Part shown: positions 1-64,000 of the stretch, piece by piece
Layout: every line of letters starts with the position of its first letter
How positions within the stretch are numbered: position 1 is the first letter of the stretch
NCBI GenBank assembly: GCA_029964075.1
Contig: CM057147.1
Span: 11,739,513 to 11,803,512 of the forward strand
Source of the DNA: Patiria pectinifera
Lineage: Eukaryota > Echinodermata > Asteroidea > Valvatida > Asterinidae
Direction: 5' to 3'
Length of the DNA stretch: 64,000 bases
Made by a program: the position numbers and the translations under genes
Notes under the pieces: generated by a model
What the model saw: the letters and a program-made list of their open reading frames with translations, nothing else
The model's database searches: none
Told to the model about the DNA's origin: nothing

Positions 1-1540
1 CCCATGGTTATTAATTGATTAATCTTAAAAGTGTCACTCTAGAACTTTTATAAGCATAGACATTATTACGATTTATCCTACATGTAGATCGAGGGCAAAA
101 TTGTACCTTTTGTGCTTTGTTTATGTTTTTGTAGCATTTGGACCATTCGGGGTCGTATGGTCTTTAAGTAGGGAAGTTGTGGGGAATCGTTTATTATTGT
201 TATACCCGCTGCGTCCCAGAGGGCGCCCTTCCTTACGACCACTGTTCGCGCCCTATGCATGCACAGCACAATGCATGGAATCATGACGAGTTTGGAGCAA
301 GATCTCCTGGGTAAATATTTCGTTTTTTCCATCTTTTGGGTTGATTAACAGTTAGTAAGGGCAATCATTAATGAATATAGGATACCTAGAAGTCACTGGG
401 TATATGCTTAGAGCAAGGCATAGAGAAATAAAACACATTTCTTCATGTTATTTGTAGTTTGGCTTTGGGGCCTTATGTCACGAATGTGTGCTGCTATGCA
501 CGTACCTGAGATACGCATCGTGTGTGTCTCGAAGTTGACCTGTGACCTTGTTTCCATAACGACCGGGCCTTTGCCGTCTGTCGTACGGTGCAAGAACATT
601 ACTTGTATTACACTTACAATTGACACCGTCAAAGGGGAGATAATTGACATAAGCTATATGTGCAAAGCATAAATACAGGGTTTAAATATTCTCTCCTATC
701 ATATATGTGTAAATGTTATTATTTCAATACAGGGTTTTTATAGACAGTGACCGCTGCTATAACCATGTTATAACCTACTCGAGGCAGAAGCCGAGAAGTT
801 ATTTCCTTACCTGGCGTTGGGTAAGTGAAGGAACAAAATCTATTTTATTTGTAGTAATGTAACTGTATTAGAGCTTTAACATGTACATGTACACGGGTGT
901 AATTATATCTCCAAATCTTGCCTATATTTTTGTACTTTTATTAGGGTTTTTTCCCCTTGTATCTGGATTGTATGGAGACTTGATCTACTGACCACAATTA
1001 AACCACGTACTGTTGAAGAAAACCCAAGAGAGTGTCAATTACTGGTTGGTCCTCCGAGAAGCAATTCTTCACCCATGCACGGTGATGAGCTACCGTAGTC
1101 ACCCCCCTCCAGGAACATCACAGTTCCTGACATATGCATGAGCATGCGCAATACCACCAAAGAGTCCGTATTTCATACAACCTAAATTCATGCTACACCG
1201 GTTTCAAAACGATAACGTCTGAAGCCCAAAAAGTCAAATACTTGTTTGCAAAAAGCATATGCGTGCCCGTTTTGGAAACTTGGAAAAAACCCGGATGTTA
1301 TTTTCAGCATCAGTTGTCAGAACGGGCACTTTCCTAGACTTGGTGCCAAGCCGGTTATTGTTCACGTACGCACGGTAACGGTTACTGTACTGGCTCCACG
1401 CACGCAAAAATAATATCACTGCGTAGCCTGGTCCCCAGACAAAATGATGCTGACTGTTGATGTTCATTAACCGACTTGGCGAAAACGTTTTCTATTTTGT
1501 ACACAACATATGGGAGTATTTTGAATCGCTAGCGAATTCT
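1..1540. other. Intergenic, no gene seen
   Basis: Short open frames only. A piece at 1136-1210 (GCATGCGCAATACCACCAAA, atttcataCAACCTAAA) recurs at 3658-3710 and near 52160, so it is a dispersed repeat. Confidence 0.5.
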
Positions 1541-1574
1541 ATGCTAGCACTATGATTGGTTCAGATTCCAGCGG

Positions 1575-1880
1575 TTATTTTCTAGGCCGCCACAGAAGGT
1601 CGTTCTCATTACTTTGAGGGTTTGTGCTTTGTGTTGTGTAACTAATGCTATCAATATTAGACTGCAAAACCCGATTAACATCATTAACATTACTTCCAGT
1701 TGTGTAAATAATAAAATCATCAGCAAATATATTACAAATGCACTTGGAATTAACACTTTGGGTGATGTCATTAATGTACAGTAAAAAGAGAATTGGTCCA
1801 AGGACACTTCCCTGTGGCACACCAATAGAAATATCATTAGGGCTAGAAGTTTTGGCTTTCCACGTTATTTTTGGGTCATA
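1575..1880 (-). mobile_element. CR1/Jockey-like LINE reverse transcriptase fragment
   Basis: The minus strand encodes IGVPQGSVLGPILFLLYIND and FADDFIIYT, the reverse transcriptase B region and FADD active site of CR1/L2/Jockey-type LINEs. It is truncated at both ends, with no endonuclease. It lies outside any gene I can define. Confidence 0.8.
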
Positions 1881-1889
1881 AGGTTGCCC

Positions 1890-2700
1890 CGAAGTAGCTA
1901 CCAGAAGGGCAAAAATAGCCCAAAGATCAGCGTGTACCTATACATTTTCGCCACTACAGTTTTCCCTTCACCTCTGTATATTCCAAAACGAAACCACACT
2001 CCTGATATAAGCTCACATCTATCAAAACAAAAATATAAACGCACAACCTTGCAATATGCGACCTTTTTTTATTATACCCTTCTAAGTATATGTCACGATT
2101 ATCTCCAATTTAAGGAATCTCACTTTGAAAATGGTGTCCTTCCGTTTAAACGAAAAATCGGCAGATCTTATCCGCTGTTATGCACAATAGAAGAGATATT
2201 ACATTCATCGATACTTGTTTTCCTGTGAGAAACAAAATTCTCCAAACCACATTTCCAAACTACTAAAGAAAAATGCCCTAAATTGCTTATAAAAACCTAT
2301 TTAAGGGAACGAAATTAAACAAATAATGAATGACAAGAAAAGCAATGACAGTTCACGTAGTATACACTAGACTACATCAGTGACTCCTTCCACTGAGTTG
2401 TTTTATACATTACATTAATGCATGTACATGTATTGCGCCATACGCTGCAATTATCCATGTAGGACCAACTTTGTGGTATAAAAAAGCTCGCCTCTGATCA
2501 ATGCAGTCCTCGGCACGCCCTGGGGATAGGGCGCCCTCATTCGAGCGGTACTTCACTGGATTTTTTTTCTCACTTTTATCCATCGCCCTTTTTTTAATAT
2601 TAACAGGGTCCTGATTCTGATAAGTGTTGCAATTGCACTTAGGGTGGCAATTGCACTCTATGAAGAGATTCCTTCATGGAGTGCAAAACATAATAAGGAC
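1890..2700. other. Intergenic, no gene seen
   Basis: AT-rich. The longest open frame (1884-2228) shows no recognisable motif and begins inside the LINE fragment flank. Confidence 0.45.
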
Positions 2701-2717
2701 ATTGAAAAGTCACTTGC

Positions 2718-3206
2718 GAGAGTAATTAGAGCCTAAGATAGAGGATGAAATAATTCAGATTTCATAGGACGCCAAAATATTATGACAACAAACTTTCAGA
2801 GTTTACCGGAAAAAAACATTGGGTCAGAGAATATCAGATTCCTGCAGTATCCAATTCTGTTCAAATCCAATCTTACTTGTATGAGTGAGTGCTTCTATTA
2901 AAATACGGCCGCATTGTCGCAATACTAGCTAAAGATAAGATTTGTCTTCCACAGTCCAATTGTGAGAGTAATTAGAGCCTAAGATAGAGGATGAAATAAT
3001 TCAGATTTCATAGGACGCCAACATATTATGACAACAAACTTTCAGAGTTTACCGAAAAAAAATTGGGTCAGAGAAAATCAGATTCCTGCAGTATCCAATT
3101 TTGTTTAAATCCAATCTTACTTGTATGAGTGAGTGCTTCTACATGTATTAAAATACGGCCGCATTGTCGCCATACTGGGTAAAGATAAGATTTGTCTTCC
3201 ACAGTC
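2718..3206. repeat. 246-bp direct tandem duplication
   Basis: Two near-identical copies (2718-2963 and 2964-3206) start GAGAGTAATTAGAGCC and run to cttccacagtc. Only the second is followed by the GGTCGGACA satellite. No coding frame is conserved. Confidence 0.9.
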
Positions 3207-3540
3207 GGACACAATGGGTCGGACATAATCGTACGTGGGACACAATGGGTCGGACATAATCGGCCGTCGGACACAATGGGTCGGACATAATCGCCGTCGG
3301 ACATAATGGGTCGGACATTATCGGCCGTCGGACACAATGGGTCGGACATAATCGGAAGTCGGACGCAATGTGTAGGACATAATCGTACGTCGGACATAAT
3401 GGATCGGACATAATCGGCCGTCGGACACAATGGGTCGGACATAATCGCTGTCAGACAAAATGGGTCGGACATAATCGGCCCTCGCTTAAAATCTGTTGTC
3501 GGACGTAATCAACAAAACGGACATAATGGTCGTGAACATA
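3207..3540. repeat. Satellite of GGTCGGACATAATCGG units
   Basis: Alternating units GTCGGACACAATGG and GTCGGACATAATCGGCC repeat about ten times with point changes, fading out near 3540. It has no spacers, so it is a satellite and not a CRISPR array. The two overlapping minus-strand open frames here arise from the repeat. Confidence 0.88.
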
Positions 3541-4702
3541 TGTGTCATATGAAAGGTGGACTCCTATGAAAATTAAGCCATTTTTTTGTTTTTTACAGTT
3601 TTATTGGTTAAACCCGCTCACGAGACCAGTCACCTCCTAATTCAATTATATTTGCTTAGGCATGCGCAATACTATTAATGAGTTCATATTTCATAGAAAC
3701 CTAAACCATCTATAAGCCATAGAAAATGAAATGAAATCGTGTGCAAAGAGTTATTTGAACAATCTAGGATATTATTATAATAACATGCATGGACGGTGAA
3801 AGTAAATCTGCTTCCTGAAATGAAGTACTGCCTGAAGAATAAAGAAATATGAATTTCCAATTGCCCAAAAAATACTCTATTTGTGATTTATAGACAATCT
3901 GGATCACCAGATACTAGGCTTACAAATTGGAGCTGTACAGAATGTAAACGTACAGAGCACAAACACTTAAAATTTATTTTTCTAAGGTATTTTACTGAAT
4001 CTAAAAAGTTCAATAAAAACGCCCACGATAGCAACCTGTCTATGACATGCGAGCAGATTCAAATAAAGCAAAACAAGACAGGGTATTGACCACGAGATTC
4101 TGACCATTCAACGGGCATCTCCTATTGGGTCTTCAGTAGCCGGATGTTTTATTGCAAAAACATGGCAGCCAAATTGAACAACCAACAGTTAATTTGTCTA
4201 CATTTATGATCAAAATGACGTCCCAATTTCAAAAGCCGATTCCAATTGGTTGGTGTGCAGGGTCACATACAATTAGTATATTCAAATAGTATAGAGCGAG
4301 ATCCGTTTAACAACGGATGATACTCAGATTACATCCTTCTATTTGCCGTTACAATCCCCCCCCCCCAACCAAAAAAAAAATTAAAAAAAAATTAGAAAAC
4401 TGTAACATAAAGAACAAAATTAAAACTTGCTAACAAAAGAAAAAATGTTCGTGTGAACAGCACAAAGTTCATATAGCTTAATCACAGAATATTATTATTA
4501 CGCCATATATACCAGTGCAAACGGAAGCTATCGAAATAAACAAAGTGCAAAAAGCCTCTGTCCATATATGAAAACTAAGCTAGAGTAAACAGATGAAGAA
4601 TCGAGTCTCGATTTCACTTTTTTTAAAACAGTAAACAATTGTACACTTGATTTGTAAAAGAATAGGCCTAGTAAAAAGACATTACAATACACTGTGACCA
4701 GC
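3541..4702. other. Upstream region of the RTK gene
   Basis: AT-rich with C and A runs near 4350-4390. The promoter and 5' UTR of the receptor should lie here, but I can see no clear core element. Confidence 0.4.
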
Positions 4703-4751
4703 ATGGCGGCGTTATTCGTTATTACTGCGCTACTTTTCCAACATACAACAG
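4703..4751 (+). CDS. RTK exon 1: signal peptide
   Basis: ATG at 4703 opens 16 codons ([16 protein letters not shown]) ending in phase 1 at a GTAAGA donor. The stretch is short, hydrophobic and leader-like, and its phase matches the Ig exon. I cannot see a distinct promoter in the AT-rich sequence upstream. Confidence 0.75.
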
Positions 4752-7700
4752 GTAAGAGGATTTTTTAACAAAATGAAATCTTGTAAACACAATAATTTAA
4801 GGGAAACAGGCCGTTCTTGGTTAATTAGTATGATATGGCCCAAATTCTCGTGACTATTTTTCATCAGCAATTTCTAGTTTAATTTCTATCTCCTATATCA
4901 CAATTTAAAGAGCTCGTCAGGAGTGGCTGCAGGCTGCATTTTGCTAACATGGTGTATGTAGTAAACTTCGTGCAGGAAACAATAATAATACTTACATATA
5001 CGCCTCGATTTTAGAGTTTGTGCTGGTCCTATAAGGGTCCAGCCATAGGCGAAGCCAGTCGAGGGGGTATTTACATCCCAATAGTTATTAAAGACTACTC
5101 TTTTCCATTCGAGTGTCCATTCAAGCGTCCTGTCTTTCACCAGCGGTCCCCCTCTAATATTTTGAACGAGTGCCCTTTTTCGAACGAGTGCTCTTTTTCC
5201 GAACAAGTGCCCTTTTTTACCCCCAAAAATCGTGCCTTTTTGTGGCAGCGACCGTTACGAGTGCTATTTTAGTCGGAAAGGGGGTCTTAATTCCGCACAC
5301 AAGTTACGTAATAGATAAGATAAAGGGTGATAAGAAGCGATAAGAAGCTGATAAAGCGTACAATAAGAAGCGATAAGGAGGATTATACTCTTAGAAAAAA
5401 AGTACAGAATGTTGCGTAAAATTGTACTCTTTGTGGTGGTAAAAAGGGAACATATTGGTCGTCGACGGGGTAAAACGCTACGCAACAGGGGTTGCGTCAA
5501 ATCTTACTCAGTTCCTGTGTAAAACGTTTAGGCCAAAAAAAATGTCTCCGGTTTCTGGTATGCGCGCGCGTCGCTGTAGCCATGCGCGTCGGCAAAATGA
5601 AAACTTTTTTTTTTCAATGAAAGATGATGTCTCAAAACCGCCAAACTCACTGGTTTGACTGGAATCCTGCTGCTGCACAATTTTAACGTGTTTTTAGATT
5701 GGGTTATGGTTGAAAATAAGCTTTATGTGGCTTCTCTGGACTCCCATATATTTGCACTAAGTTAAGTGGGGCACCATTTGCATTCATCAGCCGACATTTG
5801 AAGCAAAAAAAATCAGGTAAAAAAAAAAAGGCCGCGTCGCCGCACCACTTTTTTGGCAAGCTCCATACCAGAAACCGGAGACTTTTTGTTTGGCCTTACC
5901 CAACATTGAGTCAAAATTCTTACCCAATGGTGTTCCGTCAAAATTGTACCAAAAGTGATCACCCTTTCGTTTGACTCCCAGGGGCAGGGGGATGGGGGGG
6001 TGGGGCTCTGACAACTTTTCTGCATAATTAATGAACCATTCCCCTCACCTGAAACCCCCCCCCGCCCCCCCCCCTCCGAAAAAAAACCCAAAACATGGAT
6101 GCTAACAAACTGTGCTGTCACGCAGGCCAAAAGACTGGTCGTGTTTGAATGTGTGTGTACATTTTGTACACGTACGAAACACACAATACACTTCGCGACA
6201 TCTTCCTCAAAATCTTCGTCTTCATTATTGACTCATGTCACTGGCCATCTGCTCATTTAAATGTTCATTTTCTCATTTCTTGCTCATCTGCTCATTTATA
6301 TGCTCATCTGTTCATTAATGAGCAGCAAAATGAGTAAAATGAGTAAACAAAAGAGCAGAAAATGAGCAGATGAGCAGTAAAATGAGTAAATGAATAATCA
6401 GATTAGCATTGAAATGAGTAAATGAGTAATCAAAAGATCAGGAAATGAGTAAATGAGTAACCTAAAGAACAGAAAAATGAGCAGACGAAGAGAAGTTTTT
6501 TTTTTTTTTGTAATTTCGCGCATGTTCGCCCTGAAAAGCACCATTTACCCCCCCCCCCCTCCCGAAAAAAAAAACACGTTTGATTTTACGATGGCAAGAT
6601 GTCCGGAGGGAAAAAAAAGTGTCCACATTTCAACATTTCAGATTTGCGAGTGCCCTTTTCAAGAATGTTTACCCCCAATAAAATTTGACCTTGCTATTCC
6701 CCTGCCAGCCCAGTATCCTCTTTATACCAACTGACTGACTAGCAGTTGTTAGCAGGCCAGTGCTATTGTACTGGTATGTATCCAAACTGTACAAAACTAT
6801 ACGTTTGGGGTCGACTTAACCGGGCTTGCCGTTTCTTGAAGGTTCATAAATTTCATAATCCATTGCAGCCTCGTCATCTCTCATGATTCTACCCGGACCC
6901 GAAGTGTTGGCTTCACCGGACACTTATGTTACTCTCACTTGCATAGTGGCCGGGGACGCAGTCCATCATGATCTAATACTCAGATGGCTCTTTGAGAATG
7001 GAGTCCGAGGTTTTTGCAATTTTTCAAGTGGGGAGTTCCCTGGGTCCTTTACGGGACAGGGAGTCTATGAGAGGCAGTGCAACCTGACAGTCGGGCCAGT
7101 AGACGATTCGTCCGTGGGTATCTACAAGTGCCAGTATTTTGACGGGGAGCATGCAGTCTCTCAAAATCTTACATTCATTATCGGTAAGTAACCACAGTAT
7201 TCAATTTGCAGGGGCGCTTAGGGAGATAAGTAATTGCATTGTGCATCCAACGCGGCTTTTTTATCAAGCTAATCTTTGCTTTTTCCCAAATGTAGAATAT
7301 AAGTTGAGAGGGGGCGCAAAAGGGGCCGGGGATTCAATCACCCCTCCCCTTAGCCCACTGAGCGACAATTTTGTTGCACTTTCAAAATTAATTTCTGTGG
7401 CCAGGAGAGGTTCTTTTAAGTGCTTAATACATTAATCCTAATAATTTCTCACCTCTTTCGGAAGTAAGAAAGTTATGTTTGTTACAAACAGTTTTGAGAC
7501 TATAACATTATAAAAGCTCAAAATCTCATCGTATGGATTACACAAATGCAAGATCTGAATGTCGTTTACTAAAAGTTGGCTATGAAGAACTGAAAAAGCA
7601 TCAAGCCACTGTCGAAATTTAAATGTGAACCTGCGTTTAATGCCAAAGTTTCTTCAGACAAATGAATAAACATGCAGTTTTAAATTTAAAAAAAAAGAAA

Positions 7701-10700
7701 ATTCACGTGATTTAGCTTGCTATAACTGCAATAATTTCGGGGATCGCGAACAAAGTTGGGGATTTCAATTTTATATTAATGTCACAACCACTGGTTGGAA
7801 TGGAGGGTATTTTACAAAAAGTTCCGTCTTTATACACTGTTAAAAAATGAACGAATGCGATGATGCCGCGACGAACGATTGCGATGCCAACGCTGAGTGT
7901 GTGGATTTGGATGATGGTTTCGATTGCATTTGCAAGGAGGGATTCACTGTGGACGAAGCGACGGGGAATTGCACAAGTAACTTTTCTTTCAGTCGGTTGT
8001 GAACTACCTACGCGTTTAGTGGTTTAAAGTGTCATCTGTTATGTATACGAAGACGATATTGTTCATTCATATAGCTCCAAGATTAGTTTACTACAAGTTT
8101 TATGATTTTCTTGCGATGTGATTACTCCGAAAGGTGTAACATCGACAATTGAAACATTGTTACATAACGAATTTTTCAGTTATATAGAGATGACAATGAT
8201 GAATATTTTACCACGTGACCAATTGACAATGTTGACAACGTGAAGCATCTCATCTAACTGACTGATTGTCTTGCTGGCTGTCACTTGTGACTGACTGTCA
8301 CTTGTGTGACTGATTTTAGATCGGTGAAGACAGCCGAACAGTAGCATCGTATTGAATTACCCCTAATAAAGCATGCATGAAAGGGATCATTGAAAAAACA
8401 AGCACGAGTGCACAATAAGCTCTGGCGACAAATGCGATGCCAATGACACATATGGAACACCATACTTTTTGTCAATTTTAGGGACAGACAGACAGTCGGA
8501 CCATCCGACCAACCGACCAACCGACCACCAAGTGACATGTATAAGCTCCTGCATGCCAGGGCTTAGAATCACGTGGACCAGTATGTGAACAAGCTTGCTA
8601 TAACTGCGATAATTTTGGGGGATCGCGAACAAAGTTGGGGATGTCAATTGTGTATCAATGTCACATTCACTGGTTGGAATAGAAGTTATTTGACAAAAAA
8701 AATACCGTCTTTATACACTATTCAGGAATGAACGAATGTGATGATGACTCGACGAACGACTGCGATGCCAACGCTAACTGTGTGGATTTGGATGATGGTT
8801 ACAATTGCATTTGCAAGGATGGATTCAATGTGGACGAGGCTACAGGGAGTTGCACAAGTAACCTTTTGTTCAGTTTGTTATGTATTTCCCTGTCAACTCC
8901 ACTCTTTTTGCGAATTACGCGTTTAGTAGTTTAAAGTGTCCTCTATATTGTATGTAGAAGAGGATTTTGTTTCGTTCATATAGCTCCAAGATTAGTTTAC
9001 TATTAAGCTTTATGATTTTTTCTTGCAATGTGATTACTCTGAAATGTGTAAAGTTGACAGATGAAACATTGTTACATAACGAACTGCTTGGTTATTCAGA
9101 CTTGACAATGATGAAGATTTCACCACGTGACCAATTGACAATGACACTACCAGAGAGGCATCTCGTTTGACTGACTGACTGTCTTGCTCCCCGTCAATTG
9201 TGACTGACTGTGACTTGCAACTGACTGTCACTTGTGACTGAGTGACTGTCACTTGTGACTGATTGTAGATTGGTGAAGACAGCCGAGAAGGAGCATCGTA
9301 TAGAAGTACCCCTAATAAAACATGCACGAAAGGGATCCAGTGAATAATCATTCTGGATCATTGAATAAAGGCAAGTGCACAATAAGCTCTAGCGAAAGGT
9401 GCGACACCGATGGCACATACGGAACACCATACTTGTGTTCTTATTTCGGGACAGACAGACGAGCCATCACGGTCTCAACGACCACCAAGTGACATGTATA
9501 AGCTCCAGCCAGAGCTTAAAAATGCACTTTCGGACTAACTGAACAACACAGTAGAAATGGCGGTTATAGGAATACTTTTTGTACTCACCTTTTTTTCCCA
9601 TATCTTTGGTCCATAAAGCCGTTTAGATTATTTTCATAGCATGAAATGCTGTTAGTAGTGATATCAGTGATAACCCTGAAGGTGTGCCTTTTCTTTTTCA
9701 ATTAGAAATCAACTGCATTTATTGTTCATATTGCATTTATTGTTCGTATGTGAAGCTTGCTAAAACTGCGATAATTTTCGGGGATTGCGAACAAAGTTAG
9801 GGATACAAATGTGTATTAATGTCACAACCACTGGTTGGAATAGAAGTTATTTGACAAAAAGTATCGTCTTTATTCACTATTCAGATATGAACGAGTGTGA
9901 TGATGACTCGACGAACGATTGCGATGCCAACGCTGACTGTGTGGATTTGGTTGATGGTTACGATTGCATTTGCAAAGATGGATTCAATATGGACGAGGCT
10001 ACAGGGAGTTGCAAAGGTAACTTTTTTCAGTTTGTTGTATATTTTCCCGTCAACTCCACTCTTTTCGTGAACTACGCGTTTAGTAGTTTAAAGTGTCCTC
10101 TATAATGTATTTAGTCTATAAGGCCGTTTAGATTATTTGCATAGCATGAAATTGTGTTAGTGCTATCAGTGATAACCCTGAAGGTGTGCCTTTTTTTCAA
10201 TTAGAAATCAACTGCGTTTATTGTTTATATTGCATTTATTGTTCGAACCCATCTGACAGAGAGTAACCTAGATGGGAGTGTTGGTGTAAACAGTGTAGTT
10301 GTAGCTGTATGCGCCTCCGTGGCTTTGTTGATCATAGCAGTAGTCGCACTCACTGTCTTCGCTCTTCTGAGCGTCAAGAGAATGCGTGGACAGGCATCGG
10401 TGACCCAGAACGCAATGCTTAGCACGGAAGCGGCAGAGTCAGCGGTTGCAATGGTGAGTCTAGACTGGGACCTTCTCTGCAGCCCCGCCCACTGCGCACG
10501 TGGTCAACGTCGGCAAACGGTGTTCTGACCAATCACAGCCGTGGTTTATGTCCAACATGCGTGCAAAAAAAAATTCCGACATGCGTGCACGCGCGTACGA
10601 CAATTCACTGCACTCGGCAAAAAGATATGTACACAATAATTAGGTAAAAATTGTGAAATATTACACAATTTTGGTAAAATTCGCCGGAAAAAAGTACCTC

Positions 10701-13700
10701 GAAGACATGTAAATTGAAAAAAATACATATTGAATGAGTAAAGCAGTCAGTTACCTTAATTATGTAAAAACGTACTGCAACTAGGTAAAACGCACTAAAA
10801 CAAGGTAAAAATGTGCACGCGGTGACGCGATGCAGCTAGCACAGCACAGCATAGTGAAGATGGAGTACACCGTGACGTCTGTAACAACGAGGGGATGTGC
10901 CGCAGCTAATTGCGGTCTTTGAAGGTAACATTTCCTAAAGCTCTTGTGATTGTTATACCATCTCCAAGCCTCAGAAATATTAGTAGTGTTTAACTCGGCC
11001 ACTGCGCGAATTACACAACTCGTACGTGAACCAACTCGTAGCGAGACAACTCGTACGCCAGCCAACTCGGTATGCGGGCCAAAATTAGCCAATTTCCAGA
11101 AATTGAACGATACACCGTTCCAGTAAATAGTCAAGAATCGCCGACCACATATTATTTTGTATACGAGTTTAATTCTGTGTACGAGTTGGACCACGTACGA
11201 TTTTGTCCACTTACGAGTTGTCCTGTGTATTAGTTGGTCGCGTACTAGTTGGTTCGGCCTATGTACACGTATATATATTCATACTTGCATTCTCGCCGTG
11301 GCCGAGCTGTGGGCCATGGGTTATGCATCCCGTACTGTTGTTTCGTATCTTGCAAATAGCTGCCATGGATTCGGGACGGTATGACAATCACAAAGAGCTT
11401 GAGGAAAATGATATCTTCAAAGACCGAAAGTAGCTGTTGCAATAGACGTCATCGTTTCTCCTACGAAGTATAGTTATATGCTGTGATAATGCTGCACAGT
11501 TCGCAAAGGGAATAAATAAAATTAAAATGAAACAGGTCGTGTTTTGATGGGCTTCCGGAGTTGTTTACGTTTAGAAAATCCAATTTTTGCATGATAATAT
11601 ACTATAGTTTTACCTGAAAGTTATGCAAAGTTTACTTAATTGTCTTTTACCTAATTAATGTGTATATATATTTACACATACATGAAGTAAACTTTTACAC
11701 AACTGTCAAGAAAACTTTTACCCAATACGCATTATGTAACTTTTTACACAATTGCAAGCGAGTTCGTATAGTACATATAAAACATGGTTAAATTTTACAA
11801 AACTTGTGTATTTTTCTCTGAGAGTGTAGTGAAACAAATACATGTTTTTGCGGGTAAATAATGAAAACAAATGACCCCTCGGTGTTGGATGATTGGGACT
11901 ATCTCCTCGGGGTCATTAGTTTTCACTATTTCCCCACAAACCATGTTGTATTTGTATAATAACTACCGGTGTCACGGTCTCACTTCTCCGGCGTGCTGGA
12001 TTCTCTGGGTGAATGGGGCGGATAATTGAACACGTTACAGTGCACGTTACATGAGCACGATGCATGCTCATGTGTCCGCTGTGCTTACTTTTCCTCGGGC
12101 TGTGTTATGGAGTCTACCAAGTCCACTATGATAACACAGTGAGGGACACCCAGGAATGTGTTATGTAACACTTCATGTGGGCTAAGCTAAAAGAGAGGAG
12201 TATGGTAATTGCCTGGGTCATTCCATGGTCTTGCAACAGCGTCGCGTGTTTGTGTTCATGGAGGAATAATTAAGAACGCCGTACATCGGCAGAGGGTACT
12301 GACGCGCGTTCGAAACATGGCGGTGCCATGTTTCAGAGCGTGTGCCAAAATATGTGATACGCGCATCTTCATCGTAGGTTTGAACGCAAACGTGTAATTT
12401 ATTTTGTTTCACAATTTACACAACTTTTGCACCCGAAAGATTTGCTCAGCAAAAGTTACATTATTTTTTCGGGGCGAAGGTAAAATTTTCACGTTGACTG
12501 AATTTACGAAATTTCATGGTAACCCAATTAAAAGTTAACATTTGCAAAAAAGTGGGTTAAAATTACTTTTTTTTCATTCATTCACATGTATTCCCATTTA
12601 TTTCCACCCCCCCCCCCAAAAAAATCAAATATTGATTAACAACTCGGTGTATGATAAGTAAACAAAATATTACGATGTTACATGTACTTAAAAAGAAAAA
12701 AATAAACTCACGTCTGTTTATGCCACCGAAATAGCTTTTTCTGTAGATCAGCATTCGATGAAAATAAATTCGTTCATGCTACCTATATACGAACGCGCAA
12801 TAGCCTTGGCGCCCCTCTAATTTTGAAATCAGATATCTTGCCCAGAATTTTGAGCTCGTCTCCGAAAGCTGGGTAATCAATAACGATATTGAGCACTGAT
12901 TCCTGCTCTTTACTTTTTGTACGAGTCTTTGCTAAGATATTCACCGTATTGTTTCCCCAGCTCGTAACATCATACGAAGATAGGATCGCGAAGGCTGCTG
13001 CAGCCTCTTACGAAATCGAGAGTACGAGGCAACGTGAACTTGCATCAAATGGGGGTGGTCTCCCGAGCTGGGCTAAACCATGGGAGATCCTATGGAGCGA
13101 TTTGTTGCTGGATAATGAGGTACTGGGAAGGGGAAACTTTGGAGAAGTCAGATCGGGGGCCGTCAAAATTGGAGGCAAGGTGACCCAAGCGGCCATCAAA
13201 GTGCTCAAAGGTAACGTGAGTTACTCTCCAACAAAGCCAGCCTCCAACGATTTGTTTTTGTTTAATTGATTCAGAATGGCTATTCGCTTGGATTTTCTTG
13301 CAAAAAGATTTACACAATAGGCCGGCTAGCCTATTCTTTGGCATTAGGGGATCCTATACGATAGCACTGCCCATCTCACAAGTGACAGTCAGTGAGTCAC
13401 TAAGTCAGTGCGCGAGATAGGGGGAAGAGGAAACGAGGCTGGCTCTCTGAGACCAGCAAAAGTAAATGGAACTGTACAGCCCGAAGATAAATGTTTGTTC
13501 TCTAAATGGGGTTGGATAGTCACTGGATCAGATGTGCTTTTTAGACAAAAATTCACGAAGATAATTTGGAAAGATCTTCAATTTGCATACATTAGGCTTG
13601 GATATATCTTAAGCAACACTTCTGTCCCTGGCGCTTCAAACTGAGGTGTAAGTATATGGGTATATGACTGGGCATGATGTGGACACCCGTTCGATTATGT

Positions 13701-16700
13701 AATAGCTGAGTTTCTCAGAGAGTTGAATTTTATGTTTTGTGAATTAGAGCACTCGTCAAGTTCTGAAAAAGACGACTTTATGCAAGAGTTCAAGACCATG
13801 TCCTCTGTCGGCCATCATGTTAATATCGTTTCCCTCTTCGGGGCATGCAAGCATCAAGGTAATGCCACCACACATTTAATGTTCAATCTCCGAGCAAAAG
13901 CAACAGGCCTAGGTTAGCCTAAGAGAAAATATCTATTGACCACATAAGTTAAAATTTCTCTGAAAGTTTAATATTCCTTACAGGCTGCAAGGGTGTAATG
14001 TAAAATTTGGACTCTATTAAATCTGGAAGCGTTGTGCATGAGTAGGTGGATATAATATTGACTACTTTATCATCAACAGTGACATGGTATGAGTCATGTA
14101 AATCTCAATAAACTTCACCTTTCATTTGTAAATCTCTGGTTTATTGATATTACCTTCTGGATAAGTTATGATAGTGAAAGTGAATATTTGCTTTGACATT
14201 TTACCCAAACAAATCATCGTTGCTTTGCTTTATACGAAACTGACACATATAAAATATACATTGTGATGCGAAACTCATTATCGTTTTCCGTAAGATAATA
14301 CTGAACAAATTCAGAGCAGAGGGTACTCTGTACACTTCCGCTTTGACCTTTCAATTATGCTGATACCTTACACAGATGTGTTGTACGTCGCCTTGGAGTA
14401 TCTTCCCTACGGTGATTTACGCAGCTACCTGCGGACGGCTCGCTCACAGTCAGACTCAGACGAGGATGCCTTGTCTTCCGATCAGCTGGTGAAGTTTGCT
14501 CTGGATGTTGCCAAGGGAATGGAACACCTTGCTGAGGCGGGGGTAAGACGATATTCCGTCCCTTGTGCCTGGCAGTACATTCATCCCGCCTGAATGGTTC
14601 TTTTCTGTAAGAAAATTATAAATATTTGCATATAAGTTCCTCTATTCTGTTTGTCATGCGGTTAAAATCCAGATACTGTGGCAACTACATATTATTTATT
14701 CTTTGTGTTGTGAGGATGGTTCCTAGATAGACAGACACATTTTCAAGGCTTAAGTAAAATAACCACAACGGGATCATTATGCCCTGGTAATATATAAAAT
14801 GTTCTGCTTTCTATTTCAGATATTAGATTATTTCTTAATATATATATTAAGCCCCCTTCCAATGATATTTTGACTAGTCATAAGTCCAACATAGTACACG
14901 CGTACGTCTACGTGATATGGTGCTGTTGGCCACGAGCTCAGAGATCAGGGCTTGTCTGACCGATCTCGCGATAATTGTTTTTATCCTTTTTGTTGAAAGG
15001 TGATTCACCGTGATTTGGCCGCGAGAAACATTCTGGTTGGAGAGGCGTTGGTTGCAAAAGTCTCTGATTTTGGACTGTCTAGAGGGGAAGATGTCTACGT
15101 GCAGATGTCATCGGTATGTAATCATTTTAATCACGTGACTTTTATATCTTGTCACACGTTAAGGTCAGTTTTTACTTCATGCAAATGCGAATGCGATGTG
15201 ATTCGACGTCATGAAGCGTTCGCTGCGAAACTCGCCAGAGTTGAAATGTGTTCAACTTTTGCGAATTTGCAGCGCGAAAAGCCCCCTGGCGTCCCAAATT
15301 TGCGTACGCGTTCGATTTCGTGCCGAATATGAAACGGCCTTTATGTGCCATGAACTGAAACCATCTCTTGTCGTTGTGGAAACATTTCTCGATGCAACAG
15401 TTTCCATTCCCTGTTCGCAGTGTTTTGGAGTACGCATCTTTATGCTGGATGGGTGATTCTACCAGCACACTTATATCTATATGTATATATAGACTCCTCG
15501 ATAATATCCAGAGCAAAGCTCTCCTCATCATCGGTGTGGCCGAACAGGAGGCAAGAGTGATTCTCAACATTCCATCTCTTCATCATAGGCGTCAAGTGGC
15601 TGCTACAACAGTTCTGTACAAGATGCACGGCAGTCTTTGTCTATCTGACTTGAAGGCTATGCTACACAGCCCTATGAGAGACGAAGTGCAACACTCTTCA
15701 GCTTGTCGACGCCCAGCCACTCACTCGCTGACCCAGTCTCTAGGACTTATTCCACTTGTAGAACTTTTATCCTCACTGTTGTCCATATCTGGAAAGACCC
15801 CCATAGTGTAGCTGGAGTAATCAAAGACAGTGGCAGTCTCTCCTTCAAAAGTAGGGTTCATCAACATCTCCTGTCAAGACATTGATTTGTAGCAAGCTCC
15901 TTATCCCTCTAAGGCTGTGAACTACTGATTGGCCCATGGAGAATTCATTTATAGTACTTTGCTGCCTATATCTGTACATGGCCATATGGTCATACTCTTT
16001 GGGCTATTGTTCACCTTAGCGTTTAAACAAAATGTAAACAAATGTACACAAAATGCAGTGTGATAAATGGTAGGCAGAATATAAGGAATCACAGGTCAAA
16101 GGCTACCCAGAGAATGGTAACCGCCATTCTTTGTTCAATGTGGTGTCGTATCTTTCTGACAGGTACCTTCTGGGTGTATTTCTTCTAAATTACAGAAGCG
16201 GGTTCCACTTCGTTGGTTAGCAATTGAGTCCGTCAGGCACAATACGTACACCACCAAGAGTGATGTGTAAGTTTGCTTCTCTGTGGTGTTACGTTAGGCC
16301 AAAAAAAAGTCTCCGGTTTCTGGTATGCGCGCGCGTCGCCGTAGCCATGCGCGTCGGCAAAATGAATTTTTTTTTTTTCAATGAAAGATGATGTCTCAAA
16401 ACCGCCAAACTCGCTGGTTTGACTGGAATCCTGCAGCTGCACAAATTTAACGTGTTTTTAGATTGGGTTGTGGTCGAGAATAAGCTTTATGTGACCTCTC
16501 TGGACTCCCATATATTTGCACTAAGTTTAGTCGGGCACCATTTGCAGTCGTCAGCCGACATTTGAAGCAAAAACAATCTGGTAAAAAAAAAAAAGCCGCG
16601 TCGCCGCACCACTTTTTTGGGCAAGCCCCATACCAGAAACCGGAGACTTTTTTTTGTTGGCCTTATTGATTTATTTTTTTTTCATTCGGATTTTTGCCAG

Positions 16701-19700
16701 CTTCCTCCCTTCACAGCCAAGAATGATGAATACCTTTTGATTTGTGTATTTATTTTTTACTTTATTCACTTAGGTGGTCGTTTGGAATACTTCTGTGGGA
16801 AATAGCCACTGTTGGTAAGCTATTTCAACCCAATATTATGAACAATGGGATTTGTATACCAGCTAAATGCTTACATAAAATAGTAAAATAAATTAAACAG
16901 AGAAACATCATTTTCCATTTAATCCTGATAACATTCATAATAGGCTATACATCGAGTTTTAACTTTGAACAATGTTAAATTACACAGATTAGTTTTCTAC
17001 CAAAAAACCCCAGAAGGTCAAAATAGCTGTGACCATTTCAGAGACAACGATAACTTGTGTATCACCTATTAAAATTGTTGCTGGTCTCAGAAGGCGAGCC
17101 TATCTTGGCACCTGTCTTACGGACTGACTGAACATTATCTGAATCATTCATAACACTTCGAATAAACACAATTTCTCCTTAGTAAATCTCTCCTCGTGTA
17201 ATTGTGGGGTTTTTTTTGGTAGGGGGAACTCCCTACCCGACCATTGACAGCGATTCTTTGCCCGGAAAGCTGCTGAAAGGATACCGCATGGCTAAGCCGA
17301 GCAACTGTGATGACCACAGGTATCAAGAAGAGAGAGTGTAAAAGGTTTCCCAAAGAAGAACAGAAATTCAGCTTTCTAAAAGGAGAGTAACAATATTACT
17401 CACAGATCGGTAGATGTACTTGTTTAAGAATCGTAAAGAATAAAATAATGCATCGTCTATGCTGATCTTCTCATCCATGGCGAAATGTATGGTTCTTCAT
17501 TGAACAATGATCTATATATGGGTCGCTTGTGGATCCTTTCCGTTTAGTCGTGTACAACACGTATTATATGTCTGTGCTCATGTGTGCTTTCGGTGAAACA
17601 GGGGCCAGCGACCAGTGGCGTAGCCACGGGGGAGGGGGAGGGGGCCGTGGGGGGCGACCGCCCCCCATGAAACCTTGTCGCCCCCCCCCCTTCACTGAGA
17701 TTTTGAGTTTCTAAAAGAAATATCATTGATCTACATGACGCCATGGGCGTCAATCCTGGGGGTACAGGGGGACTGGTCCCCACCCCCACACCTTTTGAAC
17801 TCGTGTCTCATTTACAGGGCCCTATTATATACTACAATGTATCTTTTGCTTATAAAATATTGGTTAAAGTGGTCAGAAATTGCCTCAGATAGCAGCACAG
17901 AGCATTTAGAATCCAACTTTTTTCGGGGTCCTTAGGCGGGCCCCGAACCCCACGCCCATAGCTCAGAATTTTGGTAGCTGATTCAATGACTCCAACCTCG
18001 ATAACAATGTGCAAAAAATTGTCTTATGCCTTTAGCTGAGAAAACCTCGAAAATTATGTTTAAATTATTATCCTTTGTACTAAGATAATTATTGGTTAAA
18101 GTGGTAAGAAATTGCCTCAGATCACACCACAGAGCATCGAGAATCCATTTTTTTCCCGGGGCCCTTAAACGGGCCCCGAACCCCACACCTATAGCTCAGA
18201 ATAGCGATAGCTGATTCAATGACTCTAACCTCGAAAACGATGTTCAAATCATTCTCTTTTGCTAAGACAATATTAGTTAAAGCATGGAGGAAAGTGGTAA
18301 GAAATTGTTTCAGATCACACCACAGAACATCTAGAATCCAATTTTTTTTCGGGCCCTTAAGCGGGCCCCGAACCCCCACGCCGTAAGGGCTTCGCGCTCG
18401 CATCAGTTCTGATCAAGGTATGCCCCCCCCACTTTTGAGAAGCGATTGACGCCCCTACATGGCGCCCCCCATGAAATGTTCCAGCCCCCCCCCCCCAAGC
18501 GCCCCCCCCCCATGAAAAATTCCTGGCTACGCAACTGCCAGCGACCCTTGATCCTAGTTCAAGTAGCCCTTTCTCTTCAATACATTTCAGCCCTTATATA
18601 AAAAAAATAAGAAAAATTAAGAAAATAATAATAATAAAAAACGACGAAAAGGTTTTAACGACATTGCGTATGGGTATGTTTGAAAGTAGATATTAAGGAT
18701 GGGCCAGTGCAAGAATTTCGCCCGTACTAATTAACATCAACAAACCTTGTTCAATGTTAAACACTTCCGAAGACAAATCACACGTTCAATAGAACTTTCA
18801 CTTTCTAAAGTTATGAAGTTTGGAACAGACGACTTGCCTTTAAACTCTATATTTATTGATTTGTGTCTGTTAAACATGTACTTAAATCATATGCGCGATG
18901 ACAATGATCGGGGGAGGATCAGAAGAAAGAAAAAAATCGTTGATTTCAATTCACTTTCCACTCATAGTTTGTTTTTGGTTCTTTTGCTATAGTTATGCTC
19001 TGATGCGCAAGTGCTGGGACGAGGATCCTAATAATAGGCCAACCTTCACCGAGTTGGTCTCCATCCTGAGTGGCATGGCATTGAATAACACCAATAGTGT
19101 GAGTTGGACTTCACCTAAAAATAAGCATCCGTAAACTTATCTAAAGCTTAACTAAAGTACAGCTGTGCTATAAATGCTACATTTACTATAAGGTCAACTG
19201 GACTCACAAGGTCAGAGCAGAACAGAAAATCAACCCTATATCATTAGAAATCCATTGAAAACGAATCGCAGATATTAACGTACCTTAAATGCGCCGTGAG
19301 GTTTATGGTAGACCAGTGTTTATTATCAAAAAATACCCAAAATCTTTGCTACCCCATTTTAGCGATTCGAACTTGACCATTGGTTTCCGTTTTGATATCC
19401 TGCTTTGATTATGATGAAGACATAATCCTTTTCCCGATGAAAAGAAAGTTGCGACTGGAAAATGACGACAGATACATGACAAATTAGTGCGTTGTTACGA
19501 CGCCATTATGGGGAGTAATACAGATGTGTTTCTAGACTTGTCCCTGCCCCTCCCCCACCCAATAAAATATGGGGCTTGGGAGGTAGTTCCCATTTAAGGC
19601 ATTGATTGGATCACCTTTGAACGTGGGAAGTATGATTGTTTATTTTTGAAAATGATGATTACAGCATTGCGCATGGATGACAGTTGAACACATGCGACTT

Positions 19701-19967
19701 TAAAAAAAAGACTCTTACCATACCCAGTAGGCAAAATAGCCAGTGTCTTCACGTCGGCACCTTTCGAGCATTTCAACTGTAGAGGTTTCAAAATACTGCA
19801 AATAGTGCCCCTTTCTTTATTGAGAAGTACTGTGGCAACAACGCTCAATACGCCAAGATTATTCAACGGTTAATGTTTCCCTTTCTATTTCGCAGACGTA
19901 TATGGCGATGGACAGCATCAGGTATATCAATTGGAGCGCCATTCGCCCCGAGTTTGATGACAAATGA
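4703..19967 (+). CDS. Receptor tyrosine kinase gene (Ig-EGF-TM-kinase), 14 exons
   Basis: A single-pass membrane receptor that should phosphorylate tyrosines on itself and on substrates after ligand binding. Exons: 4703-4751, 6869-7183, 8726-8857, 9885-10016, 10260-10453, 12961-13210, 13748-13858, 14376-14542, 15000-15113, 16196-16266, 16774-16814, 17223-17319, 18993-19098, 19896-19967. All are bounded by AG/GT and every junction keeps phase; the total of 1,851 nt gives 616 residues plus stop. Order: signal peptide, Ig domain, two cbEGF domains, transmembrane helix, kinase domain with glycine loop, lysine, [11 protein letters not shown] and WSFG, then a tail with YMAM. The HRDLAARN loop and VPLRW segment are typical of receptor tyrosine kinases. 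The Ig-EGF layout recalls Tie-like receptors, but the ectodomain is much smaller, so I give no orthology. A third EGF exon at 7845-7976 appears dead. Introns hold Harbinger-like, hAT-like and LINE insertions. Start chosen because the ATG opens a hydrophobic leader. Confidence 0.88.
5531..5895. mobile_element. Harbinger-like MITE, copy 1
   Basis: A 365-bp element with about 30-bp inverted ends (GGCC, A-run, GTCTCCGGTTTCTGGTATG and its complement), flanked by TTA at 5528-5530 and 5896-5898. A TTA duplication is typical of PIF/Harbinger. Non-coding. In RTK intron 1. Confidence 0.75.
6225..6480. repeat. Inverted minisatellite, TGCTCAT / ATGAGCA
   Basis: Left half repeats (t)gctcat, right half repeats (a)atgagca/atgagtaa, and they meet at a palindromic centre near 6318 (ttcattaatgagcag). 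It would fold into a long hairpin. In RTK intron 1. Confidence 0.75.
6869..7183 (+). CDS. RTK exon 2: immunoglobulin-like domain
   Basis: The exon is phase 1-1 and encodes about 105 residues. It has the Ig core: VTLTC for the first cysteine, LRWLFENG for the core tryptophan, and GIYKCQYF for the Y-x-C strand. It follows a clear acceptor (ccattgcag) and ends at TCG|GTAAGT. It probably forms the membrane-distal ligand-binding module. Several N-x-T/S sites (NFSS, NLTV, NLTF) could be glycosylated. Confidence 0.85.
7845..7976 (+). pseudogene. Dead EGF exon copy in the RTK gene
   Basis: This copy reads as an intact cbEGF module ([19 protein letters not shown], then CICKEGF) and keeps a donor (CACAA|GTAACT). 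At the acceptor, the sibling copies have ttcag followed by GA or AT, whereas this one reads ttaaaaaatg, so no AG is present. The next AG upstream would bring an in-frame TGA. Either the exon is skipped, or the base changes are an allele or assembly difference. Including it would not shift the frame, since the sibling exons are 132 nt and phase 1-1. Confidence 0.7.
8726..8857 (+). CDS. RTK exon 3: calcium-binding EGF domain
   Basis: A phase 1-1 exon of 132 nt with acceptor tattcag and donor CACAA|GTAACC. It encodes a six-cysteine cbEGF module starting [19 protein letters not shown] and continuing CICKDGF, with the N-x-D/E and Asp/Asn plus aromatic positions expected for calcium binding. It belongs to a tandem series of EGF exon cassettes that share flanking intron sequence. 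Confidence 0.85.
9885..10016 (+). CDS. RTK exon 4: calcium-binding EGF domain
   Basis: A second active 132-nt phase 1-1 EGF exon, with acceptor cactattcag and donor TGCAAAG|GTAACT. It is nearly identical to the 8726 copy in coding and flanking sequence ([31 protein letters not shown]), which implies recent duplication or gene conversion. Confidence 0.85.
10260..10453 (+). CDS. RTK exon 5: transmembrane helix and juxtamembrane start
   Basis: After acceptor ctgacag the exon reads [18 protein letters not shown] and continues into a hydrophobic stretch ([19 protein letters not shown]). It is closed by a basic stop-transfer segment (SVKRMRGQ), so the membrane crossing is type I. The acceptor was chosen by phase: an alternative AG at 10203 would break frame with the EGF exon. 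Confidence 0.85.
11005..11260. repeat. Foldback of short CAACTCGTACG repeats
   Basis: Left arm 11005-11075 has repeats of CAACTCGTACG; right arm 11155-11260 has the complement (ACGAGTTG) repeats. Short AT-rich loop between. In the long RTK intron 10454-12960, which otherwise holds AT-rich sequence with scattered aggtaaaa / ttttacc motifs and no exon I can see. Confidence 0.65.
12961..13210 (+). CDS. RTK exon 6: juxtamembrane and kinase glycine loop
   Basis: Begins at LVTSYEDR after a tttccccag acceptor. It carries a helical, alanine-rich juxtamembrane part, then [11 protein letters not shown], the glycine-rich loop LGRGNFGEV and the ATP-anchoring lysine in AAIKVLK. It ends in phase 1 before GTAACG. 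Confidence 0.9.
13748..13858 (+). CDS. RTK exon 7: kinase helix C
   Basis: Encodes [20 protein letters not shown] then [13 protein letters not shown]. The Glu in MQEFK is the expected helix-C partner of the catalytic lysine, and [11 protein letters not shown] is the usual strand 4 region. Both boundaries keep phase 1. Confidence 0.88.
14376..14542 (+). CDS. RTK exon 8: kinase hinge and insert
   Basis: Encodes [18 protein letters not shown], the hinge and helix D, followed by a short acidic, serine-rich kinase insert ([12 protein letters not shown]), then [19 protein letters not shown]. The donor GGG|GTAAGA gives phase 0 into the HRD exon. Confidence 0.9.
15000..15113 (+). CDS. RTK exon 9: catalytic loop and DFG
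   Basis: Encodes [13 protein letters not shown] (catalytic Asp and Asn), [10 protein letters not shown] (metal-binding DFG) and the activation-loop tyrosine in EDVYVQMSS. Phase 0 on both sides. All residues needed for catalysis are present across the reconstructed domain. Confidence 0.92.
15390..15890 (+). mobile_element. CR1/L2-like LINE 3' fragment
   Basis: Encodes [31 protein letters not shown] and [18 protein letters not shown], then by frameshift [11 protein letters not shown] and FKSRVHQHL. This is the conserved region C-terminal to the reverse transcriptase in CR1/L2-type LINEs. The frame is interrupted, so it is dead. Inserted in RTK intron 15114-16195. Confidence 0.75.
16196..16266 (+). 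CDS. RTK exon 10: P+1 loop
   Basis: Encodes [12 protein letters not shown] and HNTYTTKSD. The VPLRW peptide-binding loop is diagnostic of tyrosine rather than Ser/Thr kinases. The exon ends GAT GT|GTAAGT in phase 2. A Harbinger-like element begins 30 bp downstream. Confidence 0.88.
16297..16662. mobile_element. Harbinger-like MITE, copy 2
   Basis: A 366-bp sibling of the 5531 element in the same orientation and over 90 percent alike by eye, flanked by TTA (16294-16296, 16663-16665). It sits between kinase exons 10 and 11. Confidence 0.75.
16774..16814 (+). CDS. RTK exon 11: helix F micro-exon
   Basis: Only 41 nt, encoding [15 protein letters not shown] (helix F). It lies between ttcacttag and GTAAGC and is confirmed by phase on both sides. 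Confidence 0.85.
17223..17319 (+). CDS. RTK exon 12: kinase C-lobe
   Basis: Encodes [20 protein letters not shown] then [12 protein letters not shown], the usual segment after helix F in receptor tyrosine kinases. Acceptor ttttggtag, donor CACAG|GTATCA. Confidence 0.85.
17613..18537. mobile_element. hAT-like non-autonomous element (925 bp, composite)
   Basis: Ends CAGTGGCGTAGCCA and TGGCTACGCAACTG are inverted repeats, flanked by a perfect 8-bp duplication CCAGCGAC (17605-17612, 18538-18545), the hAT signature. Inside lies a second unit (about 17742-18460) bounded by GGGCGTCAATC inverted ends and holding three direct copies of a block (GTTAAAGTGGT..AGAAATTGCCTCAGAT). The outer part is very G/C-run rich. 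In RTK intron 17320-18992. Confidence 0.8.
18993..19098 (+). CDS. RTK exon 13: end of kinase domain
   Basis: Encodes [18 protein letters not shown] and the final helix ([11 protein letters not shown]), including the invariant Arg of the WDEDPNNRP motif. The donor AATAGT|GTGAGT gives phase 0 into the last exon. Without splicing, the frame would stop at 19134. Confidence 0.85.
19594..19866 (-). pseudogene. RecQ-like helicase fragment
   Basis: The minus strand reads [20 protein letters not shown] then [14 protein letters not shown], the Walker A motif (LPTGYGKS) and upstream glutamine motif of RecQ-type helicases. Only the first motif is present, with no DEAH or later motifs. Such orphan fragments are common in transposon-associated RecQ-like families. 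It overlaps the final RTK intron on the opposite strand. Confidence 0.6.
19896..19967 (+). CDS. RTK exon 14: tail with YMAM motif
   Basis: After acceptor atttcgcag the phase-0 frame reads [18 protein letters not shown] and ends at TGA 19965-19967. YMAM fits the YMxM consensus for PI3K p85 SH2 docking, known from other receptors. This exon is the least certain because it is short; the alternative is termination by read-through at 19134. Confidence 0.6.
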   Translation, partial: TYMAMDSIRYINWSAIRPEFDDK

Positions 19968-22689
19968 GAGTTTACCAAAGCAAAGAACGGCGTGGTGTCT
20001 GCTTCTCTTCGTAACGCTGGTCAAGTCAACTCGAGGATTGAAAGGAGGCAGGGCGAAGATGAATTAATTTCTAAACTGTTTGTGAATATTGGTTGTTCTG
20101 CTATTACGCTGAAGAAACGTGATAGGCCTATAGTTTTCCAGTGATACTATAAAAATAGAGCCTTCTTAACTATCAAGATCTGGCTACCGTAGGTTCTTCA
20201 GACTGCAGATCACCAATAATAATTCAGAATCTTAGAACAAAAGCAAATAGCTATTTTCTAAATCAAAACCTATTTTGAAGCTATGTACAATGCTGTTTTT
20301 GCTGATTAGAGATGCTTATTCCATCTATGGAATGGTATACAAATAATGAATGTTTATGAGTGCAATGGTTAGAATATATTTTCATGAGTTGAATGGTGAA
20401 ATGTTCCATTCAACGAGGCAAAGTTGAATGGAACATCCACCGAATGAAAATATTCTCACCATTGCACGAATGCAAACAATTCATTATTTGTTTTATACAA
20501 CATCCAATGAGATCTTTGTCATTCGCTTGGAGGATAAAACTTTAAGAAGTGAAACAATTTACAAATTGTATTATATCCACTACTTTTTGTTCAGCTTGTT
20601 CAAGGTTAACAAATGTTTAAAAGTCAAACCATTAACAATATTAAAGTTGATATTGTAAGTTCATAAAACAATGCCAAAAATCAGCAAGGCAAGTTCAGTT
20701 CGTAACTTAATCCACTTCAAAGGCAAGTTTTGCACAGCTGTGTAAAACGCATGTTTCGGCTCTGTTACAGGGGCCATCCCCAAACACGGTCATTATCACG
20801 TAGTAAAGAATAACTAATCACACTGTTATTTTCTAAGTGTAAATACCCTAAATGCTATAAATAACAGTAAATTGAAGGTGTATTACGGCCTGAAACCCCC
20901 GAAAACATTGAGTTTCGGATTGTTTACTTATCCTATTTCAAAGGTCTGGTTGAAATGAAACAAACCTAATGTCTTACCGTTCCCGAGAAAAGACGGAAAA
21001 ACCGGTTGTTTACATCGGACGCAGCGGACATTTTTGTAGCATAGCCTACATGTACGTTTTTCCAGCCGTAAATAATGCTCTATCTCGGCACGGTGACAGC
21101 AACAGACTTGTGCCACAAATAGCTGTGGTACTTTGATTAATCTGAAACAATAGCGATGTTTTTTTTACCCAAATAAGTCAATCATTCAACCATGAACACA
21201 CACATTTTTGAGAAACGACTACAGCTCGATTTGGACACCCGAAATTCGTTCTCGCGCGGCAGTGCAAGAATAAAACAAAAACGCCAATTTTTCCAAAGGA
21301 TGGTAAAAGTAAAAGTTTATATCCTACTTTTGAATGTTTTTTTTCCAATTAATATCATTACGTTTAAAACGCGTTTTACAGCCCAATTGGGCGCATTCAA
21401 GGCCGTAATATCTCTCGGATACAAAACACGATTACTGAATGTTACGTTCAAGTTATTCATCATAGCTTCATGTAATGATAGAAGACTATCTCAAAGCCTC
21501 TGTGCATTAAGTGCATCAAGTGTTTCGATGTAGTTAGAATAAGATTTTATCAGAAACAATAAAGAATGCTTATGCAGACTGGATCAGTAATCAGTTCCCT
21601 GGCTAAGTACAGCAAGCACATGCTCTATATATTTCATCGTTGAAAAGTGGACCCACTTTACATCCATTGTAATGGCATCCACTCACAGTTAATCCTCATT
21701 TTCTTTGAAGAAGTTGGAGGTTAACGTCCAAAGGATGGGTCGGAGAAGTTCAGTTGAATAATCAAATCACATACTTGAAAGAAGAGCTTGCACGAAATGC
21801 AGGTGTATAGTGCACGCACGACAGAAATGGCACCATATAATTTACAAAGCGTTTAATAATAATGAGATGTGGTTTATGGAACTAACACTATACACAAGCA
21901 TTAATTATGATTTGAGCATTTTAATAGTTAGATCATGCATAGATCAAACAAGTCATAAAGAGTAGATGAGGAATAGTTATATTTCCTTGCTGAATTCGTA
22001 ATCATGACTATAACAGTTCATTTGTCTTATGCATTAAGCTTCAGCCTAATTCCCTGTAAAAAAAAATTAAAGAAGAGCCACTGAATTTCTATATCAGATT
22101 ACTATACCTCATACATATTCATGATCGAGAGCCAAGTTGTCACTGGTCCATTCACCTAAAACCTCTTTCGTCCAAAAATGCGATTTCAAGAATCGTCGTC
22201 ATAACTGAATGTGTTCAAACATCACCGGCGATAAAACCTCAGTTTAAAAGTTAAAAACATTCAACAAAGTCTTTTCGAAGGCCCGTCTTTAAAAAAAGAA
22301 AAAATTGTTTACCTAACCAGGATTGTTAATTAAGATATTGTGTACTTCAGATGTTGACGGTTGTTGAAACAAGTATTCTGTGTCACTTTCTTTGTTGTTT
22401 CAAGCAGTCAGATTACACAATAAATTGTTGGTTATTTTTGACGAAACAAGTTTTAGGGTCATTGTGTTTCAATGGCGATATTCTTTGAACGGATAGAGCA
22501 ATTTCAGTAAGTTTTTTAATATAAAAGTAGCTCATAAAAATTGGCTTTCCAGTCATTATTTTTGGTGCTACATATTTTTTTTATATATGCAATATAATTT
22601 TGGGGGTTAGGGTTCCGCTTTTTTCTTGACTCACCCTGTAGGCCTATCTTCAGTTAAAGCACAAACACTGGAAGCACCACTTTTTGGTT
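19968..22689. other. RTK 3' region and intergenic
   Basis: Downstream of the RTK stop. AT-rich, with one hairpin MITE. AATAAA occurs near 21557 but is too distant to call with confidence. The 21192-21533 open frame has no recognisable motif. Confidence 0.4.
20335..20497. mobile_element. Hairpin MITE, copy 1
   Basis: Long inverted arms (ATACAAATAATGAATGTTTA and its complement near 20480-20497) meet around ttgaatggaacattc. The same family as 34699-34864. Non-coding. Confidence 0.65.
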
Positions 22690-23010
22690 TTTAGAATGCA
22701 TGATTCACATTGCGAAGGAGGACGGTTCAACAATGATATTAACAAGATGCAAGGTCAAACGTTCACAATGCGAAGGTACATGGTTCATATTGCGAAGAAG
22801 CAAGGTGCAACGTTGACATCAAGCATGATCAATGGTGTACATTGACAAGATCGAACGTGAACATTAACAAGTTGGAACATTTACATTAAGAAGGAACAAC
22901 TTCCAAAATGCGATATTAAGCCGCGTGCAACGTGCATATTGCGAAGGTACAACGTCAATATTAAGAAGTCACAAGGTTCACATTAAAAAGGTCAATATTA
23001 ATATGTCGTT
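22690..23010. repeat. Degenerate short-period repeat
   Basis: Loose units of about 22-28 bp resembling gttcacattgcgaaggtac, in varying quality. No open frame. It borders a 610-bp unit with inverted ends. Confidence 0.5.
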
Positions 23011-23621
23011 GCAGGGCCACCGTAGAAATCAGAGTTGTCCTTCTCCTAGGCAGATTACCAAACAAGGCTAACGAGTTCCACCTACCCGGAGAGACTGCAG
23101 GTGCCAGAAACTCGCTGACACCCTCTGCCATTCTTAGAAACGGGAGTTGGCAAGAGAAGCCAGTCAGTAGGATTTGGGTAGGAGAGGCTTATGTTGAGAC
23201 GCCGTGCTATAAGGGTATATCAATGGAAATGGGGCTGCTCAATTCTCCATACCACCCAAGCACTTTCTAACCATTTAACCTCCAAAACATCAGACATTAA
23301 TCAAGCAAGATATAAGGTATTCCTGAGCATGAGCGGTGGTAATGAGAAGGAACCCCTTGCCAGGATAAAGGAGATAAACTGTGCCTCTCTTCCACCATTC
23401 AAGACACTTGGAAATCATATCGAAGGGCCCAGTACATGTATGTGGCAGGAATCTAGAAGAGGGCTGACCAGGCTGATCCAACTGGTGGGGCAAGTCCCGC
23501 AGACTACGGCTGGAAGTTAATTAAAACAGCTTTGAACCAGACTTTTAGAAGACGTGTAATGCACTGGTGACATAACAAGTACAATAGGGTTATTAAACAT
23601 GTGGGACACAATGGCCCTGCA
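23010..23621. mobile_element. Unclassified unit with TTGCAGGGCCA inverted ends
   Basis: TTGCAGGGCCA at 23010 and TGGCCCTGCAA at 23611 are inverted. The interior has short open frames in different phases (LLGRLPNKANEFHLPGETAG; LFLSMSGGNEKEPLA-like) that suggest decayed coding sequence. I found no target duplication and recognise no family. Confidence 0.4.
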
Positions 23622-24057
23622 AATCGCATATTATAGGTACACATGTACATATAATCTACATTGAAATACCATAAGTCACAATTTACTTAGGTTTATCATT
23701 TTATGGTTAATAAAGGGAACATGAAATACAATTTTGATTGCATTTTTTTTGCTTAAATCAATAAAGGATGATGTTCTTAACAATATTTTGTGTATGGCGG
23801 TGTTTATTTTATGGGATAAATAAGAAAAAATAATTTGTGAACATGTTTTGTCAAACTACTCCGCCCCACAAAGGGAAGCTTCATTAACATAAAACTTCGC
23901 GAGGTGTATGACGCAAATCAAGGCAGAGACTTGCCGCGCTGCGGGCCGGGGGCACCGCGGCGTGCATCATAATACATGTTCATATACATTGCGGCTCTGA
24001 ACGTTTTTCTGGTGTTTCGTTCGGAATCGAGGAGAAATAACACCCGATTTTCGGCCA

Positions 24058-24290
24058 TGCCGACAAGGAGTGTGGCTGCTGGGTGTAACAAAACTACCAA
24101 GGATGGAGTAAGCCTTCATTTGTTTCCAGTAAATCCGAAATATCGGAGCATTTGGAGAGCCAAAGTGAAGGTAAATACCAGAGCAATGTGGTCCGGGCCC
24201 AGTGAGTTCGTTGCCCTCTGCGCTGCACTTTGAGCCGTCGTGCTTTGATGCTGGTCTGTACAGCAACTTGGGCATGCCCCTAAAAAAACA
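24058..24290 (+). pseudogene. Broken THAP-type zinc finger
   Basis: ATG at 24058 reads MPTRSVAAGCNKTTKDGVSL, HLFPVNPKYRSIWRAKVK and MWSGPSEFVALCAAL, then stops. The next frame continues HFEPSCFDAGLYSNLG. This is a THAP (C2CH) domain: the AGCNKT start, the HLFP motif, the tryptophan and C..HF-EP-CF are all visible. The last C-x2-H pair is split by a net 2-nt loss and the first cysteine is Val. THAP domains occur in host genes and P-element transposases; which one this was cannot be told. The surrounding 23880-24640 is CpG-rich. Confidence 0.6.
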
Positions 24291-25159
24291 TCGAGTCAGT
24301 GTCTGAATCATTAGAACTCTGATTCGAATCGGACGAATCTATACCATTTTCATCGGATTCGCTAAGGAAAGAAGAGGAAGAGTCTTCGGAACTTTCACGG
24401 CCATGACGGTCGTCGTTGTGTTCATTCGACAACGGTGGCACCGTGGCACGTACGTACGTCCACGTGTGCATGTACAGTACATGTACATGTAGACCCATTC
24501 GTACGTGTGCATATAATGCCACGTACGGGTACGCGGCGGCTGCACATACACACAGCACAGTAGCTTCGCTAATCCGTCTCGTACCCAGACGTCATTTACG
24601 GGCCCTGGATTTCTCTGCCTTTGTTTACGTCATGAACAGCGCCCTCATTTGGAGTTGCCGCGAAAATCAAAAAAGGGGGGGGGGGTTAAATTTTGGACGG
24701 CAAATTAACACACTAAATGTACACCAGAACCAGTTCTGCTTTTAATTCACATTTAATACACATAAATGAATGTTGATATAAAATAAAATACGTTATGAAA
24801 ATTTTTGACTGCATGTTTCTCAAGTAAACCAAACAGTTTATACACTAGAATTGTTGTCAATGTAATATTTGACCAAAATATCTAGTATATACATCCCTAC
24901 TGTGGTTATGTCAAGTACAATTTTCGAGATATCGTAAAAAAAAATAATAATAAGGGTTTTGGTAATAGTGTCGTGAATTGAGATGATACATGATCAACTA
25001 CACATCTCCAGACACTACAATGGTAGTCCTCGTATAGATTGACCATGAAATCATAGGTGTAGAGACCACACTTGCGCTATTACCATGAACAGTTTTTGAG
25101 ATTGTCAAAAAGGGATTTCCGGTAATGGCGGTGATGTCCCCATGATACCCTTTCAACCT

Positions 25160-26420
25160 CAACCGGTTTCGATCCAACTCGGACCCAAACCGAGTCGGAC
25201 CCAAGCCAACTCGGACCCATGCCAACTCGGACCCACTACCAACTCGGACCCACGCCAACTCGGACCCACTACCAACTCGGACCCACTACCAACTCGGACC
25301 AACTACCAACTCGGACCCATGTATGACCAACTCGGACCCATCGTTTACAATCGTTCGACAGCGTTTTCAATCATTCGACAATTTCAGAAAGTTTGTCCAC
25401 TTATCTGTTAATACAGTGATGCTGTTAAGTACATGTATAAATTTTCATTGTAGTTGTCAGGTAAAAATATCTGTATTGCAGCAGTTTGTCGTTGTGTAAT
25501 GAGCGCATTGAAATGCTATTTTGAAATGTGCTTTGCAAGTGTAATTAATTATTTATTTTTATTATTTGTTTCCATTGAAACATATTGCGCTTTAACCAAA
25601 AGTAATTAAAATTAAAGTTTAACCAATTATTCCTTTCCATATTTGACATCGTTCACGCCATCTTGCTCAATTTAACAGGAATTTATTTCATTTTTAATTC
25701 AAACCACATAAATTAAGAACAGATCTTATAGAAAAATAAAATTGGAAAGTATGACATTGAAACATGAACACTTTCAAACATGACATTATTAATTCAATAA
25801 ATATAAGTAAACATTTTAAGTCATTAAATAAAATAAATAAGGTATAAAAACGAAGTCTATTGTAATCTCTACATGTACATGTATTTAAAAACAACAACAC
25901 ATAAACACCATTGCATACACTGCAAGAAAAACGAAGGTTCCATATTGAACAAAAAAGGTTAATCAAAAAAGTATAAAAAGTTACACAGATTTGTAAAAAA
26001 AACACCACAAAATTCAAAGCCAGCATGTGAACTAAAAAAAAAAGATCAACTTATTAAATACCCTACAAAAAGATGAAATGTCAACCATCAAAAAGGAGTA
26101 TTGGAGCTCTTGGAAGATTATCCTTCAAGACCTTACAGGTAGCTGCCTGTATGATGTTCCAGGGGGGAAAGTAAGTTAATCAAAAAAGTATAAAAAGTTA
26201 AACAGATTGTAACATTAAGATGACCTATAAACATAATCTCTGAAACTAATGATTAAGTCATTGTTGGGTCCGAGTTGGTCGTGCTTGGGTCCGAGTTGGT
26301 AGTGGGTCCGAGTTGGTAGTGGGTCTTAGTTGGTATTGGGTCCGAGTTGGTCTTGGGTCCGAGTTGGTAGTGGGTCCGAGTTGGTAGTGGGTCCGAGTTG
26401 GCGTGGGTCCGAGTTGACCT
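25160..26420. mobile_element. Foldback-like element with CCAACTCGGACCCA arms
   Basis: Left arm 25168-25342 has about ten 14-18-bp units of CCAACTCGGACCCA(CTA); right arm 26265-26415 has the complementary GGGTCCGAGTTGG units. The loop between them (about 920 bp) is AT-rich and non-coding. TTCAACCT occurs just outside each arm and may be a target duplication. Architecture as in Foldback/TU elements. Confidence 0.65.
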
Positions 26421-26447
26421 GATGCCTTCAACCTATGAGGTCGACCC

Positions 26448-27774
26448 GCTATGAGGGGTCCAAGTGCACCCCGCCCCCCATAACCCACCGCCACCGATAT
26501 TTGTGTGATCCTTGGCATGTACTGTGTCCCCAATAGGAAAAAAAAGAAGTTAACAGTGAAAATTAAGGGATGCTCTCTCTCAGAAACCGACTTATTGGAA
26601 CCGCCTCTGATTGGGCCTAGATGCACTTAATCCTTAGCACTAGGGTTGGAAGGGTAAGAAACAAAACGCCAAACTTAGCACAACTATTCTGTCATGGAAA
26701 CCAACTGTAGAGGGCGCTACAGTCAAACGAAATATATTTACACATATATTTTGAAAATTATCAGAAAGTTTCTCATATTTAGTCATTGCAGTTTACTGTT
26801 CATATTGAAAGCCACCAAATCCTTAAAAAAACACACCTAATTTATGATTATCCAACTACTGTTGAACTAATTTGAGAGTTAGGTCTTGGCAAATTGAAAA
26901 TATAATAACATTTGAATGAGTTAAACACAGTGCTGAATCCAGGTTCTGGTATTGTTCGCGTTTGGGTTGGGAGGTGGCAAGTTAACTTCCAGATACATGA
27001 ACATACTTTTTCCAATCTTGGTAAAACTTGACATGGTATATTTTCATATATATAGCTTTCAAAAAATGTCTTGAATTGCCATGGAAACCGACTACAGAGG
27101 GCGTTATACCAGGATGAATATAATAATACATATCTTTTTTTTCAATAAGTAGAGATTTATTGATATTGCAGTCTTAGTGGCAGTTAAATCAAAGAAAACT
27201 AATAAATAGAAACGTGGATGCGGTCCACTCTAACCTGTTCGATCCATTCTTGTGGCCACATTTGGGTAAAATATTAAAATTACTTATTTTATTGAGGATT
27301 TTGGCATCAAGTGCTTATACAATCTAAACACATAGATGGGGATTAGCACAGGGATACAAAAATACGGGTATAATCAACATAAACATATGTAACTATCAAA
27401 TAATAATATTGTCCCGGAAGTTGAGCAACTGTTTACATTTATCACTGCTTCCGATGGAGACTACCCAGAGAATATTGTGTTCCGAAACGGACAAGCAAAC
27501 ACCGTGCATAAATTGTACAAGTTTGATTAAGATCGGTCAAGGTCTGCTCAGGTTATGGCGTTTTGTAAATTACCCTTCCAACCCAAGTGCTAAGAAAATG
27601 CATCGAAACTCAATCAGAGGCGGTTCCAATAAAAGGGGCTTCTGAGGGAGAGCATCCCTAAATGTTCACTGTTAACATCTTTTTTCACCATTGGGGACAT
27701 GCCAAGGATCAACAAAATATCGGTGGCGGTGGGTTGGAGGGGGGGGGGGTGCACTGGGACATTCCCCACATAGC
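26448..27774. mobile_element. Foldback element with about 240-bp inverted arms
   Basis: 26448-26690 and 27530-27774 are inverted copies (GCTATG-GGGG ends, CCACCGCCACCGATATTT, TTGGAACCGCCTCTGATTG). The inner region (about 840 bp) is AT-rich and has two tagagggcg(c/t)ta motifs. It directly abuts the previous foldback. Confidence 0.7.
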
Positions 27775-27796
27775 CCACTGACTATGCTATGCGTCA

Positions 27797-27868
27797 GTTT
27801 GTCGGATTACAACTTTCGTGCGCGCGCTGCATACAGCACGCGCGAATCCGAGTTGTAATACGACTAAC
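27797..27868. repeat. Stem-loop with GC-rich arms
   Basis: GTCGGATTACAACTTTCGTG and GCGCGAATCCGAGTTGTAAT are near-complementary around a GCTGCATACAGC core, giving a strong hairpin of about 30 bp per arm. It may be the remains of a short palindromic MITE. Confidence 0.55.
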
Positions 27869-27879
27869 TGGCAAACGAT

Positions 27880-30800
27880 CAGCTATGAGATATTTTGTAA
27901 TTTGAAAAAGTGAAGAATACTTTTACGATCAATTGAAAACATATCGCACAACTACATGTAGTTCGTTTAACTTTTAGGGAAAATCTTATGCGTTCTACAT
28001 GTAGCATGCAATATTATTTTGATCATAATACAGTAGATAAGTGCTAAATGAATCGAGTCTTGAAAAAGTCACCATACCATTTACGTGATATTTGACAACC
28101 GCAGCAGCACATCATTCGTTGGTACTTTGAACGCACACCTTACGTTAGATGGTTACCATCGAAATTATGTATTCGTCACTCTGTCAAATTCTGTATTTGT
28201 TATTATGACTGGTTCGCCACAGGCGGGGATCCGAATCTCAAAATCCAGACAAGAATTAAGAATTTTGGCATAAATACTTGAAAGAGCAACCTTTAAAAAC
28301 CACAAAAATATCAACATCTCAACATCGCCCGAATGGTCGATTCGCCGGTTTGTCATCAGGTCTGCGACGGGCATATTATGACGGGAATTTATTTAGGCGT
28401 TGTATTATTCCATTGTTATATCTTGTCTTGATACTTTGATTTTATTGGTCTAAAACGGCCACCTGTCTAGTCTGTAAAAAAGGGGGAAAATACCGTTTAC
28501 TTTATATACACTGCGTTGCATATAAATTGCCTCATATACAATGCGTTGCATATTTTTTTTGGGGGGGGGGGGGCTAGAATAAAAAAGACAAGTTGAACAT
28601 CGATTAATAGAAAGGAAAGAAAAGAAACAAAAACGAGCTCGAGCTCGACAACACCGTTACATCAATAACAGGAAAACACTGATTGAGTTTTAAATCAAAC
28701 CAAATACATAAGCTCAGATACCTTTAAGTCGACGATACTAATGAACGGGAAAACCGATATAAATAGCGGGTCAGATACTTGGACAGTCCGAGCTGTCGAC
28801 AGACATTACAAACGCCAAAAGTAAGAAGAAAAACAAAGCACATGTTACTTTCTTTTGCTTTAGAACACAAACAAAATAAACGTCAACCGGGAATACTTGC
28901 AGAAACAAAGTTTATTCTCTCAATCTGAGTACAATACATTTGACACTTCATTCACTTCCAAAGGAAATCTGGGTATAAAAATGCGATTGGACACTACATT
29001 AACATTACAATAAAAACTTCTGGAAAGCTTTTATATAGGGCTAGAATTCACAATGAATTTGTTGTAGTTGATCTGTGAATTTAGAATCTTTGAACACATG
29101 TCTTTGCATCACTACAGGATTGTAGGGGATTAACTGATGAACATTGGTTTCTTATATATTAGCCTCGTTCATATCTTAGTATGTTCTGTTTCCCGTGGGA
29201 CAAACAAAAGTCCAAGAACCAACTAAATATTGTGTTGTGTTATTTTTCACCTTGAATACAAAAGTGTAACATCTGGTAAGAATAAAAGATTGCAACAGAT
29301 GTTCATTTCTGGGTTATTACACTTTGGGATATAACAACAAATTACATGCATACTTGTGTGATGCACTAAAGTTACAAAACCACATTCAGTTTGACATTTC
29401 GGCAATTCCACAGATTTATTAAATCTCAACGAAAAAAACTTCAAAAATCCAAATGCCACAAATGAAATGTGTATTATTGTGAATCTTATCATCTGTATTT
29501 TACTGAAACATAGTTTATTTCTAACAATGTTCTACAGTTCAGCTGTTACTTTTAACAAAACAAAATAATTAATAAGTACACAAAACATCGATTTGTCTGA
29601 GTAGTCATACACCATGGTGTTTCAAGCCAAATTCTACAACAGCAAAAAAGATGGATGAATAATTTATTTTTTAAATCACTGCTGTAACTACGATGTTTTT
29701 ATCATAATGAAACTCCACTTTATGATTACAAAATTTACAATGAACACTGTTGAATTGTCCAAAATGTACGTCCGACCCCACGGAAATGCCGATTTCATAT
29801 TTCCAGATTCAGAAAGGGTGTCATTTACACTGCAGACTTCATTAGAATCATTACATTTGCAAGAGTACTTCTCACAACAGTGAAATATAATCTGGCAAAA
29901 CAATTTCAAATACAAAAGCTAAACCAATCTTTCGTTCGAACTTAATATCTAGGCAACTTGAAAAGTTTCTTGATTACACACACTAGAAAACAGTAAACAA
30001 AAGTTAACATCTCAATACTAGAAATAATGGCCAAATTAAAAGAAATGTGTTTGTACTTGCGAATTTATGTCTATTTATGGCGGACCAAAACCCCCAAAAA
30101 GAATTATAAAACAGAGCGTTAAGCTCTTGTTTTGTCTGAGGACGAACTCATTTTTTCGGCAACTTAAAATGATTCTTGAATATACCGAGAAAACAGTGGG
30201 GGAAAAAAGATACACGTATAGATACTAGAACCGATTGCCAAATTAATGGAAATGTGTTTGAAGTTATGAATTCATATTTATTTATGGCTGGCGAATAGAA
30301 ATCTGCTGCCCCATTCCCTTGGGGAAACCAAACCAGGACAATTATGACTTTCAGTATTGCTTGTAGTTGGAGGTACAACCAATGAATCAGTTTGTCTTTA
30401 TTATATTTATATCTTGTCAAAACAAAGCAAAGGTGAAAACAGTTTCAATTGATTTTGGTTTCCTGTGTCAGGCGCGATGCACATGCACGATGCTTGTGCA
30501 AATCCAAGCACATTCTTAAACAAAACGCTGTAACGTGACGTTAACAGCCTTTTGCTTGTGTTTGTAAGATATTATTACAACATCCAATATCCTTTCCAGA
30601 CACGTACTTGAAGGTAACTATTTAATAATTCAGACCAATCTTAGAAGATGATTTTCCTTTTTAATCTTTCAGTGAAATGTTACAATAACTTTAATTTAGT
30701 GCCGAGGGTAAACATACATAGTTGTGTTGGATCTTTACACAACAGTTTCGTTGACGTCATGAGGTTGTTCATCATCAGTGAAGCTGACAAGAGATCCTGG

Positions 30801-30940
30801 AAGCTGGATGATAAAATGAAAGCAGAAACCTTCACATTTACGTGCAATTACACACAAAAAATGTTGAACAAGGAAAGTGACTGTGTGGCCAAGATTTTAA
30901 ACCAGAATTTGAACAGCTTAATGACCGAAATGTCTTGCCA
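27880..30940. other. Intergenic or 3' UTR of the large membrane gene
   Basis: AT-rich, with a G-run at 28559-28573 and the 29952 duplication. No open frame resembles a protein. Part may be 3' UTR of the minus-strand gene. Confidence 0.4.
29952..30290. repeat. Diverged 208-bp direct duplication
   Basis: ggcaactt-aaaa ... caaattaa-gaaatgtgtttg ... tatttatggc occurs at 29952-30077 and again at 30160-30287 with many changes. It lies downstream of the large membrane gene, possibly in its 3' UTR or beyond. Confidence 0.6.
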
Positions 30941-30942
30941 TG

Positions 30943-30948
30943 TTTATT
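30943..30948 (-). promoter_or_regulatory. Candidate polyadenylation signal
   Basis: AATAAA on the minus strand about 320 bp after the stop codon of the large membrane protein. Other copies exist further down, so the real 3' end could be up to about 2 kb longer. Confidence 0.35.
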
Positions 30949-31266
30949 GCTTCTGATCAGTTCTCAACTAATCTTACTCGTAGGGAAGTCAAGTTTGAGT
31001 CCCACCCAAAATGTGGACTTACTTTCTAATCCCTACTTGATGGTGTTCAGAAAATTATCTGAAGTTGCCCCACCTCTACAAGCTAACATTTCTTTTTCAT
31101 CTTCTCAATACTGTTTTTTTTTTCAGGCTTGGCATATTACAGTGCAAAGGGCACTCTTATGGAATCTTGTTGAATCCTTAGTTCCAGTACAAGAAATAAC
31201 AAGCTTTGCTCAGCCTATAAGTATGCAAAGCCAGATTTTCTGCTGAATAGTTTTATGAGATTAGGC

Positions 31267-31792
31267 CTAGGTTATAACACCTACCTCTATCACACAGTTA
31301 GGGGTTTCCTCTGCGGTAGATGGCAGAGTCCTCTTCTGGAACATCAGCATCTGCCCTGGATCTTTAATATCAGCATCCTTCTCCACGTGCATGGTTGGCT
31401 GTGCCCACATCTCAGCATTGGCAGGGCTCACTGTTGGACTGGCAGGGGGAGGCTCATCACCTGATTTGCCACCCACGGAGGCAGCATCAACCACTGCAGG
31501 CCAAGCATCTGCAACAGCATTAGAACGTGCAAGACCCGACCAGGGCCTGTTCTTCTTGAGGCCTGATGAAGAGGAGCTTTGAGAGCGACTTGAGAAAGCA
31601 GAGAGTGGTCTTCCTGTCGAAGAGTCATCCGGATGGCTGTGGCTAGCCTGGTTCTCGTCCTTCTCGTCAGAATCTGTCTGATCTTCACTGTCACCTTCAA
31701 ACACAGGGTTTTCAAAGGCTTGCCGAGGGACGCCGCTTATGGATGGCACCAGTTGATCATCATCTGGATCCGGTAATGGATGGATTTGTAAT
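31267..31792 (-). CDS. Minus gene, exon 29: cytoplasmic tail and stop
   Basis: The last exon starts LQIHPLPDPDDDQLVP after a cacaacag acceptor and ends at TAG (31269-31267). The 175-residue tail is acidic and serine-rich (EGDSEDQTDSDEKDE, SRSQSSSSSG) and carries an NPxF-type motif (AFENPVF) that could act in endocytosis or adaptor binding. No catalytic domain is seen. Confidence 0.88.
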
Positions 31793-34700
31793 CTGTTGTG
31801 AAAGAGTAAAAATCATTTAATCCTCACTGCTTCTATGTTGTTTCAACTAATAACAGAAGAGTAAAGAGGGGAGAACTATCAACAGTAAAGTATCTCATCT
31901 GTGGTCTTTCCCCAGGAAATGCTAGGTTGTAGGTTTACAAAGAAACTCAAAATCTCAATTTTAGTGGTGTGTACTGGACAAAATCTTTATTCATGCGTAA
32001 TAAAATAATTCAAAGGTATAACACCTCAGTGGAGGTATGGCATATAACACCTGGAGGTCACAATTAGTGTTTGTCAACAGGACTTTCAGCACTTTGCACT
32101 TACTTTTTGCTGTGCTTTTTCTTGCAGAAGAAGACCACAGCAGCAATGATGACCAAACCAACCAGACAGCTTCCCACAGCTATTATAACTTTGGCTCTAG
32201 AGAAAATACACAAATTATAAATAAAAAACATTGTAACAGCTTCAACTTTCATGATTGGTCAAAATCATCAGTTTCAGTGGAATCATGAACTGACAATTTA
32301 TATACTGTTACTAAACATCGACGACAACCAACTTGTGTGTGAAAGGCCAGGAAATAAAAGAGTGAATGGAATGTAAAAACAATAGCATCCTGAAACAAAT
32401 GATTTACATGACCGCTTTTATCAGGTCCTTGGTTTGAATTTATCACAATAATGGAAATCTCTGGAGTTTAGAATTAAGCTTCTTGACTTGATAATATTTT
32501 TGTTTATTAAACTTGAAGAGCAGTGAGAACAGTTAAGATCTGTAAATGTACTCGCACGGACATTAAATTCTAAATGTATTTACTCTTCAAAATTTCGACA
32601 CTGGTTTCTGAAAATACTGCATGGATACAATTGCAGTACCCATGCTATTACATCACAAAATAAGAACAGTCAAACACAAATAATTTGTATTTATATAAAC
32701 AATGCTGACCTCCAGTCGAGGTCATCGCACAGTGGATCAGACAATGGACAAGCACATTCAAATCCATTGAAGCGATCATAGCAGACGTATGGGTATGCAC
32801 ACGGCGTGGACTGGCACTCATCATAATCAATCTCACAGATGTCACCAACCCAGCCGGGCTGACAGTGGCAGGAGTAGGATTCGAACCCACTGCTACGTGC
32901 AGGGGAGGTACAATCAGGATCCTCAACAGGTCCTGTGTGTAGAGAGGTACATGTAGCAACAAAAATAAGAAAAAATCAATATGTGTGATCAGTGATTGAT
33001 TTGGAACTTGCAGCTGATTTCACAAATTAGTGTGCAAATTATGGCATCAGTGCGATTAATTTTACAAATACATATGTCTGATTACTTGCACGAAATTAGA
33101 GGCATACATATTGGTGAAGATAATCACAGGTTTTATGATGGCTGTTGGGTATAATTTCATATACGAGACACAACAGTTACTGAATCAGTTCCGCTCGTCA
33201 TTTTGAAAATAGTTTTGTCCTATTATGTCATAAGTTCTGTTACAGCTAAAACAGCAATCCATTATCATCTTGTTAGACATATAAAGTTTTGAATTTCTTT
33301 TATAAATCTTGATAAGTTAGACAGTAAGGGGCACAACAATAACAATAATTAGTCATTAAAGTTGTTTATATTTGGCATGAATGCCATAACTTATGCCAGC
33401 TAGAGTGATTGGGTAAGTATAATCATAATTTGTTACAGAAGTCGTGAAATTTGTCATAATTCAATATGCACTTATTGAACTGCAACACAGAGTAAAGTTT
33501 CATGAAATTGGCCACTGATCTCATTTAATAATCTACAATACAAGCAATTCCAAGTTGCTAGGTGTTGTGACAATTTTACTTTCTACGGGATTAAACCTCC
33601 CACATGGAATGCTGTGCCTTGAAATGTTTATTAAAGTCTCATTCATGTCCTGTTACTGTTACACAACAAGCTGTATTCACGAAGCAATATAAACAAAATG
33701 AATTAAACAGAAATGGCTGAGGTTTTGTGTGAGCCACCCACCTCTGCAGACCCCCTCATGGATGCAAGGGTTGACCAGCACAGCAATCTGTACCTCCAGT
33801 CGCTGAGACATGGCTCCGGACAGGTCCTCTGCTAAGACAAGGAAACTATCCCTGCCATGGTAGTTGGGGTTTGGAGCATAGGTGAATGTGGATGTCGTCC
33901 AGCTCAAGTCCTCCTAAATATAAAACGTTCTCATTCTAATGTTACAATGACTCTGGAACCGAAATCAAATTTCACAGGTGATGAACATTGAAATAGGAAT
34001 GTTTTGATACAGACTTTGATCAGAATAAATTGTAACTTGACTTAAAGAAGCGTGACTTGTGTTTGACTTGGTATGACTTGTGAGACCTTCTGAGAACTCT
34101 AGATTCAGAGTTGGACTTAATTGCATTGATAGGGATGATGCCATGACTTGATTTTCCTACTGGGTAAGTATGGGAAACATGTGGAACTCGGTGTTGTAGT
34201 CGAGATCTTCAAAAGATCAGAAACAAGACCAACTGTAGAGCAAGCACGAGACCATTCACAAAACCAGCCACAGGTATCAGGGCACAAACAACGACAAAGG
34301 AATCGTTTGTTGCAGTTTTTTTGTTTTGGAATAGGTTGTGACTTGAATTGACACTTAAGGTCTTGTGTTGGTCTTGTGATGGCCTTGTGGGCTCTCAACA
34401 ACAACGCTGGTGGGACTTATACATACATAATATGATTGGAGATGTGATTACTAAACAGACTGCAACTCAACGAGGATGGTGAATGCACAACTTGACGACA
34501 GAGTCATTTGTCCAGGGTGATTCAATGGGGCTTTAATCTGACATCACCAACTATATTGTGCTTTATACACCACCTGAATAAATTCCTGTCATATCATTGG
34601 TAGCTCGTTGATCACATGGCTTATTCATATCAACCCATGGCCCGGTCACACTATTGGTGGCTCTGACCAATCAGATGACAAAGATGCATTCAGGTGTTGT

Positions 34701-37700
34701 ATAAAACAAATAATGAATGTTTCAAATTCATGCAACAGAAAGAATAATTTCATTTGGTGACAGATCCATTCCACTCGCCTTCACCTCCTACAATAGAACA
34801 TTTCATCTGTCACCTCATGAAATTATTCTTACCACTGCACTCATAAACATCAATTATTTGTATAAGAGTGGCAGCAATTACACATGGGCAGGGTACCTTT
34901 ATATCATGCAATAGGAGCTCTCAGGTAAGCCCTAGATATAAGGACACCTGTCCGAATACAGAGGGCCAGCCTGACTCAAGCTACCTCAGGAACTATTCAA
35001 TTCAACAACTGCGCACAAGAATTGCTAGTATTCAGAATCAATAAAATACCAGAGATTAATCTTTGCTACACTGCACTGGCAAGTGCAGATGTTACTTAAA
35101 GCACATGGGCAATTCCATGAGAAAGTCTAAATGGCTGAAAACAATTTATGAAATCTTCAAAACAGCAGGCATCACAACCTCAAGTGTGGTATCAAATTAA
35201 AGGGGACAAGACCTTCCATTTGCGTGATGTGAGATTGAATACGGTAAAATATATTTTGTTTGTCCACAAACTGTTATTGTTTTTTGGCTAAAAGAATTGA
35301 TTTAAGGTAGTAATTTTAGCAACTTGTTTTTACATGTAATATGCAAAATGCTATTGTGAAAAAAAATTGTATGTTATGCCAAAAGATTTTTAAAAAAATG
35401 TAATTATCAGTTTCTCATGTTTTAACTTGAACCAAAGATGGGCGGACAAACTGTAACATCAGTTACCGTAATATGAATTACCAAAATATATCACTGTAGA
35501 GAAATGGTTTTAATAATTGTAATTGGAGCAACTGTAGCAGAACTTACACCCTCGTGATGTAAGGGGACTAAAAAGAGTTTTCCATCAGTGCACAGAGTGA
35601 GAATAATTCCAAAGGTATTAACATTTTTCCCATGTCCTTTTATTTAAGGTTAATTACAGATAAAAATCTTCCTGCCAAACCCACAGACGTTAATTTTGTT
35701 GGCCTTTTCTGTAGTTTAGCCATTTAGTTTTAAGGCATCTAAATATTTTGACTTTAAAGAAGAACAGCAAAGAGATGATGCAAGACCCTTTTAAAACGCA
35801 ATGTGAGTTACCATGGAATTGCCACATACACTTGACAGGCAGACTTAGAGGTTTTTGAAACCTTGGCTTCGGCTAAAAAAACCTGTATGCCCCTTACTCT
35901 TAGCAAGGGCGGATTGTCGCCCAAAAAGTGGGTCAAAAAATTCCGGTGAGGGGTGCGATCGGAGGCAATTTCTGACCACTTTAACCAGTTTTTTTGGGGG
36001 AAAAGATGGTGATGTACGCAGTGCCTGCTTTTTCTTTATCTCCTGGTTCCCTTGAGTTATTCTTAAATTAAGTTTTTTTTGTTTTGTTTTTGCCTTGTTT
36101 ATTTGTAGTTTTGTATTTTTGTACAGCGCTTTGATCTTTGTTAAAAGCGCTTTATAAATGCTCCATTTATTATTATTATTATATTATTTATGGGGGGGGA
36201 CATTGCCCCTGTTCCCCGGATCCGCCCTTGACTCTTAGGGACAATGGCTAAGTATAGGTCTAATGTTCAGCCTCAAGAACTTCAAATCCTTTACATAAGG
36301 CCAAAGGTAAGAGCATTCGATTTGGACATTGGAGGCTTTATGTAATTCTGGAACCAGTGGCTATAAACCAAAGCTGGAGGTGAGGCTAAGGTTTCAACAA
36401 CCTCTTTAATATCACAACCGTTACCTCACTATGGGGCAACTCTATCCCACAAGGAATGACTGGCTCTTCACTGTCTACAGAGGGCTCACTGCAATTCTGC
36501 CTGGGCGGCACAGTCTTGACTTGGCTTGTCAGTGCCAGGCTGCCATAGGTTGGAGGCCTGGTTATAATGGTCAGTTCATCATTGGTGTCAACATCGTATG
36601 CTCCTAGCATAGCAGTCAGATCCTGGTAGGCAACATTGGACCCTGTGTTCTGCTCAACAGTTAACTGTTTATAAAAGTCAAAACATACAGGTACACCTTC
36701 ATAAAATGAGCAAATGTCAAAAGGCAAATCTTAATGTCATAACATTGGATTAAATCCAATAAAAATATTACATAAATTGCTACAACTTTATTAAGTCAGA
36801 CTGTAAAGATGAGAGTTTGGAGCGATTTAGGGCATTAATGCCATTTGTGATTTGGAGAGGAGTGAACTCAGTGAATTTTCAAAATTAAATAGCTATTTAT
36901 TACAGTTGTAAAAAAATCAGCAATAACTCAAATTGAGAAATAATGCGTGTTCCTTTGTCCATTTACCAATGACGTTTTTAGTTTGTGGTAAGAAAATGGG
37001 CTTGCATGTCCACAATGAAGGTTTAAGCTGTAAGATTAGATTGTTGCTTTATTTGTTTACAACTGTATGAATTTCTGTAAGGAAGCATAAAAAAGTTGAA
37101 GTGTAAAGGAACGCATATGTGATGGATCCCATAAACCCCCATCTGATTATAAGGAGCACCACTGCATAAACACGTGAAATTAAAAAAATAAACATTATTA
37201 CTACTTAATTTACCAAAGCAATGCGTCCATTGCCAACAACTTGACCATTATGTGCACTGTATAACACAGGATTATCATTGACTGGTCGGACTTCAATGGT
37301 GAGATTGACAGCGGTAGATAGAGGTTCTATCTCATGGAAGGTCTGTACCTCCCTCACTGAATAAACGATAAAAAGAAAAGAGAGAGAGATACAAAAATCA
37401 GTTAATGTATCACTTGTATAGGACCATTTATAATCATCTAACAATTGATATCCCAAACTACTGAGCAAAATCACAGATTCAGTAAACATCACCCTGATAA
37501 TAACCCGCCAAGAAATGATCTAATCTGACATGCTTTGCAAGGAAAATTAACTGAATTTTTCAGCCTCTTAGAGAGAACTGTATTTTAAAACATCTAAAGT
37601 CTAATGACTTCTTGAGGCTTTTCCTTTTATGACATATTTTATATTACCTGTATTTTTTCTTGTGTTTGGTTTTCACTGTGTTTTGTTCGTTTTGCAGTGA

Positions 37701-40700
37701 TAAAAAATATACAGTATTATATTTTATTGGAAGATTGATCTTTCAGAAAACAATATCTTGTAGAGACTCTTACCAGTGATTTGCAGAGTAAAAGTACCGT
37801 AGCAATCAGTGCAAGGTGTATAGCTGAATTCACCGGTCTCTGTGATCACTGCTGTGCCTTGCTTGTCACTGTGACTACCAAGCTCAAAGACCAAAATGTC
37901 ATCTTCAAGATCAGTGGCCTGGAATGTGTACGACAGAGTTCCTGGAATAGAATATGAAGTATGAAAAATAACAACTGATATTCGACATTCACTACAATTT
38001 TTACTGCCAGTGCTGTGTAATATTTAGATTGTTAATTATACAGTATATTATGTTAAGTCTTAAATCAGAAAAGGTGACAAATAAATACCACATACAAGTA
38101 AAATAATACAACAGAATATTTGAGACATATTGCTATGCCATCATTCAGACAACAAATGAAGCATTATGGAAACATTTTGATTTAGTTTTTTTTTTATAAA
38201 GCTCACTTTGCTATTCGATAATCAATAGAATACAATGAAAATATAGGATGTAAGTTTCCATAAATATGGTGGAAACATTCAATTGATTGTATACGTAAAG
38301 TTACCTTCATCCTCATTCATGAACATATTCTGTACCAAGTTTGTGATAACTGGTGGGTTATTGGGGATGGCGTCTAAGACAACAGCAAATGCAAAATGAG
38401 TCTCATGGCTGAAGTATGTCGTGTTGGAAGGAACTGACTCTTCTTGCAAAGCACGCCGCTTGCGACCTGGATCTGAGGATGATGAGGCTGGAGTCTGTGT
38501 GGAACAAACCTACAACGTGAAGGGAAAACACATTGTGTAAGCCATTTGCTTATTAAAACAGATAATGACAGATATGGATCTGATTTAAAATCGTTGCACG
38601 GCGCAGTAAATTGTGGAAGGTCTCTCGCAGCGCGTGTACGTGTCTTGAAGTATATACATGTATAGTCTTGGCCACAGACTGGATTTTGGATAACGTTCCA
38701 CTATTGTAGACTGGTTCCTGCTCCCATAAAATATTGGGCAGGTAAATATCTTGCATTTACATTTAAAACGTTTGTGCGTGTATACCAAAGAGGTTGTACT
38801 TTTTTGGACACGATGTTCAAATTCTCATTCAAAAGTAAATACCATTTGAACATATTGAATATTGCACCCTTTGCTTGGACCAATCAATTGTGAATGCAAG
38901 CTTAGAGCCACAGTAAACATGAACACATGTGAATTTCAGGCTAATTTAGTGTGCCCGCTAAAAATGTAAACGAAGTGCACCATTTACTCTGTATACACCC
39001 AAGGCATTAAACCTCTGATAAATACAGCAGACTATAGAGGTCGGAATGATCTAACGGTCCCGTCCCGGAATTCCACAAGAGATCAAGTACCCAAGGCTCA
39101 TTGCATTGTGGGAATACTGATATATACAACGGGAGGAAAATTCCTCCCAGTCTATATTAATTCCACAGGGCAGTACCGGTCCCAACATCAATCAATGATG
39201 AAGGGACTGGCAACCAGTCTACCCCTTACACCCCCTCAGCAGGGACTATAAACAACCAATTTGCACTCAAACCTGAGCATTTTTAAGTAAACCTCAAGCG
39301 CACACATTACGAAGATCACAGTCAGTCAGAGTGCCGAAAATCCCAGAACTGGACTTGATTCATCTACCGCCATGGTGGGTTGTCTACACTTGCCATGGAC
39401 TGGATGCCTGGCTTGGGTGCCTGAATTGGGCCAAGACTACTTGAAATAAGGACAAGTGATCCGAGGAACTAACTTTGCCATGGTGGGATGTCTGCACGTG
39501 CCATGGTCTGGCTGCTTGACTTGGGCCAAGACTACTTGAAGTAAGAATAACCGAGTGTAATCTTTGAATTGCAAGACCAACCTGAACATTGACTTGGTTC
39601 CCATCATCAAGGTATGTAATTTGATCCACATCACTGCATGTCTTAGCTGCATCTTCCCATTGAGAGTGACCTAAACAAAGATTATGACATGATGACACTT
39701 AGATATAGCTACAATGTCTACATGTACCACAAACAACATATCTAACTTTTTGGCAAAAAAGTAGGGGGGGGGGTAATGGCTCTAAGAATAATTACAACAA
39801 ATATTGTCTGTGTAATGAATAAAAGAAGTAAGCAAATTTCAATAAAACTAGAAAATAAACCCAAAAGTAGACATCTAGTCCACCAGTCCAAAGCTCAAAG
39901 AAATTATTAAAGAGATTGATGGTTCTCAATGACAAAGGGCCTTTGAGAAATATGCTGGTAGGGTGGAAACTTCAGGTCTTTTGACTTCTTTGATGTATGT
40001 GTGTCAGGGCATTACAACTGTTCAGGAGATTGCTGCAGCAGCTATTATGTAATGCAAAATATGGAAAAAAGTAACGTACTGTATATAAATCCATCCTTGA
40101 CTTCAACAATTGAAAAGTATTTATTGACAAATTGACAACCACCACCGCTTTTTCCTTTTGTCAATGGTTGAACACAGGATGAAACTTGCATCCGTGAAAA
40201 AGGCTACCAAGTAGAGTGCAGAGACAGAACAGCACAGTTAACATCTAGGAAGTTAACCAAACAGTCCTTTTCTGGACTATCATTACTTCCAAAAGGACTA
40301 TTAAATGTCCCAGTAGATAAGTCTAGGTTTTGCCTCTGTCTAGTTCCCTGGTGTGCTTAGACTCACCTTTGTCCCAGTAGATAAGTCTAGGTTTTGTCTC
40401 TGTCCAGTTCCCTGGTGTGCTAAGACTCACCTTTGTCCCAGTAAATAAGTCTAGGTTTTGTCTCTGTCCAGTTCCCTGGTGTGCTTAGACTCACCTTCGT
40501 CCCAGTAGATAAGTCTAGGTTTTGTCTCTGTCCAGTTCCCTGGTGTGCTGAGACTCACCTTTGTCCCAGTAGATAAGTCTAGGTTTTGTCTCTGTCCAGT
40601 TCCCCGGTGTGCTTAGACTCACCTTTGTCCCAGTAGATAAGTCTAGGTTTTGTCTCTGTCCAGTTCCCCGGTGTGCTAAGACTCACCTTTGTCCCAGTAA

Positions 40701-43700
40701 ATCTAGGTTTTGTCTCTGTCCAGTTCCCTGGTGTGCTGAGACTCACCTTTGTCCCAGTAGATAAGTCTAGGTTTTGCCTCTGTCCAGTTGGTGTTATAAG
40801 ACTCACCTTTGTCCCAGTAGATAAGTCTAGGTCTTGCCTCTGTCCAGTTTCCCGGTGTGCTTAGACTCACCTTTGTCCCAGTAGATAAGTCTAGGTTTTG
40901 TCTCTGTCCAGTTCCCTGGTGTGCTCAGACTCACCTTTGTCCCAGTAGATAAGTCTAGGTCTTGCCTCTGTCCAGTTCCCCGGTGTGCTTAGACTCACCT
41001 TTGTCCCAGTAGATAAGTCTAGGTTTTGCCTCTGTCCAGTTGGTGTGCTAAGACTCACCTTTGTCCCAGTAGATAAGTCTAGGTCTTGCCTCTGTCCAGT
41101 TTCCCGGTGTGCTTAGACTCACCTTTGTCCCAGTAGATAAGTCTAGGTTTTGTCTCTGTCCAGTTCCCCGGTGAGCTTAGACTCACCTTTGTCCCAGTAG
41201 ATAAGTCTAGGTCTTGCCTCTGTCCAGTTCCCCGGTGTGCTTAGACTCACCTGTGTCCCAGTAGATAAGTCTAGGTTTTGCCTCTGTCCAGTTGGTGTGC
41301 TAAGACTCACCTTTGTCCCAGTAGATAAGTCTAGGTTTTGTTTCTGTCCAGTTCCCCGGTGTGCTTAGACTCGCCTTTGTCCCAGTAGATAAGTCTAGGT
41401 TTTGCCTCTGTCCAGTTGGTGTTATAAGACTCACCTTTGTCCCAGTAGATAAGTCTAGGTTTTGCCTCTGTCCAGTTGGTGTGCTTAGACTCACCTTCGT
41501 CCCAGTAGATAAGTCTAGGTTTTGTCTCTGTCCAATTCCCCAGTGTGCTTAGACTCACCTTTGTCCCAGTAGATAAGTCTAGGTTTTGCCTCTGTCCAGT
41601 TCCCCGGTGTGCTTAGACTCACCTGTGTCCCAGTAGATAAGTCTAGGTTTTGTTTCTGTCCAGTTCCCCGGTGTGCTAAGACTCACCTTTGTCCCAGTAG
41701 ATAAGTCTAGGTTTTGCCTCTGTCCAGTTGATGTGCTTAGACTCACCTTCGTCCCAGTAGATAAGTCTAGGTTTTGTCTCTGTCCAATTTCCCAGTGTGC
41801 TTAGACTCACCTTTGTCCCAGTAAATAAGTCTAGGTCTTGTCTCTGTCCAGTTCCCCGGTGTGCTTAGACTCACCTGTGTCCCAGTAGATAAGTCTAGGT
41901 TTTGTTTCTGTCCAGTTCCTTGGTGTGCTTAGACTCATGTTGATCATTAATGGTCCCCGCACTTCCGTCTGACCAAGACTGGTGATATAGAATGTTGGTT
42001 CATACACAAAACGTATCCTGGAATAAAAAGGAACAATGTATTTTCAATTTCAAATGGTGTTGACACACTTATTTTAGGAAGCACTTGTATCTGTTTATAT
42101 TAACATCCACAAGAAAAACAAATCAATGATAAAAGCATGCAACCAATCCGACTACGGATTTTCTGTAGGATAAACTGCACTGATATATGAACGATTGTAT
42201 CTGAATAAAGTCTGGGAAAGTTATTTGCATCAATAGTCTGCTTCCAAAACTAATGGTGCAAAACTAAGAGAACATCTTCTATATCCATGCAAGAACAAGA
42301 ACTTCAAAGACATTCTGAGACTAGTTGTAGAAAAAAATCGGGGACTACTTCTACAGGAAATTTCATTCCTAAGTACTATGGAATTTGTCTGATCTGTTTT
42401 GAAGGGAAAACACAGTGTGTAGCAAACCAACCTGTGCCTGAGCAGTCTTGATGTATACTGGATGGTGTACAGTGGATTGGTGACATAGGGTTTATAATCC
42501 CTTGCAGCATCCGATTTGAATTCCTGGTTGGTTCTATTGACATCCAGCAGACCTAGGATGAGTGAGCCACCCTGGTGTAGACCTGCAATAACACAAGTAA
42601 GGTTGGAAGTTCAGATAGTCCTCTACCACCATTGACATGTTCTGAATGTGATACAACACAGACTGGAAAGAACCGCTAACATCGAAGTGAGTGACACCCA
42701 ATGTGGCTTTGTAAGCAGTAAAGGCACAACTGATGGAATCTACCTCCTGAAAGGTGTGGCGGAATCGCACTCCGCAGGAAAACGCCCTCTCCATCTGGTC
42801 TTTGTTGACTATAAGAAGGCATTTGATTCAGTTAATCATGCACTTCTGTTTGCAAAGCTACGATATCTTGGCGTGGAGGAGGATGTGATGCGGCTACTTG
42901 AGGATCTTTACATCAACTCATATGGCAAGCTCCGGTGGAAAGGTCGGATGACAGACGAGTTTGAGACACCAGTCGGAGTACGCCAAGGCTGTCCATTGTC
43001 ACCAACACTCTTCAGCCTCTACACTGAGTGTCTCATGCAAGAGTGGTACAATCACACAGCACACCTAACGGCTCCAGATGTCAGTGGTATCCCCCTAAAG
43101 GAGATCAGATATGCTGACGACCTGGTACTGATGGCGCTGTGCAGAGCTGATGCTGAAGAGATGCTTACTACCCTGGGTGATATATCTGACGGGTATGGGT
43201 TAGCCATCCACCCTGGTAAGACTGCATATATGATCATCCAGCCAACAACCGATGACAGCACCATCACATACCGCTCGGCACAAATACCTCGTGTCAAGTA
43301 CCTAGGAGTGTTGATGGACCACACACTAGACGACAGCAAGGAGGTTCGGATGCGGTTAGGTATGGGCAGATCCACTCTTCGGCAGTGCAAGTATCTGCGC
43401 TCCCCCCGCGTCAGCCTTGAGGTAAAGGTACAGCTTGCTCGGGCCCTAGTCATATCAAGGGTACTGTATGGTGCCACCACCCTGTCGTTGAAGGCAGCTG
43501 ACATCAAACGCCTAGACAGTTTTGGCCGAACCATTTGGCGTCACCTGCTCAACATCAAGTGGCAAGATCATGTGACAAATGAAAGACTGATGGAGATGAT
43601 TGGCGACCGGTGGTGCTTCAGCAGTAGCACTGTGATGGAACGAAAGGCAGCATGGTTGGGCCCAGGCGCGGTTCTACGGGGGGGGGGGGCGGGCGGGCTG

Positions 43701-46700
43701 GGGGGGCTTTAGCCCCCCAAAAATTTTGTCTAGCCCCCCCAAAATAAATTCCGTAAAAAAAATTTGCATTAGCAAAAAGAAGGATTGTGATGTACATGTA
43801 CATGCGAACGGTCTCCCCCTAAAGAAATAGTCGTGACAAGGGTGCATTTGTAGTTAATATAGGGTGAATGATTTTAGGATTTTATTGGCGCTCCCCACTG
43901 AAAATATGGCATGAGTCCCCCACCACCTATTAATGTTCGGAGGCCTAAGTGTCTGGAGAAAATAACTGGTCTACATTTCAGCTCGCCTTCCTGAAAAAAA
44001 AAAATCTGGATCCACCCTGCTAGCCCCCCCAAAATATTGGTTCTAGAACCGCGCCTGGTTGGGCCATGTGGTTCGGCATGGCGGAATGGCGGCAGCTGTT
44101 GTGGATGGGATGCCAGTGGGATGTCGTCGCTCCGTGGGCCGGCCAAAGATGCGCTGGGTGGACAACATCCGTGAATGGTCTGGGTGTGACACCAACGAAC
44201 TGAAAGCAGCAGCACTGGAAAGACGGGCTGTGGTGGAAGTGGCGCCAGTGATCCCAACTGTGTATAATTTGAGGAGGAGACCACGGGCAAATGCCTATTT
44301 CTAACGAATGAATGAACCATTGCCAGTCCTCAATGCTAATTTTTTTTCACATGCCTAGGTGGTTAGGGTTACATTGTGATAGCGAAGCAGACAGTAGTAT
44401 ATATGGATCCCTTGCACAGTAACATCTGACATCACATCTTGTATGTGACATGCATTCCACGGGAAATATTTCCTCAGAATTGTGTTCATGATGTTTACTA
44501 TTTACGCGGTGTAATAAAACAAATACAACTTGTTTTTATCTCAGTGTTGGCTGCTTTTAATTAATTCCCATCAGGGCCCTATTTTTACGGCTCTGCTTAC
44601 CAAAGAATCCCATGCTTACGATCAGCATTCTGTGCCAACAGCACTAGCAGAAAAATGCTGGGCTAACCATGTAAGCACAGAATCCTTAGTTACAGGATGT
44701 ATATGCATATAAGCTAAAAGTTCTTGCTATCCAGTGAAATACCTTTACCATAAGTTCAGAGTTTTTTGCTACATTAAGCAGGGATTTTTCGTCAACGGTA
44801 CTAAAGCAGAGCCATGAAATTTGGCCCAGGAGGTAGTCAAATCAGTAAACACCAATGGGACCAGTCAAACCATGTTGTATAATACCTACCTCCCTTTGTA
44901 GCCACAGTGAAATCAAAGTGGTTATCTATGGCCCTCTTCCTCCTTCTCTGGCTTGTTGGTGATGTCAGAACAAGGTCTGTGCCATTAGGTGATGTCATCA
45001 TCATATCACTGTCTCCTGTTGATCATGATAATAAAAGTTCATCATGTTAAACAATCTATTACAGTAATACAAACTATTACTGATCTTTATCTGGCATTTA
45101 TTATTAAGCTGACTTGCTGCACTAAAATCCCCAAATGAAAAAGTAGTGATTTCCTGAAGACTACAATACATTGCCTGGTACCACCGAGTCTTGCAATTAG
45201 ATTTCAGATACAGGGGCTTTCCGTTAAAATTGCCAAGTACAGATTTATCTTTTTCCGTCTACCTCGGACATTGCTTTCCAGTTAAAGGATATTACTAAAA
45301 CCCTAAGGAACCATACACCGGAGAGTCAAACTGATGTTTTGTTTTCCACATGCATGCCACAATGGCAATAACCTGATATCTGGATCTCATAGTTGTGTTT
45401 GATACTGACCTAACACTGTAGTAGTTCCTGCTGATACTGTGACACATAACATAGCTGGGTTACACATCTTCATCCAGGTGTACAGGCACCTAAAATAGCA
45501 GTAAAATACAGAACAGGCACAGCAATTGTTTAAACAAGTCCATATATAGTGAAGTCCTTCCATCAAAACCCACAGTTTAAGACCACTTCTTCATTACTAG
45601 GATATGACAGGCAAACACGCGTTTATGGGCAGAGGCTTCCATAACCACATGTGTAATCACAAGTAAATGTCACATGCTTCTAGTCCAGGTCAAAGTCTCA
45701 AGTCACTAAGTTTGTAAGCGAATTATAGAAGACATTTCACATATGAACCATTTGATTTACTAATATCAAGCCCGAATCGTTAGGCCTTGTGAAACTTGTA
45801 CAGTGTAACAAGCATCAAGAAAAGCTCAGAATGCATAAAAACGACACCTACATTACACTAGACCACTTCAAGAGGGATCTTCTAACACTTACACTAAAAT
45901 TGCCTATACAGCAATTTGTGGTCCACAAAGTCTATGTACAGTGACCATGCCAAACGTTCAGACGGTGTTAAGCAGTCTGATAAAGACTTTCATCGACAGA
46001 AGTGTCATTTTATAAACCCATAAAACTAGGTTTCTTTAATTAAGTCTCGATAAAGTATCATTCTTTGTATCTAATGCAACATGGCCCACAAACTTACTTC
46101 CCAGGTTCCATATTGAACTTGGCACTCTTTTTAATCATTTCCCACTCGCTAGGGTCCTTTGGTGCCTTAAAGTCAGTGATGTTGAAACTTTCTTCATTGT
46201 CACCAGCACGGACAATGATCTTTCCATCCTCTATGGTCACTGAGCCAGAGGAGTTACCTCCAACCGCCATGCAGGGCACAACATCATCTAGGAGCGACGC
46301 TGAACTGCTCACACAGTATTCTATAGGGCAGGGAGGAAGGAGACACTGGTATGATCTGAGATACCGGGTTATCAGTGGCTGGCACAGGTAGAATTTCAGC
46401 TTTTATTTCCGATCATGTATCTAGACCTACATCTAATCTATACAATTCGCCACCTGCTTTCATCAAAATACCATTTATGTTCAAAAGGCTGGTTTTATAA
46501 AATATTTCCTCATGTTTTCTCCTCCTAACTTTTTGCTGGACCTCTGTTTTTCCATTCTTGATAGCCACACTTGAACTTGATGTTATTTTAACAGATCATT
46601 TCTTTCTCTTTAATTGCATGAATCTTGTTTTTGTTTTAGCTACCACTTCAAATGGCCTTTAGCATTGTGGTTGATAGCGTAGTCTGTAAAGGCAGGCAGG

Positions 46701-49700
46701 CAGGCAGCCAAGAACAAGGTGATACAGGGAAATTTCTTGCCCAATGCTCTGTTGGAAATGATGGACAAATAGGTGGTCAGATAGTGTCATATTAACCAAC
46801 AGTGAGGGATCACATTGAAAAATATTCAGAGGAGAAATGCAGGAATATTGGGTGTCAGAGAATTACATACATAATAATGGTCAAGAGTAAGACATTAGAA
46901 GAAGCGTTCAGTGTTGCTATAGATATTTTTTTACGTTCTCCTGTGCCTCACAATGTAACGTTCTACCAATTGCAAGATGTCCTACCATAGCGATTAATGG
47001 ACTCATCCTGTGGTTTGGACCAGGAGGCACCAGTCTTTGTTGGGTCTTCGCTTTTCTCCACATCCGGTGGGTAAACATCCTCCTCAAACTTCTTGCTAAA
47101 CATGGAGGTGGTGTTGACATCATCTGCAGTTGGCTCTTCCAGCAGAACAGTCACACCTAGGAAATACAAACATGTACGGTCATCGACAAAGGTCTCCAAT
47201 AGTAAATCAATAAATTTGTGGTCCAGTCTTGGCATCATAATTAGATTCCATCTATTTATAGCCTTCGGAGTTACCAAATGTGATGGACTACTTCCTTACA
47301 TAGCTGCCAGCTTATTTGTTTGTTAATCTGTCTGTTTGCATGTCAGTCTATCTCTACCTACGGTACCATCACATTCTACCATGGCTTCATTGATAGCCTT
47401 CAGAGTCACATAGTATGTAGTGTTGTGATACAGTAATCAGATCACTGTCATGCTGTCTGTCTGTTTGTCAGCATATCAGACCATCTCTACCTACCATCAC
47501 ATTCTACTATGGTTTCCAAGCCTGCTCCATTGATAGCCTTCAGAGTCACATAGTATGTAGTGTTGTGATGCAGTATTCCCATCAGACCACTGTTAGTAGC
47601 AGTCTGGTTCAACCCAACGTTGACAAAGTCTTGCAGGTCTGTTGCCCCTTTGGATGTTCCTATAGCCCAGTGATGCTCCTAAAAACATGATCGCAGATAT
47701 TATTGCTATCGGATCCATGCATATATAGTGGTCCTCTCTTGGCAAAAGTATCAATTTTTACAGTGAATGGTGTACACATTTTAAAAAGTTTTTCACTGGG
47801 CACTGTTTGTTTGAAAAGCCAGACTCTAGAACAGCAACAGTATGAGCTCCCAGCATGGATGTTATCCTTTGGCACATGAAAAAAAGGACGTTATAACATC
47901 TGACTAGCATCGACAGATAGTGAACGATTGAGAGGCCGCCATCAGTACAGTCTTCTGGAGGTCGCAGGTTCAAATTCTGCTCTGGTCAATTTCTTTGCTC
48001 AAACATATATCCCTATTAAGCAAATACACTGTTCAATTAATGAAGTGACACTCTGCTAATCATTTTACCTTGACCATGCTTTCCATGTCAATGAAACTCC
48101 ACAGCACACTGATGGTAGAGTCTGAAGACTGGAATGATGTTGGCACAGACTCGTTTACATTGACGTCCAAATAGAAAAAAAGATCCAGCTGTGCTGGAGT
48201 ATCATCAACGTAGAAACCATTGGAGGATGCTGACACCGATTTCCCATTTCCTAAGAAAGTTTTCACTGAGGGAGGGGGGATGGTTGCAAAAAAAATATAA
48301 TAATAATGGCTCATGTAAAATATGATATCAGAAAGTTAAAAGAAAACAATCTACTGCACTATGTAAACTACAATAATAAATTGTCTATTGGATAAGTACA
48401 TTTTGGTAATACAACAAGTTCTTGAGTACGTATGTGACTCTTGCTGTAAACTGTCATATCATAGGGAAGTTATGCTACCATTTGGGAAAATTTCTCAATT
48501 TGAGGATTATTCCATTCATCTCACCTGTCAGGAAGAAAGGGAGTGACCCCTCATCTTGGTTTGAAGGTGGCATTGTTGCATTCGCATCATCGCCAAGGGT
48601 GGTATTGGATAGCTCCAGTCTTGGCAGAGTCAGGTTGGTCAATGTGAAGGTGATGGGAACAGCATCCAGGGAACATGAGGGATCACACTGGTAACGATCA
48701 CACGGATGGATGCAAGGAACGCATGGCCTGGCAATCTGTGCAAACAGCGAGTGTTTCCAAAACAGTAAGAAGGACATTCAAAGCATCAATGTGATCTGTT
48801 CCCTTAACTCTTTCGCTACGGAATTTAATTTACCTATTTTGTCCCGTTTGGACGTAATAAATTGCTGGAAATTCTGCCGAGCGTCGTTGTGGGCGCCGCC
48901 ACTTTAAATGTATATCCGTAAACAAACTGCTCACAATAACCTGCAGCAGACCCCGGCGAGACGGAGAGCCGCTGGCAGTGGCTCAAACTAGGGTCAGAGG
49001 TTATACGATATAAATTATGTAGATAAGGCACACGTCATGGGGATACCCTGTTTATTCACAGCGACATCACCGAGCCGTTGCCAGCGGTTTGCCGTACGAC
49101 GTTTACAATTTGTGTGTGCCGCTGTCAGCGGCTCGCCATAGCGAAAGAGTTAATGGTTGAAACTGTCAATTGGGGTGGAAGTAATGAAACAAATTATAGG
49201 TTTATCAACCTGATCTACGTGTATACCACTGGTCTCTATGCTCAGCTACCTTCTTAAAAAGGGCCATTAACCAGTTTGCGCCGGAGGCTTTGAATACACA
49301 CAAAACTTTTCTGAAGTCAGATTGGATGACTGAAAAACCCGCAACGACAGAGGCCGGGAATTATCTGTCAGCGAGCCACAGCCACCGACCAATGCCAGAA
49401 ATACGACTATGCACTCCCCGGGTGATGGCTTCGACCCGACTGGCATTATGGTCAAGTGAATATTAAACCCATGCCTTGGTCCATTCTTGTCAAAATAAAC
49501 CCGACCTCAACTGGTTATAGTCCGTGGGAGGAGAGGCCGAAAACGTTTTAGTTTTTGAGATAGACGATCTTTCCAGACATGTTGATTATGATGTACCATA
49601 TTTAAAAAACTTTTTTCCACGATCCACAGTTTGTTTGGGAATGACAAAATCTGGGATAAAAACGCCAAAAAATTCTGCATGAGAAAAAACATAGCAAAAA

Positions 49701-52700
49701 CAGTGCCCTCTATTGACACAGTCAGAAACCTTTTCACACGCAATGAGTGCTTGCCAGATGATACTTCTTTCAATATTACATGCATATTCTAGATTTTTGT
49801 TATTATTTCTCATCAGGATGCCAAACCCTTTTCAAGACAGTTTGTCCAACTTGAAATGATCAAGTTTTAAGATCGAATGTAATGTACATTTGTGTATAAG
49901 CTACATAAAACTTTATTGGTATAGTTAAAGCGTACCCTAGATGAGAATCTTAGGGTAACATCTTTTAACTTTTTTTTTTGGTGGGGGGGGGGAGATTTGG
50001 CGAAAAGAAAAATGGCCATAAATGAAGTGTTTTTTTTAACAGACTTTCCCCCTTTTCAATAGCAGTGAAGCAGAATTTAAAAAAAAGGATTATATACATG
50101 TATTAGATAAGTTGAAGCGTCTTATTACAAAACCACTCAAAAATGACAACTCAAGTTCTCATACAGGTACTTTAATATAAGTTGATTTTATTTTTGTTTT
50201 CACTTTTATAAAAGAAAAATTGACTCATAAAAATAAAGACGCCAATAACTGCAAATATTGTTTTGGCATTTTTTTATATTCCAGGCACAATGTGGTTAAG
50301 TAATCATCCAAAGAAATACAAGTAGTGATTTATTTAATGAAATCTAATTTATTTGTTTATGTATTTATGTATTTGTGTGTGTGTGGGGGGGGGGGGCAAT
50401 TTAAACTTGAACAGTTTTTACCTCATAAGAAGAATGGTATTTAGATGACATAAGTTTGTTGCACTGAATGAGCAGTACTCGTTTATCTTTAACTGACAAA
50501 ATGAGCTACGGTATATGAGCACCTGTATACATATCACAGGCCCAATACCAGTGGCGTAAATCTGTGCCGGTGAGTGGGGGGGGGGGGGATGACCAAAATC
50601 CAAAAATGTACCGCCTGTGGAAATGCGAAAAGCGCGGAGGTGGGGGGGGGGACGACACCCTATTACACTAGGGGGCGCTCTCCAGGATATATATGTTTAT
50701 GTATATCGATATGTATATACTGGCATCAAATAGGCGCATCTTAAAAGCTTTTGTTCTTCGTTTCGCCACTTTTCAGTGCTATTGAATACATTTTGGTCGT
50801 TCAGATGTTGAAAAATGACGCCTCTGCCGATTACATAATTGTTGTATAGGCCTAATATGTCACAAGTCTCATTAAATTGAAGGACCCACTTCCTGTTTGC
50901 AAACATTTTTAAGAAGAGAAAATTAACCCTAACTCCCTAGGGGGTGGGCAAACTTATATTAAAATTGGAGGATTCAGGACTGTTAGGGTTAATGTATATT
51001 CCTCTATTTGGAAGCTTTGAGTGGCAGCATTACAGCTGCAATTTGTTTCAGCTGAAACCATCTTACCGTTTTTATTATTTGGAATATTGTTTTACACGTA
51101 AGAACTAATTCATGTTTCGTTGTTGCTCCATCCATTCCTTGAAAACCACTAACAAACCCAAATGGCCCACCTGCTTCTTTTTTTCCCCTTTTTTTTTGAG
51201 GATGCATTAGATTTTAAATACTTTTCTTTCTTAATTTCAGGCATAACATTCTTTAAAAGATGTTTCAGAAGTTCAGATGCTCCACCACATGCCACGCACT
51301 TCTATTATTTTTGGAAACATGTTACCCTGAGATAAGAGTTCACAAAATTATGCTGATCTGCAAAACCATACCAATCGATGTTTATGTAGCTAATACATAA
51401 CTTTTGATCTTAAACTTGATCATTTCATATTGGACAAAACTGTAACGAAGATATTTTGGCATCCCGATGAGAAATAAACAAATCTAGAATGTAATATGTA
51501 AGAAGTATCATCTGGCATCCACTTATTGGCCAAGATCGGACGGGTCTTGTTCTTGACACAGGTATATCATTCTTGTAAACCCCGACGGATAAGTGGTGTG
51601 TGAACCTGTTCCGAGTGCACTGCAGTGTATGTTTGTGGGTCGTGTTCCCGCTGTTCGAGCGCGAGAACAATAAAAGTACTTGCGTGAAGAACAGACCGCC
51701 CGAACTCGGATGGTCATTGCGTGAGAAAAGGTTTCTGACCATGTCAATAGAGGGCGCTGTTTCTTATGTGTTTTCTCATGTAGAATTTTCGGCGTTTTTA
51801 TCTCAGATGTTCTCATTCCCAAGCAAACTGTGGATCGGGGATCAACGTTTTGTCGATATGGTTCACCATAATCTACATGTCTGTGAAGTTTTATAACATT
51901 CGGCGAACCAGACTGCCTGGCGAGCGGAAAAAAGGCCTCGTCCCACGGACTATTAAAGCACCATTGATGCATGTATAAAGTATTCATAAATACATAAGAC
52001 AGTTTACCCATTCCTATTGGTCGAGAGCCCTTCACATGGCTGGATATAAAGACTGGCTGGCTGGTTTTAAACACTTTTCCAGTGTCACATGAAATTTGGA
52101 CTCCTTTGAAATCTGGTGCCTTTTACCGTTTTATTTGAATGTTCACAATCTTCATGTAGGCATGTGCAATACCAAGGGCGGATCCAGAACACAATTTTAG
52201 GGGGGGCCAAAAAATTGTTTGGTTCCCCAAAAAAGTGAGTCAAAAAAATTACGGCGTGGGGTTCGAAAAAATTTTGGATTCTAGATGCTCTGTGGTGCGA
52301 TCTGAGGCAATTTCTGACCACTTTAACCAATGTTTTTTTGAAGAAAAGATGGTGGTGTACTTATTGCCTGCCTTTACTGCGATGTCACATAAACAAAACA
52401 AAAAATTGGTTTCGTTTGGGGGGGGGGGGGGCCATGGCCCCCCCCTGAATCCGCCCTTGTGCAATACCACCAGTGAGTCAGTGTTTAATAGTTCTAACTT
52501 CACAATACACCGGTACAGCTGCATTCTGTGCCATATCGCGCAGTATGCGTGACGCGCTCGCCAATCTCCATATAAGGAGTTGTTTACGACTACTCGCGAC
52601 GCTGGACATACCATGATATAGCTATATGGGTGTCCCGAAAACATGAAGTAAATGTGTTGAACAAAATCATTGGGAATTTATACTTTTTTTACTTTTTTGA

Positions 52701-55700
52701 CTTTTAAACAGAAAAGTTCTAATTTTTTTTACCAAAAAAGTATTTATGAATGGGAATAAATATGTGCTTGGCCAGTGTTAAACACTATGTTCAAGACCGG
52801 TTGGAGTCTGGATGCTGATAATTTACCCTCTCCTTCAAGTCAGCATCCAGACTCAAACCGGTCTTAAACAAATTGTTAAAAACCGGCCAAGCACACATTT
52901 ATTCCTTTATTATCATCTGCAGAGTGACAAATTTGAAGATGCAGACATAACCATCACAAAAATACTGAAACTGGAAATTGTCTAGAAAACAAATCATCCA
53001 TTGAAAATGGTTTATGCCTGGCCTTACCTCTTCAAATGGCACAATATCTGTGGATCCTGCTTCTGAGCCGACACCAGCAAAGTAGCGTGAGACAGGACTG
53101 GTTCCAGCCCTGAATGGTGCTCCGTAACGACACAGATTGCTCCGATCAGGCGGCATCCTATAACAGAAGAAAGCGACAGAGTATTCTAACAATGTAATGG
53201 TTACAAATGCTGTGATAAAACCAGTAAACAACGAGACTAGGCCTCTTGAGTCAAAAACTATTTTATATTTATGTAGCAGGTTTTTTTTTATATTCCCTCT
53301 TGGAGATAGAAGGCATTTCAGAATGTGTTCTAAATCTAATTTTTATATTTAAAGGATGTAACAGGGGAACACAAAATTGGACCCCAAATTAATTGAATGA
53401 CCCATAAAAGAGGAAATAAAAAGCGCACTTTAGATACAAAAAATGTTTGAAACAGAACAATAAAGTTGTACAGACCTCAAATTTCTAAGTGTTGCTGCGA
53501 CAGCTGGAGGATTGAAGGGGTCTTGTAGCTCAGCGATGTAGCTGTCTCGATTGAAGACATGAAGGATGAGCTTAGTAGATGAGGACAGGACTGGTATGCC
53601 AGTCAGTGAAGACAGGAGTTTACCATCAACGTACACTTCAAAGGACCACTCATCCTAAAACGATAACAATCTATCATAACTGAGATTTCCATAATTTATT
53701 TTTTTTTTACTTTGAATCAAGAACATGTAACATTAAATATAATTATATAAGCTACACTAAGTACTGCTTATTATCATACTAATCATACCTGTGGGACTCC
53801 AAACCAACATTTACTGTTGCATGTGTGAAATGTTTTTAGGTGATTAATGAGGAAAACTCCAGCGCAAAGTATCCCTGCCGTGACAAATATAACGCAGTGG
53901 CCCATGAAATAGGAATTACACGTGAAAACAAAATTAAGGACATCCTCTGAGAAAATCCACAGGGAATTTAAATTTGTCACCAACAAGGATTAGAAAGTGG
54001 CTGCACATTAGCTGTTGTAACATATGTATCTATTTTATAGGATGCAAATTAGTCAGCTGACCCAAGCAAACTCTTGTCTGAGTAGATGTTTGCAAATTGG
54101 GGAAGTTCTTGATTCAAGTCCTATCCAAGCTAGTTTATGAATTTGTTCACACAAGCTCCCCGAAAGCACTGATGAGCATGTTGTTGGACAGAAAATATAA
54201 ATTCCAATGTCTGACTTGTAAAATTGATGTTCCTTAGAAGTAGCTAAAGGACTCCGGGAAGCACATTAATGGTAATGATACCTCATTTGCATCAAACGGC
54301 TCGACTCTGACGTGGACTGAGAAATGATGCTCCTCTGTTGATGGATCAAAGTCAAGATCTATAACCTCTGATGTCATTTGCCACACATCCTCCAAATAAC
54401 GACACCACAGGACAGCTTGAGATGCACTACCATCTAGAAAAGAATAGACAGCCTCTGTTTCAAATTATTGATGGCAATTGTCCCTAAAGTCTAATTGTAA
54501 CTTGTATCTTCCATCTTATGTCCCACAGTTGGACATGTCCCAAAGTTGGACATGTCAGACATAAATCACAGCTGTGATTGGTCAGAACACCATGAGGTGG
54601 GGCTCAATGGATCGGTCTATTATCTTACTTGGATAGAGTTGGAAATGTCTGACATAAATCACAGCTGTGATTGGTCAGAACACAAGGGGCGGGGCTCAAT
54701 GGATCAGTCTATTATCTTACTTGGATAGAGTTGGACATGTCTGACATAAATCACAGCTGTAATTGGTCAGAACACCATGGGGCGGGGCTCAATGGATCAG
54801 TCTATTATCTTACTTGGATAGTGTTGGACATGTCTGACATAAATCACAGCTGTGATTGGTCAGAACACAAGGGGCGGGGCTCAATGGATCAGTCTATTAT
54901 CTTACTTGGATAGAGTTGGACATGTCTGACATAAATCACAGCTGTAATTGGTCAGAACACCATGGGGCGGGGCTCAATGGATCAGTCTATTATCTTACTT
55001 GGATAGAGTTGGACATGTCTGACATAAATCACAGCTGTAATTGGTCAGAACACCATGGGGCGGGGCTCAATGGATCGGTCTATTATCTCACCTGGATAGA
55101 GTTGGACATGTCAGACATAAATCAGAGCTGTGATTTGTCAGATCACCATGTGGTGGGTTCAATGGATGGTCTATTATCTTACTTGGAGAGAGTTGGACAT
55201 GTCAGACATAAATCACAGCTGTGATTGGTCAGAACACCATGAGGCAGGGCTCAATGGATCGGTCTATTATCTTACTTGGATAGTGTTGGACATGTCAAAC
55301 ATAAATCACAGCTGTGATTGGTCAGAACACCATGGGGCGGGGCTCAATGGATCGGTCTATTATCTCACCTGGATAGAGTTGGACATGTCAGACATAAATC
55401 AGAGCTGTGATTTGTCAGATCACCATGTGGTGGGTTCAATGGATGGTCTATTATCTTACTTGGAGAGAGTTGGACATGTCAGACACAAATCACAGCTGTG
55501 ATTGGTCAGAATACCATGAGGCAGGGCTCAGTGGATCGGTCTATTATCTTACTTGGATAGAGATTGACATGTCAGACATAAATCACAGCTGTGATTGGTC
55601 AAAACACCATGGGGAGGGGCTTAATGAATCGGTGTATTATCTTACTCGGATAGAGTTGGACATGTCAGACATAAATCACAGCTGTGATTGGTCAGAACAT

Positions 55701-58700
55701 CATGGGGCGAGGCTCAATGGATCTGTCTATAATCTCACTTGGATAGAGTTGGATGCCGCACGCTCTCTGTGATGTCCATCTCCCACTCTCATCATCAGAC
55801 ACACTGTCCCCATCTTCGTCCTCTTTGTGGATAGTCCATGGGACAGAACCCATTGGTGTCATTGAAGTACTATTCACATTGGTCACTTCAGTCTCTTCAG
55901 TCATTTCACTGACTGTGTACTCATTGCGTGGTGTGGTTTCCTGTGACCTATATGTGGTGCTGGCAAATGTTGAGCTGTCCTCAGATGTCCCCAAGAAATC
56001 CAGGCAGTCACACAGAGGACACAAAGACTGTTGAAAAGTAAAAGGTCTAGCATAAAAAGTCAGTAATTATTTGTAAAAACAATATTTTTGGTTTGGACAC
56101 TCCAATGCATTTCTGCAGACCCACTGGTACATTACCTACCTTGTGCACACGGATGGAAATATTCAAATGTGTTTATATAAGACTGTAAGGTGATGTACGC
56201 AGGGCACATGATGTGCTCGGTGGAGTCCATCAGTCTGTCAGACACAAACTTATGAAATATGACAGTCATCAACCAATGAAATTTCACAATCTTAAAACAT
56301 TGTAAAAGAAAAAAAAAATACTGTTGCAGTCATACCCCCTCTATCTGGTTGCCTCACTTACCTGGTTGAAGGGTTGGTCATAACAGCACTGACAGATCCC
56401 TTCTTGCCAGTTCTCCCGTCCACCAAAGTCATATTCCCCTATTGCTCCATCCGGGCCATCCCAGAACAGAATGCTGGTCACACTGTGCAGGTCAGGTGGG
56501 GCAGCTTTCAAGTCAAACTATCATTTCAAAAAAAAAAGGTAGTGGAAGTCTACAGGGGTACTTGGCATAGCAGGTCATTTCCACTGTGTGTACATTTGTT
56601 GTATGTGACGTGAGAGTTGAAGCCGTCATTCAGTCTTTGGTTGAGTCTTTGGTTGAGTAACAAGCTTTTTACAACTGCAAGGAATTTCTTCGTCTCTGGT
56701 TATCAAGTTGCATGCCTGCCTTATATGTGACTGATGAATAATTTGGTAATGAACAACTCTGGTATTCAGAATAAAATCACGATGGAAAAACAACCAGAAA
56801 TTAAACATACTAAGTATAAAAGAAAATGTACATGAAAACAGAAATAAAAATGAATTCAATAGCCTTTATTCACACATTGAAATGAATTCAAATTGAAGCA
56901 AATTCTGTGCAGGAACTGTTGAGGACATCCTGGATGATATTACTGATTCACATGCATTAATCACGCCACTACATGTCATGGCTGTGGGGGGCTGATATCA
57001 CAAGGTTTCTGGCAGAGTACTGACCTCATATTCCGAGCTCCTTACAATCTGTGCATTGGTGACGTAGGCTCCAGACAGCATACGAGGCCCTCTTGTATCT
57101 CTCTCCATAATCAGCATCACACTCTCATCAGATGCATGAACCTGGTTATCAACAGCAATGGGGTTAAAATGAACGGGTCCTGAGATGTTTGCTTGAAAAC
57201 ACCTCAGGATTTTCTATTGATAAATAAATACATATACTTAAATATTTCAAGATTTACATGGTGAAGTCAATAAAAGGTGAAATTAGCATTGACACTGTGT
57301 GAAAATATATCTCGTTAGTGAGCATTGTGTGTTTCAAGTTAGTGTTTAGGGATCCAACTTTCACACATCTGTGCTTTAATGCATCCAGCTCTAGACTACA
57401 TATAGTCCACAACTTTGTTGGAATTTAGCAGTCTCCAGATGAGAAACAGAGTTTACTGATCAAAAGATTATTCTTGTAAGAAGGTATTTTTGGGTTACTC
57501 TAAGAAATGGAACAATGGTGTCCCACATGTCCAGCATTATTTGACAGTGTACCACAAGAAAAATTCTTGAGAGGAGAGATAATAGATCAATCCGCTAAGC
57601 TCGCCCTATGCACATTTGACCAATCACAAACATGAGTAAAGTCCAACATGCATGCACAAATGCTGGACATGCGTGCACTTGCATATGATGTGCACATTTA
57701 GTTCGTGAAGTGTGCTATTGGAGAAGCTCACATGATGTTGCGTATGTGTGCAGTGGTTGGGGCTTAACATGTTAATCCAAGCGCAATACAGTCGTACGTA
57801 GCCCACAACTCAAAATGTAAGGTTGAGTGCATGTGCAGTGTGTCCCACATATTGAGCCTTATAGTGAGTGGTCGCAATATCTTCTGTTCCCCACTGAGTC
57901 CATACTTTTACTATCAGAAAGTTTCTTGAGCCTACCTGCTGTGACTGATACTCCAGGTCCCACTTCTCCCTCTTCATGTTCCAGAGTCCCTTGAAGTCCA
58001 TCGCTGACCACTGTGGATCAGTGAAGGGAATGTCTCTCAGTGGACAGGGTGGGCCCTCTGGGTTGGGCAAGTGTAAGATTGTGCCTGTAAAAGTCAAGTC
58101 AATATGAATTAATAGATTTAAAATTGTAATAAGGACGTTAGATACTGCCCGTTTATGAATCTTATAGACTCTGGGTAAACGTCCCCTCACTGATGAAAAG
58201 ACAGAGACATGACAGCAATATTGTAGTCGAGTCATGTAATATGTCGAGTCACTTTGGTTGACTCCGAGTCCAAATCTCAAGTAATTTGGCTCGAATCCGT
58301 CTTCGAGTCCTATTCTGACCCCAGCTGTTTGAGTTTCAAAGAGCTAAAACATGAAGCACGCAAACTGCAAAAAATGTGTAACATCCACAAAACCAAAGTG
58401 GTACACATATCTATGGCCATATCAGCACAACCGCCTATAGGCCTATGCAGGGATCTAGCCGTAGTCGCAGCCAAACCGTCAGTTCAGAGCGGAAATCGCT
58501 CGTTCATCATCAACCATTGCCTAAAGCAGCACAGAATACCAGCATTATATATAATCTTAGTGTTGTACCCAATAATGATCTTGCAGTAATAGGTCCATCG
58601 ATGTGATGAATGCATGAAAGCATGTTTACTCAAAGCTTGTACAGTGGGTGTGTACATGTAGTATACGTGTATGTAGGCCTATGCATTGTATGAAACGGAT

Positions 58701-61700
58701 GTTTACATGTACACACATGTAAATGATATGTAAGTGATGCGCTGTTGTGCGAAGTCTGGGAGCCGGTGATTGAATAACAAACAAAATTATTTGCAACAAC
58801 ACGTTGAAAGTGCTGTGGTACAGTTTGTGTGCTTAATGTTCTCTAGCGTTGCTTTAACGTTACTTACAGAAAATAAACACCAGAATTATGTTGTTAAAAG
58901 GTAAGTTATTTCTGGTAGAAAAATGCATGACTCGTGAGTCACAAGTCCGAATCTTTTGCCGATTGAGACTCGAGACGGACTTGATGAGTCCGAACTCTGG
59001 ACTCGAGTCCTACAATACTGTATGACAAACACTTGAATGCCATGGCTGACATATTTCCATTGTCCACACAAAGATGCTAGGTTTGTGCACATTCAGATCA
59101 CAAGTTAAGTTGTGTGTGCCTCAAAAAGTCATCTCAAAACTTCTCAGTCCTGGCTCCCTGCTGTACATAATGATGTACTTGGCAACTAGCAATGCAACCA
59201 TGCATGCTGTGGAGTACATTCCAAACTTGACTACAGTACTAGTGGGCCAACCAGTGCTAAATGAAGTTAGTCAAACTATGGTTAGCCGTAGTTCACATTT
59301 GCACTTGCTCTACTATTCATGCAAGATCATTAATTAAATTATGTAGCAATTTCCATTTACCAGTAACTTGGGTTCTGTCTGCGCTGTCTGTCATGTCCAT
59401 CTTGAAGTCCATTCCATCAACTACAAGTCCTGCTGTCGGCTCAGACGAGTCAACAAAGATGGGTCCTAATTGGGATAGGACACTGTCTCCTGCATGGTTT
59501 ACTACTGACAGCTGAACAAAATAGGGCTGGTTTTTCTGTGCAGAAAGGAAATATATGATCAAATGTTTTATTGGTGAGCTTTGCAAGTACAACCTAAATC
59601 AAGCCCTTAACAATTACTCTAATTGACAATTGTTTCAATGCCCATCAGTATGTAACAATACCAGAATGGGGAAAGTACATGTATGACTGATGATTCACAC
59701 ACTTTTGTTTCAATGATGCACATATCAATAGCTTAAAGATAACTCTCAACACTACAGTGAAATCTTGATCAGTCAAACTCTGATAACTCAAAACAACTGT
59801 CAAACAAAAAAATCCATTCCTTTCAGAAGTATAACAATGATACATAACCCTGCTTAACTCAAAACTCTGCTTAAGCCAAATTGTGAACCTGTTCCCTTGA
59901 GGTTTGACTTATCAAGATTTCACTGTACTTCAAGTTTTATCCTGAAAAAAAAATATGTTTTTAAATCCCCCCCCCCCACAGAATTGTGGTTGTAATCTAC
60001 GAGCGAATACTTACCTGTAGAGCAATATTACTTATACATATTCCCTATACCGGCAGGTATTTTACGCTAAGAGTTTTATACACTAGCGCCCTCTGGCGTC
60101 CTACCCATAATACCCCGCGGCAAGCGTGCCTTGTGAGCATCCTATTTCTCGAGCATTAAGTCAAAATACTCATGGCATCGAGAAGAGTGGGGTAGGAGGG
60201 AGGGATGCTCTACAGGTAAGCATTCGCTCGTAGACCCCAACCACACTTCTGGGGTGTGTCTACTTCACTCTACTTACCAGTAGAGCAATACATGACCGGT
60301 GACTGAAGATTGTGAGGCGAGACCAACGACCAATGGTTGTGGGGCGTAGCTTGCCAATAGGGGGGCCACTAATAGGGCCCACCTGGCGGCCTGCCGACAT
60401 AGCCTATAGCGTAGCTGAAATCGACTGAAATGCCTGCAGGAAATCAGACCTCGAGATCGAGTCCTCATGTCGGGAGCGTTTGCCCCGGTGGAACCGGTTA
60501 GAGGAGCAATCAGAATCCGAATACGGCGATCAGCTTTCTTCTTCTTGCTCTTCTTTTTTGAAGAACAACCCTGGGGTGTGTCTGACTACAAGTCAGAAGA
60601 CACCTGGGGCACCGGGACCCCCGAACAACGGAAAAAATCCGATGACGAGAATGGTCCCTCAGAGCGAGATAGACCAGGGGCTGTTGGGTCGGGATATCCC
60701 CGGGCGACCGGCTCCGCTCATTACATACCCGGCCGACAGCGCTTCAGACCCCGTGGGCTGAGCGAACGCTGGTCGGTCCGATAGCCTGTGCAACAGCCCG
60801 TCCCGGCAACCAGTGGTACTCGGCACTGTGCGGGAGGGCACGGGTGACGAGAGCCCACTGGAGCGTGACGGCTAGTCCCCTCAGGCTGCCCCGCGCTCAG
60901 GGAAGGTCCAGGGTGCTCATACCTGAGCCACGCTTGCCCTGTCGGCCCTTTTTAGGCTTTGCTCCGGCACAGGAAGTTTGTTTTGGAGGAACCTTGCCGG
61001 AGCGTGCCTTTTGTTTGGGAGTTCCGCTTGAATTGACCGGAAAAGGAGACCGAGGTACCTTTAATTGGTCAGTGGAACTGCCAACACCCCAGCCGGCAGT
61101 GGCTGAGGGTGCTGAACGAGGGACTGCGGCTGTGGTAACGACGCAGCATTAACAGCAGAGTCCCCCGAGAACTCAGTCCGTCCCGTGGGAGAGGAATTCC
61201 CCCCGGTATGTGACAAATCGGTTCTCCCCAAACGCTTCATAATAATGAACTTATCACTCAATAAGACGAAACTATACTCTACTACACTTTCTCTAATCAA
61301 GTACTTCTCTTAAAAAGTGCAAAAGGGTATCAAAATATGATGAAAATACGGAGCGTATTTTTACACGTCATACTCGACCTGCCGCTAAAAATAAAAAATG
61401 ATGCTCACGAGGCACGTACACTTGCCGCGGGGTAATATGGGTAGGACGCCAGAGGTCGCTAGTGTATAAAACTCTTAGCATAAAATACCTGCCGGTATAG
61501 GAAATATGAATAAGTAGTATTGCTCTACAGGTAAGTAGAGTAAACTAGACTGCTATTTTTCTAGCAATGCGATATTAAATCAGCCCATGTTTAGTTATGG
61601 AATAATTATTTTACACATTTTGAAGTTTTTGCATTCAGAATAAAACAATGTAGGGACTGGGAACCAGAGCGTATCAGTTTGTGCACACACAAAAACACAC

Positions 61701-63624
61701 AATAGACAAAATGAAGCTTTTTTTGGTTAAAATAAAATAAATAAGTTGAAAAGTTGTCAAGAGAAATTGAAGAGTATGAACAGTACATCTTTAATAAGAT
61801 TCAAACAAATAAATAACTTTTATTCCTACAAAAATAAAAATGGTTAACAGAACACAATTCAATAGTTACAAACCCTAATGTGTTTTTAAAAGCATTAAAT
61901 TCAACTCACAATTAGATTCAAGTCCACGAATGTGAAATTGTTAATGTCTGGGCCGAGTACCAGCCAGTCTTGGTTGGCTACCGCAGTAAGGTTATCCTCA
62001 TCCTCATTACATGATGCAGCTTGCACAAGGCGGAGGTTGTAGGACTTGATTCCACTCTCATCATCTCTGTAATCCTCCCACACCACGGAGACAGACTCAG
62101 AGCTGTCAGTATAGGCAACAGGCTGCAAATACAGGATTCAAAAGTCAACAGAGAGGTAATTCAGTGCGAGTGTGATTGGTGGGTTTTAGTCAGTTGCATG
62201 AAATATTTGCAAGAACAAATTATAGTTGCCGTTTTAAGTGTCAGAAAAAGACATTGAAAGATGCTGGCAACTACGGTTACACCTCTATGTTCCGACACCC
62301 CTATGTTCCGACTGCACATATTCCTATTCCTAACCCTAACCCTAACCCTAACCGGGAGTAACACAATCTAGGTTGTCGGAACATAGGGGTGTCGGAACAT
62401 AGACCAGTCACCGCAACTACCTTAGATTCTAGACATTGTTACACAAGACAATGATAATGATATAGTTCTTATTATCAACATGAGGATTTATTTTTGTTAA
62501 AAAGTGTGGCACTGGTTACTAAACTTCTGAGTTCAGCAGTAGTGATAAATGATTGCAGCACCTTATTAAAATGTGTATTTCAGGCACATACTGGACAGAA
62601 GTTTGAAAAACACTTCATGTCAAATTTAAATTAAAACTGGGCATAGCTTCTGTAAGCTTAGAGGTTCTGATGATTACTATAGCATGACCACCCCCCCCCC
62701 CAAAAAAAAAAAAACCACACCCCAGCCTTTTCACTACTGTAATGAGTGTAAAAAGCATGTAGGAGATTGGTCCAGCATGCAACCAAGCCTTAATGGCAGG
62801 ATATGCGACAATGCAGCAACATGATACACTGATCTCCTGATGACTTACCATGTCATAGAAAGGTCCAACACGCAGCCTACCCTCAATAGGTGGTGTGATA
62901 TCCACAGAGAAGTAACTAGTGGAGGAGTTACACTGTCCGCCTTCGTTCATTCCTAGAAAGACAGGAGCATGAGAAGCGTTTTCCATTAAAAGATATCACC
63001 TTTGATTTTCATTTAAGTGAACTACTAGGGAGGATATGTGTGTGAGTAGAATTAATTATTGCACTGACCACATCTCATGGTCAGTGTTGGTCAATGGCCC
63101 CACATCCTGTTTCCAACTACTCTCCCTCATGAATCCTGGAAACAGATGTGCCATGAAATGGGTTGATACTGTTGAGGCAAGTCTGATCAGCTTCACTCTG
63201 AGACTGGTCAGCAATGGCTTCAATGATTTGCTTTCATTAGACAGATTAAGTTAAGTGCACTATGATGCACAGTCAATATTTCACAACTCATCCTCTCTCT
63301 TGTAGGTGCACAATGAGTTACATATTCACCCACCCACAACAGTGACATAGTAGGATCCTTCCTGCATCAGATTCAGGCCCTTGACCTCCACAAAGGTGTC
63401 TTTGCCTACAAAATGCATCGACCTCTCATGGAATGTAGCCAGGGCCTGCGTTGTCCCCAACAGCATATCCAGGCAGTCCATATCTTCAGGCGGGATGGAG
63501 GAAGTGGATGGTTCACCCAGACCAACGTAGTACAGCAGGATGGGGAAGGTGGATTGAAATTTAGCCCACATGAGTTGCACCTCAGAGACAGAGTTTACAT
63601 ACTCTGGCACTTCCACCTCACTTC
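31267..63624 (-). CDS. Large type I membrane adhesion-like protein, 5' partial, 29 exons
   Basis: Exons in transcript order: 63624-63334, 62952-62849, 62122-61910, 59535-59361, 58084-57936, 57213-57025, 56517-56362, 56027-55739, 54433-54282, 53654-53476, 53157-53028, 48735-48525, 48265-48069, 47678-47495, 47156-46986, 46320-46098, 45489-45410, 45015-44890, 42582-42432, 42017-41875, 39670-39582, 38509-38305, 37941-37774, 37356-37214, 36664-36425, 33913-33742, 32932-32710, 32196-32104, 31792-31267. All have AG/GT ends and matching phases, and give about 1,789 residues plus stop. Extracellular fibronectin-like and cadherin-like modules lead to two EGF domains, a membrane helix and a 180-residue tail. 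I do not recognise a named orthologue; the modules suggest cell-surface adhesion or recognition. Two basic sites (RRRKR, RKRR) suggest furin cleavage. The 5' end lies beyond the window. Confidence 0.85.
32104..32196 (-). CDS. Minus gene, exon 28: transmembrane helix
   Basis: A 93-nt exon encoding AKVIIAVGSCLVGLVIIAA and VVFFC, then the basic stop-transfer KKKHSKK. Donor AA|GTAAGT. It defines a type I membrane protein. Confidence 0.9.
32710..33913 (-). CDS. Minus gene, exons 26-27: last repeat and two EGF domains
   Basis: Exons 33913-33742 and 32932-32710. STFTYAPNPNYHGRDSFLVL is a classic cadherin-like repeat end (Y-x-P-N-x-N-Y-x-G-x-D). It runs into two EGF-like domains (NPCIHEGVC, CHCQPGWVGDICE, then DYDECQSTPC and ECACPL) directly before the membrane. 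Confidence 0.88.
34699..34864. mobile_element. Hairpin MITE, copy 2
   Basis: The arms contain AACAAATAATGAATGTTT and its complement, plus AAGAATAATTTCAT / ATGAAATTATTCTT and GGTGACAGAT / ATCTGTCACC. In the minus-gene intron 36424-33914. Confidence 0.65.
35904..36230. mobile_element. hAT-like MITE, 327 bp
   Basis: Inverted ends CAAGGGCGGAT / ATCCGCCCTTG, with an 8-bp duplication ACTCTTAG at 35896-35903 and 36231-36238. The interior contains the shared core GAGGCAATTTCTGACCACTT also found at 52173 and 17613. In the minus-gene intron 36424-33914. Confidence 0.85.
36425..39670 (-). CDS. Minus gene, exons 21-25: second furin site and cadherin-like repeats
   Basis: Exons 39670-39582, 38509-38305, 37941-37774, 37356-37214 and 36664-36425. 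HSQWEDAAKTCSDVD leads to VNVQVCSTQT and the basic site DPGRKRRAL. Cadherin-like or tandem-95-like repeats follow: MFMNEDEGTLSYTFQATDLE, TGEFSYTPCTDCYGTF, EVRPVNDNPVL and GAYDVDTNDELTI. The acidic calcium-site-like motifs and the EDEG...D.E spacing are typical of these families. Confidence 0.82.
39365..39560. repeat. Two-unit repeat in a minus-gene intron
   Basis: ACTACTTGAA, ggcccaagtcaagcagcc and CCATGGTGGG(A/T)TGTCT occur twice about 108 bp apart (39370-39440 and 39475-39545). It lies right after the donor at 39582 but does not include it. Confidence 0.6.
40308..41937 (-). repeat. 64-bp minisatellite spanning an exon-intron junction (26 units)
   Basis: Tandem units of 64 bp, with some shortened to about 53-60 bp. 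Read on the minus strand, each carries the exon-end sequence for SLSTP..NWTETKPRLIYWD followed by a splice donor (AAAG|GTGAGT). I count 25 donor-bearing units, one with GCGAGT. The 26th unit lies inside the exon, and its GTGAGT equivalent reads ATGAGT. The authentic exon end is 41875. Because 64 is not a multiple of three, the units cycle through reading frames. Confidence 0.92.
41875..45489 (-). CDS. Minus gene, exons 17-20: first furin-type site
   Basis: Exons 45489-45410, 45015-44890, 42582-42432 and 42017-41875. They encode KCLYTWMKMCNPAMLCVTVS, a basic cluster SQRRRKRAI (RRRKR, furin-type), LHQGGSLILGLLDVNRT and RIRFVYEPTFYITSLG. The final exon ends PRLIYWDT at ACACAG|GTGAGT. That donor (41875) is the only one in the adjoining 25-copy array whose use keeps the frame without a premature stop. 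The intron 44889-42583 hosts the RTE-like LINE in the opposite orientation. Confidence 0.8.
42595..44320 (+). mobile_element. RTE-like LINE, 5' truncated and interrupted
   Basis: Encodes the reverse transcriptase: VFVDYKKAFDSVNHALLF, VRQGCPLSPTLFSLY, RYADDLVLMA (active site YADD), KYLGVLMDH, then LYGATTLSLKAADIKRLD. After a hAT-like insertion (43663-44057) it continues HVVRHGGMAAAVVDGMP and RRSVGRPKMRWVDNIREW to TAA at 44302-44304. The 3' tail has GAATGAATGAA. It lacks the endonuclease. RTE clade is my best guess from the C-terminal RPKMRW..DNIREW segment. It sits antisense in the minus-gene intron 44889-42583. Confidence 0.82.
43663..44057. mobile_element. hAT-like MITE nested in the LINE
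   Basis: 395 bp with inverted ends CAGGCGCGGTTCTA / TAGAACCGCGCCTG and a perfect 8-bp duplication GTTGGGCC (43655-43662, 44058-44065). Removing the element plus one duplication restores the LINE frame at codons for WLG|HVV. The interior has TAGCCCCCC-type runs and no coding sequence. Confidence 0.9.
46098..48735 (-). CDS. Minus gene, exons 12-16: cysteine-rich and fibronectin-like part
   Basis: Exons 48735-48525, 48265-48069, 47678-47495, 47156-46986 and 46320-46098. The first has a cysteine-rich knot (CVPCIHPCDRYQCDPSC). The next two form a fibronectin-like unit (STISVLWSFIDMES, then TTYYVTLKAINGAGLETI) that ends ECDGVTVLLEEP, again the repeat signature. The last carries EYCVSSSASLL and an SVTIEDGKIIVRAG strand. 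A partial copy of the 47678-47495 exon end lies in its own downstream intron. Confidence 0.78.
47325..47590 (-). repeat. Partial tandem duplication of an exon end plus donor
   Basis: The 3' end of exon 47678-47495 (ACTACATACTATGTGACTCT through GAATGTGATG|GTAGGT) recurs about 135 bp further into the intron, ending near 47362 with a donor-like GATGGTACCG. The copy has lost codons present in the exon (GCAGGCTTGG region), so it is an imperfect second unit. Confidence 0.8.
48804..49153. mobile_element. piggyBac-like MITE
   Basis: TTAA at 48804-48807 and 49150-49153 flank inverted ends CTCTTTCGCTA / TAGCGAAAGAG. A TTAA duplication with a C(T/C)CTTTCGCT end is typical of piggyBac-derived MITEs. The interior is GC-rich (ccgctg.cagcggctc motifs) and non-coding. 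Confidence 0.7.
49560..51895. repeat. Inverted copies of one dispersed repeat
   Basis: 49560-49960 (minus) and 51310-51895 (plus) are copies of one sequence (TTTGGCATCC(T/C)GATGAGAAAT, TCAATAGAGGGC, CATTCCCAA(A/G)CAAACTGTGG). The plus copy is interrupted by a 180-bp insertion near 51530-51710. No coding capacity seen. In the minus-gene intron 53027-48736. Confidence 0.65.
50548..50660. mobile_element. Solitary CAGTGGCGTA end (hAT-like remnant)
   Basis: Starts CAGTGGCGTAAATCTG like the 17613 element and is followed by G-runs, but I find no matching right end or target duplication. Probably truncated. Confidence 0.4.
52173..52459. mobile_element. hAT-like MITE, 287 bp
   Basis: Inverted ends CAAGGGCGGATC / AATCCGCCCTTG, with an 8-bp duplication TGCAATAC (52165-52172, 52460-52467). 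It carries the core GAGGCAATTTCTGACCACTT and long G and C runs. In the minus-gene intron 53027-48736. Confidence 0.85.
52753..52905. mobile_element. Hairpin MITE, 153 bp
   Basis: GGAATAAATATGTGCTTGGCC-type left arm (first 20 bases shown in part) pairs with GGCCAAGCACACATTTATTC; inside, AGACCGGTT and CAGCATCCAGACTC pair with their complements. It is nearly fully palindromic. Confidence 0.7.
53028..54433 (-). CDS. Minus gene, exons 9-11
   Basis: Exons 54433-54282, 53654-53476 and 53157-53028. They read GSASQAVLWCRYLEDVW, then VDGKLLSSLTGIPVL and HVFNRDSYIAELQDPF, then SNLCRYGAPFRAG. A beta-rich extracellular segment with paired cysteines (WCRY, LCRYG). Phase is conserved throughout. No family assigned. 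Confidence 0.75.
54536..55755 (-). repeat. 93-bp minisatellite spanning an exon-intron junction (13 units)
   Basis: About 13 units of 90-93 bp. On the minus strand each contains TCTATCCAA|GTAAGA or GTGAGA, the same sequence as the authentic donor at 55739. Each unit also has a GGGGCGGGGC box and a CCAAT box (GACCAATCACAG) with a palindromic CACAGCTGTG. The multiple-of-three period explains the long plus-strand open frames here. The unit resembles a dispersed repeat at 57565-57760 and part of 10520-10600. Confidence 0.92.
55739..56517 (-). CDS. Minus gene, exons 7-8: cysteine-rich then Ser/Thr-rich segment
   Basis: Exons 56517-56362 and 56027-55739. A tight cysteine cluster (GICQCCYDQPFNQ, then SLCPLCDC) is followed by about 70 residues rich in Ser, Thr and Glu that look like an extended, possibly O-glycosylated linker. 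The exon ends LYP plus one base at CCAA|GTGAGA. The donor is confirmed because the next exon completes an Asn codon and continues GSASQAVLWCRY. A donor-bearing minisatellite begins exactly here. I cannot assign the cysteine cluster to a family. Confidence 0.75.
57025..63624 (-). CDS. Minus gene, exons 1-6: fibronectin-like ectodomain repeats
   Basis: Exons 63624-63334, 62952-62849, 62122-61910, 59535-59361, 58084-57936 and 57213-57025. They show a repeating pattern: a strand such as VNSVSEVQLMWAKFQS or SESVSVVWEDYRDDESGI, then YYVTV or YFVQLSVVNHAG, then VDITPPIEGRLRVG or VDSSEPTAGLVVDG. This is the layout of fibronectin-III-like repeats seen in large deuterostome surface proteins. The last two exons (LPNPEGPPCPLRDIPF, GPRMLSGAYVTNAQ) differ and may start another module. 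The intron 61909-59536 contains a DIRS-like remnant. Confidence 0.8.
58216..59020. mobile_element. Foldback-like element with GACTCGAGTCC arms
   Basis: Ends CAATATTGTAGTCGAGTC and GACTCGAGTCCTACAATACTG are inverted. Both arms are rich in GACTCGAGTCC-like repeats. ATGACA occurs outside each end and may be the target duplication. The loop is non-coding. In the minus-gene intron 59360-58085. Confidence 0.6.
59984..61550 (-). mobile_element. DIRS-like retrotransposon remnant
   Basis: Inverted terminal repeats 60009-60141 and 61400-61536 (about 90 percent alike). Just inside the left one, 60207-60290 is an internal complementary region: its first half pairs with the left outer edge (59996-60023) and its second half with the right outer edge (61519-61542). 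Inverted repeats plus such a region are the hallmark of DIRS elements and imply minus orientation. The GC-rich interior has broken minus-strand frames (KRSRHEDSISRSDFLQAF) that may be Gag remains. No reverse transcriptase or recombinase remains; it is only about 1.6 kb. Confidence 0.65.
62282..62403. repeat. Hairpin enclosing a telomere-like (CCCTAA)n tract
   Basis: CTATGTTCCGACACCCCTAT and its complement (62375-62402) flank a loop holding CCTAACCCTAACCCTAACC (62334-62354), an interstitial TTAGGG-type tract. In the minus-gene intron 62848 to 62123-61910 region, downstream of exon 2. Confidence 0.7.
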
Positions 63625-64000
63625 CTGAACAGATGTAAAAAAAAAAAAAAACAATCAAGAGAAACTTTCAGCTGGTGTGCATTATTAACGGTTACACAAA
63701 AAATTATTACCTACTGGCTGCAGAAAACAAATTAAAGCAAACTAGAGAATGCAAGTTTTAAGTTTGGAAAATGAAAGACAGTACTTACACACATAGGTAA
63801 TTAATTTGGTAGTACTAAAATATATCTTATAATAGATCTTTTATTGTAAAGTTTAAGTACAGGCAGGGTTCTTCCCCACATACTAATGTGCGTATCAGCC
63901 CAATACACTGGAATTGCTGCAGGCCGATACGCAGAAAAAATTACATCACATTTTTCAGCCCCGATATGCAAAGTATGATTATTACACACTTCATTAACAT

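Follow-up and report, generated by a model that had tools for sequence, protein, structure and literature searches.

The window, a 64,000-nucleotide stretch of the Patiria pectinifera genome (C19:11739513-11803512), carries a predicted minus-strand gene for which our gene finder assembled a phase-consistent exon chain running from ~58 kb to 31 kb. Two tandem arrays lie within this gene, a 64-bp repeat at 40306-41937 (−) and a 93-bp repeat at 54544-55753 (−). Several exons of the gene model are probably wrong, most notably the ones that overlap the reverse-transcriptase ORF (42636-43712, +), and a membrane-spanning exon at 32196-32104 that was present in the first gene model was absent from the second. 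When segments of the gene were searched with Pfam, only Big_9 rose above its cut-off (25.3 vs. 23.6, in a spliced segment); EGF-like and cadherin-like matches fell below theirs. Rfam returned nothing for the window at gathering cut-offs, the spliced segment gave three PDB matches with E values of 0.13-1, none of them convincing, and the one exact pattern searched for in viral contigs was not found there.

TRF delimited the first array at 40306-41937 on the minus strand, with a period of 64, 25.9 copies, 91% matches, and a score of 2641. Splitting it at the donors yielded an exon copy that starts at 41938 (AAC|ATGAGT), followed by 25 donor-bearing units, the last incomplete, whose donors run from 41874 to 40366. 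Each of these 25 downstream units carries a splice signal, GTGAGT in 24 and GCGAGT in one (at 41374). The 25 complete units, counting the exon copy, are 64 bases long in 18 cases and 60 bases long in seven. The array begins within the exon at 41937 and extends 1.57 kb into the intron, spanning the exon-intron boundary, and the last 63-64 bases of the exon constitute its first copy. An earlier sequence-only reading of this DNA had proposed some 25 tandem 5′ splice sites made from one exon end, as near-perfect GTGAGT donors, and on both points our unit split agrees with it. Its estimate that the unit copies the last 48 or so exon bases was too short.

On a hand-set metazoan donor matrix, the 24 GTGAGT donors score 12.2-12.9. 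A score of ~12.2 is reached by 4 of the 3796 other GT sites on the minus strand of the window, and 1 of 1000 shuffles of the unit gave an equally good donor. Among ten other tandem units scored in the same way, the 93-bp unit reached 7.2 and the remaining nine did not exceed 3.9. We also considered whether donor-bearing units might be a general property of minisatellites in this genome, an idea that we rejected: in a small sample of 18 arrays (period of at least 20 and at least 2.5 copies) from 200 kb drawn from 20 places, none carried a donor scoring ≥9, the best reaching 7.0.

The exon in which the array begins (41875-42017, −) is 143 nt long and has an acceptor score of 11.8; one base finishes the preceding codon, and the exon ends in phase 1. 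A single open frame of at least 40 residues (42043-41831) covers the whole exon, and the next coding exon (GHSQWEDAAKTC...; 39582-39670, −) continues that frame as ...LIYWDT-GHSQWEDAAKTC..., bearing out the earlier suggestion that the donor at exon end 41875 fits the frame. This donor, which we call donor 1 (CAG|GTGAGT, 41869-41877, −; intron start at 41874), is the only one in the array from which the frame stays open into the next exon. Use of any of donors 2-25 would place the added unit in another frame and lead to the same TAG, 14 codons beyond the exon end. Read-through past donor 1 had been predicted to shift the frame and then to meet a TAG in the second unit; the stop is there, but the first added unit already contains it, ahead of any effect of the frameshift. 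The same reading held that a single base separates exon from donor (ATGAGT vs. GTGAGT). The A/G difference is real, with A preceding TGAG in the exon of all six array-bearing gene copies described below and G in the array-free copy L014 (GTAACA), but the A also lies immediately outside the repeat as delimited by TRF and may simply mark the repeat edge. A G at that base would create a donor within the exon.

A search of the 613.5-Mb genome with a 218-base query, in which only the best candidates were scored so that the paralog list is a lower bound, located at least 13 paralogs in which the exon, the donor position, and the next exon recur. At least five of these lie on C19 and carry the array, and at least eight lie on C16, match the query over the exon only, and are array-free. 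The acceptor AG of the exon is homologous in 13 paralogs and the frame is open in 12; the next exon is preceded by an AG in each and is 76.7-96.6% identical over the 65-89 aligned bases. With the copy in the window included, all 14 copies have the donor GT of this exon end and the next-exon AG at matching positions (the exon of L021 is one base shorter), and both exons are open in 13, L021 being frameshifted. Since the position of the exon-intron boundary is shared by 13 paralogs, we take it as fixed, and the paralogs lend independent support to the predicted exon, donor 1, and next exon.

The copies with and without the array differ in several respects. The array holds 25 donors in the window copy, 17 in L009, 53 in L010, 21 in L011, 23 in L012, and 10 in L013; this range of 10 to 53 is one among six paralogs. 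In L010, the array is split by a stretch of ~4.6 kb that itself holds a 42-bp array of 21 copies. The exon-end donor scores 11.9-12.9 in the six array-bearing copies vs. 2.7-8.1 in seven of the eight without the array (L021 was left out), and the intron measures 1883-8605 nt with the array vs. 134-651 nt without it. Five array-bearing introns are 1.9-2.2 kb long and the sixth is 8.6 kb long, compared to 397 nt in the array-free sister copy L014. The frame via donor 1 is open in all six array-bearing copies.

A midpoint-rooted tree was built from 168 columns, comprising the next exon and 79 exon bases that do not belong to the repeat. It grouped the six array-bearing copies into a clade (99/98) and joined this clade to array-free L014 (100/99). 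The array-bearing copies being a single clade beside an array-free copy, the array would most simply have arisen once. We then compared the donor word of L014, AAGGTGAATAG, in which the exon ends as AAG|GTGAATAG, with the array edges. In L010, the last unit gives way to AAGGTGAAGAG, which agrees with the L014 donor at 10 of 11 bases; among 38,230 11-mers in seven copies, the L014 donor word is matched at 10 or more of 11 bases only at these two places, in L014 and in L010. Related sequence with a damaged donor lies at the array ends of L009 and L013, and the far edge is rearranged in L011, L012, and the window copy, where the 3′ array edge (40298-40311, −) reads GGGACA|TTTAATAG and, when set against L010 and L014, no longer has a readable displaced donor. 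The putative ancestral donor is thus readable in one paralog and partly so in two more. By this comparison of array edges, the old donor is located past the final unit, and donors within the array correspond to junctions between an exon end and the start of an exon tail.

We propose that, in the common ancestor of the six C19 copies, the last 64 bases of the exon were duplicated in tandem. The duplicated stretch would have run from within a donor-like word (TGAGT or GTRA) to the exon end, such that every copy junction joined ...AAG to GTGAGT... and formed a near-perfect new donor. As the array lengthened, the old donor would have been carried along to its distal edge, where it decayed. The first new junction would have coincided exactly with the old exon end and, because the first new splice signal fell where the old one had been, the protein would have been left intact: splicing could have shifted to that junction with exon length, phase, and protein all kept. 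Later duplications of blocks of units, some including the exon copy, may then have enlarged and reshuffled the arrays in the separate gene copies, and the remaining donors would be tolerated passengers. Splicing via donor 1, moved to the first new junction, is the most likely outcome. The sequences themselves show the array, the clade, the displaced donor of one copy, and the conserved frame; use of donor 1 and toleration of the other donors are inferred. We consider the account as a whole, a minisatellite grown from an exon end that displaced the donor, with donor 1 in use and the rest carried along, to be highly probable. The L014 exon differs from the unit start (GTAACACTCAG vs. TGAGTCTAAG), and for this reason sequence may have passed between exon and array, in either direction.

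The proposed later growth of the arrays is visible in part. In the window copy, units 4-7 repeat units 0-3 with 3, 3, 1, and 1 differences, from which it follows that the exon copy belongs to the duplicated block. The match at this four-unit spacing was reached by 12 of 5000 shuffles; the seven other spacings between one and eight units were not unusual. Across the six loci, the nearest unit lay in the same locus for 48% of units vs. 20% in shuffles (0 of 500 as high; the comparison covered the 150 units, out of 156, that had few gaps). Mean unit distances nevertheless differed little within and between loci, and within-locus distances were not below those between loci in L010 (9.4 vs. 7.6-8.1) or L013 (6.1 vs. 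5.5-6.3). With distances this similar, the data bear out a separate growth of the arrays only in part.

If the spare donors served as regulated decoys or as a switch, they would bind U1 and compete with donor 1, and the length of the array would determine how many transcripts, in proportion, carry a premature stop. The U1 duplex energies predicted for the donors, -10.7 or -12.2 kcal/mol in 24 of the 25 (-6.3 for the GC donor), fit such a role, as does the read-through stop 14 codons past the exon in five of the six array-bearing copies. The donors themselves, however, appear to be under no special constraint. Over units 1 and onward in the six copies, the donor columns show no extra conservation, 19 of 64 circular windows being equally low or lower, and the array in the window taken alone gives the same result (22 of 64). 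Among the 143 downstream donors of the six copies, GT is kept in 126, and the score is ≥9 in 107 and <9 in 36. Donor 1 scores ≥9 in 6/6, a difference from the downstream donors that is not significant; with 75% of all donors intact, an intact donor 1 in all six copies would be no surprise.

Nor is the premature stop a property of all the arrays. When 150 unit starts were tried as donors, nine left an open frame into the next exon, namely the six donors 1 and three in L013; two of the downstream donors of L013, at +60 and +186, keep the true frame. Truncation, as predicted from the sequence, is a consequence of unit length and frame and is not common to all copies. The amphioxus arrays discussed below are also said to leave splicing undisturbed (PMC3087553, PMC3902484). 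The suggestion of the sequence-only reading that the array is a run of decoys or a switch is not supported, given the unremarkable donor conservation, the 36 weak donors, and the open frames of L013, and we regard such a function as improbable. Because variation in the donor columns is on a par with that elsewhere in the unit, we read donors 2 and onward as passengers.

It is conceivable that the array masks itself, each donor GGUGAGUCUA pairing with UAGACUUAUC just upstream across a 12-base loop and thereby hiding the spare donors. Predicted donor openness in a consensus array was indeed low, with modest statistical backing, at 0.12 vs. a shuffle mean of 0.33, with 7 of 400 shuffles as low. 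Donor 1 is predicted to be equally masked (0.06-0.09), however, so the choice of donor would go unexplained, and the other donors did not change when donor 1 was held open. The second array showed no such effect (81 of 200 shuffles as low), and both arms are nearly invariant, which leaves no covariation to count. Masking therefore seems to us very improbable.

Our gene finder suggested another use of the units: it built four in-frame mini-exons of this type (GNWTETKPRLIYWDK and similar) into the exon chain, of which three measured 45 nt and one measured 105 nt; in L013, the frame-keeping donors at +60 and +186 could similarly support a 20-residue extension. The finder had been retrained on its own output, though, which contained those very units. 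The acceptors in question lack a pyrimidine tract and score 3.4-4.6, compared to 3.4-11.8 in twelve model acceptors, and neighboring mini-exons would leave a 19-base intron; we find this reading scarcely credible. The mini-exons are missing from the second gene model, which proves nothing, as the array acceptors had been removed from it by hand. Misassembly is common in tandem arrays and the copy number could be wrong, but the units differ from one another and are organized in blocks, and arrays of the same sort but of different length occur at five other loci, making an assembly artifact hardly believable.

The second array (54544-55753, −) comprises 13 copies of a 93-bp unit by TRF and unit split, each carrying CAA|GTAAGA, CAG|GTGAGA, CAA|GTGAGA, or CGA|GTAAGA. 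In the gene model, it begins with the last 14-15 bases of an exon at 55739-56027 (−) and is followed by an exon at 54282-54433 (−) that is phase-consistent but known from the model only. As in the first array, only the first donor keeps the frame. Two later donors (CAG|GTGAGA, 11.3) outscore it (7.4), so the first donor, if used, is not used for its strength. A donor in such a unit is not unusual (247 of 1000 shuffles), and banning it carried no cost to the gene model, in which an alternative exon end at 55787 scores the same. Among the best 40 of 792 candidates scored, exon 56027-55739 recurs at five other places on C19 (near 11684953, 12639931, 11280779, 9856281, and 9770675), most of which have part of the array start and some of which have further units. 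In an array-free copy at C16:10760723-10761025, the match (69%) runs only six bases beyond the exon end, stopping at query position 295. Some 70 bases of the 93-bp unit (query 298-367) are part of a repeat scattered across many contigs. From the window alone, the second array is only a probable second case of an exon-end array.

How the spliceosome chooses among many equal donors is usually studied with artificial duplications. This gene family offers natural material, with ~150 donor positions in six gene copies, eight array-free controls in the same genome, and a pre-duplication donor still visible in one copy. It also outlines, in concrete terms, how an intron can grow longer and exchange its donor with the protein unchanged. 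A bolder generalization, which we think unlikely, is that exon-tail duplication is a working and recurrent route of donor replacement and that changes in array length within an individual make read-through isoforms vary from cell to cell. If it were true, a tandem copy extending from a donor-like exonic word to the exon end would renew and strengthen a donor with the frame untouched; the process would be recurrent, given that the same gene family has a second donor-bearing array at exon end 55739; and arrays that changed length within individuals would yield read-through isoforms differing between cells. A more practical consequence is a warning that gene finders may call such units exons, as ours did.

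Among the matches listed in the open-access literature, we found nothing on this gene or on such a displacement of a donor. A related process is intron gain by tandem duplication (the Rogers model), described for potato RdRp (PMC4974935). There too, duplicating coding sequence in tandem gives rise to a splice site where the copies meet; here, however, the intron pre-existed, was lengthened, and had its donor replaced. Intron gain at a previously intronless position does not fit, the intron being present at the same place in 8/8 array-free copies. Introns of amphioxus VCBP3 are described as holding whole exons or parts of exons, some of which carry canonical splice sites, beside the coding exon (PMC2632668). 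They resemble the present case in having exon pieces with splice sites inside introns, but the accessible text does not describe those pieces as minisatellites and uses neither that term nor mirage. The parts of the huntingtin and VCBP literature covered likewise contained no mirage.

The closest counterparts are the amphioxus "mirages," minisatellites on exon-intron junctions reported for Adh3, the globins BflGb6 and BflGb9, PGBD5, troponin C, and other genes (PMC3087553, PMC3902484). The earlier statement that minisatellites covering 5′ exon-intron junctions had been described in amphioxus is therefore correct. Mirages and the present array share tandem units across the exon-intron boundary, many with splice signals, and lengths that differ between copies. 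The array described here has more copies than the counts given for BflGb6 (3 and 6 units) or PGBD5 (up to 7 × 60 bp and 6 × 108 bp) in the same two papers, and its unit is apparently purely exonic. Array-free and array-bearing copies moreover coexist in one genome, providing a before and an after. On these features, the array matches a large member of the mirage kind, one in which the putative ancestral state can still be seen.

The predicted gene that carries the 64-bp exon-end array contains a second array of this type at 54544-55753, in which a 93-bp unit is repeated 13 times with a donor in each unit, and part of the 93-bp unit is made up of a dispersed genomic repeat. At L010, a C19 paralog locus with an exon-end array of its own, the sequence that splits that array harbors a 42-bp array of approximately 21 copies (L010:5094-5979; gene strand 3923-4808). 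Among the C16 paralogs, the exon is frameshifted in the copy L021 but not in its close relatives L017 and L019.

An open reverse-transcriptase frame (PF00078, E 4.8e-27) was found at 42636-43712 (+), 0.6 kb from the array exon and on the opposite strand. Elsewhere in the window, an ORF at 14997-15332 (+) contains the motifs HRDLAARN...DFGLSR and resembles a tyrosine kinase.

Other tandem arrays were also observed. In L041, a stretch sampled from C19, positions 1-5814 consist of a 152-bp array of 38 copies that is cut by the stretch's edge. Two 17-bp minisatellites within the window, at 25174-25321 and 26286-26416, are separated by 1 kb, and the unit of one is the reverse complement of the other's, an arrangement like that at the ends of mobile elements.
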